Source of the DNA: Pyrus communis
Lineage: Eukaryota; Streptophyta; Magnoliopsida; Rosales; Rosaceae
Reading direction: 5' to 3'
NCBI RefSeq assembly: GCF_963583255.1
Contig: NC_084810.1
Coordinates: 10,809,853-10,873,852 of the forward strand
DNA: 64,000 bases
The notes beneath the pieces were generated by a model. That model worked only from the letters and a program-made list of their open reading frames with translations, did no database searches and was not told where the DNA came from. Shown piece by piece: positions 1 to 64,000 of the stretch (its first letter is position 1; each line of letters opens with the position of its first letter). Position numbers and translations under genes: made by a program.

Positions 1-183
1 AGTGCTTCGACGTGGCGAATGGCCTCAATGACTAGGATGATAAAACCTAAAAAGCTGTTATTGATCAAGACAATGCTATAAAGACAAATCTAAAGATGAG
101 TGGTCGAGCCCCTTCTTGTCAATGTCATGCAAAAAGAAGGGGCCTCCGAGATAGGCAAGCTTCATCCAAACCAATAATTTTCT

Positions 184-525
184 TTGAACACTACTATCAA
201 CAACATCCTCAACAATATTAAGGACAAACCTTACCTCTGGCGTCCAAAATCACTTCCCAAACACCTAGCTAAAAAGAATCCGAATGAATATTGCTATTTC
301 CGCCAAAGTACAGACGATGCTACCGGGAATTGCCACACTATGAGGGACCAGATTGAGAAATTGTTGGATCAGAGACATTGCTGGGAATTCATCGGGTGCA
401 AAGTAAGAAAAGAGGATTCAACCAAACCAAATGACAAAGATAAGTTCGATAAATGTACTAACAATGAAGATCGATGTTCAACGAAGAAACCTACCCTCAA
501 CACCAATTGTATTAATGGAAGGTGA
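184..525 (+). pseudogene. Decayed Ty3/gypsy-like gag fragment
   Basis: A 113-codon open stretch contains a Cys/His-rich block (NEYCYFRQSTDDATGNCHTM, then an Asp-Gln-Ile-Glu-Lys-Leu run). It resembles the C-terminal gag segment of some plant Ty3/gypsy elements, where a histidine-containing Cys motif precedes an 'L(K/R)DQIE.LI..G' helix. There is no matching protease or reverse transcriptase downstream, and the reading frame ends in repetitive UTR-like sequence. I read it as the orphan gag end of an old retrotransposon whose upstream part lies outside the window. The family assignment is inference from motif shape. Confidence 0.5.
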
Positions 526-639
526 AGGGTCTGAGAAGGCAGAGAATCTGGTAGAATGATATTGAAAAGAGGAGTCTCCATCACTCTGAGATGAACCTGC
601 CACAAACACCTCTAGATTAATTAGAGAAGCACAATCTGA

Positions 640-892
640 ACTACACGTGATTTGATTCTCTTCTCGAGAATATGTAGGTCATTTATTCTGGACTCAACTG
701 CAACGCTGCCGTCTGTATAAAGATAAGTCCATAGAGAACTCACCTCTTTAACAACCTACCATAGGTTGTTTGTTAAAGATGATTCCTGATGTAATTCTTA
801 TGTTATATCATTTTTTTTTTTTTTAAACTACACCATTGATTTGATTCTCCTTCTCGGAGATATGTAGGCAATCCTTCTCAGATTCAATCACA
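640..892 (+). repeat. Two diverged copies of a ~60-bp unit in gypsy-type UTR
   Basis: Two related stretches, about 640-700 and 828-892, both start with CTACAC, continue with TTTGATTCTC or TTGATTCTCC, and share an 'ATATGTAGG' core. A T-rich run (811-824) lies between them. 'GATATGTAGGCA'-type sequence is common in the untranslated regions of plant Ty3/gypsy elements, which fits the gag remnant just upstream. Confidence 0.45.
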
Positions 893-2120
893 CCCTCTTA
901 TTAACAACCTTATTTCCTTTATCAGTAAAGAAATTTTGGAGTTTGTTTATCTTATGATCAATATATGTTTCTTCTTTCTCTTCTTTTCAATGACACGTGG
1001 AATACCTTAAACACTTGAGCAATGCACAACTTTGAAACTTCATGCAATCACAAATTTAAAAATTCAAAGTAATAATGTCAAAGGAGTCTCTTTTAGTCAT
1101 TTATATTATTCGATTAGTAGCTTGAGCCGTAATAAGTGTGATTATGATTGATAGGCTACGAACACAAGGACATGGCCCCTGATCAGGAAGTCCAATGCAC
1201 CATGCAGCCTCTAGAAATATTATACAACCAAAAAGGTTGTAGGTTATAACATTCAAACCTGGGCTCTACACCATACGAGGGAATAGTTGAAATGGCAATC
1301 TAGGAATCAACAAAAGGTGGCTCTGAACTCTGACCCTGAGTACAACTACTTGCATCCCGGATCAACAGTTAAGTATGTTTTGCGACACCATACATTAAGT
1401 AAATCTAAATGGGGCATCCAAACCAGGTAATCCCTAAGAGGAATTTTATTTCAAATAAGCTCTGATATGCAAAAAATTCCTTAAGCTAGGTCAATTAGAT
1501 TCACTAAAGGCGGACATGCAATTCAAATTGAGGAAGAAATCCTTCCTTAGCGTCATGTTGTAAATAACATGACCCTCAACCCTAAAATAGGGGTAAGAAG
1601 AACAGACAAAGACAATATAAGGGCTTCCAGACATAAAACGATACTTTCCCATCCTCAACCCGATCAATGCATTAAGGTAAGTGTTGAACAAATAATTTTT
1701 TATGGGTTTAATACCTAGTACAGAAGTAAGTCAGTATCGTGATGGAAATCTTTATGAGCACTAAGTTTAGGAGGTAATGTTTTTCTAAATCAACATTTCC
1801 AGATGGGGGCTTTGAGCTCTGTCCCTATCTGACAAGCTTACATGTGTTTCACTTCTTATTCATTACTTTGAAGTTAGCTGATTGCGAAAAAAATTGTCGG
1901 TTTAAACTATATTCTATAATGTTAGAGCAAAAGGTGGAAAGTTCCAACCACTTAGTCGCTTGGGTAAGCAAGCGAAAGGATAAACTAGTTTCAAAAGATC
2001 ATGCATTCATAAGCATAGTGCAACAAAAGAAGAATGCCCTAAGTCCCATGATTGGGCCAAAAATGTTCGAATCTTGGAAGGGACATGCTCCTATTCTGGC
2101 AATTAACATAACTACCAATT
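893..2120. other. No gene seen; probable old retroelement debris
   Basis: AT-rich sequence with only short chance open frames. Phrases such as 'CTCTGAACTCTGACCC' (about 1321) and 'TTTGAGCTCTGTCCC' (about 1810) recur in diverged form, suggesting ancient duplicated retroelement UTR. I could not define ends, target duplications or a coding region. Confidence 0.35.
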
Positions 2121-2123
2121 ATT

Positions 2124-2830
2124 AGCGATCTTATTTGGCAACGACTTTCCCCTTAGTAGTAGTTGAAGGGTGCATAGAATGACATGATGGCCGATCACCA
2201 CTAAAGCTAGTTTCTTCCTCTTTGGACGCTTCTAAATTACAAGTCTCATTTCGTAGGTAATCTGGAACAGGGAAGTCAGCCTCGTTGATATCTTGCAAAA
2301 TTCAATAAGCATCCTAACCTTCTAGATGATCTTACTACACGTAACCTAAGAAATAACCGAAGTTATATCTCTCCGTATATTATATTATGGACACCTTCTT
2401 GAAAGAGGTGCACAGTCTTACTATTTATGACTCATGTTCATTCTTGAGTTGTTGAAGAGCTACAAAATGCATGTTATTCTTCTGTTCGACCTCATAGTAA
2501 AGTCTTTCCACGTTTGATTGGAGACCAGTCCACTCTTTTTCCTAAGCACTCCGCTCCGATGACAACATCCATTCCTATTTGGTTTCAAGGCACACTAGCT
2601 TGCTTCGCCTCAACTTTGGCTCCACGCTCCAGCTCTTCCCACACTTTGGCAAGAGTCAACCGGTCATCGTTCACCTTAATCTCCTCAAAAGCAGCTTGGT
2701 ATATCTATTCCTCCAACCTTCTCCTTACAAGCTTCCCTCATAACTTGTTGCTCCGTTTGTACCCTCTTGAGTTCAGCTAATTGAGCCTACAATTTTTTTT
2801 TCAAGTTGCAATTTGACTTTCGATTCATGT
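2124..2830 (-). pseudogene. Unrecognised coiled-coil-like coding remnant
   Basis: Read on the minus strand, broken protein-like segments occur in order. The first (about 2820-2700) contains AELKRVQTEQQVMREACKEK. The next (about 2700-2600) contains EEIKVNDDRLTLAKVWEELE. The last (about 2290-2135) contains DFPVPDYLRNETCNLEASKE and ends at a stop. Charged, heptad-like spacing suggests a coiled coil. Stops and frame changes separate the segments, so this is not a working gene. A T-rich tract followed by TAG before the first segment could be an old splice acceptor. I do not recognise the family. An accessory ORF of a plant retroelement or transposon is plausible. Confidence 0.35.
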
Positions 2831-5800
2831 AAGGAAGACCGTTTTAGTAAACAAATCCACTCCGCTTAACGATAGAGAGCTGCCTTCGTCTAGACATGAG
2901 CCTAATCAACACGAATAAAGGAAAAACAATAACAAATTTACCTGAGTTATCTTATAAAAGGGGAAGAAGGATTACAACGTATTGGCTTTCATGACATCGC
3001 ATTAGAAAATCTTCAAAAGAAGTACGAACTTTCTTATAATCCAATGGCTTCGGATATCCAAGTGAAAGTCCATGTTCGGATGTCCGCTATCGTTTACTAA
3101 AAGGGAAACGTAGTTTAAAGAAAGCCTAATCATGGGCAAAGATTGTTTCATCCCTTCAACTCCGATTAGAGATGTCAACAAAGGAATACTGACGTCGGTT
3201 GATGCCTAAGTAGGATTGGGTAGACTCTTTGTTGTTAAAGGTACGAGAATTTGTAGAGAGAATAATTAAGGGACTTAGATTCTACCTTAGTGTGGTACGA
3301 AGCGTGTTGCAAAGATAAAGGTTTAGACTTGGGTTAATGTCTGAGCCGGATTCGGTATGGGGAGCATTTGCTGATTCCGCTGAACTAGTCTAAAGCTGCG
3401 GCCAAGTCACTAGAGTGGGTCGAGGTGCAACCTGAGGTGTGGGTAGGCCTATAAGGGGTGCTGGAGCGCCGGTCTGGGAAGGCTAAACCTAGTGGGACTG
3501 GGCCTGCTCTTGGGTTGCCAAAGTATGAGCATTCTGCCCTGCTAGGGTTTGCATTTACTCAGGCCTATATGGCTATAGATTTGGTTGCAGCACCAAAACG
3601 CTTGGTTTGGCCTGCTGCGGTGGTAGCCATAGTGGTTTGTTGTAATGGTAGAAGTCATTCAATCGATGCATTTTGCCACGATGAGCAAAGTTGCAAGGCC
3701 ATATCGTGGTCTCCATTCTCCAGTCTGTATCTAGGTACATAGGTCGTACCGTTTGTTGTGTTTTGGAATTTGAAACCATGTTCTCCTTTCTCTGTGGCAT
3801 GCAAATTAAGGAATTTAAAATTTAGAGATTGGGAGAAAAAATTCAAAGAGTAAAAATTTCGAGAAGAATTGCAAGAGTTTCTATGAGAATTAAATTAGTT
3901 TCTCAATAAAGCACCAATTTATGGTAGCAAAAATTTGCAGTCTTCATTCTTAGCGAAATTGTACCTACAAAACAATTAAGCACCTTTGAACAAAGACCAA
4001 AGCCATGAGCCCAAACAATTGCTGGGGGGAGGAAGGTTATGGCCACTGGAGCTTTGAGGCTTAAGTGAGTTTCTCTTAAAAGAGAGAGTTTAGGGCTTAT
4101 TTGCATAACAAAAACTTACCAAATTTGGTGTAAATCTTGTGACATGTGTCATCATTTTGTTGGCCAAGGTGCATCATCTATTGGATAATAGAAAGAATTA
4201 TCCCAAATATATTATTAATTAAGTATTATTTTGAGATTATCTTATAGTATCCCTAATTAGATATGGTTCTAATTAATTGATTGATTGAGTTGAACTTCAA
4301 TAGAGCTTAACGATAAAGATTAATTATTAATCATATCTTCAATTTTGTTGTCTTTTCTTCTTGTCAAGGGCAGCGGAGTTGGACAAATATAGTCAGCAGC
4401 TCAAGTCTTCAAAAGGATTGAACTACTTAGGGAATAAATGTGGGCCTCACCAATTTAATATGGGCATTCTCGTCAGTTGCATATAAAAGTCCACGTGAGA
4501 GCTCTAGAATTTTCCAGGTTATTTTATGCTCCACAACACTTTTTCGAAGTGTTAGTAACAACTCGAGCTATTGGAGTGCAATCCTTACTAATTGATCTAA
4601 AACTATACAACAATACTCTTTCATAATTGTCAATGTCCTTCTAAGGGAAATGGCAACATATATAAATGATCGTGGCTTCTCTTATATAATAGGTTTGATC
4701 ACTTCAATTGTTGTCATGTCCACTTGTTAATAGTTATAACAAAGTTTAACATCAATGAAAGAGCAATACAGTTGGCTTAAGCTCTCATTGTATCATGGGC
4801 TTATTCATTATTAAATTAGTTAATTGGGCTATATGGTTGTTTAAAGAGCAATTATCATAGTTTGGCATTCCAATGGGCAGACATATAATTAGTGCACCTA
4901 AAAAATAATCAATGTAAAGATAGATTTTGGCCAAATATTCAAGAAGTGAATAGAAATCAACTTGTAATGTGATGATGGTATTACATATTTTAGTTATGCA
5001 AAAAAGACAAGGGGACCATTTTCAATTCAAATGACATATGATGTGAGTGCTTCTACTTAATTGCCATCATTTGCCTTTAGATTTTGAACGTACCATATTC
5101 ATAACTAACATGTGTTTCTATTAATTATCATGAACCTTGTTTTTCTTGAGAGTTGAGACTGGCATCTATATGACCGATGATTACGCCTAAGTTCAGTCTC
5201 TATAATTCTAAAAGAGATCAAACAGTTTGATATTCTACAAAAAAGTTATATATTCCTTTTGTGTACGAGCTCAATATTTTATTATTTTATACTTTGTTCA
5301 ATAGAAAGCGTAAAGTACGAAGAAAACCCTCTAAAACAACCCCTACTCCAACCATATATTTATGTGGAGAGTTATCTCTCCTAGCATATTGTGGTAATTT
5401 TGTTCTTCCTTGCATTTTTGCAAGGTTTTTTGTCAACCATGTTTCCCTCTTTTCAGTCTGGAAGACCTCCGGAAGGATTTGTGGTTCTTCTTTGCGCGAG
5501 CATGCCATCACGTAGTCCAGATTAGTTTAGACTTAGAAAATATGTAAAGGTGGTTGTGTTTGCGCCTTGAATTTGACTTCTAATCAAGGTTCTAAAAGGC
5601 GTTACATGCTCGTTGGACAACTGGGAGGATTCTACTGCCTAGGGGCTAGGTGGATTTTGTTATTTTAATTAGATTATTTATAACATATAACATATAAAAA
5701 AAACGATAAATTTTCTTTGGTACTTTGAAGAATTTGATAGTATGAGATGAAAGTTCAAGTGATTATTACAGAAGCAAATTTGGTACATGACTGATTTGAC

Positions 5801-6620
5801 GAAGTTCTACCTATAAGAAAATAAACACCATTAGCCTAATTGATGAACACCCTGAAAAAGGAGCGAGGGTGTCCACAAAAGCCCTCCGACAACAAAGTTC
5901 AGAAAATAGTGGAGAGGAAAAAAACTTGATAGGGTTACAAGTAGTAAGTGGCAATTACCATTTTCCTCTATTTGACCTAACAATTTATAGAAACTAAAAC
6001 CCTAGCATGCAACTTGAAAGGGAGATTGCATACCACACAAAGCAGTCCTTGATGGTGCAGATTAGTCTCTGCAGTCATGCTAGCTAGTAGTCTTAAAGGT
6101 CCTTGTTGATAGGAGCGTTGGCGTGCCAGACACCTAAAGGGAGACTTTGGAGAGTCAACTTCCTACCACCATTAGGCTGGGTATGCCCCACTACCAGGAC
6201 ATATTATCGGTGGCCTGGAGCCACATAATACATGTCATGGATGGCTTGGAGATCCCATGACCCGAATCATAGTGGCTCAAAGAGCCCATGAGTCGTTGGT
6301 GGCCCAAAGGCCCATTACGGTAAGGCAAACTAATGTTTTATTCCATTGGACTATATGCTCGATATGTGGCATGCCCACGACGTCAAGGGTAAAACCGTCA
6401 TATTGAGCATATACTCTTTCTTCTATCGGATGTGATTAATTTATCCACAAATGGCCCCACATCTGTTTGTGTTTAAGTAGGAATTAAAAAAGAGATGTAT
6501 TACCGAATTGAATAGGACTTCCTAATTGAATGGGACTTTTCTTCCAAGACAAGGTAGGTCTTTTGAGTCATTGAAGGAAAAGGTTTCCCTTTATTTCCCC
6601 AAAAGAATTTAATATAAATA
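2831..6620. other. Gene-free stretch with repeat fragments
   Basis: No convincing coding sequence on either strand. Short open frames (for example 3458-3742, 5261-5515) lack domain-like composition. Around 5585-5655 a 'GGTTCTAAAAGGCGTTACATG' followed by a 'CCTAGGGGCTAGGTGG' phrase resembles a common plant dispersed repeat rich in GGCGC/CTAGG words, degraded here. The rest is AT-rich and unassigned. Confidence 0.4.
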
Positions 6621-6918
6621 GAGTAATGTTATTCATATCATATTTTTATATCACATTTCTATACCACCTTAGGTAGCATTTCATGTGGACGGCCACATCA
6701 TTTGAAAAATTTGCAAAACCCAAAGAAAGGAATTAGAAAGACTCCTCGTATACCACAATCATCATTTAATTAACTAGTTTTTCTTAATTAATAGTTTATT
6801 AAATAATGAACTAAATTTAAAAATCTAATTAATTCAAATGATGTAACTGTCTACATCAAATGTCACGTAAGGTAGTATAAAAATGTGGTACAAAAATATG
6901 GTATTAATAACATTACTC
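6621..6918. mobile_element. MITE, probable MULE type, 298 bp
   Basis: The left end (GAGTAATGTTATTCATATCA) and the reverse complement of the right end (GAGTAATGTTATTAATACCA) form inverted repeats extending about 60 bp, including matching 'ACCACCTTA' and 'ACTACCTTA' blocks. The flanks carry a 9-bp direct repeat with one mismatch: ATATAAATA at 6612-6620 and GTATAAATA at 6919-6927. Nine-bp duplications are typical of Mutator-like elements. There is no coding capacity. Confidence 0.75.
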
Positions 6919-7052
6919 GTATAAATAGGATATAACCCTTGGTTGAATTCTCGCAAATTCCTTACTTAAAATTTAGGTGTTTGCATAGAGAATTCATAGA
7001 GAAAAGGTCCCAAGTATGAAATTCTTCCCTTCTTCTTCCCTTCCTCAATTTC

Positions 7053-7084
7053 ATTACGCGTAATGGGGCAACAAGTGTTGCCCC
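7053..7084. repeat. Abutting perfect palindrome and hairpin
   Basis: A perfect 12-bp palindrome (ATTACGCGTAAT, 7053-7064) abuts a perfect inverted repeat with 8-bp arms and a 4-bp loop (GGGGCAAC-AAGT-GTTGCCCC, 7065-7084). No terminator or gene context explains them. Confidence 0.7.
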
Positions 7085-7389
7085 TGGTCTCTTGTCGGCT
7101 GGGCTACAGACGGGGTCTAGGAGCTTCTGCCGCAACTCACTAGACTAGAATGAACACTAGGCTCGCAGGCATGACCTGTTGGCTGTGCTCTGGCTGGTGC
7201 GGCCCGCCAGCTGGCATTGGAGTCGAGAAGGCAACTCGGTGTGGGTCGCGAGTCAGATCGGCCCAGTTAGGGCAAGTTTGGTTGCTAATTTCATTTTTTA
7301 TTAGTTTATTAATTTCGTCGTTCTTCTTAATTCAATCCAACATCAATCCGTCTCCAGCATTGACATCAACAAAAACGATATTAGATTAA

Positions 7390-8120
7390 ATTAAGGTCTC
7401 GTGAGAACTTTCTGAATTTTTTTCGTTTCTTTGGCAGTAAGAGAGCGATTTCATCTTCAAAGAAAGTGGCAAGCAACATTGAAGTTCCATTGTACAAGCA
7501 GTGAGAAAACCCGTCTGTGGCAGGGAAATTTGCTCTAAACCTGACGAAGCTGGATTTGAATGATGCTTTCATGTCTTGGCTAGAAAACAACAGAGCAGCT
7601 TTCCCTTCGAACGTTGGTGTGGAACTGATAGAGGACTATACTGATTAGTATCATGAGAATCTAGAAAGAAGACAAAGTTTCATCCTTTCTACATCTTCTT
7701 GGGCTTCAAATCTCCAATCGGCGGCTTGGTCAAAGAGTTGCTCTGCGCAATGAAGTGCGTGCATGCTCTGTGTTTGTCGAATGCATATATACATGCTAAG
7801 TTTTCTGAACCTGAGCGAGTTCTTCGATCTGGGATCGACTTTCCAAGAATTCTTCTACTTCTTACAAATAAGTTGGTTCAAGAAGTATGCTCAGTTAAAG
7901 GAAATACATAAGCTTTTTCAAAAACCAAGTACGGGGGACCATCAATGGAAGAAGGCCACCTTGGAAATCAACGTGAACTAGGAAGGTGACGAACCAACAG
8001 GGATGCCGATTTGCGTCAAAGTTAATAGTGGTTCATATTTGTACCTTATGCTTCACTTTGTTTCCCGTTCTATACCTTTTTGCAAGTCATAATGTGCAGT
8101 CGGTGATCATTTTTACTTGC
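7390..8120 (+). pseudogene. Broken coding-like stretch, function unknown
   Basis: Protein-like segments appear in shifting frames: DAFMSWLENNRAAFPSNVGV (from about 7561), GFKSPIGGLVKELLCAMKCV (from about 7702), and a segment with EPERVLRSGIDFPRILLLLT (about 7815-7875). Stops and frame changes separate them. Composition is more protein-like than in the flanks, and a CACTA-type transposase fragment lies downstream, so this may belong to the same dead transposon. I do not recognise the family. Confidence 0.35.
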
Positions 8121-8429
8121 TTTTGTAGATACATCTTTTGCGAGAAAGATCGACGTGATCTCGGATATGAGGAAAGTTTGTCGTTCCCTGTGAGTTCCGG
8201 AGGAGTATCGCGAACTGAGGTGGCTGTTGAGTTCAATGGGGCACCGTTTCAAGGGTCTTTCCCCAACTGAGGTGGCAGCTCAATGCAAAGTTGACGAAAA
8301 TGAGCTTTTCAAATCCAGTGCAATGTTTGGAGGTACTGCGAATGGAAAGGGTAGAAGTCTGGCTCTAAGAGAACCCTGCGAGACGATGCTGTCAATGTTG
8401 AAACTGAAGATGATGCTCTAAAGAAGAAG

Positions 8430-8850
8430 TTGATGCTGACTCGTCTGGCAAGGAAGAATCAAGGTTGTTTACAACCCCGAAGTCCAAATGTGGTTGGCTT
8501 ACGAGATAGCAGGAGCCATCATCCGCATGAAGTGCCCCAGGAAAGCCTCCAAATGGAAGAATATCTCTCCCGAGGTGAAGGAATCGATGATGGCAGTGCT
8601 CTAGGTAAGTGTGTTTTTATTTATTTATTATTTTTTAATAATTAAATTATTCGAATTAATTACTCATTAAGTGCATTTTAAAACTAGCATTTTTTTTTGT
8701 CCATTTAAGAACAACTTCGAGATTGACCTCAAAATGTCAGGTATGACTGACTACATAACCCGGTTGTGGGCTTAGCGGTTCAATGAGTGGGTGTACAAGT
8801 TGCACATGCGCTACAAGACTTTGAAACTCATGATGTAGCTCTGACTCGTC
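8430..8850 (+). pseudogene. CACTA Ptta/Transposase_24-like fragment
   Basis: Two exon-like segments can be read. About 8461-8600 contains VYNPEVQMWLAYEIAGAIIR followed by KASKWKNISPEVKESMMAVL. It ends at a GTAAGT donor-like site (8605), and a second segment (about 8709-8835) contains NNFEID and LWA-stop-RFNEWVYKLHM. The 'W.I..E.K....' helix followed by a 'F.ID' exon fits plant En/Spm Ptta/TnpA-type proteins (Transposase_24 group). Internal stops show it is dead. Subterminal repeats and a CACTA terminus downstream support the assignment. Confidence 0.45.
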
Positions 8851-9119
8851 CACCCTAGGGTTTTAGCATAGGATGGATGAGGGGCACTAGCTCTATTGTT
8901 ACTTTTGAATCTTATAATTTCTAGAGATGGATGTCTTCTAGAGTGAAGCAGTTGGACATCTTAGGGACAATGCGCCATCGAAAATAAATTTGTTTTTCAA
9001 TTTCAATATAATTGTACAAACCCTTTCGTTTTAATAATATAAAAAAAATCCAGATTGTGGTATATGTGATATTAATATAATAAAATTAATTAATTTAAAT
9101 TAAATATATTTAACAGTTT

Positions 9120-9370
9120 ATATTTTTTTTAATACTAAAAACGTTTGCTCAACAAAGGGTGTCGTCGAGTAACCTTTTTATATTTTTAATTTTTTTCTTT
9201 ATAAAGCTTACCCGACGAAATAACGTGCTTAATTATATTATTATTTTTTTCTGAAAAATAAAGCTTTGCTTGATGAAAGAGTTTGGTCGGGCCTATAAGG
9301 TTCGTCGTGCAAAGTTGATCAACGCATTTTTGCTCGACGAATTTGTCGTTGGTTCCCTTCTCTATCGACA
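9120..9370. repeat. CACTA subterminal-type repeats
   Basis: Short variants of one word recur in both orientations: TTGCTCAACAAAGG (9147), CCCGACGAAATAACG (9212), TTCGTCGTGCAAAG (about 9300) and TTGCTCGACGAATTTG (about 9330). Clusters of GCTCGACGAA-type 10-20-mers are the usual transposase-binding subterminal repeats of plant CACTA elements. Related words appear again just inside the terminus at 10538. Confidence 0.5.
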
Positions 9371-9684
9371 GAAATGGTATGATATTATCGTGGATACACC
9401 ACATAAAATAAAGAATTAACCAAATTTACTCAATGTAGAGGCAATCAAGAAAGCCGCATAAGTAAATATATACCCAAGAGAAAAGTGCACTAATCCAACC
9501 AATCTTGCTTGCACAATGGAAAGACCCACCGGTTTATCTCTCCATCGAATCAAATTAGCTAAAGGTATGCATTCATGAGCCGATGCTAAAGTTTCAATCA
9601 ATTCCTACCAATATCCATGCCAGGAAATTAAGAACATAAATCCCATAGCCAAACAAGATGTCCAAGTAAGAATATCCACGCTCA

Positions 9685-9789
<105 letters not shown>

Positions 9790-9806
9790 TTAATGATTTA
9801 TTTCTT

Positions 9807-10273
9807 AAAGTGTAAATTGTAGCAATGGTCCCTCAACTTTAATCAAATTGAAGCAATGGTCTATCAACTAAAAATCCATTACCATTGGTCCCTCAACTTA
9901 TCAAAATGTGTAGCTATAGTCCTTTTCATCAATTTTGTCAAAATTTTGTCAAAATAAGTTATGTTAGAATGACCATTTACACAATTAGGGTCTCTCAACT
10001 CATCAAAGTGTGTAATTATGGTCATTTTCTTCAACTACATCAAAAATTTTGTCAAAACGAGTTATGTTGGAAGAACCATTGGTGTAATTAGGTTAAACTT
10101 AAGGGACCATTTCTCCAGTTAAATTAAAGTTGAGGAACCAATGGTAATGGATTTTTAGTTGAGGGACCATAGCTGCACGTTTTGATGAGTTGAGGGACCA
10201 ATGGTAATGAATTTTTAGTTAAGAGATCATTGCTCTAATTAAGTTAAAGGACCATAACTACAATTTACTCTTT
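9807..10273. mobile_element. Foldback MITE, ~467 bp
   Basis: The left arm (AAAGTGTAAATTGTAGCAAT) and the reverse complement of the right arm (AAAGAGTAAATTGTAGTTAT) pair for over 100 bp. Internal 'GGTCCCTCAACT' and 'AAAAATCCATTACCATTGGT' blocks recur several times in both orientations, giving a long foldback with repeated sub-blocks. I found no clean target duplication. There is no coding capacity. It sits inside the remains of a CACTA element. Confidence 0.65.
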
Positions 10274-10369
10274 CTTTTATCATTTATTTTATTAATCTAA
10301 AATAAAAAATACATTTTATCGAGTAGTAAAAAAGTTAATTTTTATATAACACAATTTCAGGGATAACAC

Positions 10370-10538
10370 TCAAAAATTTTATGCTGCCAAAGTTTTTAAT
10401 TTTCGTTGGCTAAAATTCGCACAACGAGCTTCGCGAGATGAACTTCAGCCGACGAAGTGTTGTCGGGCAAAACATTGGACGATAAATCTTTATTTGACCC
10501 AACGAAATGCTTTCGTCTCAACAGGTTTTTTTGTAGTG
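10370..10538 (+). mobile_element. 3' terminus of a decayed CACTA element
   Basis: The sequence ends in TTTTTTTGTAGTG at 10538, the reverse complement of a CACTACAAAAAAA terminus. Inside it are subterminal-type words (CCGACGAAGTGTTGTCGG, 'ACAACGAGCTTCGCG', 'CCAACGAAATGCTTTCG'). No matching 5' CACTA end was found upstream, so the element is truncated or its left end has diverged. The transposase-like fragment at 8430-8850 and the repeats at 9120-9370 probably belong to it. Confidence 0.6.
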
Positions 10539-11541
10539 CACATATACTAGTCCCTAGGAAGAAAAATCAGCCTACGCCATCCTGGCTACTCCGAAAATGG
10601 AACACCCTTCAAAAAGCCAAAGCCTTTTACTATTACGCATAAAAATTGTAATAATCTGTTGGTTTTATCATAATTAGCCTTCATGCAGGTGCTTAAGCTA
10701 GTACATAAAACATTTTTTGAATCACGACGTGTTACGCGTGACTTAAACGTTTTAAATGAATAATATTAGACCATGCTAGAAGAAACCCCTAATAAACCAA
10801 TCAAAGCAGCTGAATCCACTTAATAAAATCGGTCTTTCAATTTTGATCTACAGTCTATTGAATTTATATTAAGAATAGAAAAAAATAATATTTAATAAAC
10901 AACTGAATCACATTATTGCTAGCCCATTATGAGGTACTAATTATAAAAAATTAAAAAATAATATTGTACAGGAAAACGTTAAATATTAAAAATACTATTT
11001 ATCACTGTTTATATGACGAAAATACCCCTGCCACATTTGATACATTATTTTGGACTGCTTTTGAAGTTTTTTGCTTGAAGAGCATTTCTGTCCACTTTTT
11101 TTTTTTTTTCTTTTTGTGAAGCCTGTGACCCCAAAAACCACTATTCAAAAGCCCTGCCGGCTTTATATGTAGAAGATTGGGAGCCAACAAAACATTCTTG
11201 TATAAACATGTAATAGGGATCTAATCATACTGTTGGAAAACAAAATTAGGGAAAATTATACATTGGTCCCTCTAGTTTTAAAAATGGCAAACCCCGAAGG
11301 AGCAAAATGTAACTTTCCCTAATTTGATGGAGGAATATTTGGCCGGAAAAGAGGTTGCAGCTGTGGACAACATCTGTGACGAGGGTGAAAATGGTGATTG
11401 AACGTGGTGGTGATGAGAAGGATAATCGTGATAAAGTTTTGAGATATTTGGTTGGTTAGAATGCCATGAACTGGTATCAAGCCATTTTCAAACCTAGCCT
11501 TCATGTGCAATATATGCATGTCTTATATCATGCCAGATATA
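10539..11541. other. No gene seen
   Basis: AT-rich sequence with no domain-bearing open frame. A T-run at about 11098-11112 and a short 'CCCTCTAGTTTTAAAAATGG' phrase are repeat-like, but I could not define an element. Confidence 0.4.
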
Positions 11542-11690
11542 TTTTTTTTTTTTTAGTCAAACGATAGATTTGTTGGATTAGATGTTAGATTAGATTTTAG
11601 ATTATGAAGCCAAAGGGTTTGAACCCACGCCGTGGTGTAAGGGCAGCATTCCTCTCTACCACTATGGTAGAGGGCCACTTGCTACCATAC
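11542..11690 (-). mobile_element. tRNA-type SINE with poly-A tail
   Basis: On the minus strand the head carries a box A-like TAGTGGTAGAG (rc about 11658-11668) and, some 33 nt later, a box B-like GGGTTCAAACCC (rc 11615-11626). The body runs to an A-tail (T run 11542-11554 on the plus strand). The order box A, box B, body, poly-A is that of a tRNA-derived SINE. The flanks show similar but not identical ATATAT-GG(C/T)ATG strings, perhaps a decayed target duplication. Confidence 0.6.
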
Positions 11691-11699
11691 CATATATAT

Positions 11700-12828
11700 C
11701 AATGTATCACGTACTTGTAGTCCTTAAACATGATTTACGTTCCAAATTTGTGTTGGTGCATAGCCTCCAGCAGATTTCTTAGTGCCAAAGAAATGTTAAT
11801 TTCATTTTATAATGTTTTCTTGAAATGTAATGAGAGTCGTTGAATCATAATCCAAGTGGCTTCTTTAGCTAGCCTTTCTTTTAAGTGATAGATTATAACA
11901 AGCGTAAGCACCTCATAGGGTGACTAAATAAAGGGCTAGGATTTGTTTTGATGTAAGAGAAAGAAGGATCTCCCTTACTTTCCTCTATCGGTAATATCAC
12001 ACTTCTTGTGTGAGAGAACAATCAATCAACACATCAGCATCTTCTACGTTCTCTCTGCAATTCTCTGCAACCTTCTCAAAAATCCAAAACCTATAAATCC
12101 TTCACTGAAGCTCAGACACATAACCATAAAAACTAACAATCTGTCGCCAGACGAAAGTTTTGCTATTTTTTAAGCCTTCGAGAACCAATGTGTTACAGAC
12201 ATCAAACTTCGAGTGCGTAAAATGTATCTTTGCCCACAAGAATATTAAATTGCTTACCTTCGAAATGGAAGAAAGGGAGGATGGATAACAAATGCGGCCA
12301 TCATTGTATAGATATCGTGGAGGATAGTCGAGTAAATACAGCAAGAAAAAGGGTCTTACGCAAAGAAAAAGATAAAATAAATAAATAAATGAGAGATTTA
12401 TATCATTCTTTCGTGAGTCATTCACTCTTTCAGAGCCAAACACCAAAAATAACAAAGGTAGTTGTCTGATTATCCGATTTCCATTTTTTCTGATTGAACA
12501 GCTGAGTTATTTCTCGAATCTATGGTGGAAACTGGTAAACTTAAGAGCTAACCACATTTAAACGATTCGAGAATTCGTTCGGCTATGTGATTTGCTCTTC
12601 ATTGATCTCTCCCCAATGCATAAAATATTGTTGATAAACTCAAGAGCTAACCACATATTACACTTCAAGGTTTAAAGTGATTTTCAAATCGAACCACATT
12701 TTACACCTCGATGCTTAAGGTGATTTTTAAATCAACCATAAAACTCCAGTTTTATTCCATTTCTTCGAAAAGAATATTAAATTAGAAGAAATTAGGTTCG
12801 CACCCCTAATTAATTTGTATATAGCATT
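11700..12828. other. No supported gene
   Basis: A minus-strand open frame (12102-12455) has no recognisable domain and low-complexity composition. Around 12620-12720 a phrase ('CACATATTACACTTCAAGG', 'CACATTTTACACCTCGATG') is repeated in diverged form. Nothing else can be supported. Confidence 0.35.
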
Positions 12829-13259
12829 GATTGAAACCTTATTGTTTTCTTATTTTTTATCAAAGTCCTTTGCTTTGTCCACATCATTATTGTAGAATTT
12901 AAAAATTTACATGTCAACACTTTGTTATATTTGGTTAATTCTTAGTTAAAGTATTGCCTAATTTTTTTGTAATTAATATTAATTGCTTTGTCCGGATTTT
13001 TAGTTGATAATTGAAATCTCATTCCTTCCCAAATTTAATATAAATACACAACCATTTAAACTCCTCCATTCTTTCATCCCTTATACACATCCTACAGTAC
13101 CCCAAACTCAATCCAATGTGTTTCTTCATCAACCAGACGTCAAACCCCCTGACTCTCCATAGCAGCAGCATCCCTAGACCATTATATATGCAGTCAACTG
13201 TCTTTCTTCTTTTTATTTTTTATTTTCCTTTATTATTGAATATTAATCGTGATTGTTAA

Positions 13260-13690
13260 ATGTATGGGTGGCTACACTTATATTTCAGGGGTACAATTTT
13301 ATTTTACATGTTATTTCACTCAAATACGTATTGGTACAATATGTTTTGTGGCTACAATTTCGTTATACATATACAGGTACAATGTTTTTTTTTTTTTGGA
13401 GAAAATTTTATGTTGGTTGTTGCATTTTATGTACCCATATGCATTCTTACAAAACAATGCGGTGCATTCTTTTCCATGGGATTTAACATGTACCCAGAGT
13501 TTTTTGCTCTTATATTTTATTTTTATTTGGGTACAATATTAATTATAAATTTCTTGTAAATTCAGTATATGTACCCATTGGTATTATGTGTTTTCGGTAC
13601 GTAAATTTTTTTATGTTCATTGGTACTTCTTTTTGTCAAGTTTATGGGTACATTGTTTTGTATGTACCCATAATAAATTCGATGGGATAC
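13260..13690. repeat. GTACCCAT/ATGGGTAC dispersed motif block
   Basis: Variants of GTACCCAT, GGTACAAT and their complements recur every 20-60 bp in T-rich DNA. The same texture occurs at 23340-24080 in the sister element. Short open frames in this block are low-complexity artefacts. Confidence 0.55.
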
Positions 13691-13887
13691 ATAAATTTTG
13701 CAGAAGTATGTCGACGATTTTTATTATATACATTTCTAATAATCCTTGAGATTTGTAAATCCATAATCCCATAAATTAATGGGATTTTTACAATTTCATA
13801 ATTTTTTTAGATTTGAGGATTGACTGAATTTCATAATTATTAAAATTTTGAATTACATTAATTCTTGGATTTAAATCCCTCGAATGT

Positions 13888-16033
13888 TGTGACAGCCCAT
13901 CTCGAATTATTTGTACCGTATGTGTGAAATGACGATTTTACCCTTGGTGGGTATTTGTCATTTTGGGGTGATTGTTTTGTTGTTTTGTTGGTTGCACCTG
14001 GACCACACACACCCACGCATCCACATCATCTTCCCCGTGTATCTCTCTCTGTCTCGAACACACTTTCTCTCTCTCCTTCTCACTTGTATGGACGGGGTTC
14101 AAAACCCTTGCAAACGTTGTAGATCGAAGTGGAAAATGGTACCTTTGTGTTCGTGAGGATCATACAAGTTTAACCATAACAAATTCAGGTAAGGAATCCT
14201 TCGATTCCACGTCGAACTAAGAATCTCCGATTTGGTCACTGTTCATGCACACGTGAAATATTGTTTTTCAGGGAATTTGAAGCTTTTAGGAAGCTTAGTG
14301 AGGTCCTTAGAAAGCTCGGGGTAGTTCATTGAGTGGAATTGGACGTCGGGATCGTGAGTTGCAAGTTTGGCCGATTTTTCTTGAATTTCTCCGACGACAT
14401 CTCGTGATCTTTGGGGCTTTAAACAGGTAAGGAAATGTTCTACAAGTTAAGAGCTTCCATTTGGTACTGGCTTCATGAAATTTGGTGAAGAAACGAGTGA
14501 GATATTAAAATTTGAAAAATATCCAGTTTTCCGACGACAGCAACGGTACCAGAGGAGTGCCGGAGAAGACAAGGGAATATTCCGTTAAGTTAATGGAATA
14601 TTCTTAATGGCATCAGTTTAGTTTTAACGGAATCTGTTAGGGTTTAACGGAATATTCCTGACGGCGTTAACTGACGCCGTCAGTGTGACTCGCATGTGGT
14701 CGCGTGTGGAGCCTCAAAAAATTATTTTAAAAATATGGGGATGTTTGTGAGGTTGAGTAGATCACGTTGGTATATCCAAACATCTCATTTGAGCATTGTA
14801 TGAGAAGTTATTACCTAGTTTTGGTTATGTGCTTTAAATTGACATTTTTATAGTTGTTTCGCATATAGGTAAGACCTATCGTGAGGATGAGTGCAGTCAC
14901 TCGAGGTAAAGGGATTACGACCCTTCCACATATTAGTGAGTGGGCTTTTGGTTTTCCATAGATACCTATATACTTGTGGTTTTTCCCAGAAAATGAAATG
15001 TAATGTTTATATGTTTCAAATGCCATGCATAGCGTTTGCCTATTTATTTATGCATTGGTAGTTGCATATATGTATGTTTAGTGTTGCGGACACATAGATA
15101 AGTGTCAGGTAAGTTTATGGTTTATCATTGTGAATTAATGGTTATGTGAGATGCATAGAGAGCTCATAACCTGCACCCCCGGTGTTAGTGCTCCCGCCCA
15201 AAGTAAGGCACAGTCCTTCACGTGATGTTCACCTCCCGCACCACACGCTCATCTTGGATCCAAGTTAGGTGCACGGTCCTGTCATACAAACCACTATAGG
15301 TGGTTCTAACTCGTAGATGACCCACGATTATTCACCCAGTCTTCATGTGATCGTAGTACTTGAGCGTATTTATTTACACCCAGTCCTGTCATACAGACCA
15401 CTTTAGGTGGTTCCAATTCATGTGCAAGTATAGTTAGTGAGTTGGGGATTTGAGCTTTAGATTCAGCCATACAGGTCACGTTAGGTGACTCTGGTTGACA
15501 TGTTACTTGCATTGATTGACATTACCTGGGTTACTTACATCTTATGTGGAGGCATTCGACATGGCATATTTTTGAACATGTTTTTGATATATGTGTATAT
15601 TCTATTTTCTGGGAAACTATACAGGTTTTACGACGAGGGGTTAGAACTTTTGATAATGAAATGATTTTGAAAAGCTTTGTTTTTGCCCACTCACACTTTC
15701 TGTTTTGCGCCCTTCCAGGTTCTAGTTAGAAACAGCTTTGATGGTTCACGAGGACTTGACGGTGGTTCTGACAGAACATCACAAATGTAGGATCACCTTT
15801 GGGTGTTGTGTAATTAGTATTCATTCTTCTAGACTGCACTTAGGCTTTCTGTGCTTTGATTATGTTTATCACACTTAATCTCACACTAGTGTATTACCTT
15901 AATTAGTTTATTTAGTAGTTTGGTTTTTATTTATTCGTACTTTTATTATTATCTTTTGCTTTCGCACTATGCACATGGCTACGTCACCCTCACGTGACGG
16001 CCAGCACACCTTGATTCCGATCGGGGTGTGTCA
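13888..16033 (+). repeat. Element 1 5' LTR
   Basis: 2146 bp, beginning TGTGACAGCC and ending GGGGTGTGTCA. It contains three palindromic modules (about 15281-15313, 15388-15420, 15466-15498), several CACGTGA words (about 15220, 15955-16005) and a CT-rich stretch near 14040-14075. Its 3' end is followed by GTT and then the primer-binding site. Confidence 0.92.
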
Positions 16034-16036
16034 GTT

Positions 16037-16049
16037 TGGTATCAGAGCA
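16037..16049 (+). promoter_or_regulatory. Primer-binding site, initiator Met tRNA type
   Basis: TGGTATCAGAGCA lies 3 bp after the 5' LTR. TGGTATCAGAGC is the usual plant LTR-element complement to the 3' end of initiator methionine tRNA. Confidence 0.88.
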
Positions 16050-16113
16050 TAGGTTTTGCAGTCCTGCATATTTTGTGAGTGTTCTAATTGTTTTGGTGTC
16101 TTCTGTCAGAACT

Positions 16114-17505
16114 ATGTCGCCTCATAGGGAACCACGTCGCTCTGCTGAGCTTAGTTTCTCCGATGTAGCTCAATTGGGGGAAGCTATGGCTACTGCTTTT
16201 CAGTCTGCGCTCTGCCCTCCCCAGAGGACTCCTTTGGAGACCATGTATAATTTAAAGATGGATAAGTTTGAGAGCCACGAGGGTTTTGAGGGAGCTGAGC
16301 GGTGGCTTGAGCATATTGAAAAGACTTTTCGAGTGTTGCATAATCAGGGGAATCTTCCTGTTGAAAAGTGGGTAAAGACGACTTCATGGTTCTTAGGTAA
16401 GGAATCATCATCCTAGTGGGGACAGGAGGTTTGTCATTTGACCCTAGAGGAAAAGGCTGACTGGGAAGTGGTTAAGCAGTTGTTTAGGAAAAAGTTTGTG
16501 CCTTCTGAGTACATTGGTCGTAAGAAGCAAGAATTTACTGAGTTGAGGCAAGGGAAGTTGACGGCGAATGAATATTATAGGAGGTTCACTGATTTATCTC
16601 GTTATTATCCGGAGATTGCTGCCAATCCGGGTGAGATGCTTCGTCATTTTTTATTGGGTACTAAGAACAAGTGACATTCTATGGCGACCACTACTCCTTG
16701 TAACTCTTATCAGGAGTTCTATGAGATTTTGTTGAGGATTGAGGATTCTAAGAATATGCCTAGCGAGAGTGAGGATGAAGAAAAAGATGGCAATCAAAGG
16801 AAAGACGATAAAGGCAAAGGTCAAGCATCTCAAGGACCTCGCAAGACTCAGAGTTTTAAGCAGAGTGGAGCTAGTTCAAGTTCTTCCAGCAGAGGTTTTA
16901 GTGCCACTGGTCAGGGAAGAGGTGGTAGATTTTCTGGGGGTCTTAGAGGCTAGAGACAGGGCGATACTGGTAGAGGAAGAGCTCCGTTTTGCCGCAGGTG
17001 TAACAATAGGCATTTTGGTGAATATAAGAGAGGCAGCAGTGGTTGTTTCACTTATGGGCAAATGGGACATAGAGCTGCAAATTGTCCCCAGAGTCAGCAG
17101 AGGCCCCATCAGTCTTTCTTACCACCACTTGCTCCAATCCAGCAGGTTCCAAGGCCTAGTAGTTTTGGTCAGATGGGTTGTGGTGGTGCCTATTATTATC
17201 AGGGTGATGTCGTTCCTTATGCTCCTAGACAGTATCTGTATCCTCAAGATCCTTATTCTTAAAGTGGGTATCCTCAGTACTCCGGAGGTTATATGCCGCA
17301 TCCTTCCATTCCAGTGGGTGGATCTCAGTGGTACCAGGGAGGACAGTGTCAGCAGGGAGAAATTGCTACTAGTAGTGCGGGATCTTCAAGGCAGTCTGGT
17401 CAGCCTAGTCAGGGGCGTAATGTGCAAAGTCGAGGTAGTCAGACTAGTAGAGGTCATGGTAGACGACAGCAGACCCAAGGGCGTATCCACAATATTTCTC
17501 TGTAG
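16114..17505 (+). pseudogene. Element 1 gag with zinc knuckles
   Basis: Gag (capsid/nucleocapsid) coding region. I chose the ATG at 16114 (MSPHREPRR) because the earlier in-frame ATG lies in the primer site. A retrotransposon gag domain spans about 16250-16680 (EGAERWLEHIEKTFRVL and, after a stop, ADWEVVKQLFRKKFVP). A Ser/Gly/Gln-rich region follows, then a CCHC knuckle (17041-17088) in which the second cysteine is tyrosine (CFTYGQMGHRAANC). The whole stretch stays in one frame but is cut by in-frame stops at 16414, 16672, 16951, 17260 and 17503. Each is one transition away from Trp, Arg or Gln. Confidence 0.85.
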
Positions 17506-17526
17506 GATGCTCAGAATAATCTTGAC

Positions 17527-17934
17527 TTGATTATGGGTACGTTAAATATCCTTGGTTATTTTGCTAGAGTATTGATTGATTGTGGTGTAACACATTATGT
17601 TATTTCATATACATTTGCTCAAGTGGCGCAACCTCACCCTACACCTTTAGGGTATGATTTAGAGTTTGTCATGCCTATAAGGGAGAGATGTTATATTGAT
17701 TGTGTGTATCTAGGATGTCCAGTGATGGTGGAGGATGTAGTTATGCCAGCTGACCTTATCCCTTTAGATATTGTTGATTTTGATGTGATTTTGGGCACAG
17801 ATTGGTTGCACCATAATCGTGCCAATATTGATTGTTATGGGAAAACTGTTACCTTCCATCTTCCTAGATTACCTGTGGTCACTGTTGTGGGTGAGCAGAG
17901 TGGGGTGAGACATGGCGTTATTTCTACTGTGTGA
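17527..17934 (+). pseudogene. Element 1 aspartic protease
   Basis: In the same frame as gag. The active-site region reads VLIDCGVTHYVIS where the family has D-S/T-G-A, so the catalytic Asp remains but the next residue is Cys. A typical 'DFDVILGTDWL' strand follows at about 17779-17811. In-frame stop TGA at 17932. Normally this releases gag and pol products; here it is uninterpretable as an active enzyme. Confidence 0.8.
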
Positions 17935-17943
17935 GCAAAAAGG

Positions 17944-18690
17944 TTGTTATCAAAAGGTTGCCAGGGATACTTAGCTCATGTAGTGTTGAACGATGTTGCT
18001 CCTAATAGCATGGAAGACGTAAAGGTAGTCAGGCATTTTCCTGATATTTTCCCTGACAATTTACCTGGATTGCCGCCAGACCGAGATGTGGAGTTCACTA
18101 TTGATTTGCTTCTAGGTACTAATCATATATCCTTAACTCCTTATAGAATGGCTCCTGCTGAGTTGAGGGAATTGAAAATCCAATTGCAGGAATTAGTGGA
18201 TAAAGGTTTTATTCAGCCTAGTACTTCACCCTAGGGAGCTCCAGTGTTGTTTGTGAGGAAGAAAGACGGGACTTTGAGGCTATGCATTGATTACCGGCAA
18301 TTGAATCGAGTAACAATTAAAAATCGTTATCCATTGCCGCGTATAAATGATTTGTTTGATCAGCTTCGAGGTGCTTATATATTTTCCAAGATTGATTTGA
18401 GCTTCGAGGTGCTTTCAAGACTCGTTTAGCAAGTGCGAATTTTGGTTAGATCAAGTGGCATTTTTGGGACATGTCATAGCTGCTCAAGGTATTTTGGTGG
18501 ATCCTCAAAAGGTAGCAGCAGTGGAGAATTGGGAGCGACCATGAACCGTCACTGAGGTGAGGAGTTTTTTTGGCTTAGGAGGATATTACCAACGGTTTGT
18601 AAAGGATTTTTTCGTGATTGCTTTACCACTGACGAGGTTAAGGAGGAAGGATGTTAAATTTGAGTGGGATGATAATTGTGTGCAGAGTTT
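17944..18690 (+). pseudogene. Element 1 reverse transcriptase lacking the palm core
   Basis: Fingers are recognisable: a PYRMAPAELRELK segment, then after a TAG at 18232 [12 protein letters not shown] and [20 protein letters not shown]. Sequence reaches FSKIDL at about 18394 and then jumps. Only an AFKTRF-like scrap remains (18411-18427) before [15 protein letters not shown] (from about 18428), which belongs downstream of the palm. The F(I/V)DD catalytic motif is therefore missing. A 15-bp duplicate of upstream sequence (18362-18376 copied at 18400-18414) sits at the junction. The downstream frame differs, so the net deletion is not a multiple of three. Confidence 0.85.
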
Positions 18691-19370
18691 CTAGCAATTG
18701 AAGTATTGTCTCACTTATGCACCTGTTTTGGCAATCTTGGATGATAATGGTAATTTCGAAGTCTACAGTGATGCTTCCTTAATTGGCTGGGGATGTGTGC
18801 TAATGCAACATGGTAGGGTGATTGCTTATGCTTCACGACAATTAAAGCCTCATGAGTTGAATTACCTTACGCATGATTTGGAGTTAGCGGCCATTATCTT
18901 TGCTTTGAAGATATGGAGACATTATCTTTATCGGGAAAAATGTAAGATCTTTACGGATCATAAGAGTCTTCAATATATTTTCACTCAGAGAGACCTTAAT
19001 CTTCGTCAGCGATGATGGTTGAAACTGCTTAGTGATTATGATTGCACAATTGATTATCACCCTAGTCGTGCGAATGTGGTAGCTGATGCACTTAGCAGAA
19101 AATCTCAGGGCCGTATTAACGCGTTGTACGCTAGTCGTGTTCCTCTTCTGGCAGACTTGAGATCAACTGGAGTACGGTTAGAGGTAGAAGATAAGGAAGT
19201 AGCCTTACTTGCTAATTTTCAAGTTAGGCCAATTTTAATTGATCGTATACTTGAAGCCCAGATGGTTGATGAAGAGCCCCAGGAAATAATTCAAGCAAGG
19301 AATCAGGGGAAAAAGAAAGACTTTAGAGTTCAAGAATCGGATGGCATGCTTATGCAGGAGAGCAGAATGT
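18691..19370 (+). pseudogene. Element 1 RNase H region
   Basis: Thumb/connection leads into RNase H. Recognisable catalytic strands are YSDAS (about 18762-18776), DLELAAI (about 18878) and FTDHKSLQ (about 18950), followed by the YHPSRANVVADALSRK tail (about 19057-19104). A TGA at 19012 breaks the frame. The acidic residues expected of RNase H are still present; only the reading frame is lost. Confidence 0.85.
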
Positions 19371-20420
19371 TTGTGCTGAATAATTTGGAATTAAAGAAAG
19401 CAATTCTTGATGAAGTGCATATCTTAGCTTATGCGATGCATCCTAGAGGTACTAAAATGTATCATACCATTTGACCATTTTATTATTGGCCCGGTATGAA
19501 AAACGAGATAGCTGAGTATGTAAGTAGGTGTGCCATTTGTTAACAGGTTAAAGCTGAAAGGAAGAAGTCGTTTGGGTTGTTGCAGCTGCTTCTCGTTCTA
19601 GAATGGAAATGGGAAAATATTACGATGGATTTTGTGTACAAGCTTCCGCGTACACATAATGGTTTTGATGGCATTTGGGTAATAGTTGATCTGCTTACTA
19701 AGTCAGCGCATTTTATTCCAGTGAGGGAAAAGTATTATTTGGGCCGATTAGCTAAATTATTCATATTGAAGATTGTGAAGTACCATGGTGTTCCAGTGAG
19801 TATTGTCTCGGATCGTGACCCAAGATTTACTTCTAAATTTTGGATGGCTTTTCAGGAAGCTTTGGGTACAAGATTACTCTACAGTACGACATATCATCCT
19901 CAAACAGACGGATAATCAGAGAGGACCATTCAGACGTTGGAGGATATGTTGAGATCTTCGGTATTGCAGTTTGGCGATGCTTGGCACAAACGGTTAGATT
20001 TAATGGAATTTGCCTGCAACAACAGCTTTCATTCGAGTATCGGCATGTCACCATTTGAGGCACTATATGGTAAATCTTGTCTTACACCCCTATGTTAGTC
20101 AGAGGTCGGAGAAAGAGTTTTGGTGGGCCCTGAGATTGTAGATGAGACTACTTAGAATGTTCAGGTAATTAAGTCTAACCTGAAAGCGACCCAGGATCGA
20201 CAAAAGAGCTTTGCGAACAGGCATGCCACTGACAAGGTGTATAAAGTTGGTGATTGGGTGTTTCTGAAGCTTTCATCCATGAAGAGGTGTCGTACGGTTT
20301 GGAAAGAAAGGTAAGTTAAGTGCCAGGTATATCGGACCATATATGATCACCGAGCAAGTTGGTGAAGTGGCTAACAGCTTGAGTTACCTTCTAAACTGGC
20401 TAGAGTACATAATGTTTTTC
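19371..20420 (+). pseudogene. Element 1 integrase
   Basis: An H2C2 zinc-binding segment (about 19405-19545, 'CAIC' followed by a stop) precedes the core. All three catalytic acidic positions are visible: ITMDFV (about 19618-19635), VSDRDPRF (about 19804-19827) and the Glu of TIQTLEDML (about 19927-19953). Stops occur at 19472, 19541, 19913, 20095 and 20153. Indels between about 20270 and 20420 scramble the tether before the chromodomain-like tail. Confidence 0.85.
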
Positions 20421-20422
20421 AT

Positions 20423-20671
20423 GTGTCCATACTTCGCCATTACGTTGCGGATCCGTCGCATGTGATACCTCCTCAACCATTGGAAATTAATCCGGATTTG
20501 ACATATGACGAGGAACCAGTAACGATTGTGGATTGGAAGGAAAAGGTTCTGAGGAACAAGACTGTGAGTTTAGTGAAAGTTTTGTGGAGGAATCACTCCG
20601 CGGAAGAGGCTACTTGGGAGACTGAAGACCAGATAAGAGATTTGTATCCTCGGTTGTTCTATGGTTACTAG
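20423..20671 (+). pseudogene. Element 1 chromodomain-like C terminus
   Basis: Open segment with ILRHYVADPSHVIPPQPLEI, then a chromodomain-type block (VDWKEKVLRNKTVSLVKVLW and an 'EATWETED' helix) ending at a natural stop at 20669. Chromovirus integrases carry such tails, which bind histone marks and bias insertion into heterochromatin. Confidence 0.8.
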
Positions 20672-20714
20672 TGGTTAGTTTGAGTTGTTATGAATTTCGG
20701 GACAAAATTTTTTT

Positions 20715-20727
20715 AAGGAGGGTAGGT
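20715..20727 (+). promoter_or_regulatory. Element 1 polypurine tract
   Basis: AAGGAGGGTAGGT directly precedes the 3' LTR, the expected place for the plus-strand primer. Confidence 0.75.
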
Positions 20728-22899
20728 TGTGACAGCTCATCCCGAATTATTTGTACCGTAGGTGTGGAATGACGATTTTACCCTTGGTGGGTATTTGTCA
20801 TTTTGGGGTGATTGTTTTGTTGTTTTGTTAGTTGCACCTCGACCACACACACCCACGTATCCATATCATCTTCCCGTGTATCTCTCTGTCTCGAACACAC
20901 ACACACACACACTTTCTCTCTCCTTCTCACTTGTATAGATGGGGTTCAAAACCCTTGCAAACGTTGCAAATCGAAGTGGAAAATGGTACCTTTGTGTTCG
21001 TGAGGATCATACGAGTTTAACCATACCAAACTCAGGTAAAGAATCCTTCGATTTCACGTCGAACCAGGAATCTCCGATTTGGTCACTGTTCATACACTCG
21101 TGAAATATGGTTTTTCAGGGAATTTGAAGCTTTTAGGAAGCTTAGTGAGGTCCTTAGGAAGCTCGAGGTGGTTCGTTGAGTGGGATTGGACGTCAGGATT
21201 ATGAGTTGCAAGTTTGGCCAATTTTTCTTGAATTTCTCCGACGACATCTCGTGATCTTTGGGGCTTTAAACAAGTAAGGAAATGTTCTACAAGTTAAAAG
21301 CTTCAATTTGGTACTCGTTTCATGAAATTTGGTGAAGAAACGAGTGAGATATTAAGATTTGAAAATTTTCCAGTTTTTCAACGACGATGACAGTACTGGA
21401 GGAGTGCCGGAGAAGATAAGGGAATATTCCGTTAAGTTAACAGAATATTCTTAACGGTGTCATATTTGTTTTAACGGAATCTATTATGGTTTAACAGAAT
21501 ATTCCTGACGTCGTCAATGTGACTGGCACGTGGCCGCGCGTGGAGGGCGCGTAGGGCCGTGCCTTCGCCGGTGTGTGGAGCCTCGAAAAATTATTTAAAA
21601 AATATGGGGATGTTCGTGAGGTTGAGTAGATCACGTTGGTATATCCAAACATCCCATTTGAGCATTGTACGAGAAGTTATTACCTAGTTTTGGTTATGTG
21701 CTTTAAATTGACGTTATAGTTGTTTCGCATATAGGTGAGACCTATCTTGAGGACGAGCGCAGTCACTCGAGGTAAGGGGGTTACGACCTTTCCACATATC
21801 AGTGAGTGGGCTTTTGGTTTTCCGTATGTACCTATATACTTGTGGTTTTTCCCAGAAAATGAAATGGAATGTTTATATGTTTTAAATGCCATGCATAGCG
21901 TTTGCCTATTTATTTATGCATTAGTAGTTGCATATATGTATGTTTAGTACTGCGGACATACAGGTAAGTGCCAGGTAAGTTTATGGTTTATGATTGTGAA
22001 TTAGTGGTTATGTGAGATGCATAGAGAGCTCATAACCTGCACCCCCGGTGTTAGTGCTCCCGCCCAGAGTAGGGCACAGTCCTTCATGTGATGTTCACCT
22101 CCCGCACCACACGCTCATCTTAGATCCAAGTTAAGTGCACAGTCTTGTCGTACAAACCACTATAAGTGGTTTCGACTCGTAGGTGACCCGTGATTATTCA
22201 CCCAGTCTTCACGTGATTATAGCACTTGAGCGTATTTATTTACACCCAATCCTGTCGTACAAACCACTTTAGGTGGTTCCGACTCATGTGCAGGTATAGT
22301 TAGTGAGTTAGGGATTTGAGCTCTAAATTCAGCCGTACAGGTCACGTTAAGTGACTCCGGTTGACATGTTACTTGCATTGATTGACATTACCTGAGTTAC
22401 TTACATTTTATGTAAAGGCATTCGACATGGCATATTTCTGAACATGTTTTTGATATATGTGTATATTCTATTTTCTGGGAAACTATATAGGTTTTATGGC
22501 GAGGGGTTAGAACTTTTGATAATGAAATGATTTTGAAAAGCTTTGTTTTTGCCCACTCACACTTTCTGTTTTGCGCCCCTCCAAGTTCTAGTTAGAAGCA
22601 GCTTTGGTGGTTCACGAGGACTTGACGGTGGTTCTGACAGAACATCACAAATGTAGGATCACCTTTGGGTGTTGTGTAATTAGTATTCGTTCTTTTGGAC
22701 TGCACTTAGGCTTTCTGTGCTCTGATTATGTTTATCACACTTAGTCTCACACTAGTGTATTACCTTAATTAGTTTATTTAGTAGTTTGGTTTTTATGTAT
22801 TCGTACTTTTATTATTATCTTTTGCTTTCGCACTGTGCACATAGCTACATCACTCTCACGTGATGGCCAGCACGCCTTGATTCCGATCGGGGTGTGTCA
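20728..22899 (+). repeat. Element 1 3' LTR
   Basis: 2172 bp, TGTGACAGCT to GTGTGTCA. It differs from the 5' LTR by many substitutions and small indels, including an expanded (CA)n run at about 20895-20912 and a roughly 30-bp GC-rich insertion near 21536-21570. The palindromic modules are retained (about 22147-22180, 22253-22287, 22332-22365). Confidence 0.92.
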
Positions 22900-22904
22900 A
22901 ATGT

Positions 22905-23203
22905 TGTTTGTTTGTTTGTTTGTTTTTTTTTTTTAATGGAAATCCCTTGAATGTTGTTAATTAAAGCAATGTTGAAATGAAAAGGACAACGAAGCAGATT
23001 GTTTTAAATGCTAGACTTCAATCAACAATTTTAAATTTAAAAAATAAAAAAATGACACAGAAATATAATAAATACTAAAATGTTGAAGTATACAAAATCG
23101 AAGGACTTTGATCAAAAATTAAAAAGTAATATGGTTTCAATCTAATAATTGAGTTGACGAGGGACCACAACCAAAGTGACCCTCCTCTTTCTTCTATTCC
23201 ATT
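22905..23203. other. Right arm of TIR element A and short spacer
   Basis: TTTG microsatellite and T-run at 22907-22935, then AT-rich non-coding sequence to the right terminus of copy A (23142). A 61-bp spacer separates it from copy B. Confidence 0.45.
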
Positions 23204-24225
23204 GATTAAAATCTTATTTCTTCGTAATTTTTTATCAAGGTCCTTATGTTTTAATGAATGTCGTTATTTCAATAATAAAAATTTGCAAATCAAAATAATT
23301 AAATTAAATTTCCAAAATATTCATTTAGTCTTAGAAACATTACATTAAGTATATTTGTATTTATGGCTAAACTTTGTATCATATATTTCTAATTTTAGTT
23401 TGTATCCAATTTTAATTTGTAACCCTTGTTTTCAACTTTGTACTAATTTTCTTTTTAGTTTGAATTTGTACCCATGTACTAATTTCTTTTTCAGCCCATA
23501 TATTTTTAAAATTTCATTTGTACTCATATTTTTTAAATTATTTGAACCCTAATTTAGTTATAATGTACCCATTCTTTCTTTATTAATGTACCACTTTGTT
23601 ATATGTCAAATGTGCCAAATTTTTTTGCGAAATTTCATATGTAAAATGTACAAATTTTTTAACAATATGAATACATTTTTGCCATTTTTTATTTCATATT
23701 GTTACATTATTTTTATCCATTTATTCAATCAAAAAGTTTTAATTTTTTTATTGTACCCATTTATATTATGTACCCCATAATTATTTTTTTTAACAACCGC
23801 ATAACTATTTTTTTTTAACAACCCCATAACTTTTTCTTTTTTTCAACAACCCTATAACTATTTATGTGGCCATAATATATTTTTTTATAATATTATGTAC
23901 CTATATATATAAGTGGGTTTTCTTTTGCTAAATTATGTACTCATATATATTAATAGGCCACTATTTTTATTCCTATCATGTATCCATATTACTTTATATT
24001 TGTTTGCCATCGAATGTATCCATATGCATTTTTGGGTACATTACATTATAGGTTATTTACATTTTTTTTTTAACATTATGGGTACAATCGTTTGACATTT
24101 ATTGTTTCTTATATTGTTACTTACGTTTTTATCCATTTATTCTATCAAAAAAAATTAATATTTTCTTTTTATTATAACCGTTTTTAATTTATATGCCATA
24201 TAATATGAGATTTTAAATCCCATAA

Positions 24226-26494
24226 TGTCACAACCCGTCCCGGAATTTTTAATTCCGAGGACGTGAAGATATGAAGATGCCCTTAAACGAGACTAAGGGG
24301 CGTAAAGTTGGCATTGGTTTTTACCTGAAGTTCCTAAACTAATGTTAATTGGAATATTCATTAGTTTTAGGGACTTAAATTTAAGACTTAGAACTAGGTT
24401 TATATGTTATAACTTGATGATTTGGGGATTGGGTAGGAACCCCACATCCCTCAAATCTCTCCCCCATTTCTGCATCTTGTCTCTCTCTCTCCTCCCTCAC
24501 AAATCTCTCATTCTCTTTGTCAGTTCTCTCTCTCTCTCATTCGAACTCACACGGACCACCCACAAACCACCCTAAAACTATACCAACGAAGGATCTAAGA
24601 CCACCATCGTACTCTTGAAGACCACACGAACACGATGGTACCAATTTCAGGTGAGTTTCACTTCGGAAAACATGGATTTCAATTTCACTGTGCGTGTGCA
24701 CTGTTCATGCACACGTAAAACTTGATGTTTTTTGGGATTTTGAAGCTTGTAGGAAGCTTGGTGAGGTCCTAAGGAAGCTCGGAGTGCTTCGTTTGAAGGA
24801 TTTGGACGTCGGGATCACGAACTGTAAGTTCGGCCGAATTTTCGTATTTTTGGAAAAGTTTGATTCCGTTGTTTTTAGGCCCTAAAACTAGTCCAACGTG
24901 GTAGATTATGATTAGGGCTTCATTTTGGTATAAATTACGTGAAAAATGGACGTAGGAACACGGAGAACGACAAGTTCAAAGTTTGGCCGGAGCTTTCGGG
25001 GCTTTTTCCGGCGAATCTACGGCGATTTAGGGGTCAAGGCAGGTATGGATGTGTTCGTCTCGTCAATACCTTCATTTTGATATATAGTACGTCGAAAATG
25101 GTTAAGAAATGAAGAAGTTATGACACTTTGAAGTTTACCCAGAAATTCCGGCAAAACACCCACCGCCGGCGAAACCAGTCCGGCGACGTGAGGAAGAAGA
25201 CGCGCGCGTGGGCAGCGCGTGAACAGGGCGCGTGGGGGCGTGTGAGAGCTCCAAATTGAGTTCTGAAAATTGTCACGTGTTCGTGACGTCGTGTAGATCA
25301 CCGTGGTAAATTCACACACCCAATTTGAGTAACGTATGAAAAAGTTATAGACGAATGTTTGTGTGTGCGTTTAATTGATGATTTTATAATTATTCTGTTA
25401 TAGGTGAAACTTGTACGAACGACGAATGTAACCAAACTAGGCGTGAGGGTTACGAGCCGGCTACATACCTGTGAGTGGGCTTTTGTTTTCCGTATATACC
25501 TATATACAATTATATTCCCAGAAATAGATTAAAAAGGAGTAATTGATTTATGCCATGCACTTTATTATTATCGCTTATGCATCATCACATGCATTAGTAG
25601 CGGCATACATTTATATATATATATATATATATATATGTGTTTTTGGTGCTGTGGACGCACAGGTAAGTGCCAGGTAAGTGGTATTTATGTTTGTATTCAG
25701 TAGTAGCTTGAGATGCTTAGAGAGCTCATAATCTGCACCCCCGGTGTTAGTGCTCCCGCCCAGAGAGGGGCAGAGTCCTTCACGTGATGTTCACCCGCAC
25801 CACACGCTCGCCTTGGATCCAAGTAGGTGCATAGCCTTGTCGTGCAGACCACATTAGGTGGTTCCGACTCGTAGGTGACCCGCGATTATTCGCACAGTCT
25901 TCACGTGATCGTAGCACTAGAGCGTATATATTACACCCAGTCCTGTCGTACAAACCACGTTAGGTGGTTCCGACTCGTGTGCAGATTCAGATATTGAGTT
26001 GAGATTGGAGCTCTATCTGCAGCCGTACAGGTCACGTTAGGTGACTCCCGGCTGCCAGATTATATGTTATTGATGTGAATTATGCTTGAGCACTTACATT
26101 TATTATGAGATTCTGATGTGGCATATTCTCGAGCATGAATGGCATATTTTGGAGCATGATTGGCATATTTATACATACGTATATATGTTCATTTTCTGGG
26201 AAGTATACAGGTTTTACGGCGAGGGGTTAGAATGTATTTTGCTAAAGAGTTTTCAAAGAGCTTTGTTTTTGCCCACTCACGCTTTTGGTTTTGCGCCCCT
26301 CCAGGTTCAAGAATTGCAAAGGTGTGGTGACTACGAGGAAATTCAACGGTGTTCTGACAGAATGGACCAAATTAGGACTCACCTTTGGGTGTTTCATCTT
26401 AGAAATTGTATCTTTAAAGCTTCCGTACTGTGTAAATGGTTACGTCACTCTCACGTGACGGCCAGCATGCCCTCCTTCGGGACGGGGTGTGTCA
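24226..26494 (+). repeat. Element 2 5' LTR
   Basis: 2269 bp. It contains an (AT)n run near 25613-25637, the three palindromic modules (25839-25868, 25945-25974, 26021-26053) and CACGTGA words at about 25779, 25912 and 26452. It keeps about 128 bp (around 25384-25512) that the 3' LTR lacks. Confidence 0.92.
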
Positions 26495-26496
26495 GT

Positions 26497-26508
26497 TGGT
26501 ATCAGAGC
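26497..26508 (+). promoter_or_regulatory. Primer-binding site, initiator Met tRNA type
   Basis: TGGTATCAGAGC lies 2 bp after the 5' LTR, the same primer class as element 1. Confidence 0.88.
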
Positions 26509-26559
26509 TTAGTTTCAATCTTGGACATCTTGAGAAGTTCTAGTGAATTGTGTCAGAAC

Positions 26560-29500
26560 TACACCGCCTCGTAGCAAACCACGTAGTTAGAGGAATTTAG
26601 TCTCCCTGATTTAGCTGTTAGGGGAAACTATTATTTTGGTGATTCAGTATATTATCAAAAAGGGACATTTTAAGATGGGTTATGAGTTGAATTTGAATCA
26701 CCTTATGAAATGATGAACCTGAGGGAGCAAAGTGATGGATTAATCATTTGGAAAAGATGTTTTAGATTATGCAAGTCAAAGGAATCTTCCTTTTGACAGA
26801 AGGGTTGAGACGACTACCTGGTTTGAGTTATGAACTTGTATCCTGGTGGAAACAGGAGTATAATTCGTTGTCACCGAAGGAAACAGCCGATTGAGAATTG
26901 TTTAAGGACTTGTTTAATGAAAAGAATTATTCCTTCAGCATCTTATGATGGTAGAAAGCAAGAGTTTGCAAATGTGAGACAAGGAAAACTGACGATTAAT
27001 GAGTATTATAAAAAGTTCTCAGACTTGCCTCGTCCCATTCGAATATTGCTGCTATTTTGATTGAAGTGTTATATTGTTTTAGGCTGGGTGGCATAAGGCA
27101 GTGGTACTTTGGGTGACCACTATCCATTGTAATTCTTACCAGGAGTATACAAGATATTGTTGAGCCTTGAGGACTCTGAGAACATGTTCAGCGAGAGTAA
27201 AGAAGAATGATAAAAGAATGGGAATCAAAAGAGGACGATAAAGTTAATGATTCGTCATATCAAGAATATAGAAAGATTCAGAGCTTCAAGAGAAGTGAAG
27301 CTAGAGTTAATTCTTCCAACTGAGGTTTTACCACTGGTCAAAGTCAAAGTGATAGATTTACTGGAAATTCCAGATTCAGAGTCAAGGTGACTCGAGTAAG
27401 GGAAATGTACCTTGTGCAGCAGGTACAAGACTAAACACTTTGGAAAGTGTGGAATCAGTGAATGTGTTTGTATAGACAGAAGGGATATAGAGTTATGAAT
27501 TGTCCCTAGAATTAGTTATTACCCGACAGTTTCCTTGATACCACCAATATCAGTCCAGCAGGTGTTTGGATCATTAGTTTGGGTTATATGAACTGTGGGT
27601 GCCAAGATGTTTGATAAGTTGAATGTTCAGCTGAACAGACCACGAAAGGTGGATCCGGCTGACACATGAGGAATTGATGAGTAAGTTGTACAGGTTACTA
27701 TAGGTAACTCCGGCTAATATACTAGCATAAATAGTTGAGCTAGAGAATCAGCCGTACAAGTCATTCTAGTTGACTCTGGCTGATGTATTTCGTATTATGG
27801 ATGATGTTGCCAAAGAAAGTGATGATGGAGCATGATTGAGGTGTTTATATGTAATTATCCCTGTGTGGAGTAAGATGGAAATGTAACACCTTCAGGAATT
27901 GTTGCTTACTTATCGAGACAACAGTGATTTATCTGTATTACGGGCTGCAGACTGTAATATTTATAACTTATTGGTTGGATCTGTTAAGCAAGTAAACAAG
28001 TAGGTTACCTACATGAGTGGGTGTTATTCAAGGTGTTCAATAAAGGTGAAAGTTAAAGTTATACCAGTGAATTTTATTTTGTGGGATATCGAGGAACTGG
28101 AAGTGATTTTAGGCACAGTTTAATGGCGTTAAATCATGACAAGATGGATTACTACGGGAACTTAGTTACTTTCCATCGATTTGATTGATCAGAGATTACT
28201 TTGGTGGGCAGGCAAAGTGGATTGAGTTAGGCCGTTAACATTGCTGTGAAAGCAAAGAGATTGTTATCAGAAGGTTACAAGGGTACTCATCTTATGCGGT
28301 ACTACATAATGTTGCTCCGACTAATATGAAAAATGTAAAAGGGATTGGACACTTTTTCAATGTTTTCCCTGAAAGTTTACCTGGATTGCCTTCAGGCAGA
28401 AATGTGAAGATCAATATCGATTTGTTTCCAGGTATAAAATTTTATGTTAGAGATTAGTTCATGATGAGTTAAGAGAATTGGAAATTTAGTTGAAAGAATT
28501 GGTTGATAAAAGTTTCATTCAACCTAATACAACACTTTTGAGGAGCCCAGTTCGTTGGTGAAAAAGAAAATGGACTTTAAAGACTATCTATTGATTATAG
28601 ACCATGGAATCGGGTAACGATTAAGAACCGTTATCCATGATGGTGTACTGATGTTTAATGAATCAGCTCAGAGGTATTTGTGTAATTTCAAAGATCGACT
28701 TGAGGTCTGTCCATTACCAATTGAAGATTTTGAGCGACGTTGATCCTAAGATTGTTTTCTGGACTTGTAATAGTCTTTATAAATTTTGGTGATACTATGC
28801 GGATACTCATGTTGTTTCATAAGTTGATGGATGAAGTATTCCAGGAATGCCTTGATAAATTGTTATCATTTTCATGGACGATATTCTGGTACATTCTGAG
28901 CCAGAGCAGAGCATGTAAACATATTAAGTCGGTGAAGTAAAGATTGTTAGAACGTTGGTTGTATGCTAAGTTTAGCAAATGCTAAAGTTAAATGAATCAA
29001 GTGGCATTCTAAGATTTGCTATATCTGCTGAAGGTATTCAAGTGAATCCTTAAAAGGCAGCAGGAATTGAGAAATTGGAATAACCACGCGCCGTAATTGA
29101 GATTCGGAATTTCTTAGCTTACCAGACTATCTCGGATGGTTGTGAAAGATTTTTCAGTCATTACTTTGTCATTGACAAGATTGTTGAGAAAAGAGGTTAT
29201 GTATGAGTGGGAAGGAAATTGTGAGCAAAGGATTCAACAACTGAAGCATTTCCTCACTCATGCACGTAATTTAGTATTCCCAGAGAATAGTGGTAATCAT
29301 AAATTTTTAGTGATGTTTCTTGAATGGTATTGGATGCATGTTGATGCAAATGTTAGGGTGATTACATACGTTTCACGACAAAAGGAACCTCATGAAATGA
29401 ATTACCCTACTGGTGATTTGGAAGTCATGATTACCATTCTTGCTGTGAAGTTATGAAGACATTATATTTGGTAAGAATGCAAGATTTTTACGAATCCAAA

Positions 29501-30836
29501 AAGTCTCCAATATCCATTACTTGGAAGGATTTTGATATGAGGCAGCCAAGGTGGATTGAATTGTTTAATGAACATGATTGTACGACCAGGGTGATCGTAA
29601 AATTGTTCTAGCTGATGCACTTGGTGAGAAGACTGCGGTAAGAATTAATGTCTGGCACGCTTGCCAATATTGTCTTCTTGTGGATTGGAAATCAACTGAA
29701 GTAAAGTTGAGAATGGAAGATTGAGAAGAAGTTGTAATTGCTAATTTTCAAGTTAAGTCTTTTTAGTAAGGTCGTACTCAAGACTCAAATGGTTAACGAA
29801 GAAAATTAAGAATTAACCAAGGCAAAGAAAGAAGGGAAAAAGAAAGATTGCTGAGTTCGAGAATAGGATGGTTATGATTGAACTTGAAGTGATAGTTGAT
29901 CAATGTACCAAGTTAGTACATTTACTCCAGTGTTGAGTAACAACCACAGTGCAACAGTACTTATATGTTTTATGGAGAAGAGATTTGGGTTACGGAACTG
30001 CTGAGTTTCTTAAGTATGTTGGTTGCGCAGTTTCCGATGTAACGCCATAAGGACCATGAAATGTGTCGATTTTGCTGATTTGTGGAAGAAATGCTTCTGG
30101 ATAGAGAAGATTCGATCACGAAAGAGTTTTGGTAGGCCCTGAAACTATGGATGAGTCTTCTCAAAGTATTCAGGTGATTAAGTTTAACCTGAGAGTAGCC
30201 AGGAATGGCAAAAGAGATTAATAGTTGAACATGTCACTAATTGAGTGTTTAACGTAGATGATCTTATAATTTTGAAGTTTTCACTTTAGAAAAGTATGAT
30301 TCGGCTGGGAAAGGAAAGCAAATTAAGTCCTAAGTACATCGGACTTTATGTGATCATCGAAGAGTAGGTGAAGTTGCTTGAATTACTTCCAGAGTTATTG
30401 TAAGAGCATGATGTGTTTCATGATTCAACATTTTTAGAAATTTGATCACGAAAAGAAATAGTGAGATTTGGAAAGGAGACAAAATAAGTCTTAAACACAT
30501 CAGACCGTTTTTGACCACTAAAGGAATTGATGAAGTTGCATACAAGTGGTGATGTCTTCAGAATTGGCTAAGGTGCATAATGTATTATATTTCGATGCGT
30601 TGTCACTAGGTGGCAGATTCGTCACATAGAGTTCCGGTGCAACTATTGAGAATTAATCCGGATTAGACTGGTTGAGGAACCAAGGACGACTTTGGATTGG
30701 AAAAAGAATGTATTGAGAATTAAGACAGTGTAATTGGTAAAGAATTTGTGAAGAAAGCGGTCAGTGGAAGAAATTACGTGGGAGAAGGAGAATCGGATGA
30801 GAGAGATTTACCCGAAGCTATTGTATGAGTATAGAT
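26560..30836 (+). pseudogene. Element 2 shattered gag-pol
   Basis: Collinear but heavily decayed remains can be followed. Gag helices lie at about 26800-27060 (GRKQEFANVRQGKLTINEYY). A protease-like 'VILGT' strand is near 28108. A reverse-transcriptase FMDDILVHSEPEQ segment (28871-28909) lies out of frame with its surroundings. A connection/RNase H stretch spans 29136-29456. An integrase scrap (about 29888) reads VIVDQCTKLVH. A chromodomain-like tail spans about 30695-30836. The integrase core after the first Asp appears mostly deleted. Stops and frame changes occur every few tens of codons, so no product is possible. Confidence 0.85.
27628..27781 (+). repeat. Three LTR-type palindromic modules inside element 2
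   Basis: Modules at 27628-27661, 27688-27714 and 27750-27781 copy the LTR palindromes: outer arms CAGC or AGCC against GGCTG or GGCT, inner arms such as GTTAC/GTAAC and GTCA/TGAC. They sit between the gag and protease remnants, where chromoviruses normally have coding sequence. Confidence 0.65.
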
Positions 30837-30876
30837 GATTTAGTTGGTTGTTGGAATTTCGGGGACGAAATTCTAT

Positions 30877-30889
30877 AAGGAGGGAAGAT
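30877..30889 (+). promoter_or_regulatory. Element 2 polypurine tract
   Basis: AAGGAGGGAAGAT directly before the 3' LTR, nearly the same as in element 1. Unlike the coding region it looks intact. Confidence 0.75.
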
Positions 30890-33012
30890 TGTCACAACCC
30901 GTCCCGGAATTTTTAATTCCGAGGACGTGAAGATATGAAGATGCCCTTAAACGAGACTAAGGGGCGTAAAGTTGGCATTGGTTTTTACCTGAAGTTCCTA
31001 AACTAATGTTAATTGGAATATTCATTAGTTTTAGGGACTTGAATTTAAGACTTAGAACTAGGTTTATATGTTATAACTTGATGATTTGGGGATTGGGTAG
31101 GAACCCCACATCCCTCAAATCTCTCCCCCATTTCTGCATCTTGTCTCTCTCTCTCCTCCCTCACAAATCTCTTATTCTCTCTGTCAGTTCTCTCTCTCTC
31201 CTTCGAACTCACACGGACCACCCACAAACCACCCTAAAACTATACCAACGAAGGATCTAAGACCACCATCGTACTCCTGAAGACCACACGAACACGATGG
31301 TACCAATTTCAGGTGAGTTTCACTTCGGAAAACATGGATTTCAATTTCACTGTGCGTGTGCACTGTTCATGCACACGTAAAACTTGATGTTTTTTGGGAT
31401 TTTGAAGCTTGTAGGAAGCTTGGTGAGGTCCTAAGGAAGCTCGGAGTGCTTCGTTTGAAGGATTTGGACGTCGGGATCACGAACTGTAAGTTCGGCCGAA
31501 TTTTCGTATTTTTGGAAAAGTTTGATTCCGTTGTTTTTAGGCCCTAAAACTAGTCCAACGTGGTAGATTATGATTAGGGCTTCATTTTGGTATAAATTAC
31601 GTGAAAAATGGACGTAGGAACACGGAGAACGACAAGTTCAAAGTTTGGCCGGAGCTTTCGGGGCTTTTTCCGGCGAATCTATGGCGAGTTAGGGGTCAAG
31701 GCAGGTATGGATGTGTTCGTCTCGTCAATACCTTCATTTTGATATATAGTACGTCGAAAATGGTTAAGAAATGAAGAAGTTATCACACTTTGAAGTTTAC
31801 CCAGAAATTCCGGCAAAACACCCACCGCTGGCGAAACCAGTCCGGCGACGCGAGGAAGAAGACGCGCGCGTGGGCAGCGCGTGGGCAGCGCGTGAGAGCT
31901 CCAAATTGAGTTCTGAAAATTGTCACGTGTTCGTGACGTCGTGTAGATCACCGTGGTATATTCACACACCCAATTTGAGTAACGTATGAAAAAGTTATGG
32001 ACGAATGTTTGTGTGTGCGTTTAATTGATGATTCTATTCCCAGAAATAGATTAAAAAGGAGTAATTGATTTATGCCATGCACTTTATTATTATCGCTTAT
32101 GCATCATCACATGCATTAGTAGCGGCATACATTTATATATATATATATATATATGTGTTTTTGGTGCTGTGGACGCACAGGTAAGTGCCAGGTAAGTGGT
32201 ATTTATGTTTGTATTCAGTAGTAGCTTGAGATGCTTAGAGAGCTCATAATCTGCACCCCCGGTGTTAGTGCTCCCGCCCAGAGAGGGGCAGAGTCCTTCA
32301 CGTGATGTTCACCCGCACCACACGCTCGCCTTGGATCCAAGTAGGTGCATAGCCTTGTCGTGCAGACCACATTAGGTGGTTCCGACTCGTAGGTGACCCG
32401 CGATTATTCGCACAGTCTTCACGTGATCGTAGCACTAGAGCGTATATATTACACCCAGTCCTGTCGTACAAACCACGTTAGGTGGTTCCGACTCGTGTGC
32501 AGATTCAGATATTGAGTTGAGATTGGAGCTCTATCTGCAGCCGTACAGGTCACGTTAGGTGACTCCCGGCTGCCAGATTATATGTTATTGATGTGAATTA
32601 TGCTTGAGCACTTACATTTATTATGAGATTCTGATGTGGCATATTCTCGAGCATGAATGGCATATTTTGGAGCATGATTGGCATATTTATACATACGTAT
32701 ATATGTTCATTTTCTGGGAAGTATACAGGTTTTACGGCGAGGGGTTAGAATGTATTTTGCTAAAGAGTTTTCAAAGAGCTTTGTTTTTGCCCACTCACGC
32801 TTTTGGTTTTGCGCCCCTCCAGGTTCAAGAATTGCAAAGGTGTGGTGACTACGAGGAAATTCAACGGTGTTCTGACAGAATGGACCAAATTAGGACTCAC
32901 CTTTGGGTGTTTCATCTTAGAAATTGTATCTTTAAAGCTTCCGTACTGTGTAAATGGTTACGTCACTCTCACGTGACGGCCAGCATGCCCTCCTTCGGGA
33001 CGGGGTGTGTCA
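30890..33012 (+). repeat. Element 2 3' LTR
   Basis: 2123 bp. Beyond about a dozen substitutions it differs from the 5' LTR by a deletion of about 128 bp at about 32034, a 12-bp loss in the GCGCGTG-rich stretch (about 31863-31893) and a shorter (AT)n run. The modules are kept (about 32358-32387, 32464-32493, 32540-32572). Confidence 0.92.
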
Positions 33013-33132
33013 CATAACATATCAAGTAATTAATATAAAACATATGGAAATACACACTTGTAGTAATGATGAGATGTACAAAGTCAAGGGACTTTGATAA
33101 AAAAAATTGAACACCATTAAGGTTTTAGTTAA

Positions 33133-33441
33133 AGAGTGTTAGTGGCTAGAGACCGGAACCAAAATCTCCCATATTTTTATTATTAGTCTTATTTATTTTA
33201 TACATGCCAACATTTTACAGGTTACTTGGAGATTTAACCACAACAATTAGAAATGTTCACATATATAAGTTGTAACAGCTATTAACAATTAGAAATTTGT
33301 TTAAATTTTATGCTTATGTGAGATTGTAACTAATAAATCATTTGCCAACAAGAGATTTATTTAATTGAAACTTACTCCCAGTTGATCAAATGAAAATTTT
33401 ATGTTTACAAAAATTCTGTCTTTTGATTGAATTAGAATATA
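33133..33441. other. AT-rich spacer, no gene seen
   Basis: Non-coding AT-rich sequence between TIR element B and the first CACTA element. The last three bases (ATA) form its target duplication. Confidence 0.5.
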
Positions 33442-33494
33442 CACTACTACAAAACCACTTATTAGTATTGTTATGATAACCAACAAGAAACTTA

Positions 33495-33806
33495 TATTAC
33501 TGTCGGATATTAAGCAAAATCCGACAGAAAATGGATGTATTGGCGGATATAAAAAGCGACAGAATTGCCAGCGTTAGGAAATGAATTTTTCGACAGAAAA
33601 TACTATAAAACTGACATAAATTGTGTCAGATATAACCGATAGAGAATATATTAATAATGAATAAATAAGAGCATTATTTGTCGGATAAAACCAACAGAAA
33701 ATAATATAAAACCGACAAAACTTGTGTCGGATATAACCAACAGAGAATTTATTAATAATGAATAAATAAGAGCATTCTCTGTCGGATAAAATCGACAGAA
33801 AATATC
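33495..33806. repeat. CACTA-1 left subterminal repeats
   Basis: Palindromic words such as CTGTCGGAT..ATCCGACAG and TGTCGGATATAACCAACAG recur. Two near-identical units of about 105 bp (about 33596-33700 and 33701-33805, each with TTAATAATGAATAAATAAGA) form a tandem duplication. These are the presumed transposase-binding repeats. Confidence 0.7.
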
Positions 33807-33839
33807 TTAATAATAAAAAAAATATATAAACCAAGACGA

Positions 33840-33983
33840 TGGGAAACTTTCATTAGTTGAAAAAGGTAAGCATCGATCTCCATGCAAAGCAAGAAAGAGC
33901 GATGACGAACATGGTATTAACCAAGACGATGGAAAACTGGACAACAGAAACATGCTGATTGGTCTTAGAGCTGGAGGGCTGTA
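33840..33983 (+). pseudogene. Polyphenol oxidase fragment, part 1
   Basis: Reads NQDDGKLDNRNMLIGL then RAGGLY up to the copia insertion. The 'LDRRNMLLGLGGLYG' region of plant polyphenol oxidases lies just after the chloroplast transit peptide. It continues after the copia element at 39262. A short phrase (ACCAAGACGATGG) is duplicated at about 33831 and 33917. Confidence 0.7.
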
Positions 33984-34244
33984 TGTTAGGAGTATTATAT
34001 GAATGGATGAGATGTTGCCAAATGTCAATAGATTAGTCTTGCAGTTATAAGGTTGTTAGAAGATAGCTTAGTTAGGAAGTTGTCTTAGATAATATAAATA
34101 ACCTTTGTAATGAAACAGTGAAGGTTAATGAGAAAATAGTAAACACAATTCAGAAATATATCTTGCTCTCCAAGTATTCTTTCTCTCTTTACTTCTCTCT
34201 CTATCTTCTTCTTCTTCTCTAATATCTGTTTAGATTGGTTTACA
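33984..34244 (+). repeat. Copia 5' LTR
   Basis: 261 bp, TGTTAGGAGTATTAT to GATTGGTTTACA. It is followed immediately by TGGTATCATCGCAGG (34245-34259), a primer-binding-site candidate whose first eight bases fit methionine-type tRNA. Confidence 0.92.
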
Positions 34245-34474
34245 TGGTATCATCGCAGGAAAAAGCTTAAAGCTTTGGGGTGTATCGATCTGGGATTTCT
34301 GTATCTGCTTCCGTTTCTGCTATATGTGTCTCTTTCTTTCTCTCTTCTATTTCTTTCTTCTTGATTTGGGTCTTTTCTGCTCGAGTTAGGGTTCATTCTT
34401 TTGTGTTTGGTTTTCTGCACACCAAGTGTTCGACGTTTGTTCTCTGTAACTTTCGGTGAAGCAATTCTACCAAA

Positions 34475-35605
34475 ATGGTGACCGTGTCTCAGTTGCAAAT
34501 CTTGCAATCGCCTATTACATCTCTTCTCTCCTCTGTCTCTACGTCCGTAACCATGAAGCTGGACGATACAAATTACTTGACTTGGCATTTCCAGATGCAG
34601 CTGTTGTTGGAAGGCTATGGCATTATGGGGTTTGTCGATGGGTCTACTCCTTGCCCTTCTTGATTTTCTGATGTGATTTCTGGGGATTCTGAAGTTGTTT
34701 CGGGTAGTACTACTGCACAAGTTGAATTTGATGCATACAGGATTTGGAAAATGCATGACAAAGCGTTGATGCAGCTTATTTCTGCCACTCTTTCGCCTCC
34801 TGCAATTTCTTGTGCAATTGGGAGTATAAGTTCTCTGGATTTGTGGACTCGTCTGAAAGAACAATTCTCTACTGTTACTCGATCCAGTATTTTCCAGATG
34901 AAATCTGAGTTACAAACTATCAAGAAAGGTAATGATTCCATCACTCTGTATCTGCAAAGGATCAAGGAAGCTCGCGATTATTTGTCTGCTGCTGGTGTTC
35001 ATTTTGACGATGATGATATTGTCATTCTTACATTGACTGGTTTACCTTCTGAGTTCAATACCATTCGATCAGTCATTAGGGGCCGTGACACAGTTATTTC
35101 TTTGAAAGATCTTCGTTCCCAACTCCTTGTTGAAGAAACAATGCTTGAAACTATGCATGCTGCTCCTTTGCTTACTGCTTTGGTTGCTCAACAGCCGGGT
35201 TTTCCTTCTAAGAATTCTGGTGGTTTTATGTCTCAGAATCACAACTCCAATTATCAGTATAATGGTTCTCGAGGGTTCAATAACAAGAATAAAGGCAGAG
35301 ATCGGTTTCATTCCAATAACAGGTTTGGCACCAACAAGCCCTTCTTTTCTAATTTTGGCCCTGGAATTTTGGGCAATTCTCCACAACAGTTTGGTTCTTC
35401 TCCATTGATGACCTGCCAAATCTGTGGCAAGCCTAATCATCTTGCCACTACTTGTCGTTTTAGAAATACTTCTGTTTCTCAAGGCTGCCAAATCTGTGGG
35501 AAAACTAATCATTTTGCTGATACTTGTCGATTTCGAAATACTGGGGTTAATTCAGGATGTCAAATCTGTGGGAACTCTAGTCATAGTGCTGAGTTTTGTT
35601 TCTAG
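34475..35605 (+). pseudogene. Copia gag with three zinc knuckles
   Basis: Starts at ATG 34475. A copia gag domain (LDDTNYLTWHFQMQLLLEG, later a 'LDLWTRLKEQFS' and 'YLQRIKEARD' region) is followed by a Ser/Asn/Gly-rich linker and three CCHC knuckles with exact 72-bp spacing. They start at 35414 (CQICGKPNHLATTC), 35486 (CQICGKTNHFADTC) and 35558 (CQICGNSSHSAEFC). In-frame stops at 34661 (TGA) and 35603 (TAG) break an otherwise continuous frame. Confidence 0.88.
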
Positions 35606-35623
35606 AAGCGCTCTAATGATCCG

Positions 35624-37400
35624 ATGACTGCCATGTATGCTCACAACAACTTTGGAACTCAGTCTATTTCTCCTCAGTCATCTGCTTCATCTCAGCAAGT
35701 TTGGCTCACTGACTCAGGAGCAACTAATCACATGACCACTGAGTTGCAGAATCTGTCTCTTGCAACTCCTTATCCATCCACTGAGACTATCCAAGCTGCC
35801 AATGGTGAAGGTTTAGCCATATCTCATATTGGCTCCACCACTCTTCACACTCCATTACAAACTCTGAAATTAAATTCTGTTTTATATGTTCCGAAATTAA
35901 CACAGAATCTGCTGTCAGTTCATAGAATCTGCTTGGACAATAATTGTTGGATAATCTTTGATGCTTTTTGTTTCTGGATTCAGGACAAAACCACAGGGAG
36001 GATACTCTACAAAGGCATGTGCAGTAATGGGGTGTATCTGATTCGTTCTTCCACATGTGGTGCTTCTTCAAAACTTGCCTATGCTGCTGCTTATCTTGGA
36101 CAACAAGTGAATTCAAGATTATGGCATAACAGACTAGGTCATCCTTCTAATCCTATAGTATCTTAGATTTTAAGAAAGTCCAGAGTGTCTTGTAGTCCTG
36201 ATTCATTGCCTCTGTTGTGTTCTAACTGTCTGGAAGGCAAGTTTACAAAACTTCCTTTTCCTGTGTCTCAGTTTAAGTCTGTAAAACCTTTTGAGATCAT
36301 AGTGATGTTTGGGGTCCAGCTCCTTGTTTGTCCATTGAAGGGTTCAAGTATTATGTGACCTTCATTGATGAGTGTACTCGTTATACTTGGCTGTTTCCAA
36401 TAAGTAATAAAAGTGATGTTTACTCAACTTTTGTCTCTTTCTATCAATACATTTCAACTCAATTTGATGTCTCTGTGAAAACATTACAAACAGATGGGGG
36501 AGGGGAGTATATAGGGAAATCTTTTCAAGCCTTTCTTTTGAATAAAGGAATTCTTCATCATATGTCATGTCCTCATACCCCTGAGCAAAACGGCCTAGCT
36601 GAGCGCAAACATAGGCATATAGTTGAGACTTCCATCACTTTGTTACAAACAGCTTCTTTACCCTCTCTTTTTTGGTCCTATGCAGTTCAAACTTCTGTCT
36701 TTCTTATCAATAGGATGCCATCTTCTACTTTGGATAATAAATCCCCATTTGAGCTACTTTTTCATGCCATTCCCGAAATTCAACATCTTCGAGTTTTTGG
36801 TTGCTCTTGTTTCCCACTCTTGAGACCTTATAATAGTACTAAACTTCAACCTAGAACTACAAAATGTGTCTTCTTGGGGTATGCTACTAAATTTAAAGGG
36901 TACATCTGTTTTGAGGTGACTAAGAAACGGTTCTATATATCAAGACATGTTCTTTTTGATGAATCTGAATTTCCTTATTCCAACCTAGTGTCTTCTGTTA
37001 AACCAGTTGATTCCCCTGTCCTTATCTCTCCTGTTTCTCCTTCTGGGTTGGTACCAAATAATGATAATGTGATGGTTGTGCCTTCTGTTTCTTCTTCTAG
37101 TTTGATGCAGTCTGGGTCCTCACAGTCTGCTCCACCTAGTTCTGTAGCCCCTAGGTGTCACCCCATCACTGCCCCCAGTTTGTTCAATGGATCTAGTTTG
37201 TCTATGCCCTCTGCACCATCAGGTACCCATACTCTCCCTGGTGATCTTCCTGAGACTGCCCCCATTACTAGCACAGCCGATCAACCAGTATCCTCTTCTG
37301 TTCCTGTGGTATCTGAATTTCAGCCTGACCACCTTCAAGTAGTCCTCTCTGTTCCATCTTTTAATTTGCATCCAATGCAAACTCGATCGAATAGTGGTAT
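35624..37400 (+). pseudogene. Copia protease and integrase
   Basis: Protease shows WLTDSGATNHMT (about 35702). The integrase zinc segment LWHNRLGHPS (about 36118) is followed by a TAG at 36164 and CSNCLEGK (about 36220-36243). A small indel near 36300 shifts the frame. The core keeps [10 protein letters not shown] (about 36361), [10 protein letters not shown] (about 36490) and [15 protein letters not shown] (about 36583). The C-terminal part is Ser/Pro-rich. Confidence 0.88.
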
Positions 37401-39001
37401 TTCTAAGAAAATTGCCTTCTTGTCTGTGGTTCATGAAAATGGAGGGGCTGATCTCACTAAAGTGGAACCTGCTACCTATAAATCTACCTTGACATCTCCT
37501 GTGTGGTGTGCAGCCATGAAAGAAGAACTCTCAGCTCTACATAATCAAGGCACTTGGTCTTTGGTTCCTCTTCCTTCTCACAAGAATTTAGTGGGCTGTA
37601 AATGGGTGTTTAAAATAAAGAAGACTGTTGATGGTTCTATGGAGAGGTATAAGGCCCGTTTAGTTGCAAAGGGGTTTAATCAAGAAGAGGGTATCGATTA
37701 TGGGGAGACTTTCAGTCCTGTGGTAAAACCAACCACTGTGAGACTTGTTATTGCTTTGGCTGCACACTATGGCTGGTGCTTAAGGCAGTTAGATGTGAAA
37801 AATGCCTTTTTACATGGCATTCTTCAAGAAGAGGTCTATATGTCTCAACCTCCTGGCTTTCATGATTCTAAACATGAGGGTTATGTGTGTAAGCTCCATA
37901 AGTCCTTGTATGGGTTGAAACAAGCCCCTAGGGCCTGGAATGACAGATTTACCAAGTTTCTCCCTTCTTTGGGTTTTCAGTCCACTTATTCTGATTCTTC
38001 CCTATTTGTCAAGCATGCTGGTGATTCTTTTATTATATGTTGATGATATAATCATCACAGGCAGTGTCAGTCAATGTGTTACTGATATTATTCATGCCTT
38101 GGCACATGAGTTTGATATTAAGGACTTGGGACCATTGCATTACTTTCTGGGGATTCAGATTGTGCAGCAACCAAATGGGATCTTTTTGTCTCAAGCTAAG
38201 TATATCACTGACCTTCTCACCAAGTCAGAAATGTTGTCTTCCAAGCCTTGTGCCACTCCATGTTTACCTTATACTCGTTTATTGAAAGATGATGGGAAAC
38301 CATATAACAATCCAGCACTGTATAGGAGTCTTGTGGGTGCTCTTCAGTATCTAACATTCACAAGACCTGATATTGCTTTTGCAGTGCATCAAGTGAGTCA
38401 GTTTATGCAGGCCCCAATGGAATCTCATTTTCTGGCAGTCAAGAGGGTTCTTCGATACCTTCGAGCTACACAAGGTCTTGGCATTCGATATGTTAAGGAT
38501 GATTTGGATCTTAAAGCTTTTAGTGATGCAGATTGGGCAGGGGATCCGAATGATAGGCGTTCCACCACTGGTTTGGTTGTTTTTCTAGGCTCGAATCCGA
38601 TCTCATGGTCCTCCAAGAAGCAACAAACTGTCTCTCGGTCATCCACAGAGGCTGAGTATCGGGCTTTGTCTTCTACAGCAGCTGAGATTGATTGGATTAA
38701 ACAGTTGTTGGGTTTTCTGCATGTTTCTATATCTGACCCACCTACTCTATATTGTGATAATCTTTCTGCTATTGCCTTAACCTTGAATCCTGTCCAGCAT
38801 CAACGAACTAAACATATAGAGGTTGATATCCATTTTGTGCGCGAACGAGTTGCTAACCACCTTTTGCAAGTGCATTTTGTATCTTCTGGTGAGCAATTTG
38901 CTGATATTTTCACCAAGGGGTTGTCCGCACCTTTGTTTCAGCTCCATTGCAACAATCTCCGGCTCAGTCTCTCTGCCCCTGAGCTTGAGGGGGGATGTTA
39001 G
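37401..39001 (+). pseudogene. Copia reverse transcriptase and RNase H
   Basis: RVT_2-type domain: [32 protein letters not shown], then a frameshift just before the catalytic YVDDIIITG (from 38036). RNase H follows with FSDADWAGDP (about 38519), SSTEAEYRAL (about 38639) and LYCDNLSAI (about 38748). The stop (38999-39001) overlaps the 3' LTR start. GAGCTTGAGGGGGGA (38981-38995) is the purine tract. Confidence 0.9.
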
Positions 39002-39256
39002 GAGTATTATATGAATGGATGAGATGTTGCCAAATGTCAATAGATTAGTCTTGTAGTTATAAGGTTGTTAGAAGATAGCTTAGTTAGGAAGTTGTCTTAG
39101 ATAGTATAAATAACCTTTGTAATGAAACAGTGAAGGTTAATGAGAAAATAGTAAACACAATTCAGAAATATATCTTGCTCTCCAAGCATTCTTTCTCTCT
39201 TTACTTCTCTCTCTATCTTCTTCTTCTTCTCTAATATCTGTTTAGATTGGTTTACA
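38996..39256 (+). repeat. Copia 3' LTR
   Basis: 261 bp, same ends as the 5' LTR, three differences by eye, followed by the target duplication CTGTA. Confidence 0.92.
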
Positions 39257-39875
39257 CTGTACGGGGCCACCGGTCTTGGCCTTGGGATTAACCCATTCGC
39301 CACCGCTCTTCCGATTCCCACTCCTGACCTATGCGTCCCGACCACGGAGGATTTGATTGGACTTCAAGCTACCAGACAAAGTCCCAAATTCACTCCGCAC
39401 CAGGCCAACGTCACATAAAGTCGATGAAATATTTAAAAAACTACAGAACGGCCATCGACCGGATGAAGAACCTCCCCGAGGACGACCCACGTAAGTTCTG
39501 AAACCAAGCTAAAGTTCGCTGCAATTACTATGTTAGCTGTGAAAAGTATTTAAAAAAACTACAAAACTGCATATTACTATGTTAACTGTGATAAAAATGG
39601 CAAGGAGAAAGTTCACTGCAATGAAATACAAGTTCACTCCTCGTGGCTCTTCTACCCCTTCCACCGCTGGTACCTCTACTTTTACGAGAGAATCCTTGCC
39701 AAGCTCATTGAGGTGATCGGTCCCAATTTTCCTTTGCCTTTCTGGAACTGGGACGGTAAAGATGGCATGTACTTGCCTTCCATTTTCGAGGACGATCGCA
39801 GTCACCAATCACCGGAAGCCGGGATTTGTGTTGCACCGGCGCAAGAAAGAGATGAAGGGGTTTTGTTTTGGAAAA
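39257..39875 (+). pseudogene. Polyphenol oxidase fragment, part 2
   Basis: Continues the captured gene: GATGLGLGINPFATALPIPT and PDLCVPTTEDLI (39262 on). After a frameshift come KYLKNYRTAIDRMKNLPEDD (about 39429-39488), a stop, then [20 protein letters not shown] (about 39630-39690) and [19 protein letters not shown]. These match the copper-A half of plant polyphenol oxidases (tyrosinase domain). Of the three copper-A histidines the first looks replaced (KVRCNYY instead of V-H-C) while the VHSSW and PFHRW histidines remain. The copper-B half is absent. A short duplication (about 39511-39600) interrupts the frame. Confidence 0.8.
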
Positions 39876-39884
39876 TTTTCATTA

Positions 39885-40263
39885 CTGTCGGTTAAAACCG
39901 ACATAAACATTTTTTAAAATAAAAACCAACATAAAATTTTCATTATTGTCAGTTATAACCGACAGAAAAAAAAATGACAGCAAATATCCCCAAAATTCCT
40001 TTTCAAAATTTTAAATTCCCCCACCTCCTCCCCAAAAAATTTTGTTACAATTTAAAAAAATAAAATAATAATTGTTTGGTTTAATAAATAAATAAATAAT
40101 ATGTATTTAAATAAAATACGTTTTTAAAAATTAAATAAATAATTTTTTGGTTTAATAGATAATAACCCATGTAAAATATGCGATAAAGAAACAAAAAGAT
40201 AATTGTACAATGAAAATGTCATCACACAAACTAAATATTGTTTAATCAATACATGAAAAACAT
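39885..40263. other. CACTA-1 interior, repeats then AT-rich filler
   Basis: TGTCGGTTAAAACCGACA (39887-39904) and TGTCAGTTATAACCGACAG (about 39947-39965) repeat the subterminal motif of this CACTA element just after the gene fragment. The rest is AT-rich and non-coding. The last five bases, AACAT, are the target duplication of the next insertion. Confidence 0.55.
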
Positions 40264-40337
40264 TGTGACATCCCACATCGCCCAGGGGAGTGATCCTTAA
40301 ATATATATTCCCATCCCTACCTAGCACGAGGCTTTTT

Positions 40338-40416
40338 GGGAACTCACGAGCAACTTCCCAGTGGGTCACCCATCATGGGATTGCTCTAGCCCCCTTCTCG
40401 CTTAACTTCGGAGTTC
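40338..40416 (-). ncRNA. 5S rRNA-like module A in TRIM LTR
   Basis: On the minus strand, AACTCCGAAGTTAAGCGAG (box A region) and GATGGGTGACCCACTGGGAA (box C region) match the internal promoter half of plant 5S rRNA. The flanks are not ribosomal DNA, so this is the transposon-borne version. Confidence 0.75.
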
Positions 40417-40692
40417 TTACGGAACCCGAAGCCAGTGAGCTCCCAAAAGGCCTCGTGCTAGGTAGGGATGGGAATATACATTTAAGGATCACTCCCCTAG
40501 GCGATGTGGGATGTCACAATCCACCCCCCTTGGGCGCCCGACGTCCTCGTCGGCACATTTCCGGCCAGGAATTGGCTCTGATACCAAATTGTCACATCCC
40601 AGCCCGGGGCGGATCACTTCCCGGGCCCGCTCTACCACCGTAGCACGATATTGTCCGCTTTGGGCTTACCATTCCCTCACGGTTTTGTTTTT

Positions 40693-40772
40693 GGGAACTC
40701 ACGAGCAACTTCCCAGTGGGTCACCCATCATGGGATTGCTCTAGCCCCCTTCTCGCTTAACTTCGGAGTTCC
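40693..40772 (-). ncRNA. 5S rRNA-like module B in TRIM LTR
   Basis: Same motifs as module A, within the best-preserved LTR (40590-40873), which continues into the usual U5 and primer-binding site. If any copy is transcribed by RNA polymerase III it would be read on the minus strand. Confidence 0.78.
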
Positions 40773-40878
40773 TACGGAACCCGAAGCCAGTGAGCTCCCA
40801 AAAGGCCTCGTGCTAGGTAAGGATGAGAATATACATTTAAAGATCACTCCCTTGGTCGATGTGGGATGTCACAATATA

Positions 40879-40958
40879 GGAACTCCGAAGTTAAGCGAGA
40901 AGGGGGCTAGAGCAATCCCATGATGGGTGACCCACTGGGAAGTTGCTCGTGAGTTCCC
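40879..40958 (+). ncRNA. 5S rRNA-like module C, opposite orientation
   Basis: GGAACTCCGAAGTTAAGCGA through TTGCTCGTGAGTTCCC on the plus strand, facing modules A and B. Together with module A it forms the roughly 155-bp inverted ends of the inserted unit. Confidence 0.75.
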
Positions 40959-41044
40959 AAAAAGCCTCGTGCTAGGTAGGGATGAGAATATACATTTAAG
41001 GATCACTCCCTTGGGCGATGTGGGATGTCACAAACATAAATAAA

Positions 41045-43290
41045 ATTTAGCACAAATTACTTTTCCCAGTTCAAAATTTAGGCAAATTTAATGGAAATAT
41101 GCATTCTACGAAACTAGTTTCAATGATCTAACCGTCAAACTTGTTTGTAGATACTCCAAGATCGCATACGTAAAAATAGCAAAAAAAAAAAAACATTCAA
41201 AGATTAGGTAACGGAACAAAAGTTTTCAACGGTTATAAAAGAAAAATCACAATTTAACGGTTATTTTAGCTCTGGTTTTGAAGATTTTTTTACAGTTACA
41301 CTCATCGACCCTATAAGAATGCAATGAACAAATTCAATCTTCAATTTAAAATATTAACACTAGTGGACACCAAAAAATCTAATGTTATACTTAATGGAAG
41401 TATAATATTAACTCTAAGTGTTTGTTTAATCTACTGTTTTAACGTGATATGCATTCTACGAAACTTTTTTCAACGATCCAACCATCAAACTTATTTGTAC
41501 ACACTACACACTCCAAGATTGCATACGTAAAAAATCGTAAAAAACAAACATTCAGAGATTACATAATGTAACAAAAGTTTTTTATGGTTATAAATGAAAA
41601 ATCACAATTTAACGGTTATTTTAGCCCTGATTTTAATGATTTTTTACAACTACACTTCTCGACCCTATAAGAATGCAATGAATAAATTTGATCTTCAATT
41701 TAAAATATTTATACTAGTGGATACCACAAAATCTTATTTTATACTTAATGAAAGTATAACATTAACTCTTAAGTATTTATTTAATCTATCGTTTTGACGC
41801 GATACACATTCTACGAAGCTTTTTTCAATGATCTAACTGTCAAATTTGTTTGTACACACTCCAACATTGCATACGTAAAAAATCACAAAAAACAAACATC
41901 CAGAGATTAGGTAACAGAACAAAAGTTTCCGACAGTTATAAACGAAAAATCACTATTTAACAGTTATTTTAGCTCCGGTTTTGATGATTTTTTTACAGCT
42001 ACACTCCTCGACCCTATAAGAATGCAATGAACGAATTCAATCTTCAATTTAAAATATTAACACTAGTGGATACCACAAAATCTAATTTTATACTTAATGG
42101 AAGTATAATATTAACTCTAAGTGTTAGTTTAATCTACCGTTTTGACGCGATATGCATTCTACGAAACTTTTTTCAACGATCTAACCATCAAACTTATTTG
42201 TACACACTCGAAGAATGCATACGTAAAAAATCGTAAAAAACAAACATTCAGAGATTACATAACGGAACAAAAGTATTCGACGGTTATAAATGAAAAATCA
42301 CAATTTATCGGTTATTTTAGCCATGATTTTAATGATTTTTACAACTACACTTCTCGACCCTATAAGAATGCAATGAATAAATTTGATCTTCAATTTAAAA
42401 TATTTACACTAGTGGATACCACAAAATCTTATTTTATACTTAATGGAAGTATAACATTAACTCTTAAGTGTTTATTTAATCTACCGTTTTGACACGATAC
42501 ACATTCTATGAAACTTTTTTCAATGATCTAACCGTTAAACTTGTTTGTACACACTCCGACATCGCATACGTAAAAAATCACAAAAAACAAACATTCAGAG
42601 ATTAGGTAACAAAACAAAAGTTTTCGACGGTTATAAACAAAAAATCACAATTTAACGGTTATTTTTAGCTCCAATTTTGATGATTTTTTATAGTTACACT
42701 CCTCGACCCTATAAGAATGCATTGAATGAATTTGATCTTCAATTTAAAATATTTACACTAGTGGATACCACAAAATCTTATTTTATACTTGATGGGGAAG
42801 TATAACATTGACTCTAAGTGTTTGTTTAATCTATTGTTTTGATGCGATACGCATTCTACGAAACGTTTTTCAACGATCCAACAGTCAAACTTGTTTGTAC
42901 ACATTCCGATATCGCACACGTAAAAAATCGCAAGGAACAAACATTCAGATATTAGGTAACGGAACAAAAATTTTCGATGGTTATAAACGAAAAATCACAA
43001 TTTAACAGTTATTTTAGCTCTGATTTTGATGATTTTTTACAGCTACACTCCTCAACCCTATAAGAATGTAATGAATGAAAGCGATCTTCAATTTAAAATA
43101 TTTATACTAGTAGATAAATCTTATTTTATACTTAATGGAAGTATAACATTAACTCTTAACTGTTTGTTAAATCTATCAATTTGTTAGGATATACATTCTA
43201 CGAAACTAGTTACAACGATCCAACCATCAAATATGTTTGTATATACTCCAAGATATCATGTGTAAAAAATCACAAAAAAAAAAAAAAAAA
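41045..43290. repeat. Tandem array, ~350-bp unit, about 6.4 copies
   Basis: The phrase CATTCTACGAAAC (with variants) recurs at 41102, 41452, 41807, 42155, 42502, 42852 and 43194, a period of 342-355 bp. Each unit also contains CGACCCTATAAGAATGCAAT, a TAC-CACAAAATCT stretch and 'TAACGGTTATTTTAGC'. The first four units alternate in type (CTCTAAGTG versus CTCTTAAGT, and 'ATATT' versus 'ACATT'), giving an A-B-A-B order. Open frames inside are incidental. Confidence 0.85.
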
Positions 43291-43419
43291 AATCAGAAAT
43301 TATGTAACAGAACCATGAGTGAAAAAAAAAAACATTTAGAGATTATGTAACGGGACCATGAGTGAAAAAAAAACATTCGAAGATTATTCTGGTGACCGCC
43401 CAAAATTTCATTTTGTTCG

Positions 43420-43874
43420 TGTCGGTTATATCCAATAGGGCCATGAGTGAAAAAAAAAATTGAACCATGTGTTTATTTATTTATTTTTAATCAATATAAC
43501 ATTTTAAAATAATAATATAGTCAATTTTTGTCGGTTATAACCGCCAGAATACTAAAATAATAACCACCAAAAACTAAAATAATAAAATAGTCAATTTCTA
43601 TCGATTATAACCGCCACCATTAACTTAAAAACCGCTGGACTATTTAAATTTTTTTTTTTTTTAAAAAGAATTAAAAAATACTGGCGGTTATAATAATTTT
43701 ATGGCAGTTGCATCCGACACTAAATATCCGTCAGGAATTTATGTCGGCTATAACCAACAAGATTTCATTGTTATCTAACACTAACTAAATGATGTGTTAG
43801 ATATCTTTTATCCGGCATAATGGCTTATTAAACCGCCACCATCATCGACACCTAAAGCTAATATTGTAGCAGTG
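43420..43874. repeat. CACTA-1 right subterminal repeats and terminus
   Basis: GTCGGTTATATCC, GTCGGTTATAACCGCCAG, TCGATTATAACCGCCACC, CTGGCGGTTATAA and GTCGGCTATAACC recur before the terminus TTGTAGCAGTG. They match the left-end words, with a GCCAG variant particular to this side. Confidence 0.72.
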
Positions 43875-43877
43875 ATA

Positions 43878-44039
43878 TGAGATGTTTAAATTTAAAACTC
43901 TTGAGAAATAGACATTTTTTTATTGATGTGGTGGAATAGGCTTAAACAAACTTAATTTGATTTCAATGGTGGCATTGGTCAAATTAAATCAAACTAAACC
44001 GTTGAAAGTTGGTTGTTCGGTTATACTTTTTGTGTCAAA
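43878..44039. other. Spacer between two CACTA elements
   Basis: About 160 bp of AT-rich sequence without features. It ends in AAA, the target duplication of the next element. Confidence 0.6.
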
Positions 44040-44049
44040 CACTAGTAGG

Positions 44050-44540
44050 AAAAGCCATTTGCTCGACAGATGTTTGGGCAATAAAGCAAAATTCGTTGCA
44101 CAAGTGTGTTTTGCATAATAAAACAATAACTTCATCACGTAAGAATGGTGCTACTTTGCACGATGCACACCTTTGTTGCACAATACTGTATGCATGACGA
44201 AAAACAAAAAACTCATTGTGCAAAGTTAGTAAGAAAACTGCGGGTAATTTTTTTTTTTTGGACCGAAACAAAATGCGCGACGTTCCAGCGGAAACCTTGC
44301 GTGATAAAGGCTTCGTCATGCAAAGTTTGTCCAGGTTTTGAGTCAGAGTATTAAGTGCATGCGAATCAAAGGAATGACGAAGTTTTTCCCGTAGAAACCT
44401 TGCGCGACATAGGCTTCATCGCGCAAAGTCCACTCAGTTTTTGAGTCAGAGCATTCAGTGCATGTGAATAAGAGGAATCAATACCGTATTTAGTGCAGAT
44501 GTTTGCGCGACAAAGGGTTCGTTGCGCAAAGTCCCTAACC
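44050..44540. repeat. CACTA-2 left subterminal repeats
   Basis: Repeated words in both orientations: TTGCTCGACAG, TTTGCACGATGCAC, ATGCGCGACGTTCC, CTTGCGCGACATAGG with TTCATCGCGCAAAG, and TTGCGCGACAAAGGG with TTCGTTGCGCAAAG. A longer block (AACCTTGCG..GTTTTGAGTCAGAG, about 44294-44348 and 44397-44451) is present twice. Related words recur near 45630-45730 and 51640-51725. Confidence 0.7.
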
Positions 44541-44819
44541 TTCTAATAAATATGTGCTTCTGCTTTCCTTATTCTTCACAATTCGTTTTAGAAATGCTTT
44601 ACTATTTTGCAAATTATAATCAATTTGTTCTTTGATTCTTGGTACGATGGTCGACTATGGTGCGAGTTCGTAAAAAATAATGGATGGCGAAGGTTCCAGA
44701 AAAGGCTTGCATTGTAAATTTTGCGGATTGTATAAAGTTTATATTTAGCTTCAGTATTATGAATATATATTTTGTTGATAGACAAGAAGGAAAGAGCTAC
44801 GGTATCGGTCCGACACACT

Positions 44820-45230
44820 AATGGTGGGAGCCATTACTGAATCACTTTTGACGAATTAATAGGGGTTGTGAAGTCAGATATGCGCACCAAGTTTTGGTCC
44901 AACGCTAGAGTATTGGTGCATGACAAATGTGGTGTGGATTAAGAGTCTTGGAGAGCCATCTCTGAGGAGCTGAAGATGCACTTGATCGATGAGTTAGTTG
45001 TACATGTTAAGTTATTAGTTAAATAATAATTATGTTTGTTAAATTTAATATAATAGTCAGATTTTATTTTATTAATTTTCGCATGACAACCTAATTAGGA
45101 CAAAAGTAACCCAAATCTGATGAAGTGCATCGACAACATCTTCAAGTCTCATTTTCAAGAGTGGAAGTTTGATAATCAACATGTTGCAGAACTACATCGA
45201 GAACTAGAACCACCAGTGGAGGAATAGGAT
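44820..45230 (+). pseudogene. Small Ptta/TnpA-like two-exon fragment
   Basis: About 44840-45000 contains VVKSDMRTKFWSNARVLVHD and, after a stop, SWRAISEELKMHLIDEL. The second segment (about 45101-45228) reads DKSNPNLMKCIDNIFKSHFQ and ends EPPVEE-stop. The 'W.I.EELK' helix followed by a short exon is like the fragment at 8430-8850 and like plant Ptta proteins. It is separate from the larger Ptta-type gene downstream. Confidence 0.4.
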
Positions 45231-46416
45231 AGAGTTTTTTTAAATAATTTTATTGCCTATTTAATAATGAGATCTGAATTAGAAGTTTTTTACTATAAAC
45301 GGTTTAATTAAATATGCACTTAACGTTTATTTTCAATAAAATTAATGCATTTTAATAAAGGGAATTGTTATTGGCGCTGCAAAATTCTCATTTTACACTC
45401 CAAACTTTCTATATTTAGAAAGAAAAATACACTTGTGAGGAGTGTAGAATAGGATTTTTGGAGCGCCAATAACACTTCCCTTAATAAATATTTATGTTAA
45501 TTAATTATGTATTAATGGTTTAATGAAATAAGTTCTTGATTTATTAAGTATTTATGTGGTTTGAAAAAATTAAAAACTGAATGGAAAAATTCAATTTTTT
45601 TTTCACAAAACGAAATTAAAAAAAAAAAAAATGTAATGCGCGATGTAAAAACATAGCAAAGCGTAGTTGGATGGCATCAAAGTGGAAGCACCATGTTTTG
45701 CGCGACGGTGCTTTTGTTGCACAAAGTCTTTTCACTTTATTGAATTTAACCAGAATGCGGAAAGGCAGAAGCTGCAAAACAATTGCAGCAACTACCTTCC
45801 TCCTGAAATTTCCAGCCAATTCTACCTGTGTTGCCGTTAATCTCGGAGGTATATTTCTTAAATAACTTATTTAATTTCCATTCATTTAAATTGTTTTCTT
45901 TGTAGTTTATAATTGTTGTGAGTTTATGTATTTGTATACAAACATTTTTGTATGGATGTACAAAATATGGTTTGCAATGTTCATATGAGCTTAGTTTCTT
46001 GTTTGAGAATTAGTTGGATTTTGCGAATGGATGCGAAAGCATGACTGCAGTCCAATTAATTCTTGAATTGTCCTAAAATTTTGAACAATTTGAGAATGCA
46101 CAGTTACATGTTGTATTTTGCAGTTCATGCATTAAAGTTTAAACGTGGGAAATTTGGTAGCATCTCTTTGCGTTCTTCAGGTGCATCGTAGTTTTTTGTA
46201 TTTATGTTGTGCACTTGAAGAACTGCAATGTAATTTGGTAGCATCTCTTTGCGAGTGCATCGTAATTTTTCCACGATCAAACTCTAATGTGTTGCAACCG
46301 TAAATTACAGCACATAACTGTGCATTCTCAAATAAGATAGGACCCATACCGAAGGCATAAGGTGGCATGTCATAATTGAAGTTGTTGTAACCCTTGTAAA
46401 TTTTTTATGTTTGCAG

Positions 46417-49400
46417 GTGATATGATAAACAGTGGATATGTAATCCTAACAAATGTGATGATGATTATTTGGATGGAATAAATTAGTTCATTGATTTTGC
46501 AATTGCAAACAACCGGGGTTCAACTCAAATTTGGCGTCCTTGTAGAAAGTGTAACAACTCAATGATTGAATATTTTGAAACTGTTTGATACCATTTAGTC
46601 AGAAATGGGATGATGGAGACCTATACTATGTGGAATCATCATGGAGAACAAATACAACATGCTTCATCCTCACACATTACCCTAGCAATGGAGACAGTTG
46701 AATCTGTTGTGGACCCAAATGAACAAATTACGGACATTATCAATGATGCTTTTCCAAACGCTAGTTCCAATACGAATGAGGAAGTAAAAGATGACGTCCC
46801 TCCCACCATGGACAGTGAAGCATTTGAAAAATATGAAAAACTATTAAAAAGTGCCAAGCAAGAATTATACCTCAGTTGTGAAGGATTTTCAATGCTACGG
46901 CTATTGTTGAGTTGATGCATGGCAAAATAAAATTTTGTATGTCAAACCAGTGTTTTGATTACTTTTTGGGGGTTTTTCAAGATGGTGCTTCCGAAAGATA
47001 ATTGCCTGCCTAAAAACCATAAAAGTGCAAAGAAGGTGCTTCCGAAAGACAATTGCCTGCCTAAAAATCATAACAGTATCATAAAAGTGCAAAGAAGGTG
47101 CTGAATGGCCTTGGATTGGGATATGAAAAAATACACGCGCATAAAAATAATTGCATTTTGTTCTACAAAGAGAATAAAGTGTTGGATATATGCCCTATAT
47201 GTAATTAGTCGCAGTTTAAAATGACCTCTTAGAATAGAACAATGAAGATTCCAAAAAAACTTATGCGTTATCTCTCATTAAAGCCTAGGTTGCAGCGATT
47301 GTATATGTCGATGCACACTGCAAACGACACAAGGTGGCATAAGGATAGACGAGTGGATGACGATGATATGAGACATCTTGCAGATGGAAAGGCATGGAAA
47401 GAGTTTGATTGGTTGTACCTCGATTTTGCACGTGAGCCCCGAAACGTTAGATTAGGACTTGCGACAGACAGGTTTTATCCATTCGAGGTTCTAAACCAAA
47501 ACAACAGCACTTGGCCAATCATTGTAATTTCGTATAATTTGCCACCTTGGAAGTGCATGAAAAAAGAATATATGATGATGACATTGTTGATAACCGAAGA
47601 TCCGAACACGTCTATTGATGTTTATTTATAATACTTAGTCGATGAACTCAAAGAATTATGGGAAAACAGTGTGCCCACATACAATAAATCGACCGAGAAG
47701 ATGTTCACCTTGCAAGCAGCAGTGATGTGGACTATAAATGATTTTTCAACGTACGCTATGATGTTTAGGTGGAGCACTAAGGGTTATTACGCATGCCCAG
47801 TTTGCAAAGAGAACATAACGTCTGATTGGCACGCGGGAAAAGTTTGTTACCTAAGGCATCATAGATTGTTGCCATGGCACCACGAGTGGCGTCAGAACGA
47901 GATAGCCTTCTTCAACGGCATAGAGATTTGGCCAAGTCTTAAAGAATGGTTTGGAGATGAAATTTTGTCTCAGGTGAATCAATTGGATTTTGCTCATTTG
48001 GGGAAATTCGTAAATAGGACAAGACCAGACACACATATGAACTGGACACACAAGACAAGGTTGTTCGAGCTCCCGTCCTGGTCGAAATTAAAATTGAGAC
48101 ACAACATTGATGTAATGCATGTTAAGAAAAATGTGTTTAATACACTGGTCATAACTATACTAGACATCAAAGGAAAAACAAATGACATAATAAAAGCTAG
48201 GATCGATCTGGAAAAAAGTGGGCATTAGGCTAGGTTTATGAATGATGAGGGACGAGGGACGGAGACATAGCCAGAAAGAAGCTTGCATCGTTTTCGGTGA
48301 AACCGAATAAGAGGAAAGAGTTTTTGTAGTTTTTATCTTCTGTACAGTTTTCGGATGGGTATGTTTTAAACATCAGCCATTGTGCAAACATGGATGAAGG
48401 CAAATTTTCAGGGCTCAAGAGTTATGATTGTCATGTGATACTTCAATGCCTTCTCCTAGTGAGAATTCGACACATCTTACCCGAAGATGTGGTGAAGCCA
48501 ATTATGTTGTTGGTGAGATATTTTTCTCAATTAACTGCAAGATCTTTGCACAAGTCTGATGTTAAACAGTTGCGCGACGATATTATTGAAGTGTTATGCA
48601 AGTTTGAACAAATATTTCCTCCAGCTTTCTTCACAAACATGATCCACATCATGATTCACTTGCCGGAGAAAGCACTTCTAGCCGGACCCGTCAACTATTG
48701 ATGGATGTATCCGATAAAAAAGTATTTAATCGCCATAAATACTTTAGTTCGTGATGTATGTACGATTTGACTAATTTTACATGTTATTTTGTTTATTGAT
48801 GCAGACTACTGGGTGAATTAAAAAATAATGTATAGAATAGGGCAGAACCCGAAAGATCAACCGTGGAGGCATAGGTTACATTTGAGTCGCTTACATTTTT
48901 TGCAATGTACCTACAAGACGTTGAGACTACATTCAAACGATAGCAACGAAATAATAATGGTGGTTTAAGAAGTGAAATACTTTTTGTTTTTGCCCAAATT
49001 GCATAACCCTTTGGCGAACCAATTAAAGGGGAGTCGTTTAACAAAATGGACATGGAGGTAGCACATTGGTTTGTACTTAACAATTGTGATGAGACAATTA
49101 CCTACCTAGATGAGCATGAAGAGTTACTGAAGTGGGAACATCCTTCACATTTATATGCCAAGAAGTATCGTGATTTGTTTCCTCGTTGGTTTCGTGACGA
49201 TGTAAGTTGTTTGTATTTTGGGCTATTTGTATAATTGTAAATGGTAAACTAACATGTCAACCTTTATCATTAATTTAGGTGAAGAAATTGAAGGACATGA
49301 ATTAACCCACTTACACTGAAGAATTGTACAAATTGGCTATTGGGCCCCTAAGCCCAGAATTGTACTCCGGTTGTCATGTAAATGGCATCAAGTTTTTGGC

Positions 49401-49735
49401 AACTAATCACGATGACAAGCTGTGTACGCAAAATAGTGGGGTACATGTCCCAAGTGCGGGCGACATTGCAGACATTAATTTCTATGGAAACTTGCAAGTG
49501 TTGTGCAATTGCTTTACAAAGACCGATGTCAAGTTATCCTATTTAAGTGTTGCTGGTTTGATACAAACCCACATAGGGTTGGAGGTGTTAAACGAGATGA
49601 TGGTTTGTTATCGGTCAACACTAACAGATGTTGTATAACAACGACACCTACATTTTGGCAACGATGGCCAAATTTTTTTTTCTATATAGATGACCCTAAC
49701 AGCGGGAAGGGATGGAAAGTAATTTAGAAGATTGA
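46417..49735 (+). pseudogene. CACTA-2 TNP2-type transposase gene
   Basis: Order of recognisable parts: a transposase-associated N-terminal domain (about 46480-46660; FIDFAIANNR, RPCRKCNNSM, YTMWNHHGEQ); an acidic linker; the Transposase_21 (TNP2) core (about 47242-48228; MRHLADGKAWKEFDWLYLDF, ARE-PRNVRLGLATD, LPPWKCMKKEYMMM, and after a TAA at 47629 VDELKELWENSVPTY, FRWSTKGYYACPVC); a DUF4218-like region (about 48390-48700; CHVILQCLLLV, IHLPEKALLAGP); and a DUF4216-like region (about 49046-49727, ending IDDPNSGKGWKVI). Frameshifts, stops and a roughly 60-bp tandem duplication (46983-47100) abolish function. Confidence 0.85.
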
Positions 49736-51500
49736 GTAAACAGGGTTGTATGATATTTCGAACCGAGATCCTACTAACGATGATGATTACGATGACGTTG
49801 CTGACCAACAACTGGAGCCTTCTATGGAATTTGGTGTAGATACACTGCATGATATGACTATTGTACAAGAACTGTATTAGGTAACAGGAGGTCCTGAAAT
49901 CAAAATACCGATCAACTCCATTATGATTGACCACGATGATCTACCGCGATACAATGCACCCGAGCGCTCGAAGGACGATGTTGATGTGCTTACTATTGAG
50001 TCCATATTATACCATATATTTTACCTTTATCTTAGTATTAATATATTAGTTATTTTGGTAGAATTTTGATACTTTGTTATATATTTTCAATGTAGGATAT
50101 TCGACTTCCTTTGGAGCAAAAAGTGATTAAACGAATGAATTTTGGAGTGATTCAATGAAGGATGTTCATGAGTTTTTCAAGATGATTGTATCAAAGTTTC
50201 AAAATTTCTACCAAGCTGTTTGACCATGGCAATGAAATAAAGGCCCAACGTGCAGCTTTTCCAGATTGACGTTTCTAGATGTTTTAGGCATTTTGGAGGT
50301 CAAGATGGCCTATTTTCAGAAAGATTCCTTCTGAGGATTTGTAGGGACGTCTCCAGGTTTCAAAAAAGACTTTTGGGACCAAATTGGAGTTGATTTCGTC
50401 AATCAAAAGTCTAAATTTCTAAGAAGTCCGAATTTCAGTTTAAATAGGAAACCTTTTATTTTCTATTTTATTATTTTATTCTTAGAATTTTTAGGGTTTT
50501 ATTCTTAGAATTTTTAGGGTTTTATTTTGTAGTAGTATAAATAAGACTTTTTAACCGTTAGGGTTAGAAGGGAAGGAGAGGAGGAAACGCATGCACAAGC
50601 CTTCGACAATTCAAGTTTATTTTCTAGGTGTTTTCTATCCTTGTTCTTAATAATATTTTATTATGATTGTTCGTAACTAGTTATTTTGATAGGGCGAAGC
50701 ACCGAGCCTTAGCATGAATATGTGATTTTTGCTTATGAATGGATGAATGCTTGCTTCACCGTGATTAAACTATCTAGTTGTCTTAGTGATTCGCAACCAT
50801 TAAGGCTTTTAGACAAGTAATTTGATGCAATTTTTGTTGGACCATCACCCTGAAATTGAGGAGGGTTTCTTGTGATTAGTAATTGTAAGTTCACTTAAAG
50901 CGAACATTACGCTCTTAAGGGTTGCATGGTTTTTCAAAGGGTTTTCATAAAGCTTAATGAGTCTTGCATGTTTATATTTGATCTGAACATCATAGACGGA
51001 TTGCATGCTAGATATATGTTTTCGCTTGAACATCACGAGGAAAATATGTATTAGGAAAGCCTAACCTTCAAAGCATATATGTAGAAATTCATAAGTAATT
51101 GGTAAAATTGTATAGGATTGTTAAGGGGACGGCGGAACCCTAGGCTTTTACAATTTGGTTTTCAAACATTTTCTTTACTTTGCTAATTTCTTTAACCTTT
51201 TTAATTAAATTCGTTTTTATTATTTTTAAATTCAAAATCAACCTTTTCCAATCTTTGTTTTCAAATAATTAATTAACATTTGGTATTTACATAAATTTAT
51301 TTATTTAATCCCTGTGGAAAACGACCTTACTTGAGCCGTTTATACTACAACAACCTTATACTCTTGCAAGTATTTTCAGTGATTTTAACCCTATTTGTGC
51401 AGGTACTAAAAATCCTATCACCTTCAGACGAGGAGGAATGAGAGTCTGAATTTGACGAAAGTGATGATATTTATTCTAGTTTAGACAAGGATTAATGAAA
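49736..51500 (+). pseudogene. Transposase C-terminal tail split by a large insertion
   Basis: An acidic tail typical of TNP2 proteins can be read before (about 49770-49990, rich in Asp/Glu) and after (about 51424-51497, SEFDESDDIYSSLDKD then stop) a roughly 1.3-kb non-coding stretch. The junctions are approximate. Confidence 0.45.
50150..51420. mobile_element. Unclassified LTR-like insertion in the transposase gene
   Basis: Non-coding, contains polypyrimidine and AT stretches and 'CCCTGTGGAAAACGACCTTA', a phrase often found near the ends of plant Ty3/gypsy LTRs, and ends in TATCA before coding-like DNA resumes. A solo LTR is plausible. I found no convincing target duplication. Confidence 0.4.
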
Positions 51501-51769
51501 ACTTGTGATGCAAATGTAATGATATTTATTGAATGGTATCTATTTTGTATTCAAACAAAAGTTTCCTTTAAAATTTGTAAAAAATTAATTAAACAAAAAA
51601 AAATTAATTAAATTTACAAATATGCCCAACATGTTGGAAATTTTTGTCACGCAAATATTTAAAAATTCGTTTTTTATTTAAAAAATGGACGCGCGACGAA
51701 AATTAGAACACCTTCATCGTGCAAACATATAAAAAATTGATTTTTTGACGAAAATTGGGCGCTTTTTTA

Positions 51770-52077
51770 TTTTAGTGAAAATTAGAACACTCTTCTCTCT
51801 TTCTCTCTCCTTCTCTGCAAAGCTCACAGACTTTATCTCACTCTCATTCTCTACGAAGCTCACTCTTCTCTTTCTCTCTCTCTCAATCTCACTCTCCTCT
51901 CTTTTTCTAGATTCTCTCCATCTCTCGCTCTCATCACTCACTGTCTCAGTCTCTCCCTCTCTCCCTCTTTCGCTCTCTCTTTGTTTCTCCGTCTCTCTGT
52001 CACTCTCTCTTCCGCACTTGACATTCGTCGCCGCACTTCGATGCCACACCATCTCATCGCTGCCTCAACATTGCTAG
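51770..52077 (+). other. CT-rich leader of the CACTA-2 Ptta-type gene
   Basis: A dense TCTCTC tract ending at a TAGGTAAGC donor-like site (about 52075). The next exon begins directly at an acceptor-like TTTTTGTAG followed by ATG (53861). This looks like a non-coding first exon and a long leader intron (52078-53860). The open frame over the CT tract is low complexity and not called a gene. Confidence 0.45.
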
Positions 52078-53860
52078 GTAAGCACCCAGTATCCCTTAAT
52101 TAACTCCCTTAATTGAATTATTTATTAGTGCAGTTTTTCATTTTTTCTGTTGAATTGTTTTAATTAGAACAATTAGGGATTTAGGGTTCGAATTGGGAAT
52201 CCTGGGTTAGGAATTTAGGGTTCGAATTGGGAATCTCGGGTTAGGGTTTTCGAATTGAGAATATTGGGTTATGGTTTTCGAATTGAGAATATTGGGTTGG
52301 TTTTTGAATTGGAAATCTGGGGTTTGTATTTTTTATTTATTTTTTTTCCATTTTTTTTGGTTATAAACAAAACTGGGTATTGAATTGGGAATCAAATAGG
52401 GGTTTTGAATTGGGATTACCTAATGTGAAGGAGAGGAAGTCCCAACAAATTCCATTAATAAAACTGGGTATTATACATTAAGAAATCTGTAAATTTTGCT
52501 TTGAATACTACTATCATAAATCAAACTCATTAAGAAAACACAACATTATTACGTCTCGGGCTTAAGCCCTTCCCCCTCCCTCTCATCTAGGTTGGAGTAG
52601 TTACGCAAAAAATAAAATAAAAAAAGTTTTACTACAGTATAATTATTAAATGATTCCTTACTTCCCATTTTTATGCAGTATTTTTTTATCATAGGTTTAA
52701 TTTGGTTTCTTCTTTATTGGACATGCTCATCATGTTTCACAACTTGCCAATGCTGCAGTGATCCTTTTAAGCTTTACCTTTATCTTGCCCGCTAAGGCAC
52801 CAAAATATTTGATTTTTTTGTCATACTGCAGTGTATGGAATCATGCTACTACTCATACTCTTAAGCATATTTCTTTTTTTCACTATTTGGATTTAGAATC
52901 TTAACTTTATTATTCTCTGTCTCTATCATTCAAGTAATATATGTTTTGTTATGTTTAAGTTACGTAATTTGGGGCTTTACAGAATTGGATATTTGGTATA
53001 CTGAAAAGTGGACTAGCATTCAGTAACTTTGGAATATAATGTTGTAGACTCTATGCATGGATGTTTTTTTCTTGATAATCAGGACGTGGTGAAGGAAAAC
53101 TTTTACATGTTTATTGTATTGTGAATTTGTGATTTGAGTTTCATAATGTTGTGTTTGATAGTCAATAATTGGATTTGGATTTGGATTGAAATTTCTTATG
53201 TTTTATACCTTAGTTTGCTTCATTTGATTTTATACCACAGTTTTCAACCTCTGCAATAGTATGAATAGTTTTCTTCTATATGTAATTCTGCAATGTAGAT
53301 CTTGTTATTACTATTATATGCTATTTCTCATTCCCATTCCCCACCAATATATTGCTATAAACCATGCCCCAATACTTTGGATTATGCGATGAAACCATGT
53401 TGCCTATAGCTAATACCCATATTTTTGCTAGTTTGCTATTTGTTTCCCTACACCAACCATATATGCTATTGTCTCGAATACTTTGCCCTAGCTGTATATT
53501 CAAATAAGTTCACTAGATTTGGTGTTTTAGTTTGGTTTTGGATCTTTTTCCCTAAAATAGATAAACTTAATTTTATCTCTGTGTGTGTGTGTGTGTGTAC
53601 CCATATATATATATATATATCAAGGACAATGTTATATGTTTGACCATTCTTTGTTTATTACTGATCTATTGGTGAATCGGCTAATTAGGATTCATTGCTT
53701 ATGTTTTCTTATAAATATTTGATAGCTTTTATATGCAAAACATAAACAAAAACATGTTGGTGTTGGTGTTGGTGGATTATGTATATTATGTGCCATGTAT
53801 TATACTCTAATAAATTGACTAAAAGTAGTGGAATGTAACTTTTATTTACTGTTTTTGTAG

Positions 53861-55845
53861 ATGTCGAACTTAATTTCAAACCACCAGGCAACTAGTAGGG
53901 TTAGTCAGACACCTTCTCTAGTAGGTAGTGCTACTGCCACCTCCCCACCTAATTTGGGCACGACATGTGTGCCTTTCGTCACGCCTTTCGGTCTAATGGT
54001 GTCTCTGGCTTTCGGTCCAATGGTGTCTCTGGCTTCTGCGTCATTGGCTTCTGCGTCATTGACTTCTTCGACAACCCCAAAGTTCTGAAGAGGCTCAGCA
54101 GTCTGGTGAGGCTTTGTCCATGGAGAAGGGTCCCAGATAGGTAATGCATCTTTCTCATAGTATTTTCAATTTAACAATTTGGAATTTAGATTATAATTGT
54201 TTTAAAGTCCCTAATTGGTATAAAGTGTTTGAATTGTTGGGTGGATGTGTTGTTTTAGTTGTTAGATTGCTTGCAGGTTTTCGGAAATGTTATATTTTAG
54301 GGGAGGTTCTGCCGAATTTTCGATAGAAAATAGAATTTGTCTGATGTTTACTTTGTTTATTTTGTAGTTCAAAAAAAAAAAAAAAAGAACTAGGGGCCCA
54401 TGCAGACTTCTAAAGACGTCATAGACCATTCACACCACAACCAAGAAGATCACAATTACGTGGGATCCTCAACATCATGCGGCTACAACAAAGAAGCAGC
54501 ACAGTGCGTTGGCCAGCGACTCGGTTATCAGGAATCATTGCCTGCTCCTGTGGGAGTCATGAAAAGTTGTCCCACATCAAGTCAAGCACGACATTCTTCA
54601 TGAATTATCGATAACTATTTTCAACCTTAAATACTAAATTTTTATTAAAGTATACAAATATTATAAATTTTAACTACTATTTATTTGTTGAGTTTTGTAG
54701 CATCACTATGAGCTCACGAACCTTGATGCCAATCAAAACCAGTACATCAACAAGATTTGCACTAGCAGGTTCACTCAGTTGAAGAGCAACCTCCACAAGC
54801 ATTATGAGAAATAAGACAGTCCGAAGGTCGCTTTAGCAGTTGGGTGCCCTAAAGAGTTGGTGGACCGCCGAGATGGATGGGAGTAGCTCTGCGGCCATTT
54901 TCAAGACGAGAAATATCTCGTAAGTATAATATATATATTTTAATAATGTTTAATCAAAATTTTTATATTTTTAAATAATATTTTAATTTTTTCATTAATT
55001 TGTTATAATTATCTAAACTAACACGTTTTTTTATTCAATAGAAAAAAGAGAAGACAAACTCGATCAATCGATCGAAGAAGAAACTTCTTCACCACTTCGG
55101 CTCACGACGCTTGTCTTATAGGTTGGAGGAACGATGTAAGGTAACCGTATAATTATTTTAAGTTTTGATTCTTTTTACTCTTTATTACACAATTGGTAAT
55201 CTATGTGTTAATATTTTTTTTTTATTCAAGGGGGTCAAGGTTTCGTAAGATTGAAGGAGGTATACGTTCGGCCCAGGAATGAGCTGGCAGAGCAGCTTCA
55301 TGTAAGTTATTTCAATCTTTTAATATTCAATTAGTAGTAATATTAATTACATGTATATTAAAATTAATTTGTTTGTTTTCATTTTTCTAGTCCACCATGG
55401 TGGAGAAGGGCCAGACCATTCTGGAGGAGGTGGCTTCCCAACTTTCCCCAGAGACCCTGATCGAGGAGGTGTTTCCCCCTGAGGAAGCGGGTTTTCAGAT
55501 CATGACAGACACACTCGATTAGACCCTCGGTCATAGGCAAAGGAATGTTCACCGGGGGCTTGGGAAAGCCCGCATTCGGGACCCGTTTGCCTTTTCATCC
55601 AGGCAAAGAATAGAAGAGGTCGAATCGCTGACATCTGAAGTGGCGGACCTAAAGAAGCAAATTGTTGCCTAGCAGTCTTAGTTTGCGGCCTAAAGCAGTT
55701 TGTTGAACCAAATCCATCTCGCCTTTCAATTTTCTGGCATTCGGTTCTTTGACGTTGAACTAACTCCATCAACAACCTCCCAGCCCCCTAACGCAGCAGC
55801 AACACCACCATCAGGCAATTGTGACGTGGACAACTACATATTGTA
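53861..55845 (+). pseudogene. CACTA-2 Ptta/Transposase_24-type gene
   Basis: Exon-like segments: 53861-54088 (ATG, Ser/Thr/Pro-rich start), about 54390-54603, 54702-54915 (HKHYEK-stop-DSPKVALAVG, CPKELVDRRDGWE, FQDEKY), 55043-55140 (NSINRSKKKLLHHFGSRRLS), 55230-55300, and 55392-55845 (TILEEVASQLSPETLIEEVF, then a coiled-coil SLTSEVADLKKQIVA). The 'HYEK...P.....DW..L...F' pattern and the basic NRSK segment are characteristic of plant Ptta/En-Spm transposase-24 proteins, the DNA-binding partner of TNP2. Several stops are present. Confidence 0.65.
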
Positions 55846-55849
55846 GTTT

Positions 55850-57565
55850 TTTTTAAATTATTTTCAAATTTTAAAATATTTCTTTCCGTTGTATGTACAC
55901 TTTAAATAATTTTTTAATTTAATATTCTTCTTTACATTTTTTTTTAATTTCATTAAATTAATTTAAATTTAACATAAAACAGAAACTTTAAACTAAACAG
56001 ATTGTAGAATGTTTTTGGATAAAAAGGATGGATAAAAGGCTAGTTAGGAGGTTCTTCTCCACACATGTCACACTTGCAAACAAAACGATTTTCAGTTGTT
56101 CTTCCAATAAATTATAAATACTCAACGCCCCAGATTAACCGTGAATTGCACTAATTAACCCTCAGTTTTTCCACAAGTTATTAAGTTGGATGATTGCATA
56201 CGACAACTCAAAACATTCCCTACAAGTTCCCTACATGAATTGCATAATAGAGATACAAGCAAGAATCATTAAGTTCTATGAAAAACATAAGCATTGACGA
56301 AGCATTCGTTACTATGAATTGCATGAAACTTATGCTAAGAATTCATTCAACGCGATCGTTTTCAAGCGACCTTCACTACTTGTGATTATAAGATTGTAAC
56401 TATTAGGTGAAACTCCCTCATAATCTAGCATCATATTCATGCATGAAAACTAAGCGTGCACTCTCAATCAACATACACAAATAAGTTATCAATCAAATAG
56501 ATGAACGAATTGAATCCACAACTTATGAAATAACAACTGAATGTAATCAAATCATATTGCAAGCATGTACATGGTTTCGAATTCCCCCCTAACCAAGGGG
56601 GTTTAGTTCCTCATACTCACAACACAAAGAATATCAAAATTAAACATAGGATTCAACGGAAAGACAACACCTAAAACGTTCCAGCAATCCTTAATAGAAT
56701 GGCATGAACGTCCCAAGCTTTTTCTCCTCCTCTTGTCTGCGGCACAAGAACTAGGACAGATTCTAGGGGTTATTTAGATGGATGAGTAGGTAAGGAATGA
56801 TATGGTAGTGTTTAGGGAACATGGGGGTTGCGGCAAAGTGTGAAAATATGGCAGATTGGTGGTGGAAGGCTGCGGCAAAGGGGGCTGAATATGTTTTGAC
56901 GAATTTCTGATTTGTGGAGAGGGTTATTCTTGCGGCAAGGTGGTAAAACATATATATATAGGCAGCCAAACCCTAAAGAAATCAGGTTAGACAAATGGGC
57001 TAGGGTTTGGGTGCGGCTAGGGTTGGAAATCCACCAGAAAATAGGGTTTCTAGAACATTAGGTGCGGCATGGGCTTAGGGTAGATGGATTAGGGTTTAAC
57101 TTGGCAGAAATTAAATGATTAGGCCCTAGGGTGCGGCTGATTAAGTGGGTTAGGATTAGGGTTTAGGTGCGGCATGGGCTTAGGGTCCACAAGGAGTTAG
57201 GGTTTAGGTCATCTAAAAGCCCAAAGCCAAGAATAGAAACTCACGAAAATGGAAACCTCCAAGAATAGAAACTTCCAACTTTAGAAACTTTGGTTGCCAA
57301 TTCCGACTTCTTTGCTCTTCACTTTCATTTCTTCATTTCTTAAGCTCCTTTGACCTTCAACCTCGTCCATTCCTCGTGCTCCATTTGCATACACCACATT
57401 CCAGCTCAGTTTTGCTCCAAAAGCTCCAAATTGCATCATTTCATGTAATATGTCCTTTAAACCTGAAAACACATGAAAGTAGCTTAAAAGACTACTTTAA
57501 CTAAGAAAACATAACAAAAATGCATAAGAACTAGCTAACTAAGGCGCATAAATATGCTTCTATCA
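55850..57565 (-). mobile_element. Unclassified LTR-like insertion, minus strand
   Basis: On the minus strand it begins TGATAGAAGCATATTTATGC (57565) and runs through non-coding sequence with dispersed AACCCTA words, a (TA)n tract and a 'TTGATTGATAACTTATTTGTG' phrase to roughly 55990. The TG start and general layout suggest a solo LTR or non-autonomous retroelement inside CACTA-2. The far end and a target duplication were not found. Confidence 0.4.
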
Positions 57566-57659
57566 GACGTCCTCTTCGCCGCCTAATGTTTCTGACTACT
57601 ATATTTTCCTTGGCGCGACAACTGTTGCTTCGTCACCTAAGCAGTTATGCTTAGTAGTG

Positions 57660-60180
57660 AAACCAAATCAATCAAATTCGCGCGCACCCTAATGATTGGC
57701 ACTACCTAGTGTTAGGGCCCAAAAATGTACCACACCAATCCAACTAAGTCTTAAAGCCCATTTGTCAAAACCTACATTCAAGCACAAACACATACCAAGG
57801 TGTAGGATCGATAATGAATATATTTACAAACATGCCATGCCATGATGATTAAGCCAGATATTCACACCATGCTTCCTAATGCTAGTCACTATTCATGCTA
57901 AGCCCAAGTCACATATTCGGGGCTTGTCAAGTGGATTGTAGTGTGGATGGTTACAGAAGGTTATTGGGCCTATATGGAATCAGTGTCATGGAAGACTTTG
58001 TGTTGCTTGGGGGCCTAAAGATCCAAGCCCATACCATTTGCATTTCACGCAGGCAACATTGAGAGATAACTAGCTTAGTTTATCCCTTTCCCTAGCAAAC
58101 CAACCTTCTTAGTTAGGACTAAACTAGATTTCTGCAATAAATATAGGTTAAGCCCAACAAGTCAGGCATTTAGTGTTAACTTTCCTTTCCCAGCTTGCAT
58201 AGACATAAACTACAGGTCTCAACAATGCAGCTACCTTACACCAAAACAGAAATAATATGAGGGCTAGGGAGAAAGGAATGGTAGACCAAGCCACAAAGGG
58301 AGATTCCTTTGAAGCCTAGAGAAGAAACCTTCACTTACATAAGGAGGGGAAGCCATTAGAGAACACAGACAAAAGATTAGAGGTAACATGGAAAGAGATA
58401 GAAAGAACGCCGGGGAAAGAACCACCAAGGAAATAAGCTCAAAGAGTTCCATTTAGTCCAGAAGCATACTTCAAGCCTCAAGGATCACCATCCATGCAAC
58501 CTAGCAATTCCCTCAACCTTCTATTAAGCATCCCAGCCATTAGAAGTCTTACTATCACCCTAGGAAAGCCCAGGTTATTTGGCCAAGAATGTCATGCAAC
58601 CATGTAAATCTCTTCTCTCTCATGTTAAACTCATAATCTTCTAGCTTCCACACCATGCTTCACTTGAGCAAGTAATTATCTTGATCAATCATGCTATCTT
58701 CGAGTTGTTGATGTTACTGGGGTATTTCCTAAGACAAGCTAACTCTTTCAAGATATTTAGGAACTTGGTACGAATCAGCACCAAATGAGACAAAAAGACG
58801 TTCTCAAAGCCTAAGTCCACCTTAACCTAAAAGTCATCCAACACCTATATAACAAATAGTCATCTTAGAGCCAGAGGATTTGCATTTTCCTCTTGATTTT
58901 GCAAGGCATCTAGGTCAGATGAAAGACTGATACCACATTTCCCACTAACCAATTTAATAGAGGATCATATAGTTAAATAGCTAAAACGCATAAACTAGTA
59001 TGATTTCAAAGTCTCAATGTGTAATATGAAAATTGTAACAAATAACACATACTCCAATTTTGAGAATATAACATAAAACTTTGACAAATATACAATTTTT
59101 CTTATAATCCTGAACCATTAGTAAGTAATGAGTCTAACGACATATCTTAAGTCCTCTGGTTCAAGTTTGTTACGAAGAAACAATGGGGAGATGCAGCCCA
59201 CGTGCACTTGTGTGGTGCATGTTAGTTTCCACTCATACACTCTTAGGGGCATTTATGTCTTTTTAGATTCCTTATATTAGTGGCCTAGAGGCATAGATCT
59301 CCTATGCCACTACCAACACTCCTATTCCCAGACAGTCAGAAAGTCCTTTGCCTTCCTTTTGATTCCATGACCAGACAAATACGCCCTACCAATTCCAACT
59401 ACCACGTGGAGCAAATCATTTTTCATTCGTCCATCTCCTCTCCTTCTCCATAACAATACAAAGCTATAAGTTATCCACTCAGCTTCTGCCACATGGACTT
59501 CCCCACCGGCACAAGTCAACGAGAACCCTCAATGCTCTTGTGGTTGACGTCGAAGATAAAGATTTGCATAATACGGATAACCTGTGTTTATTGTCATTAT
59601 AGATTCACATAGAATATGTCCACAAAAGTATCTGTTTACAAATAACAGTATATTATTAAATTAAAACATCACATAATAATAAAAATAAATTTTATTTTCA
59701 ATTATTCATTTACTTAGATTATGTCACGTAATATACGGATCCTCTTCAATTATTCAATTGCTTAGATTATGTCATGTAATATAACAATATATTATTAGAT
59801 TATGTCACACAACATATGGATCCTCTTCTCACAAGAATCGAAAGTCAAGAGGAATAGATGATTTTTTTTTTCTTTTGAATAATATTATTTACATTAGGGA
59901 AGAGAATATGTTTAGCCTCACAATGGTTAGCAATAATGTAATTCAAATTCGTCTTTAACGAGAATTAAATATAAAATCTCTTACTTATAAGTAAAGAGAA
60001 ATATCATTAGATTCGTAGAATTTGAGAAATTGATAATGTTAAAAGACTTTGGACGGACATTTCGATTTTCAAACTACCAACTGCCAGCCAGTTCAGACGA
60101 CATTTCCAAAGCCGCTGCGTACATTCCAATCACCAATCCAGGCGTCAGATCTCAATTCAACAGCACACATTTCTCTCCAA
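57660..60180. other. Intergenic DNA upstream of DiT1, no gene seen
   Basis: A TGTTAGGGCCC start at about 57711 hints at another LTR-type insertion, but no partner end was identified. Short open frames on the minus strand (58264-58452, 59322-59519) have no domain character. 59640-60060 is AT-rich with a repeated TTAGATTATGTCA phrase (about 59716, 59762 and 59793). Confidence 0.4.
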
Positions 60181-60184
60181 CATT

Positions 60185-60316
60185 GACATAAATACCCCTC
60201 CCCCTTTAAGCCCCTCCATTTCGACAATTTCTCTCTTTAACTACCAACACTTGCTGCTCCTGCTCCCGCTGCTTCTCTGAGCTCCACCGCAGCAGATCCC
60301 ATCCTCCGCCATCCCG
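60185..60316 (+). promoter_or_regulatory. DiT1 core promoter and 5' leader
   Basis: A TATA-like CATAAATAC lies at 60187-60195, about 120 bp before the start codon. It is followed by a pyrimidine-rich stretch (CCCCTCCCCC, TTTCTCTCTTTAAC) typical of plant core promoters (Y patch). Transcription probably begins around 60215-60240. No other motif was distinctive. Confidence 0.45.
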
Positions 60317-63300
60317 ATGGCGTCCCTCGCCCTCACCACCGCCGCCACCACCCCCACCTTCCCCTCCCTTAGATCCCGCACTCCCTTCCCCAAATCTTTA
60401 GTACTAAAGCCGTTTCCCGCCTCCCAAACTCGTCGAAACTCCCTCAAAAGCGACGCCCTCGGTTTCAACAAAACCCTCTCCCCCCTCATTTCCTCCCCCA
60501 AGCTCTCCAATTTAACCCGCGACTTCACTCCCTCCCGCCGCGGCTTCCCCGTCAAGGCCACTGTAGCCAGCGGCGGGTCCGCCATCACTCCCGCCAAGGA
60601 ACCATGGCAGGGCGCGGCGATGACGCCTCTAATCGCGTCCATTGCGACTGGACTTATTCTCTGGTTCGTTCCCACTCCTGCCGGAGTCACTAAAAACGCG
60701 TGGCAGCTCCTCTCCATTTTCCTCGCTACCATCGTCGGTATCATTACTCAGCCCCTGCCTCTCGGAGCCGTCGCCTTGCTCGGCCTCGGTGCCTCTGTCC
60801 TCACGAAAACGCTGACTTTCGCCGCCGCTTTCTCCGCCTTCGGAGATCCAATCCCCTGGCTCATCGCCCTCGCCTTCTTCTTCGCCCGAGGCTTCATCAA
60901 GACTGGACTCGGAAATCGAATTGCGTACCAGTTCGTTTCCCTCTTCGGTAGCTCCTCTCTAGGGTTAGGGTACAGTCTGGTCTTCAGCGAGGCCTTGTTG
61001 GCACCGGCGATCCCCTCTGTCTCGGCCAGAGCTGGTGGGATTTTCTTGCCGTTGGTGAAGTCCCTCTGCGTCGCCTGCGGCAGCAATGTTGGCGACGGGA
61101 CCGAGGGTAAGTTGGGGTCGTGGTTGATGCTCACGTGCTTCCAGACTTCGGTGGTTTCATCGGCAATGTTCTTGACGGCCATGGCTGCTAACCCCTTGAG
61201 CGCCAACTTGACATTAAACACGATTAAGCAGACGATTGGGTGGACGGATTGGGCCAAGGCGGCGATTGTCCCCGGTTTGGTGTCGTTGATTGTGGTGCCG
61301 TTGTTGTTGTACATTATTTACCCGCCGGAGGTGAAGAGCAGCCCGGATGCGCCAAAGCTTGCCAGGGAAAGGCTGGAGAAGATGGGGCCGATGTCTAACA
61401 AAGAGATTATCATGGCCGGCACACTGTTTCTTACGGTACTCATTTCTTCTTTTTTGTTAGTTTCTTGTGTTTGTTCGTAGATTGTGTGTGCTTCAAATTT
61501 GGGTATGTTTTGAAGTTGCTTTATGAGCTAAATTTGACAATAATGGGTATGGTGTATAAATGCATTGAGGACGACCGCATTGAGTTACTCTAGCATACTT
61601 CAATGATTTTCAACATTGAATAGCGACACTCTCTTATTATCGAAAGAGGCTGTAACAAGTTTCTGGATTGAATAGTTTCAAGAATTTAATTGGTTATCAT
61701 CGGCATGCTTACATTCAGTGTCATTGATCTCCGTTGACAAGCTTAAGCTGAATGTTCTAAGTTTGTATGTGCCTTTAGTTTCTGAATTTGCATGTTTCTT
61801 AGACAATTTGATTGGTCCATCCTGTCAATTGCACATTTATAATACACTAGAATGGTTCTTATATAGATGCCCATTTGACATGATCTGTATTCAGCACCTG
61901 CAAATTTGACTCGTCTACTTTAAGTTTTTGTCATGGGGTGGGATTTAGTCAATTAGTGCTTAGGTAACCTAACGTTGCTGGTGTTCCCTTTGACCACCTT
62001 TGCAACGGCGTGCGTAGGGGTTATGTGCTGATTATTCTAGCAGTTTAGCATGAAATACTAGTGCAGCAATATTCACTTGGTTGTCATAAATTATATCCCC
62101 TTACTAACACGTGTATGCAAGTGTCTTGGATGCATATGTAAATCTGTTGTGTGATTTAAAATATCTATGCTCATAGTTACCCTCTTTTTTTCTGAGAACA
62201 TCAGGTTGGGCTTTGGATTTTTGGAGGAGTTTTGAGTGTGGATGCTGTTACTGCTGCTATTCTTGGATTATCTGTTCTCCTCGTGACTGGTGTTATTACA
62301 TGGAAGGAGTGCTTAGCTGAATCAGTGGCCTGGGATACACTTACTTGGTTTGCTGCACTCATTGCAATGGCTGGGTATCTCAACAAATACGGTCTTATTT
62401 CTTGGTTTAGCCAGACCGTAGTTAAGGTTTGTCTTTCTTTCCGCTTTCTGGTCACTTACTCGTGCATGCTTGTGATATCACCACTATTAAAAGTAATAAA
62501 TGTAGTTGATTTCTGTGGTGAAAAACTTTAGGTCAGAAACATAAAATAGGGTTCATCCTAACTTAATTTATGGTCCTTTCAGAATTGTTTAGTTCACAAG
62601 TCAATCTGCCGGTTATCCATCATCTGATTTCGGGATGTTTTTGTTTACTGGCATAAACTACTGTATTTACAATTTGCTAGATTATCTACTTCTATTAAAG
62701 CATATGCATTGGCGCACTAATATTGTGTCTCCTGCTATAAGACCTCAACCTTAATGAATTTTCTGACGTGAGACTAAGACCAAATTAGATATGATGTGCC
62801 CTGTGCACGCAATTTACTTTGATAATAGTGAGAAAACCAGTGTTAAATATGGGTTAGGATCTGGGGACATGCGCTTTTGACACCCATTTTATAGGGCTCA
62901 TTTCATAATGTATTTCAACGATCTGAACCGTCTGTATTTAAGTACATCATTCCTAGATCATCCTTGCAAAAAAAAAAAAAAAAAAAAAAAAAAAGACAAA
63001 TCCAAAATTATTAACACATTCATTTGTAGTGAATAAAATGGACGAATACAGTTCTACAAAGAAATACTAAGTTTAATCCAACGGTAATAGATAACACAAT
63101 CAGTTGTAGTGAATAAAATGGACAATTACAGTTCTACAAAGAAATACTAAGTTTAATCCAACGGTAATATGGTTTTAGATTTGGGTGATTTTTGGTAGAC
63201 ATATCTTTGAGGGAAGACCTAAAAATAGAAGGTTCGGATTGTTGAAACACATTATGGAATGAGCCCCACAAAAACATGTGTCAAAATGTGGGTCAAAAGT

Positions 63301-63785
63301 GTCCCCAGATCCAACCCATTAAATATATGTATATATATGTATGTATATGTTAGAAATTCTTATGTTGAAAGTGTAGGTTTTACCTTTGGTCATCATTAAC
63401 AACTATTCTGCTCGTTTTACAGTTTGTTGGCGGATTGGGTCTTTCATGGCAAGCATCTTTTGGCATTCTGGTTCTTCTATATTTCTATTCTCACTACTTC
63501 TTCGCCAGTGGAGCTGCTCATATCGGTGCCATGTTTACAGCTTTCTTGTCTGTTTCTACCGCTCTTGGTACTCCTCCATACTTTGGAGCGATGGTGCTTG
63601 CATTCCTCTCCAACCTCATGGGTGGTCTTACCCATTACGGCATTGGGTCAGCACCTGTTTTTTATGGTGCTAACTACGTTCCACTTGCCAAGTGGTGGGG
63701 TTACGGATTCCTTATATCCGTCGTCAACATCATTATTTGGCTTGGAGTTGGAGGGATTTGGTGGAAGTTCATCGGCTTGTGGTAA
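60317..63785 (+). CDS. DIT1: Plastid 2-oxoglutarate/malate translocator, DiT1 type
   Basis: Three exons, 60317-61435, 62205-62426 and 63423-63785, all introns GT-AG and phase 0, give 567 residues plus stop; Arabidopsis DiT1 is of similar length. Residues 1-80 are Ser/Thr/Pro/Arg-rich, a chloroplast transit peptide ending near PVKATVAS. About 12 hydrophobic segments follow, as in the DASS (divalent anion:sodium symporter) family. Telling stretches are GAAMTPLIASIATGLILWFV (99-118), SEALLAPAIPSVSARAGGIF (224-243), LTAMAANPLSANL (286-298) and the exon-3 SNLMGGLTHYGIGSAPVFYG motif. The protein sits in the plastid inner envelope and exchanges stromal malate for cytosolic 2-oxoglutarate, supplying carbon skeletons to GS/GOGAT ammonium assimilation and photorespiration. 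The ATG is the first in frame after the leader. Exon 1 is GC-rich, unlike the surrounding transposons. DiT2 (glutamate/malate) is the alternative; the sequence resembles DiT1 more. Confidence 0.93.
61436..62204 (+). other. DiT1 intron 1
   Basis: 769 bp, donor GTACTC and acceptor AACATCAG, phase 0. AT-rich, no insertion recognised. Confidence 0.85.
62427..63422 (+). other. DiT1 intron 2, enlarged by a MITE
   Basis: 996 bp, donor GTTTGTC and acceptor TTTTACAG, phase 0. Nearly half of it is the MITE at 62850-63318. Confidence 0.85.
62850..63318. mobile_element. Foldback MITE in DiT1 intron 2, 469 bp
   Basis: Left end TGGGTTAGGATCTGGGGACA pairs with the reverse complement of the right end TGGGTTGGATCTGGGGACAC. 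Pairing resumes inward through 'GGCTCATT-CATAATGT-TTTCAAC', about 110 bp per arm. A 7-bp duplication, TTAAATA, flanks it (62843-62849 and 63319-63325). It contains a 27-A run (about 62968-62994) and two copies of an about 80-bp unit (about 63011-63091 and 63092-63170). Confidence 0.78.
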
Positions 63786-64000
63786 AAGGTGTTGGCCATG
63801 AAAATCCGCATCGTTTCAGATGTTTGTTCAGTCAGATGCAGTTGTTTCACTTATTTCCGGGGCACTCTATGATCTTTCCCTTGAATTCTTTCACATGGAA
63901 ATAATCTTTCGTCATTTCAAATTTCAGGGAGATCTGTTGGTGAAAAATCGGTATACATAGGAGGTTGATTTTAGAGCAGAAATTAGAAAATGGAGCCCCA
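63786..64000 (+). other. DiT1 3' untranslated region
   Basis: T-rich sequence after the TAA stop. GAAATAATC at about 63898 is a weak polyadenylation-signal candidate. The transcript end cannot be fixed and may lie outside the window. Confidence 0.45.

Follow-up and report, generated by a model that had tools for sequence, protein, structure and literature searches.

Nested palindromic modules in the LTRs of two putative chromovirus families of pear: a possible dyad-symmetric regulatory cassette

When examining two LTR retrotransposons in a 64,000-nucleotide stretch of Pyrus communis DNA (hereinafter, the window), we found that each of their four LTRs carries, at matching places, three nested inverted repeats of 30-35 bp, within the part of the LTR that is conserved best. 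We tentatively take the two elements to represent related chromovirus families and their modules to be a repeated cis-regulatory cassette with dyad symmetry. A conserved symmetric cassette of this kind, if real, would offer a handle on what drives and what silences this abundant group, as well as a marker for comparing LTRs that otherwise barely align; for plant Metaviridae, LTR hidden Markov models could not be built because LTR length varies strongly (PMC3601003).

Both elements lie on the forward strand. Self-comparison and alignment delimit element 1 at 13888-22899, with LTRs of 2146 bp (13888-16033) and 2172 bp (20728-22899) that are 91% alike, and element 2 at 24226-33012, with LTRs of 2269 bp (24226-26494) and 2123 bp (30890-33012) that are 97 and 99% alike in two stretches, the 3' LTR being without one stretch that is present in its 5' counterpart. 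The elements are flanked by 5-bp target site duplications, AATGT and CATAA, respectively. On reading the sequence, the purine tracts of both elements and the primer binding site of element 2 were found at the expected places: in element 2, the primer binding site, TGGTATCAGAGC, which we take to be a match to tRNA-Met, starts two bases past the 5' LTR, and the purine tract precedes the 3' LTR. The terminal inverted repeat of the element 2 LTR extends beyond the usual TG/CA: positions 24226-24241 and 26479-26494, TGTCACAACCCGTCCC and GGGACGGGGTGTGTCA, match imperfectly as inverted copies over 16 nt.

The Pfam matches of element 1 to RVP_2 (86.5 bits) and RT_RNaseH (104.4 bits) are above the respective cut-offs, and we assume that these protease and RNase H sequences are of the Ty3/gypsy type. 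The matches to the integrase domain rve (19544-19912; E = 3.1e-5, 24.6 bits against a cut-off of 32.6) and to Chromo (20375-20668; E = 4.7e-5, 23.7 bits against a cut-off of 25.1) are statistically significant while staying under the curated thresholds. Taken together, the protease and RNase H pieces and the weaker integrase and chromodomain matches make element 1 most likely a chromovirus; the scan of element 2 covered one piece only. The 5-bp duplications, the primer binding site of element 2 and the purine tracts agree with those of plant chromoviruses of the Tekay/Del clade. By LTR length, the clade is probably Tekay/Del: at 2.1-2.3 kb, the LTRs described here are nearer to those of beet Tekay elements (2.6-3.0 kb, one of them truncated) than to those of Reina (0.42-0.50 kb) or CRM (0.4-1.3 kb), in a comparison that covered the table rows for these three clades, with Galadriel outside it (PMC3605345). 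Two further repeats of the window deserve mention. A third element-like unit at 33968-39256 is bounded by 277-bp direct repeats that are 97% alike, with three open frames (310, 571 and 353 amino acids) between them, the last of which just reaches the second repeat; it is probably a short-LTR retrotransposon. Positions 41097-43313 are occupied by tandemly repeated units of about 350 bp; measured against a single reference copy, they alternate between 64% and 92% identity, a pattern resembling that of a dimeric higher-order repeat.

In the 5' LTR of element 2, module 1 (25839-25868; RNA fold of -11.2 kcal/mol, z = -1.89) consists of the outer stem GTCG/CGAC, the inner stem ACCAC/GTGGT and the loop ATTAG, and module 2 (25945-25974; -11.1 kcal/mol, z = -2.25) has the same stems around the loop GTTAG. 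Module 3 (26020-26054; -17.1 kcal/mol, z = -3.78) combines the outer stem CAGCCG/CGGCTG and the inner stem GTCAC/GTGAC with the loop GTTAG. The three copies in the 3' LTR, at 32357-32386, 32463-32492 and 32538-32572, are identical to those in the 5' LTR. In the 3' LTR of element 1, modules 1 (22147-22176; z = -4.25) and 2 (22254-22283; z = -2.50) retain nine of nine core pairs, and module 3 (22330-22363; z = -3.52) has nine standard pairs, one of the outer ones being G-T. The 5' LTR of this element shows eroded outer stems in modules 1 (15281-15310; eight of nine core pairs, z = -1.91) and 2 (15388-15417; seven of nine, z = -1.51), and module 3 (15464-15497; z = -2.89) again has nine standard pairs including one G-T. 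An initial sequence-only reading had placed the three modules at these positions in element 2, spelled out the same stems, extended the set to all four LTRs and noticed erosion of some outer pairs in element 1; on re-examination, all of this held, with module 3 one pair longer than originally described and the erosion amounting to three missing pairs, all of them outer-stem pairs in the first two modules of the 5' LTR.

The nine core pairs are complete in all six modules of element 2, and standard pairs fill 78 of the 81 core cells when the nine distinct module sequences are counted; the inner 5-bp stem is Watson-Crick paired in each of the nine, and the unpaired sequence TACA is kept in eight. 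These counts come from a hand alignment, used because the MAFFT alignment misplaces the extra base in module 3 of element 2; this base was omitted, and the identical copies of element 2 were counted once. Several short motifs can be read within the modules, namely, CCGAC in modules 1 and 2, which is presumably a DRE core, GTTAGGT (ACCTAAC on the other strand), which we take to be an AC-element MYB site, and CGTACA, which, as far as we can judge, resembles an SBP-box site. Separately, both arms of an inverted repeat in the 3' LTR of element 1 now read CATCAC/GTGATG, as expected from CpG decay.

Inverted repeats as such are common in this DNA: loosely defined nested ones occupy 85 places (40-base bins) in the window, compared with 56 +/- 4.7 in 20 shuffles. 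Each LTR of element 2 contains eight such places, a number that was reached by none of 300 shuffles, with an AT run supplying some of them, and each LTR of element 1 contains three, which was reached by 45 and 30 of 300 shuffles. By contrast, the rigid geometry of modules 1 and 2 with nine of nine pairs was found at six places on the forward strand of the window, all of them copies of these two modules, and at a single, AT-rich place on the reverse strand, so a chance origin of modules 1 and 2 is ruled out by the rigid-geometry scan, albeit not by the loose count in element 1. The geometry of module 3 is less distinctive, with nine of nine pairs at six forward-strand places, only two of which are module 3, leaving four others. 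The core CCACNTTAGGTGG, with at most two mismatches, has 25 matches on both strands, module copies included, compared with 3.0 expected, and no clear further module copy emerged from this search of the window; each LTR has three. In the window, there were no Rfam matches at the gathering score. Searches with DNA patterns, protein pieces and blastn in viral, bacterial and archaeal contig and plasmid collections yielded no relatives, a result that has no bearing on the distribution of the modules in plants.

An indication of constraint on the pairing or symmetry of the modules comes from comparing modules 3 and 2 of element 2, where seven of the 30 core columns carry substitutions. Six of these form three compensatory pairs (T-A to C-G, A-T to G-C and C-G to T-A), and under random placement at least three such pairs are expected with P = 0.0011 if only transitions are allowed and P = 0.00013 for mixed changes, values that are optimistic given that the modules were chosen for being palindromic. 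When the arms of module 3 are matched against those of modules 1 and 2, the fraction of Watson-Crick pairs drops from 93% to 56% and, with G-T counted, that of standard pairs from 78/81 (96%) to 255/324 (79%). These changes support a constraint on pairing or symmetry, with the qualification that, being common to both families, they represent a single evolutionary step. Between the two families, we saw no fixed compensatory change at corresponding positions. The proposal that both arms of the modules change together stands for module 3 compared with modules 1 and 2, that is, for three pairs on one branch, and is not confirmed for the comparison between families; nor is it pairing alone that is conserved, because 57 of the 58 paired columns are identical between the families, so the sequence is kept as well.

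The modules are part of a conserved LTR block (25740-26060 in element 2), in which 288 of 319 columns are alike between the families (about 90%), compared with 1090 of 1702 (64%) in the LTR outside the block. Within the block, unpaired module columns are alike in 31 of 36 cases (one more is a gap) and the remaining columns in 200 of 225. With a column considered diverged when both copies of element 1 differ from element 2, the paired columns (1/58 diverged) are better conserved than the rest of the block (25/225; Fisher p = 0.023) and than the unpaired module columns (5/36; p = 0.029), a comparison that involves two families only. When CpG columns are left out, significance is lost (1/44 against 22/197, p = 0.088). 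The differences that accumulated between the two LTRs of element 1 after insertion do not spare the stems, affecting 8 of the 58 paired columns compared with 18 of the other 225. Seven of these eight differences fall in CpG columns, and in modules 1 and 3 of the 5' LTR the innermost pair of the outer stem has changed from G-C to A-T, at CpG sites. The contrast between the family-level and the post-insertion differences makes the stems look protected in the mobile phase and unprotected in the resident copy. The suggestion of selection on the modules is, accordingly, moderately upheld for the time when the elements were mobile, on the strength of the low divergence of the paired columns and the compensation in module 3. 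The paired-looking changes within the 5' LTR of element 1 fit CpG decay, and since two such decays, turning G-C into A-T, mimic compensation, any covariation test on old copies must mask CpG.

Interleaved with the modules are two CACGTG boxes, themselves palindromes, at 25781 and 25902. Because the combination of a box and a module occurs twice, modules 1 and 2, each with its upstream CACGTG, are probably tandem duplicates. A TATA-like sequence, TATATAT, is located 126 bp past module 3 in both LTRs of element 2 (26180-26186 in the 5' LTR) and could serve as a promoter. At the corresponding, AT-rich place of element 1 there is no exact TATATA, the one at 22484 in the 3' LTR being in another alignment column, and element 2 has further TATATAT sequences before the modules (25612-25636) and between modules 1 and 2 (25925); for these reasons, the modules are placed in U3 only tentatively. 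Just upstream of the modules there are twin exact matches to the 5' splice site (CAGGTAAGT, twice, 11 bp apart) at 25660 and 25671, with counterparts at 32178/32189 and 21961/21972 and a single one (15106) in the 5' LTR of element 1, and an acceptor-like CCCCTCCAGG ends downstream of the modules at 26305, its AG being lost in the 3' LTR of element 1. Exact MAGGTRAGT occurs 11 times on the forward strand of the window, nine of these in the four LTRs, and twice on the reverse strand, both in the LTRs of element 2. These matches suggest an intron within the LTR. One more exact 5' splice-site match, CAGGTGAGT, is found early in both LTRs of element 2 (24648 and 31310), in each case after a CT-rich stretch that resembles a 5' UTR.

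Under the interpretation that we tentatively favor, the cassette would most likely occupy the U3 part of the LTR and might act as an enhancer. Modules 1 and 2 would be tandem duplicates and module 3 an older, diverged copy in which the symmetry was kept, with selection matching the arms for as long as the elements were mobile; conceivably, the simplest cause of the matched arms is a symmetric (dimeric) DNA-binding protein that reads the modules near the promoter. After insertion, the presumably methylated modules would decay as such DNA does generally. A regulatory cassette read as DNA appears to be the least demanding reading as it would explain the kept sequence, the symmetry and the interleaved CACGTG boxes; the conservation of the unpaired TACA also suits the reading of sequence rather than pairing alone. 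Further points in its favor are the TATA-like site past module 3 in element 2 and the Sirevirus precedent, in which LTR palindromes precede the TATA box (PMC2829016). There are points against it: a single protein would need to accept two half-sites because that of module 3 differs, the TATA-like site at 26180 is inexact in element 1, and the strong 5' splice-site matches before the block indicate that the block could be transcribed.

Transcription of the block is precisely what is required if the modules are instead RNA hairpins in the LTR transcript, located in the leader, in an LTR intron or at the 3' end and selected for pairing, an explanation that we consider somewhat unlikely. The exact 5' splice-site matches upstream and the acceptor-like site downstream do suggest that transcription may read through the LTR; single modules fold better on the sense strand than their shuffled versions in all nine distinct copies (z from -1.51 to -4.25), and module 3 is the strongest 35-nt hairpin in both LTRs of element 2. 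Furthermore, the only fixed change in a paired column between the families, in module 3 of element 1, leaves a G-U pair on the sense strand, so RNA hairpins account for the compensatory changes equally well and for this single change slightly better than a DNA-level reading does. The folding of larger regions points the other way. The entire 321-nt block as RNA reaches z = -1.50, with 10 of 100 shuffles as good, and its fold contains all three inner stems but, among the outer stems, that of module 3 alone, with none of the four outer pairs formed in modules 1 and 2; these two rank only 13th and 14th among the local hairpins of the element 2 5' LTR. Folding by itself does not mark out the modules. 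The same block folds better as DNA (z = -2.61, with 2 of 100 shuffles as good); the hairpin or cruciform that the sequence-only reading envisaged stays hypothetical, and a dimer-binding site would look alike. Nothing in the analysis speaks for a packaging or dimerization signal, also proposed in that reading. To the element, hairpins could be costly if the host processed them into small RNAs. With the cut-off of -40 kcal/mol for 110-nt windows taken from PMC10760457, in the four LTRs the windows under this value that overlap the block number 1 of 432, 1 of 403, 0 of 408 and 0 of 413, that is, at most one per LTR, and a small-RNA hotspot due to low folding energy is not indicated. Also unlikely, in our view, is that the modules are a conserved array of hairpins in which pairing persists as the sequence varies from copy to copy, and which, as the Ty3/gypsy equivalent of the Sirevirus palindromes, serves the RNA of the element in packaging, in priming or in the splicing of an LTR intron.

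Selection on the modules may be dispensed with altogether if the palindrome arose once and was copied in tandem, its arms being kept alike not by function but by template switching during reverse transcription, a process that in hairpins can copy one arm onto the other. This scenario gains from the apparent tandem duplication of modules 1 and 2 together with their CACGTG boxes and from the fact that the three paired changes setting module 3 apart form a single set; we nevertheless regard it as quite unlikely, given that it explains neither the about 90% conservation of the block, compared with 64% in the rest of the LTR, nor the paired columns being the least diverged of all. It is very improbable that the apparent covariation as a whole merely reflects CpG decay, whereby deamination in both arms of a palindrome yields complementary changes without selection. 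The preponderance of CpG columns among the post-insertion differences in the stems and the G-C to A-T changes in modules 1 and 3 are what such decay would produce, and for the 5' LTR of element 1 this explanation stands; it is contradicted for the three pairs that distinguish module 3 from modules 1 and 2, which are outside CpG sites and common to both families. A cis-regulatory cassette read as DNA is the interpretation that we tentatively retain.

Symmetric cis elements of LTR retrotransposons are not without parallel, and box I of the Ty1/copia element Tnt1 is similar to the modules in this respect, a likeness by description, the modules being known from sequence alone. Tnt1 box I and similar symmetric LTR activators are named in PMC2829016. 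Among Ty3/gypsy elements, Retrosat2 of rice, which is listed under Tekay/Del (PMC6317226), has long LTRs with matches to regulatory elements, C-repeat/DRE included (PMC3485330), and thus resembles the elements described here in LTR length and in a C-repeat/DRE that can be set beside the CCGAC of modules 1 and 2; in the main text of the latter paper, there is no occurrence of palindrom, hairpin or inverted repeat. Among the papers listed in literature searches, and judging from titles and the openings of abstracts, we found no printed description of such modules in chromovirus LTRs, and the module strings themselves matched, within paper texts, only papers whose titles and abstracts show no relation to the subject. 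An obvious peak of miRNA-like structure is generally missing from maize Ty3 elements taken as a class, and the peak in Copia LTRs is made by palindromes (PMC10760457).

The closest known parallel contradicts the initial impression that no named feature matches the modules. The LTRs of Sireviruses, which belong to Ty1/copia, contain repeated palindromic motifs (RM boxes) that have their own sequence in each element while the symmetry is kept (PMC2829016); a follow-up on these motifs in maize is Bousios et al. 2016, as cited in PMC10760457. RM boxes are 10-20 bp long, with a CGG-CCG core in 12 of 13 elements, and number at least eight per element in the linker and 3' LTR, with 3 to 14 per 3' LTR; they lie upstream of the TATA box, and their clusters define CpG islands (PMC2829016). 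The likeness consists in repeated palindromes in plant LTRs, the symmetry of which outlasts the sequence. There are also differences. The host here is of the Ty3/gypsy type, as judged by the protease and RNase H and by the chromodomain-like piece after the integrase; the core is ACCAC/GTGGT or GTCAC/GTGAC instead of CGG-CCG; each LTR has three nested stems of 30-35 bp; and the block is not enriched in CpG compared with the rest of the LTR (in element 2, the observed/expected ratio is 0.93 for the block and 1.11 for the LTR sequence preceding it). The Sirevirus palindromes precede the TATA box; in element 2, TATATAT follows module 3 but also occurs before and between the modules, and in element 1 the site after module 3 is inexact. 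By superfamily, core, copy number and CpG content, the modules described here are comparable to the Sirevirus palindromes without being members of that group.
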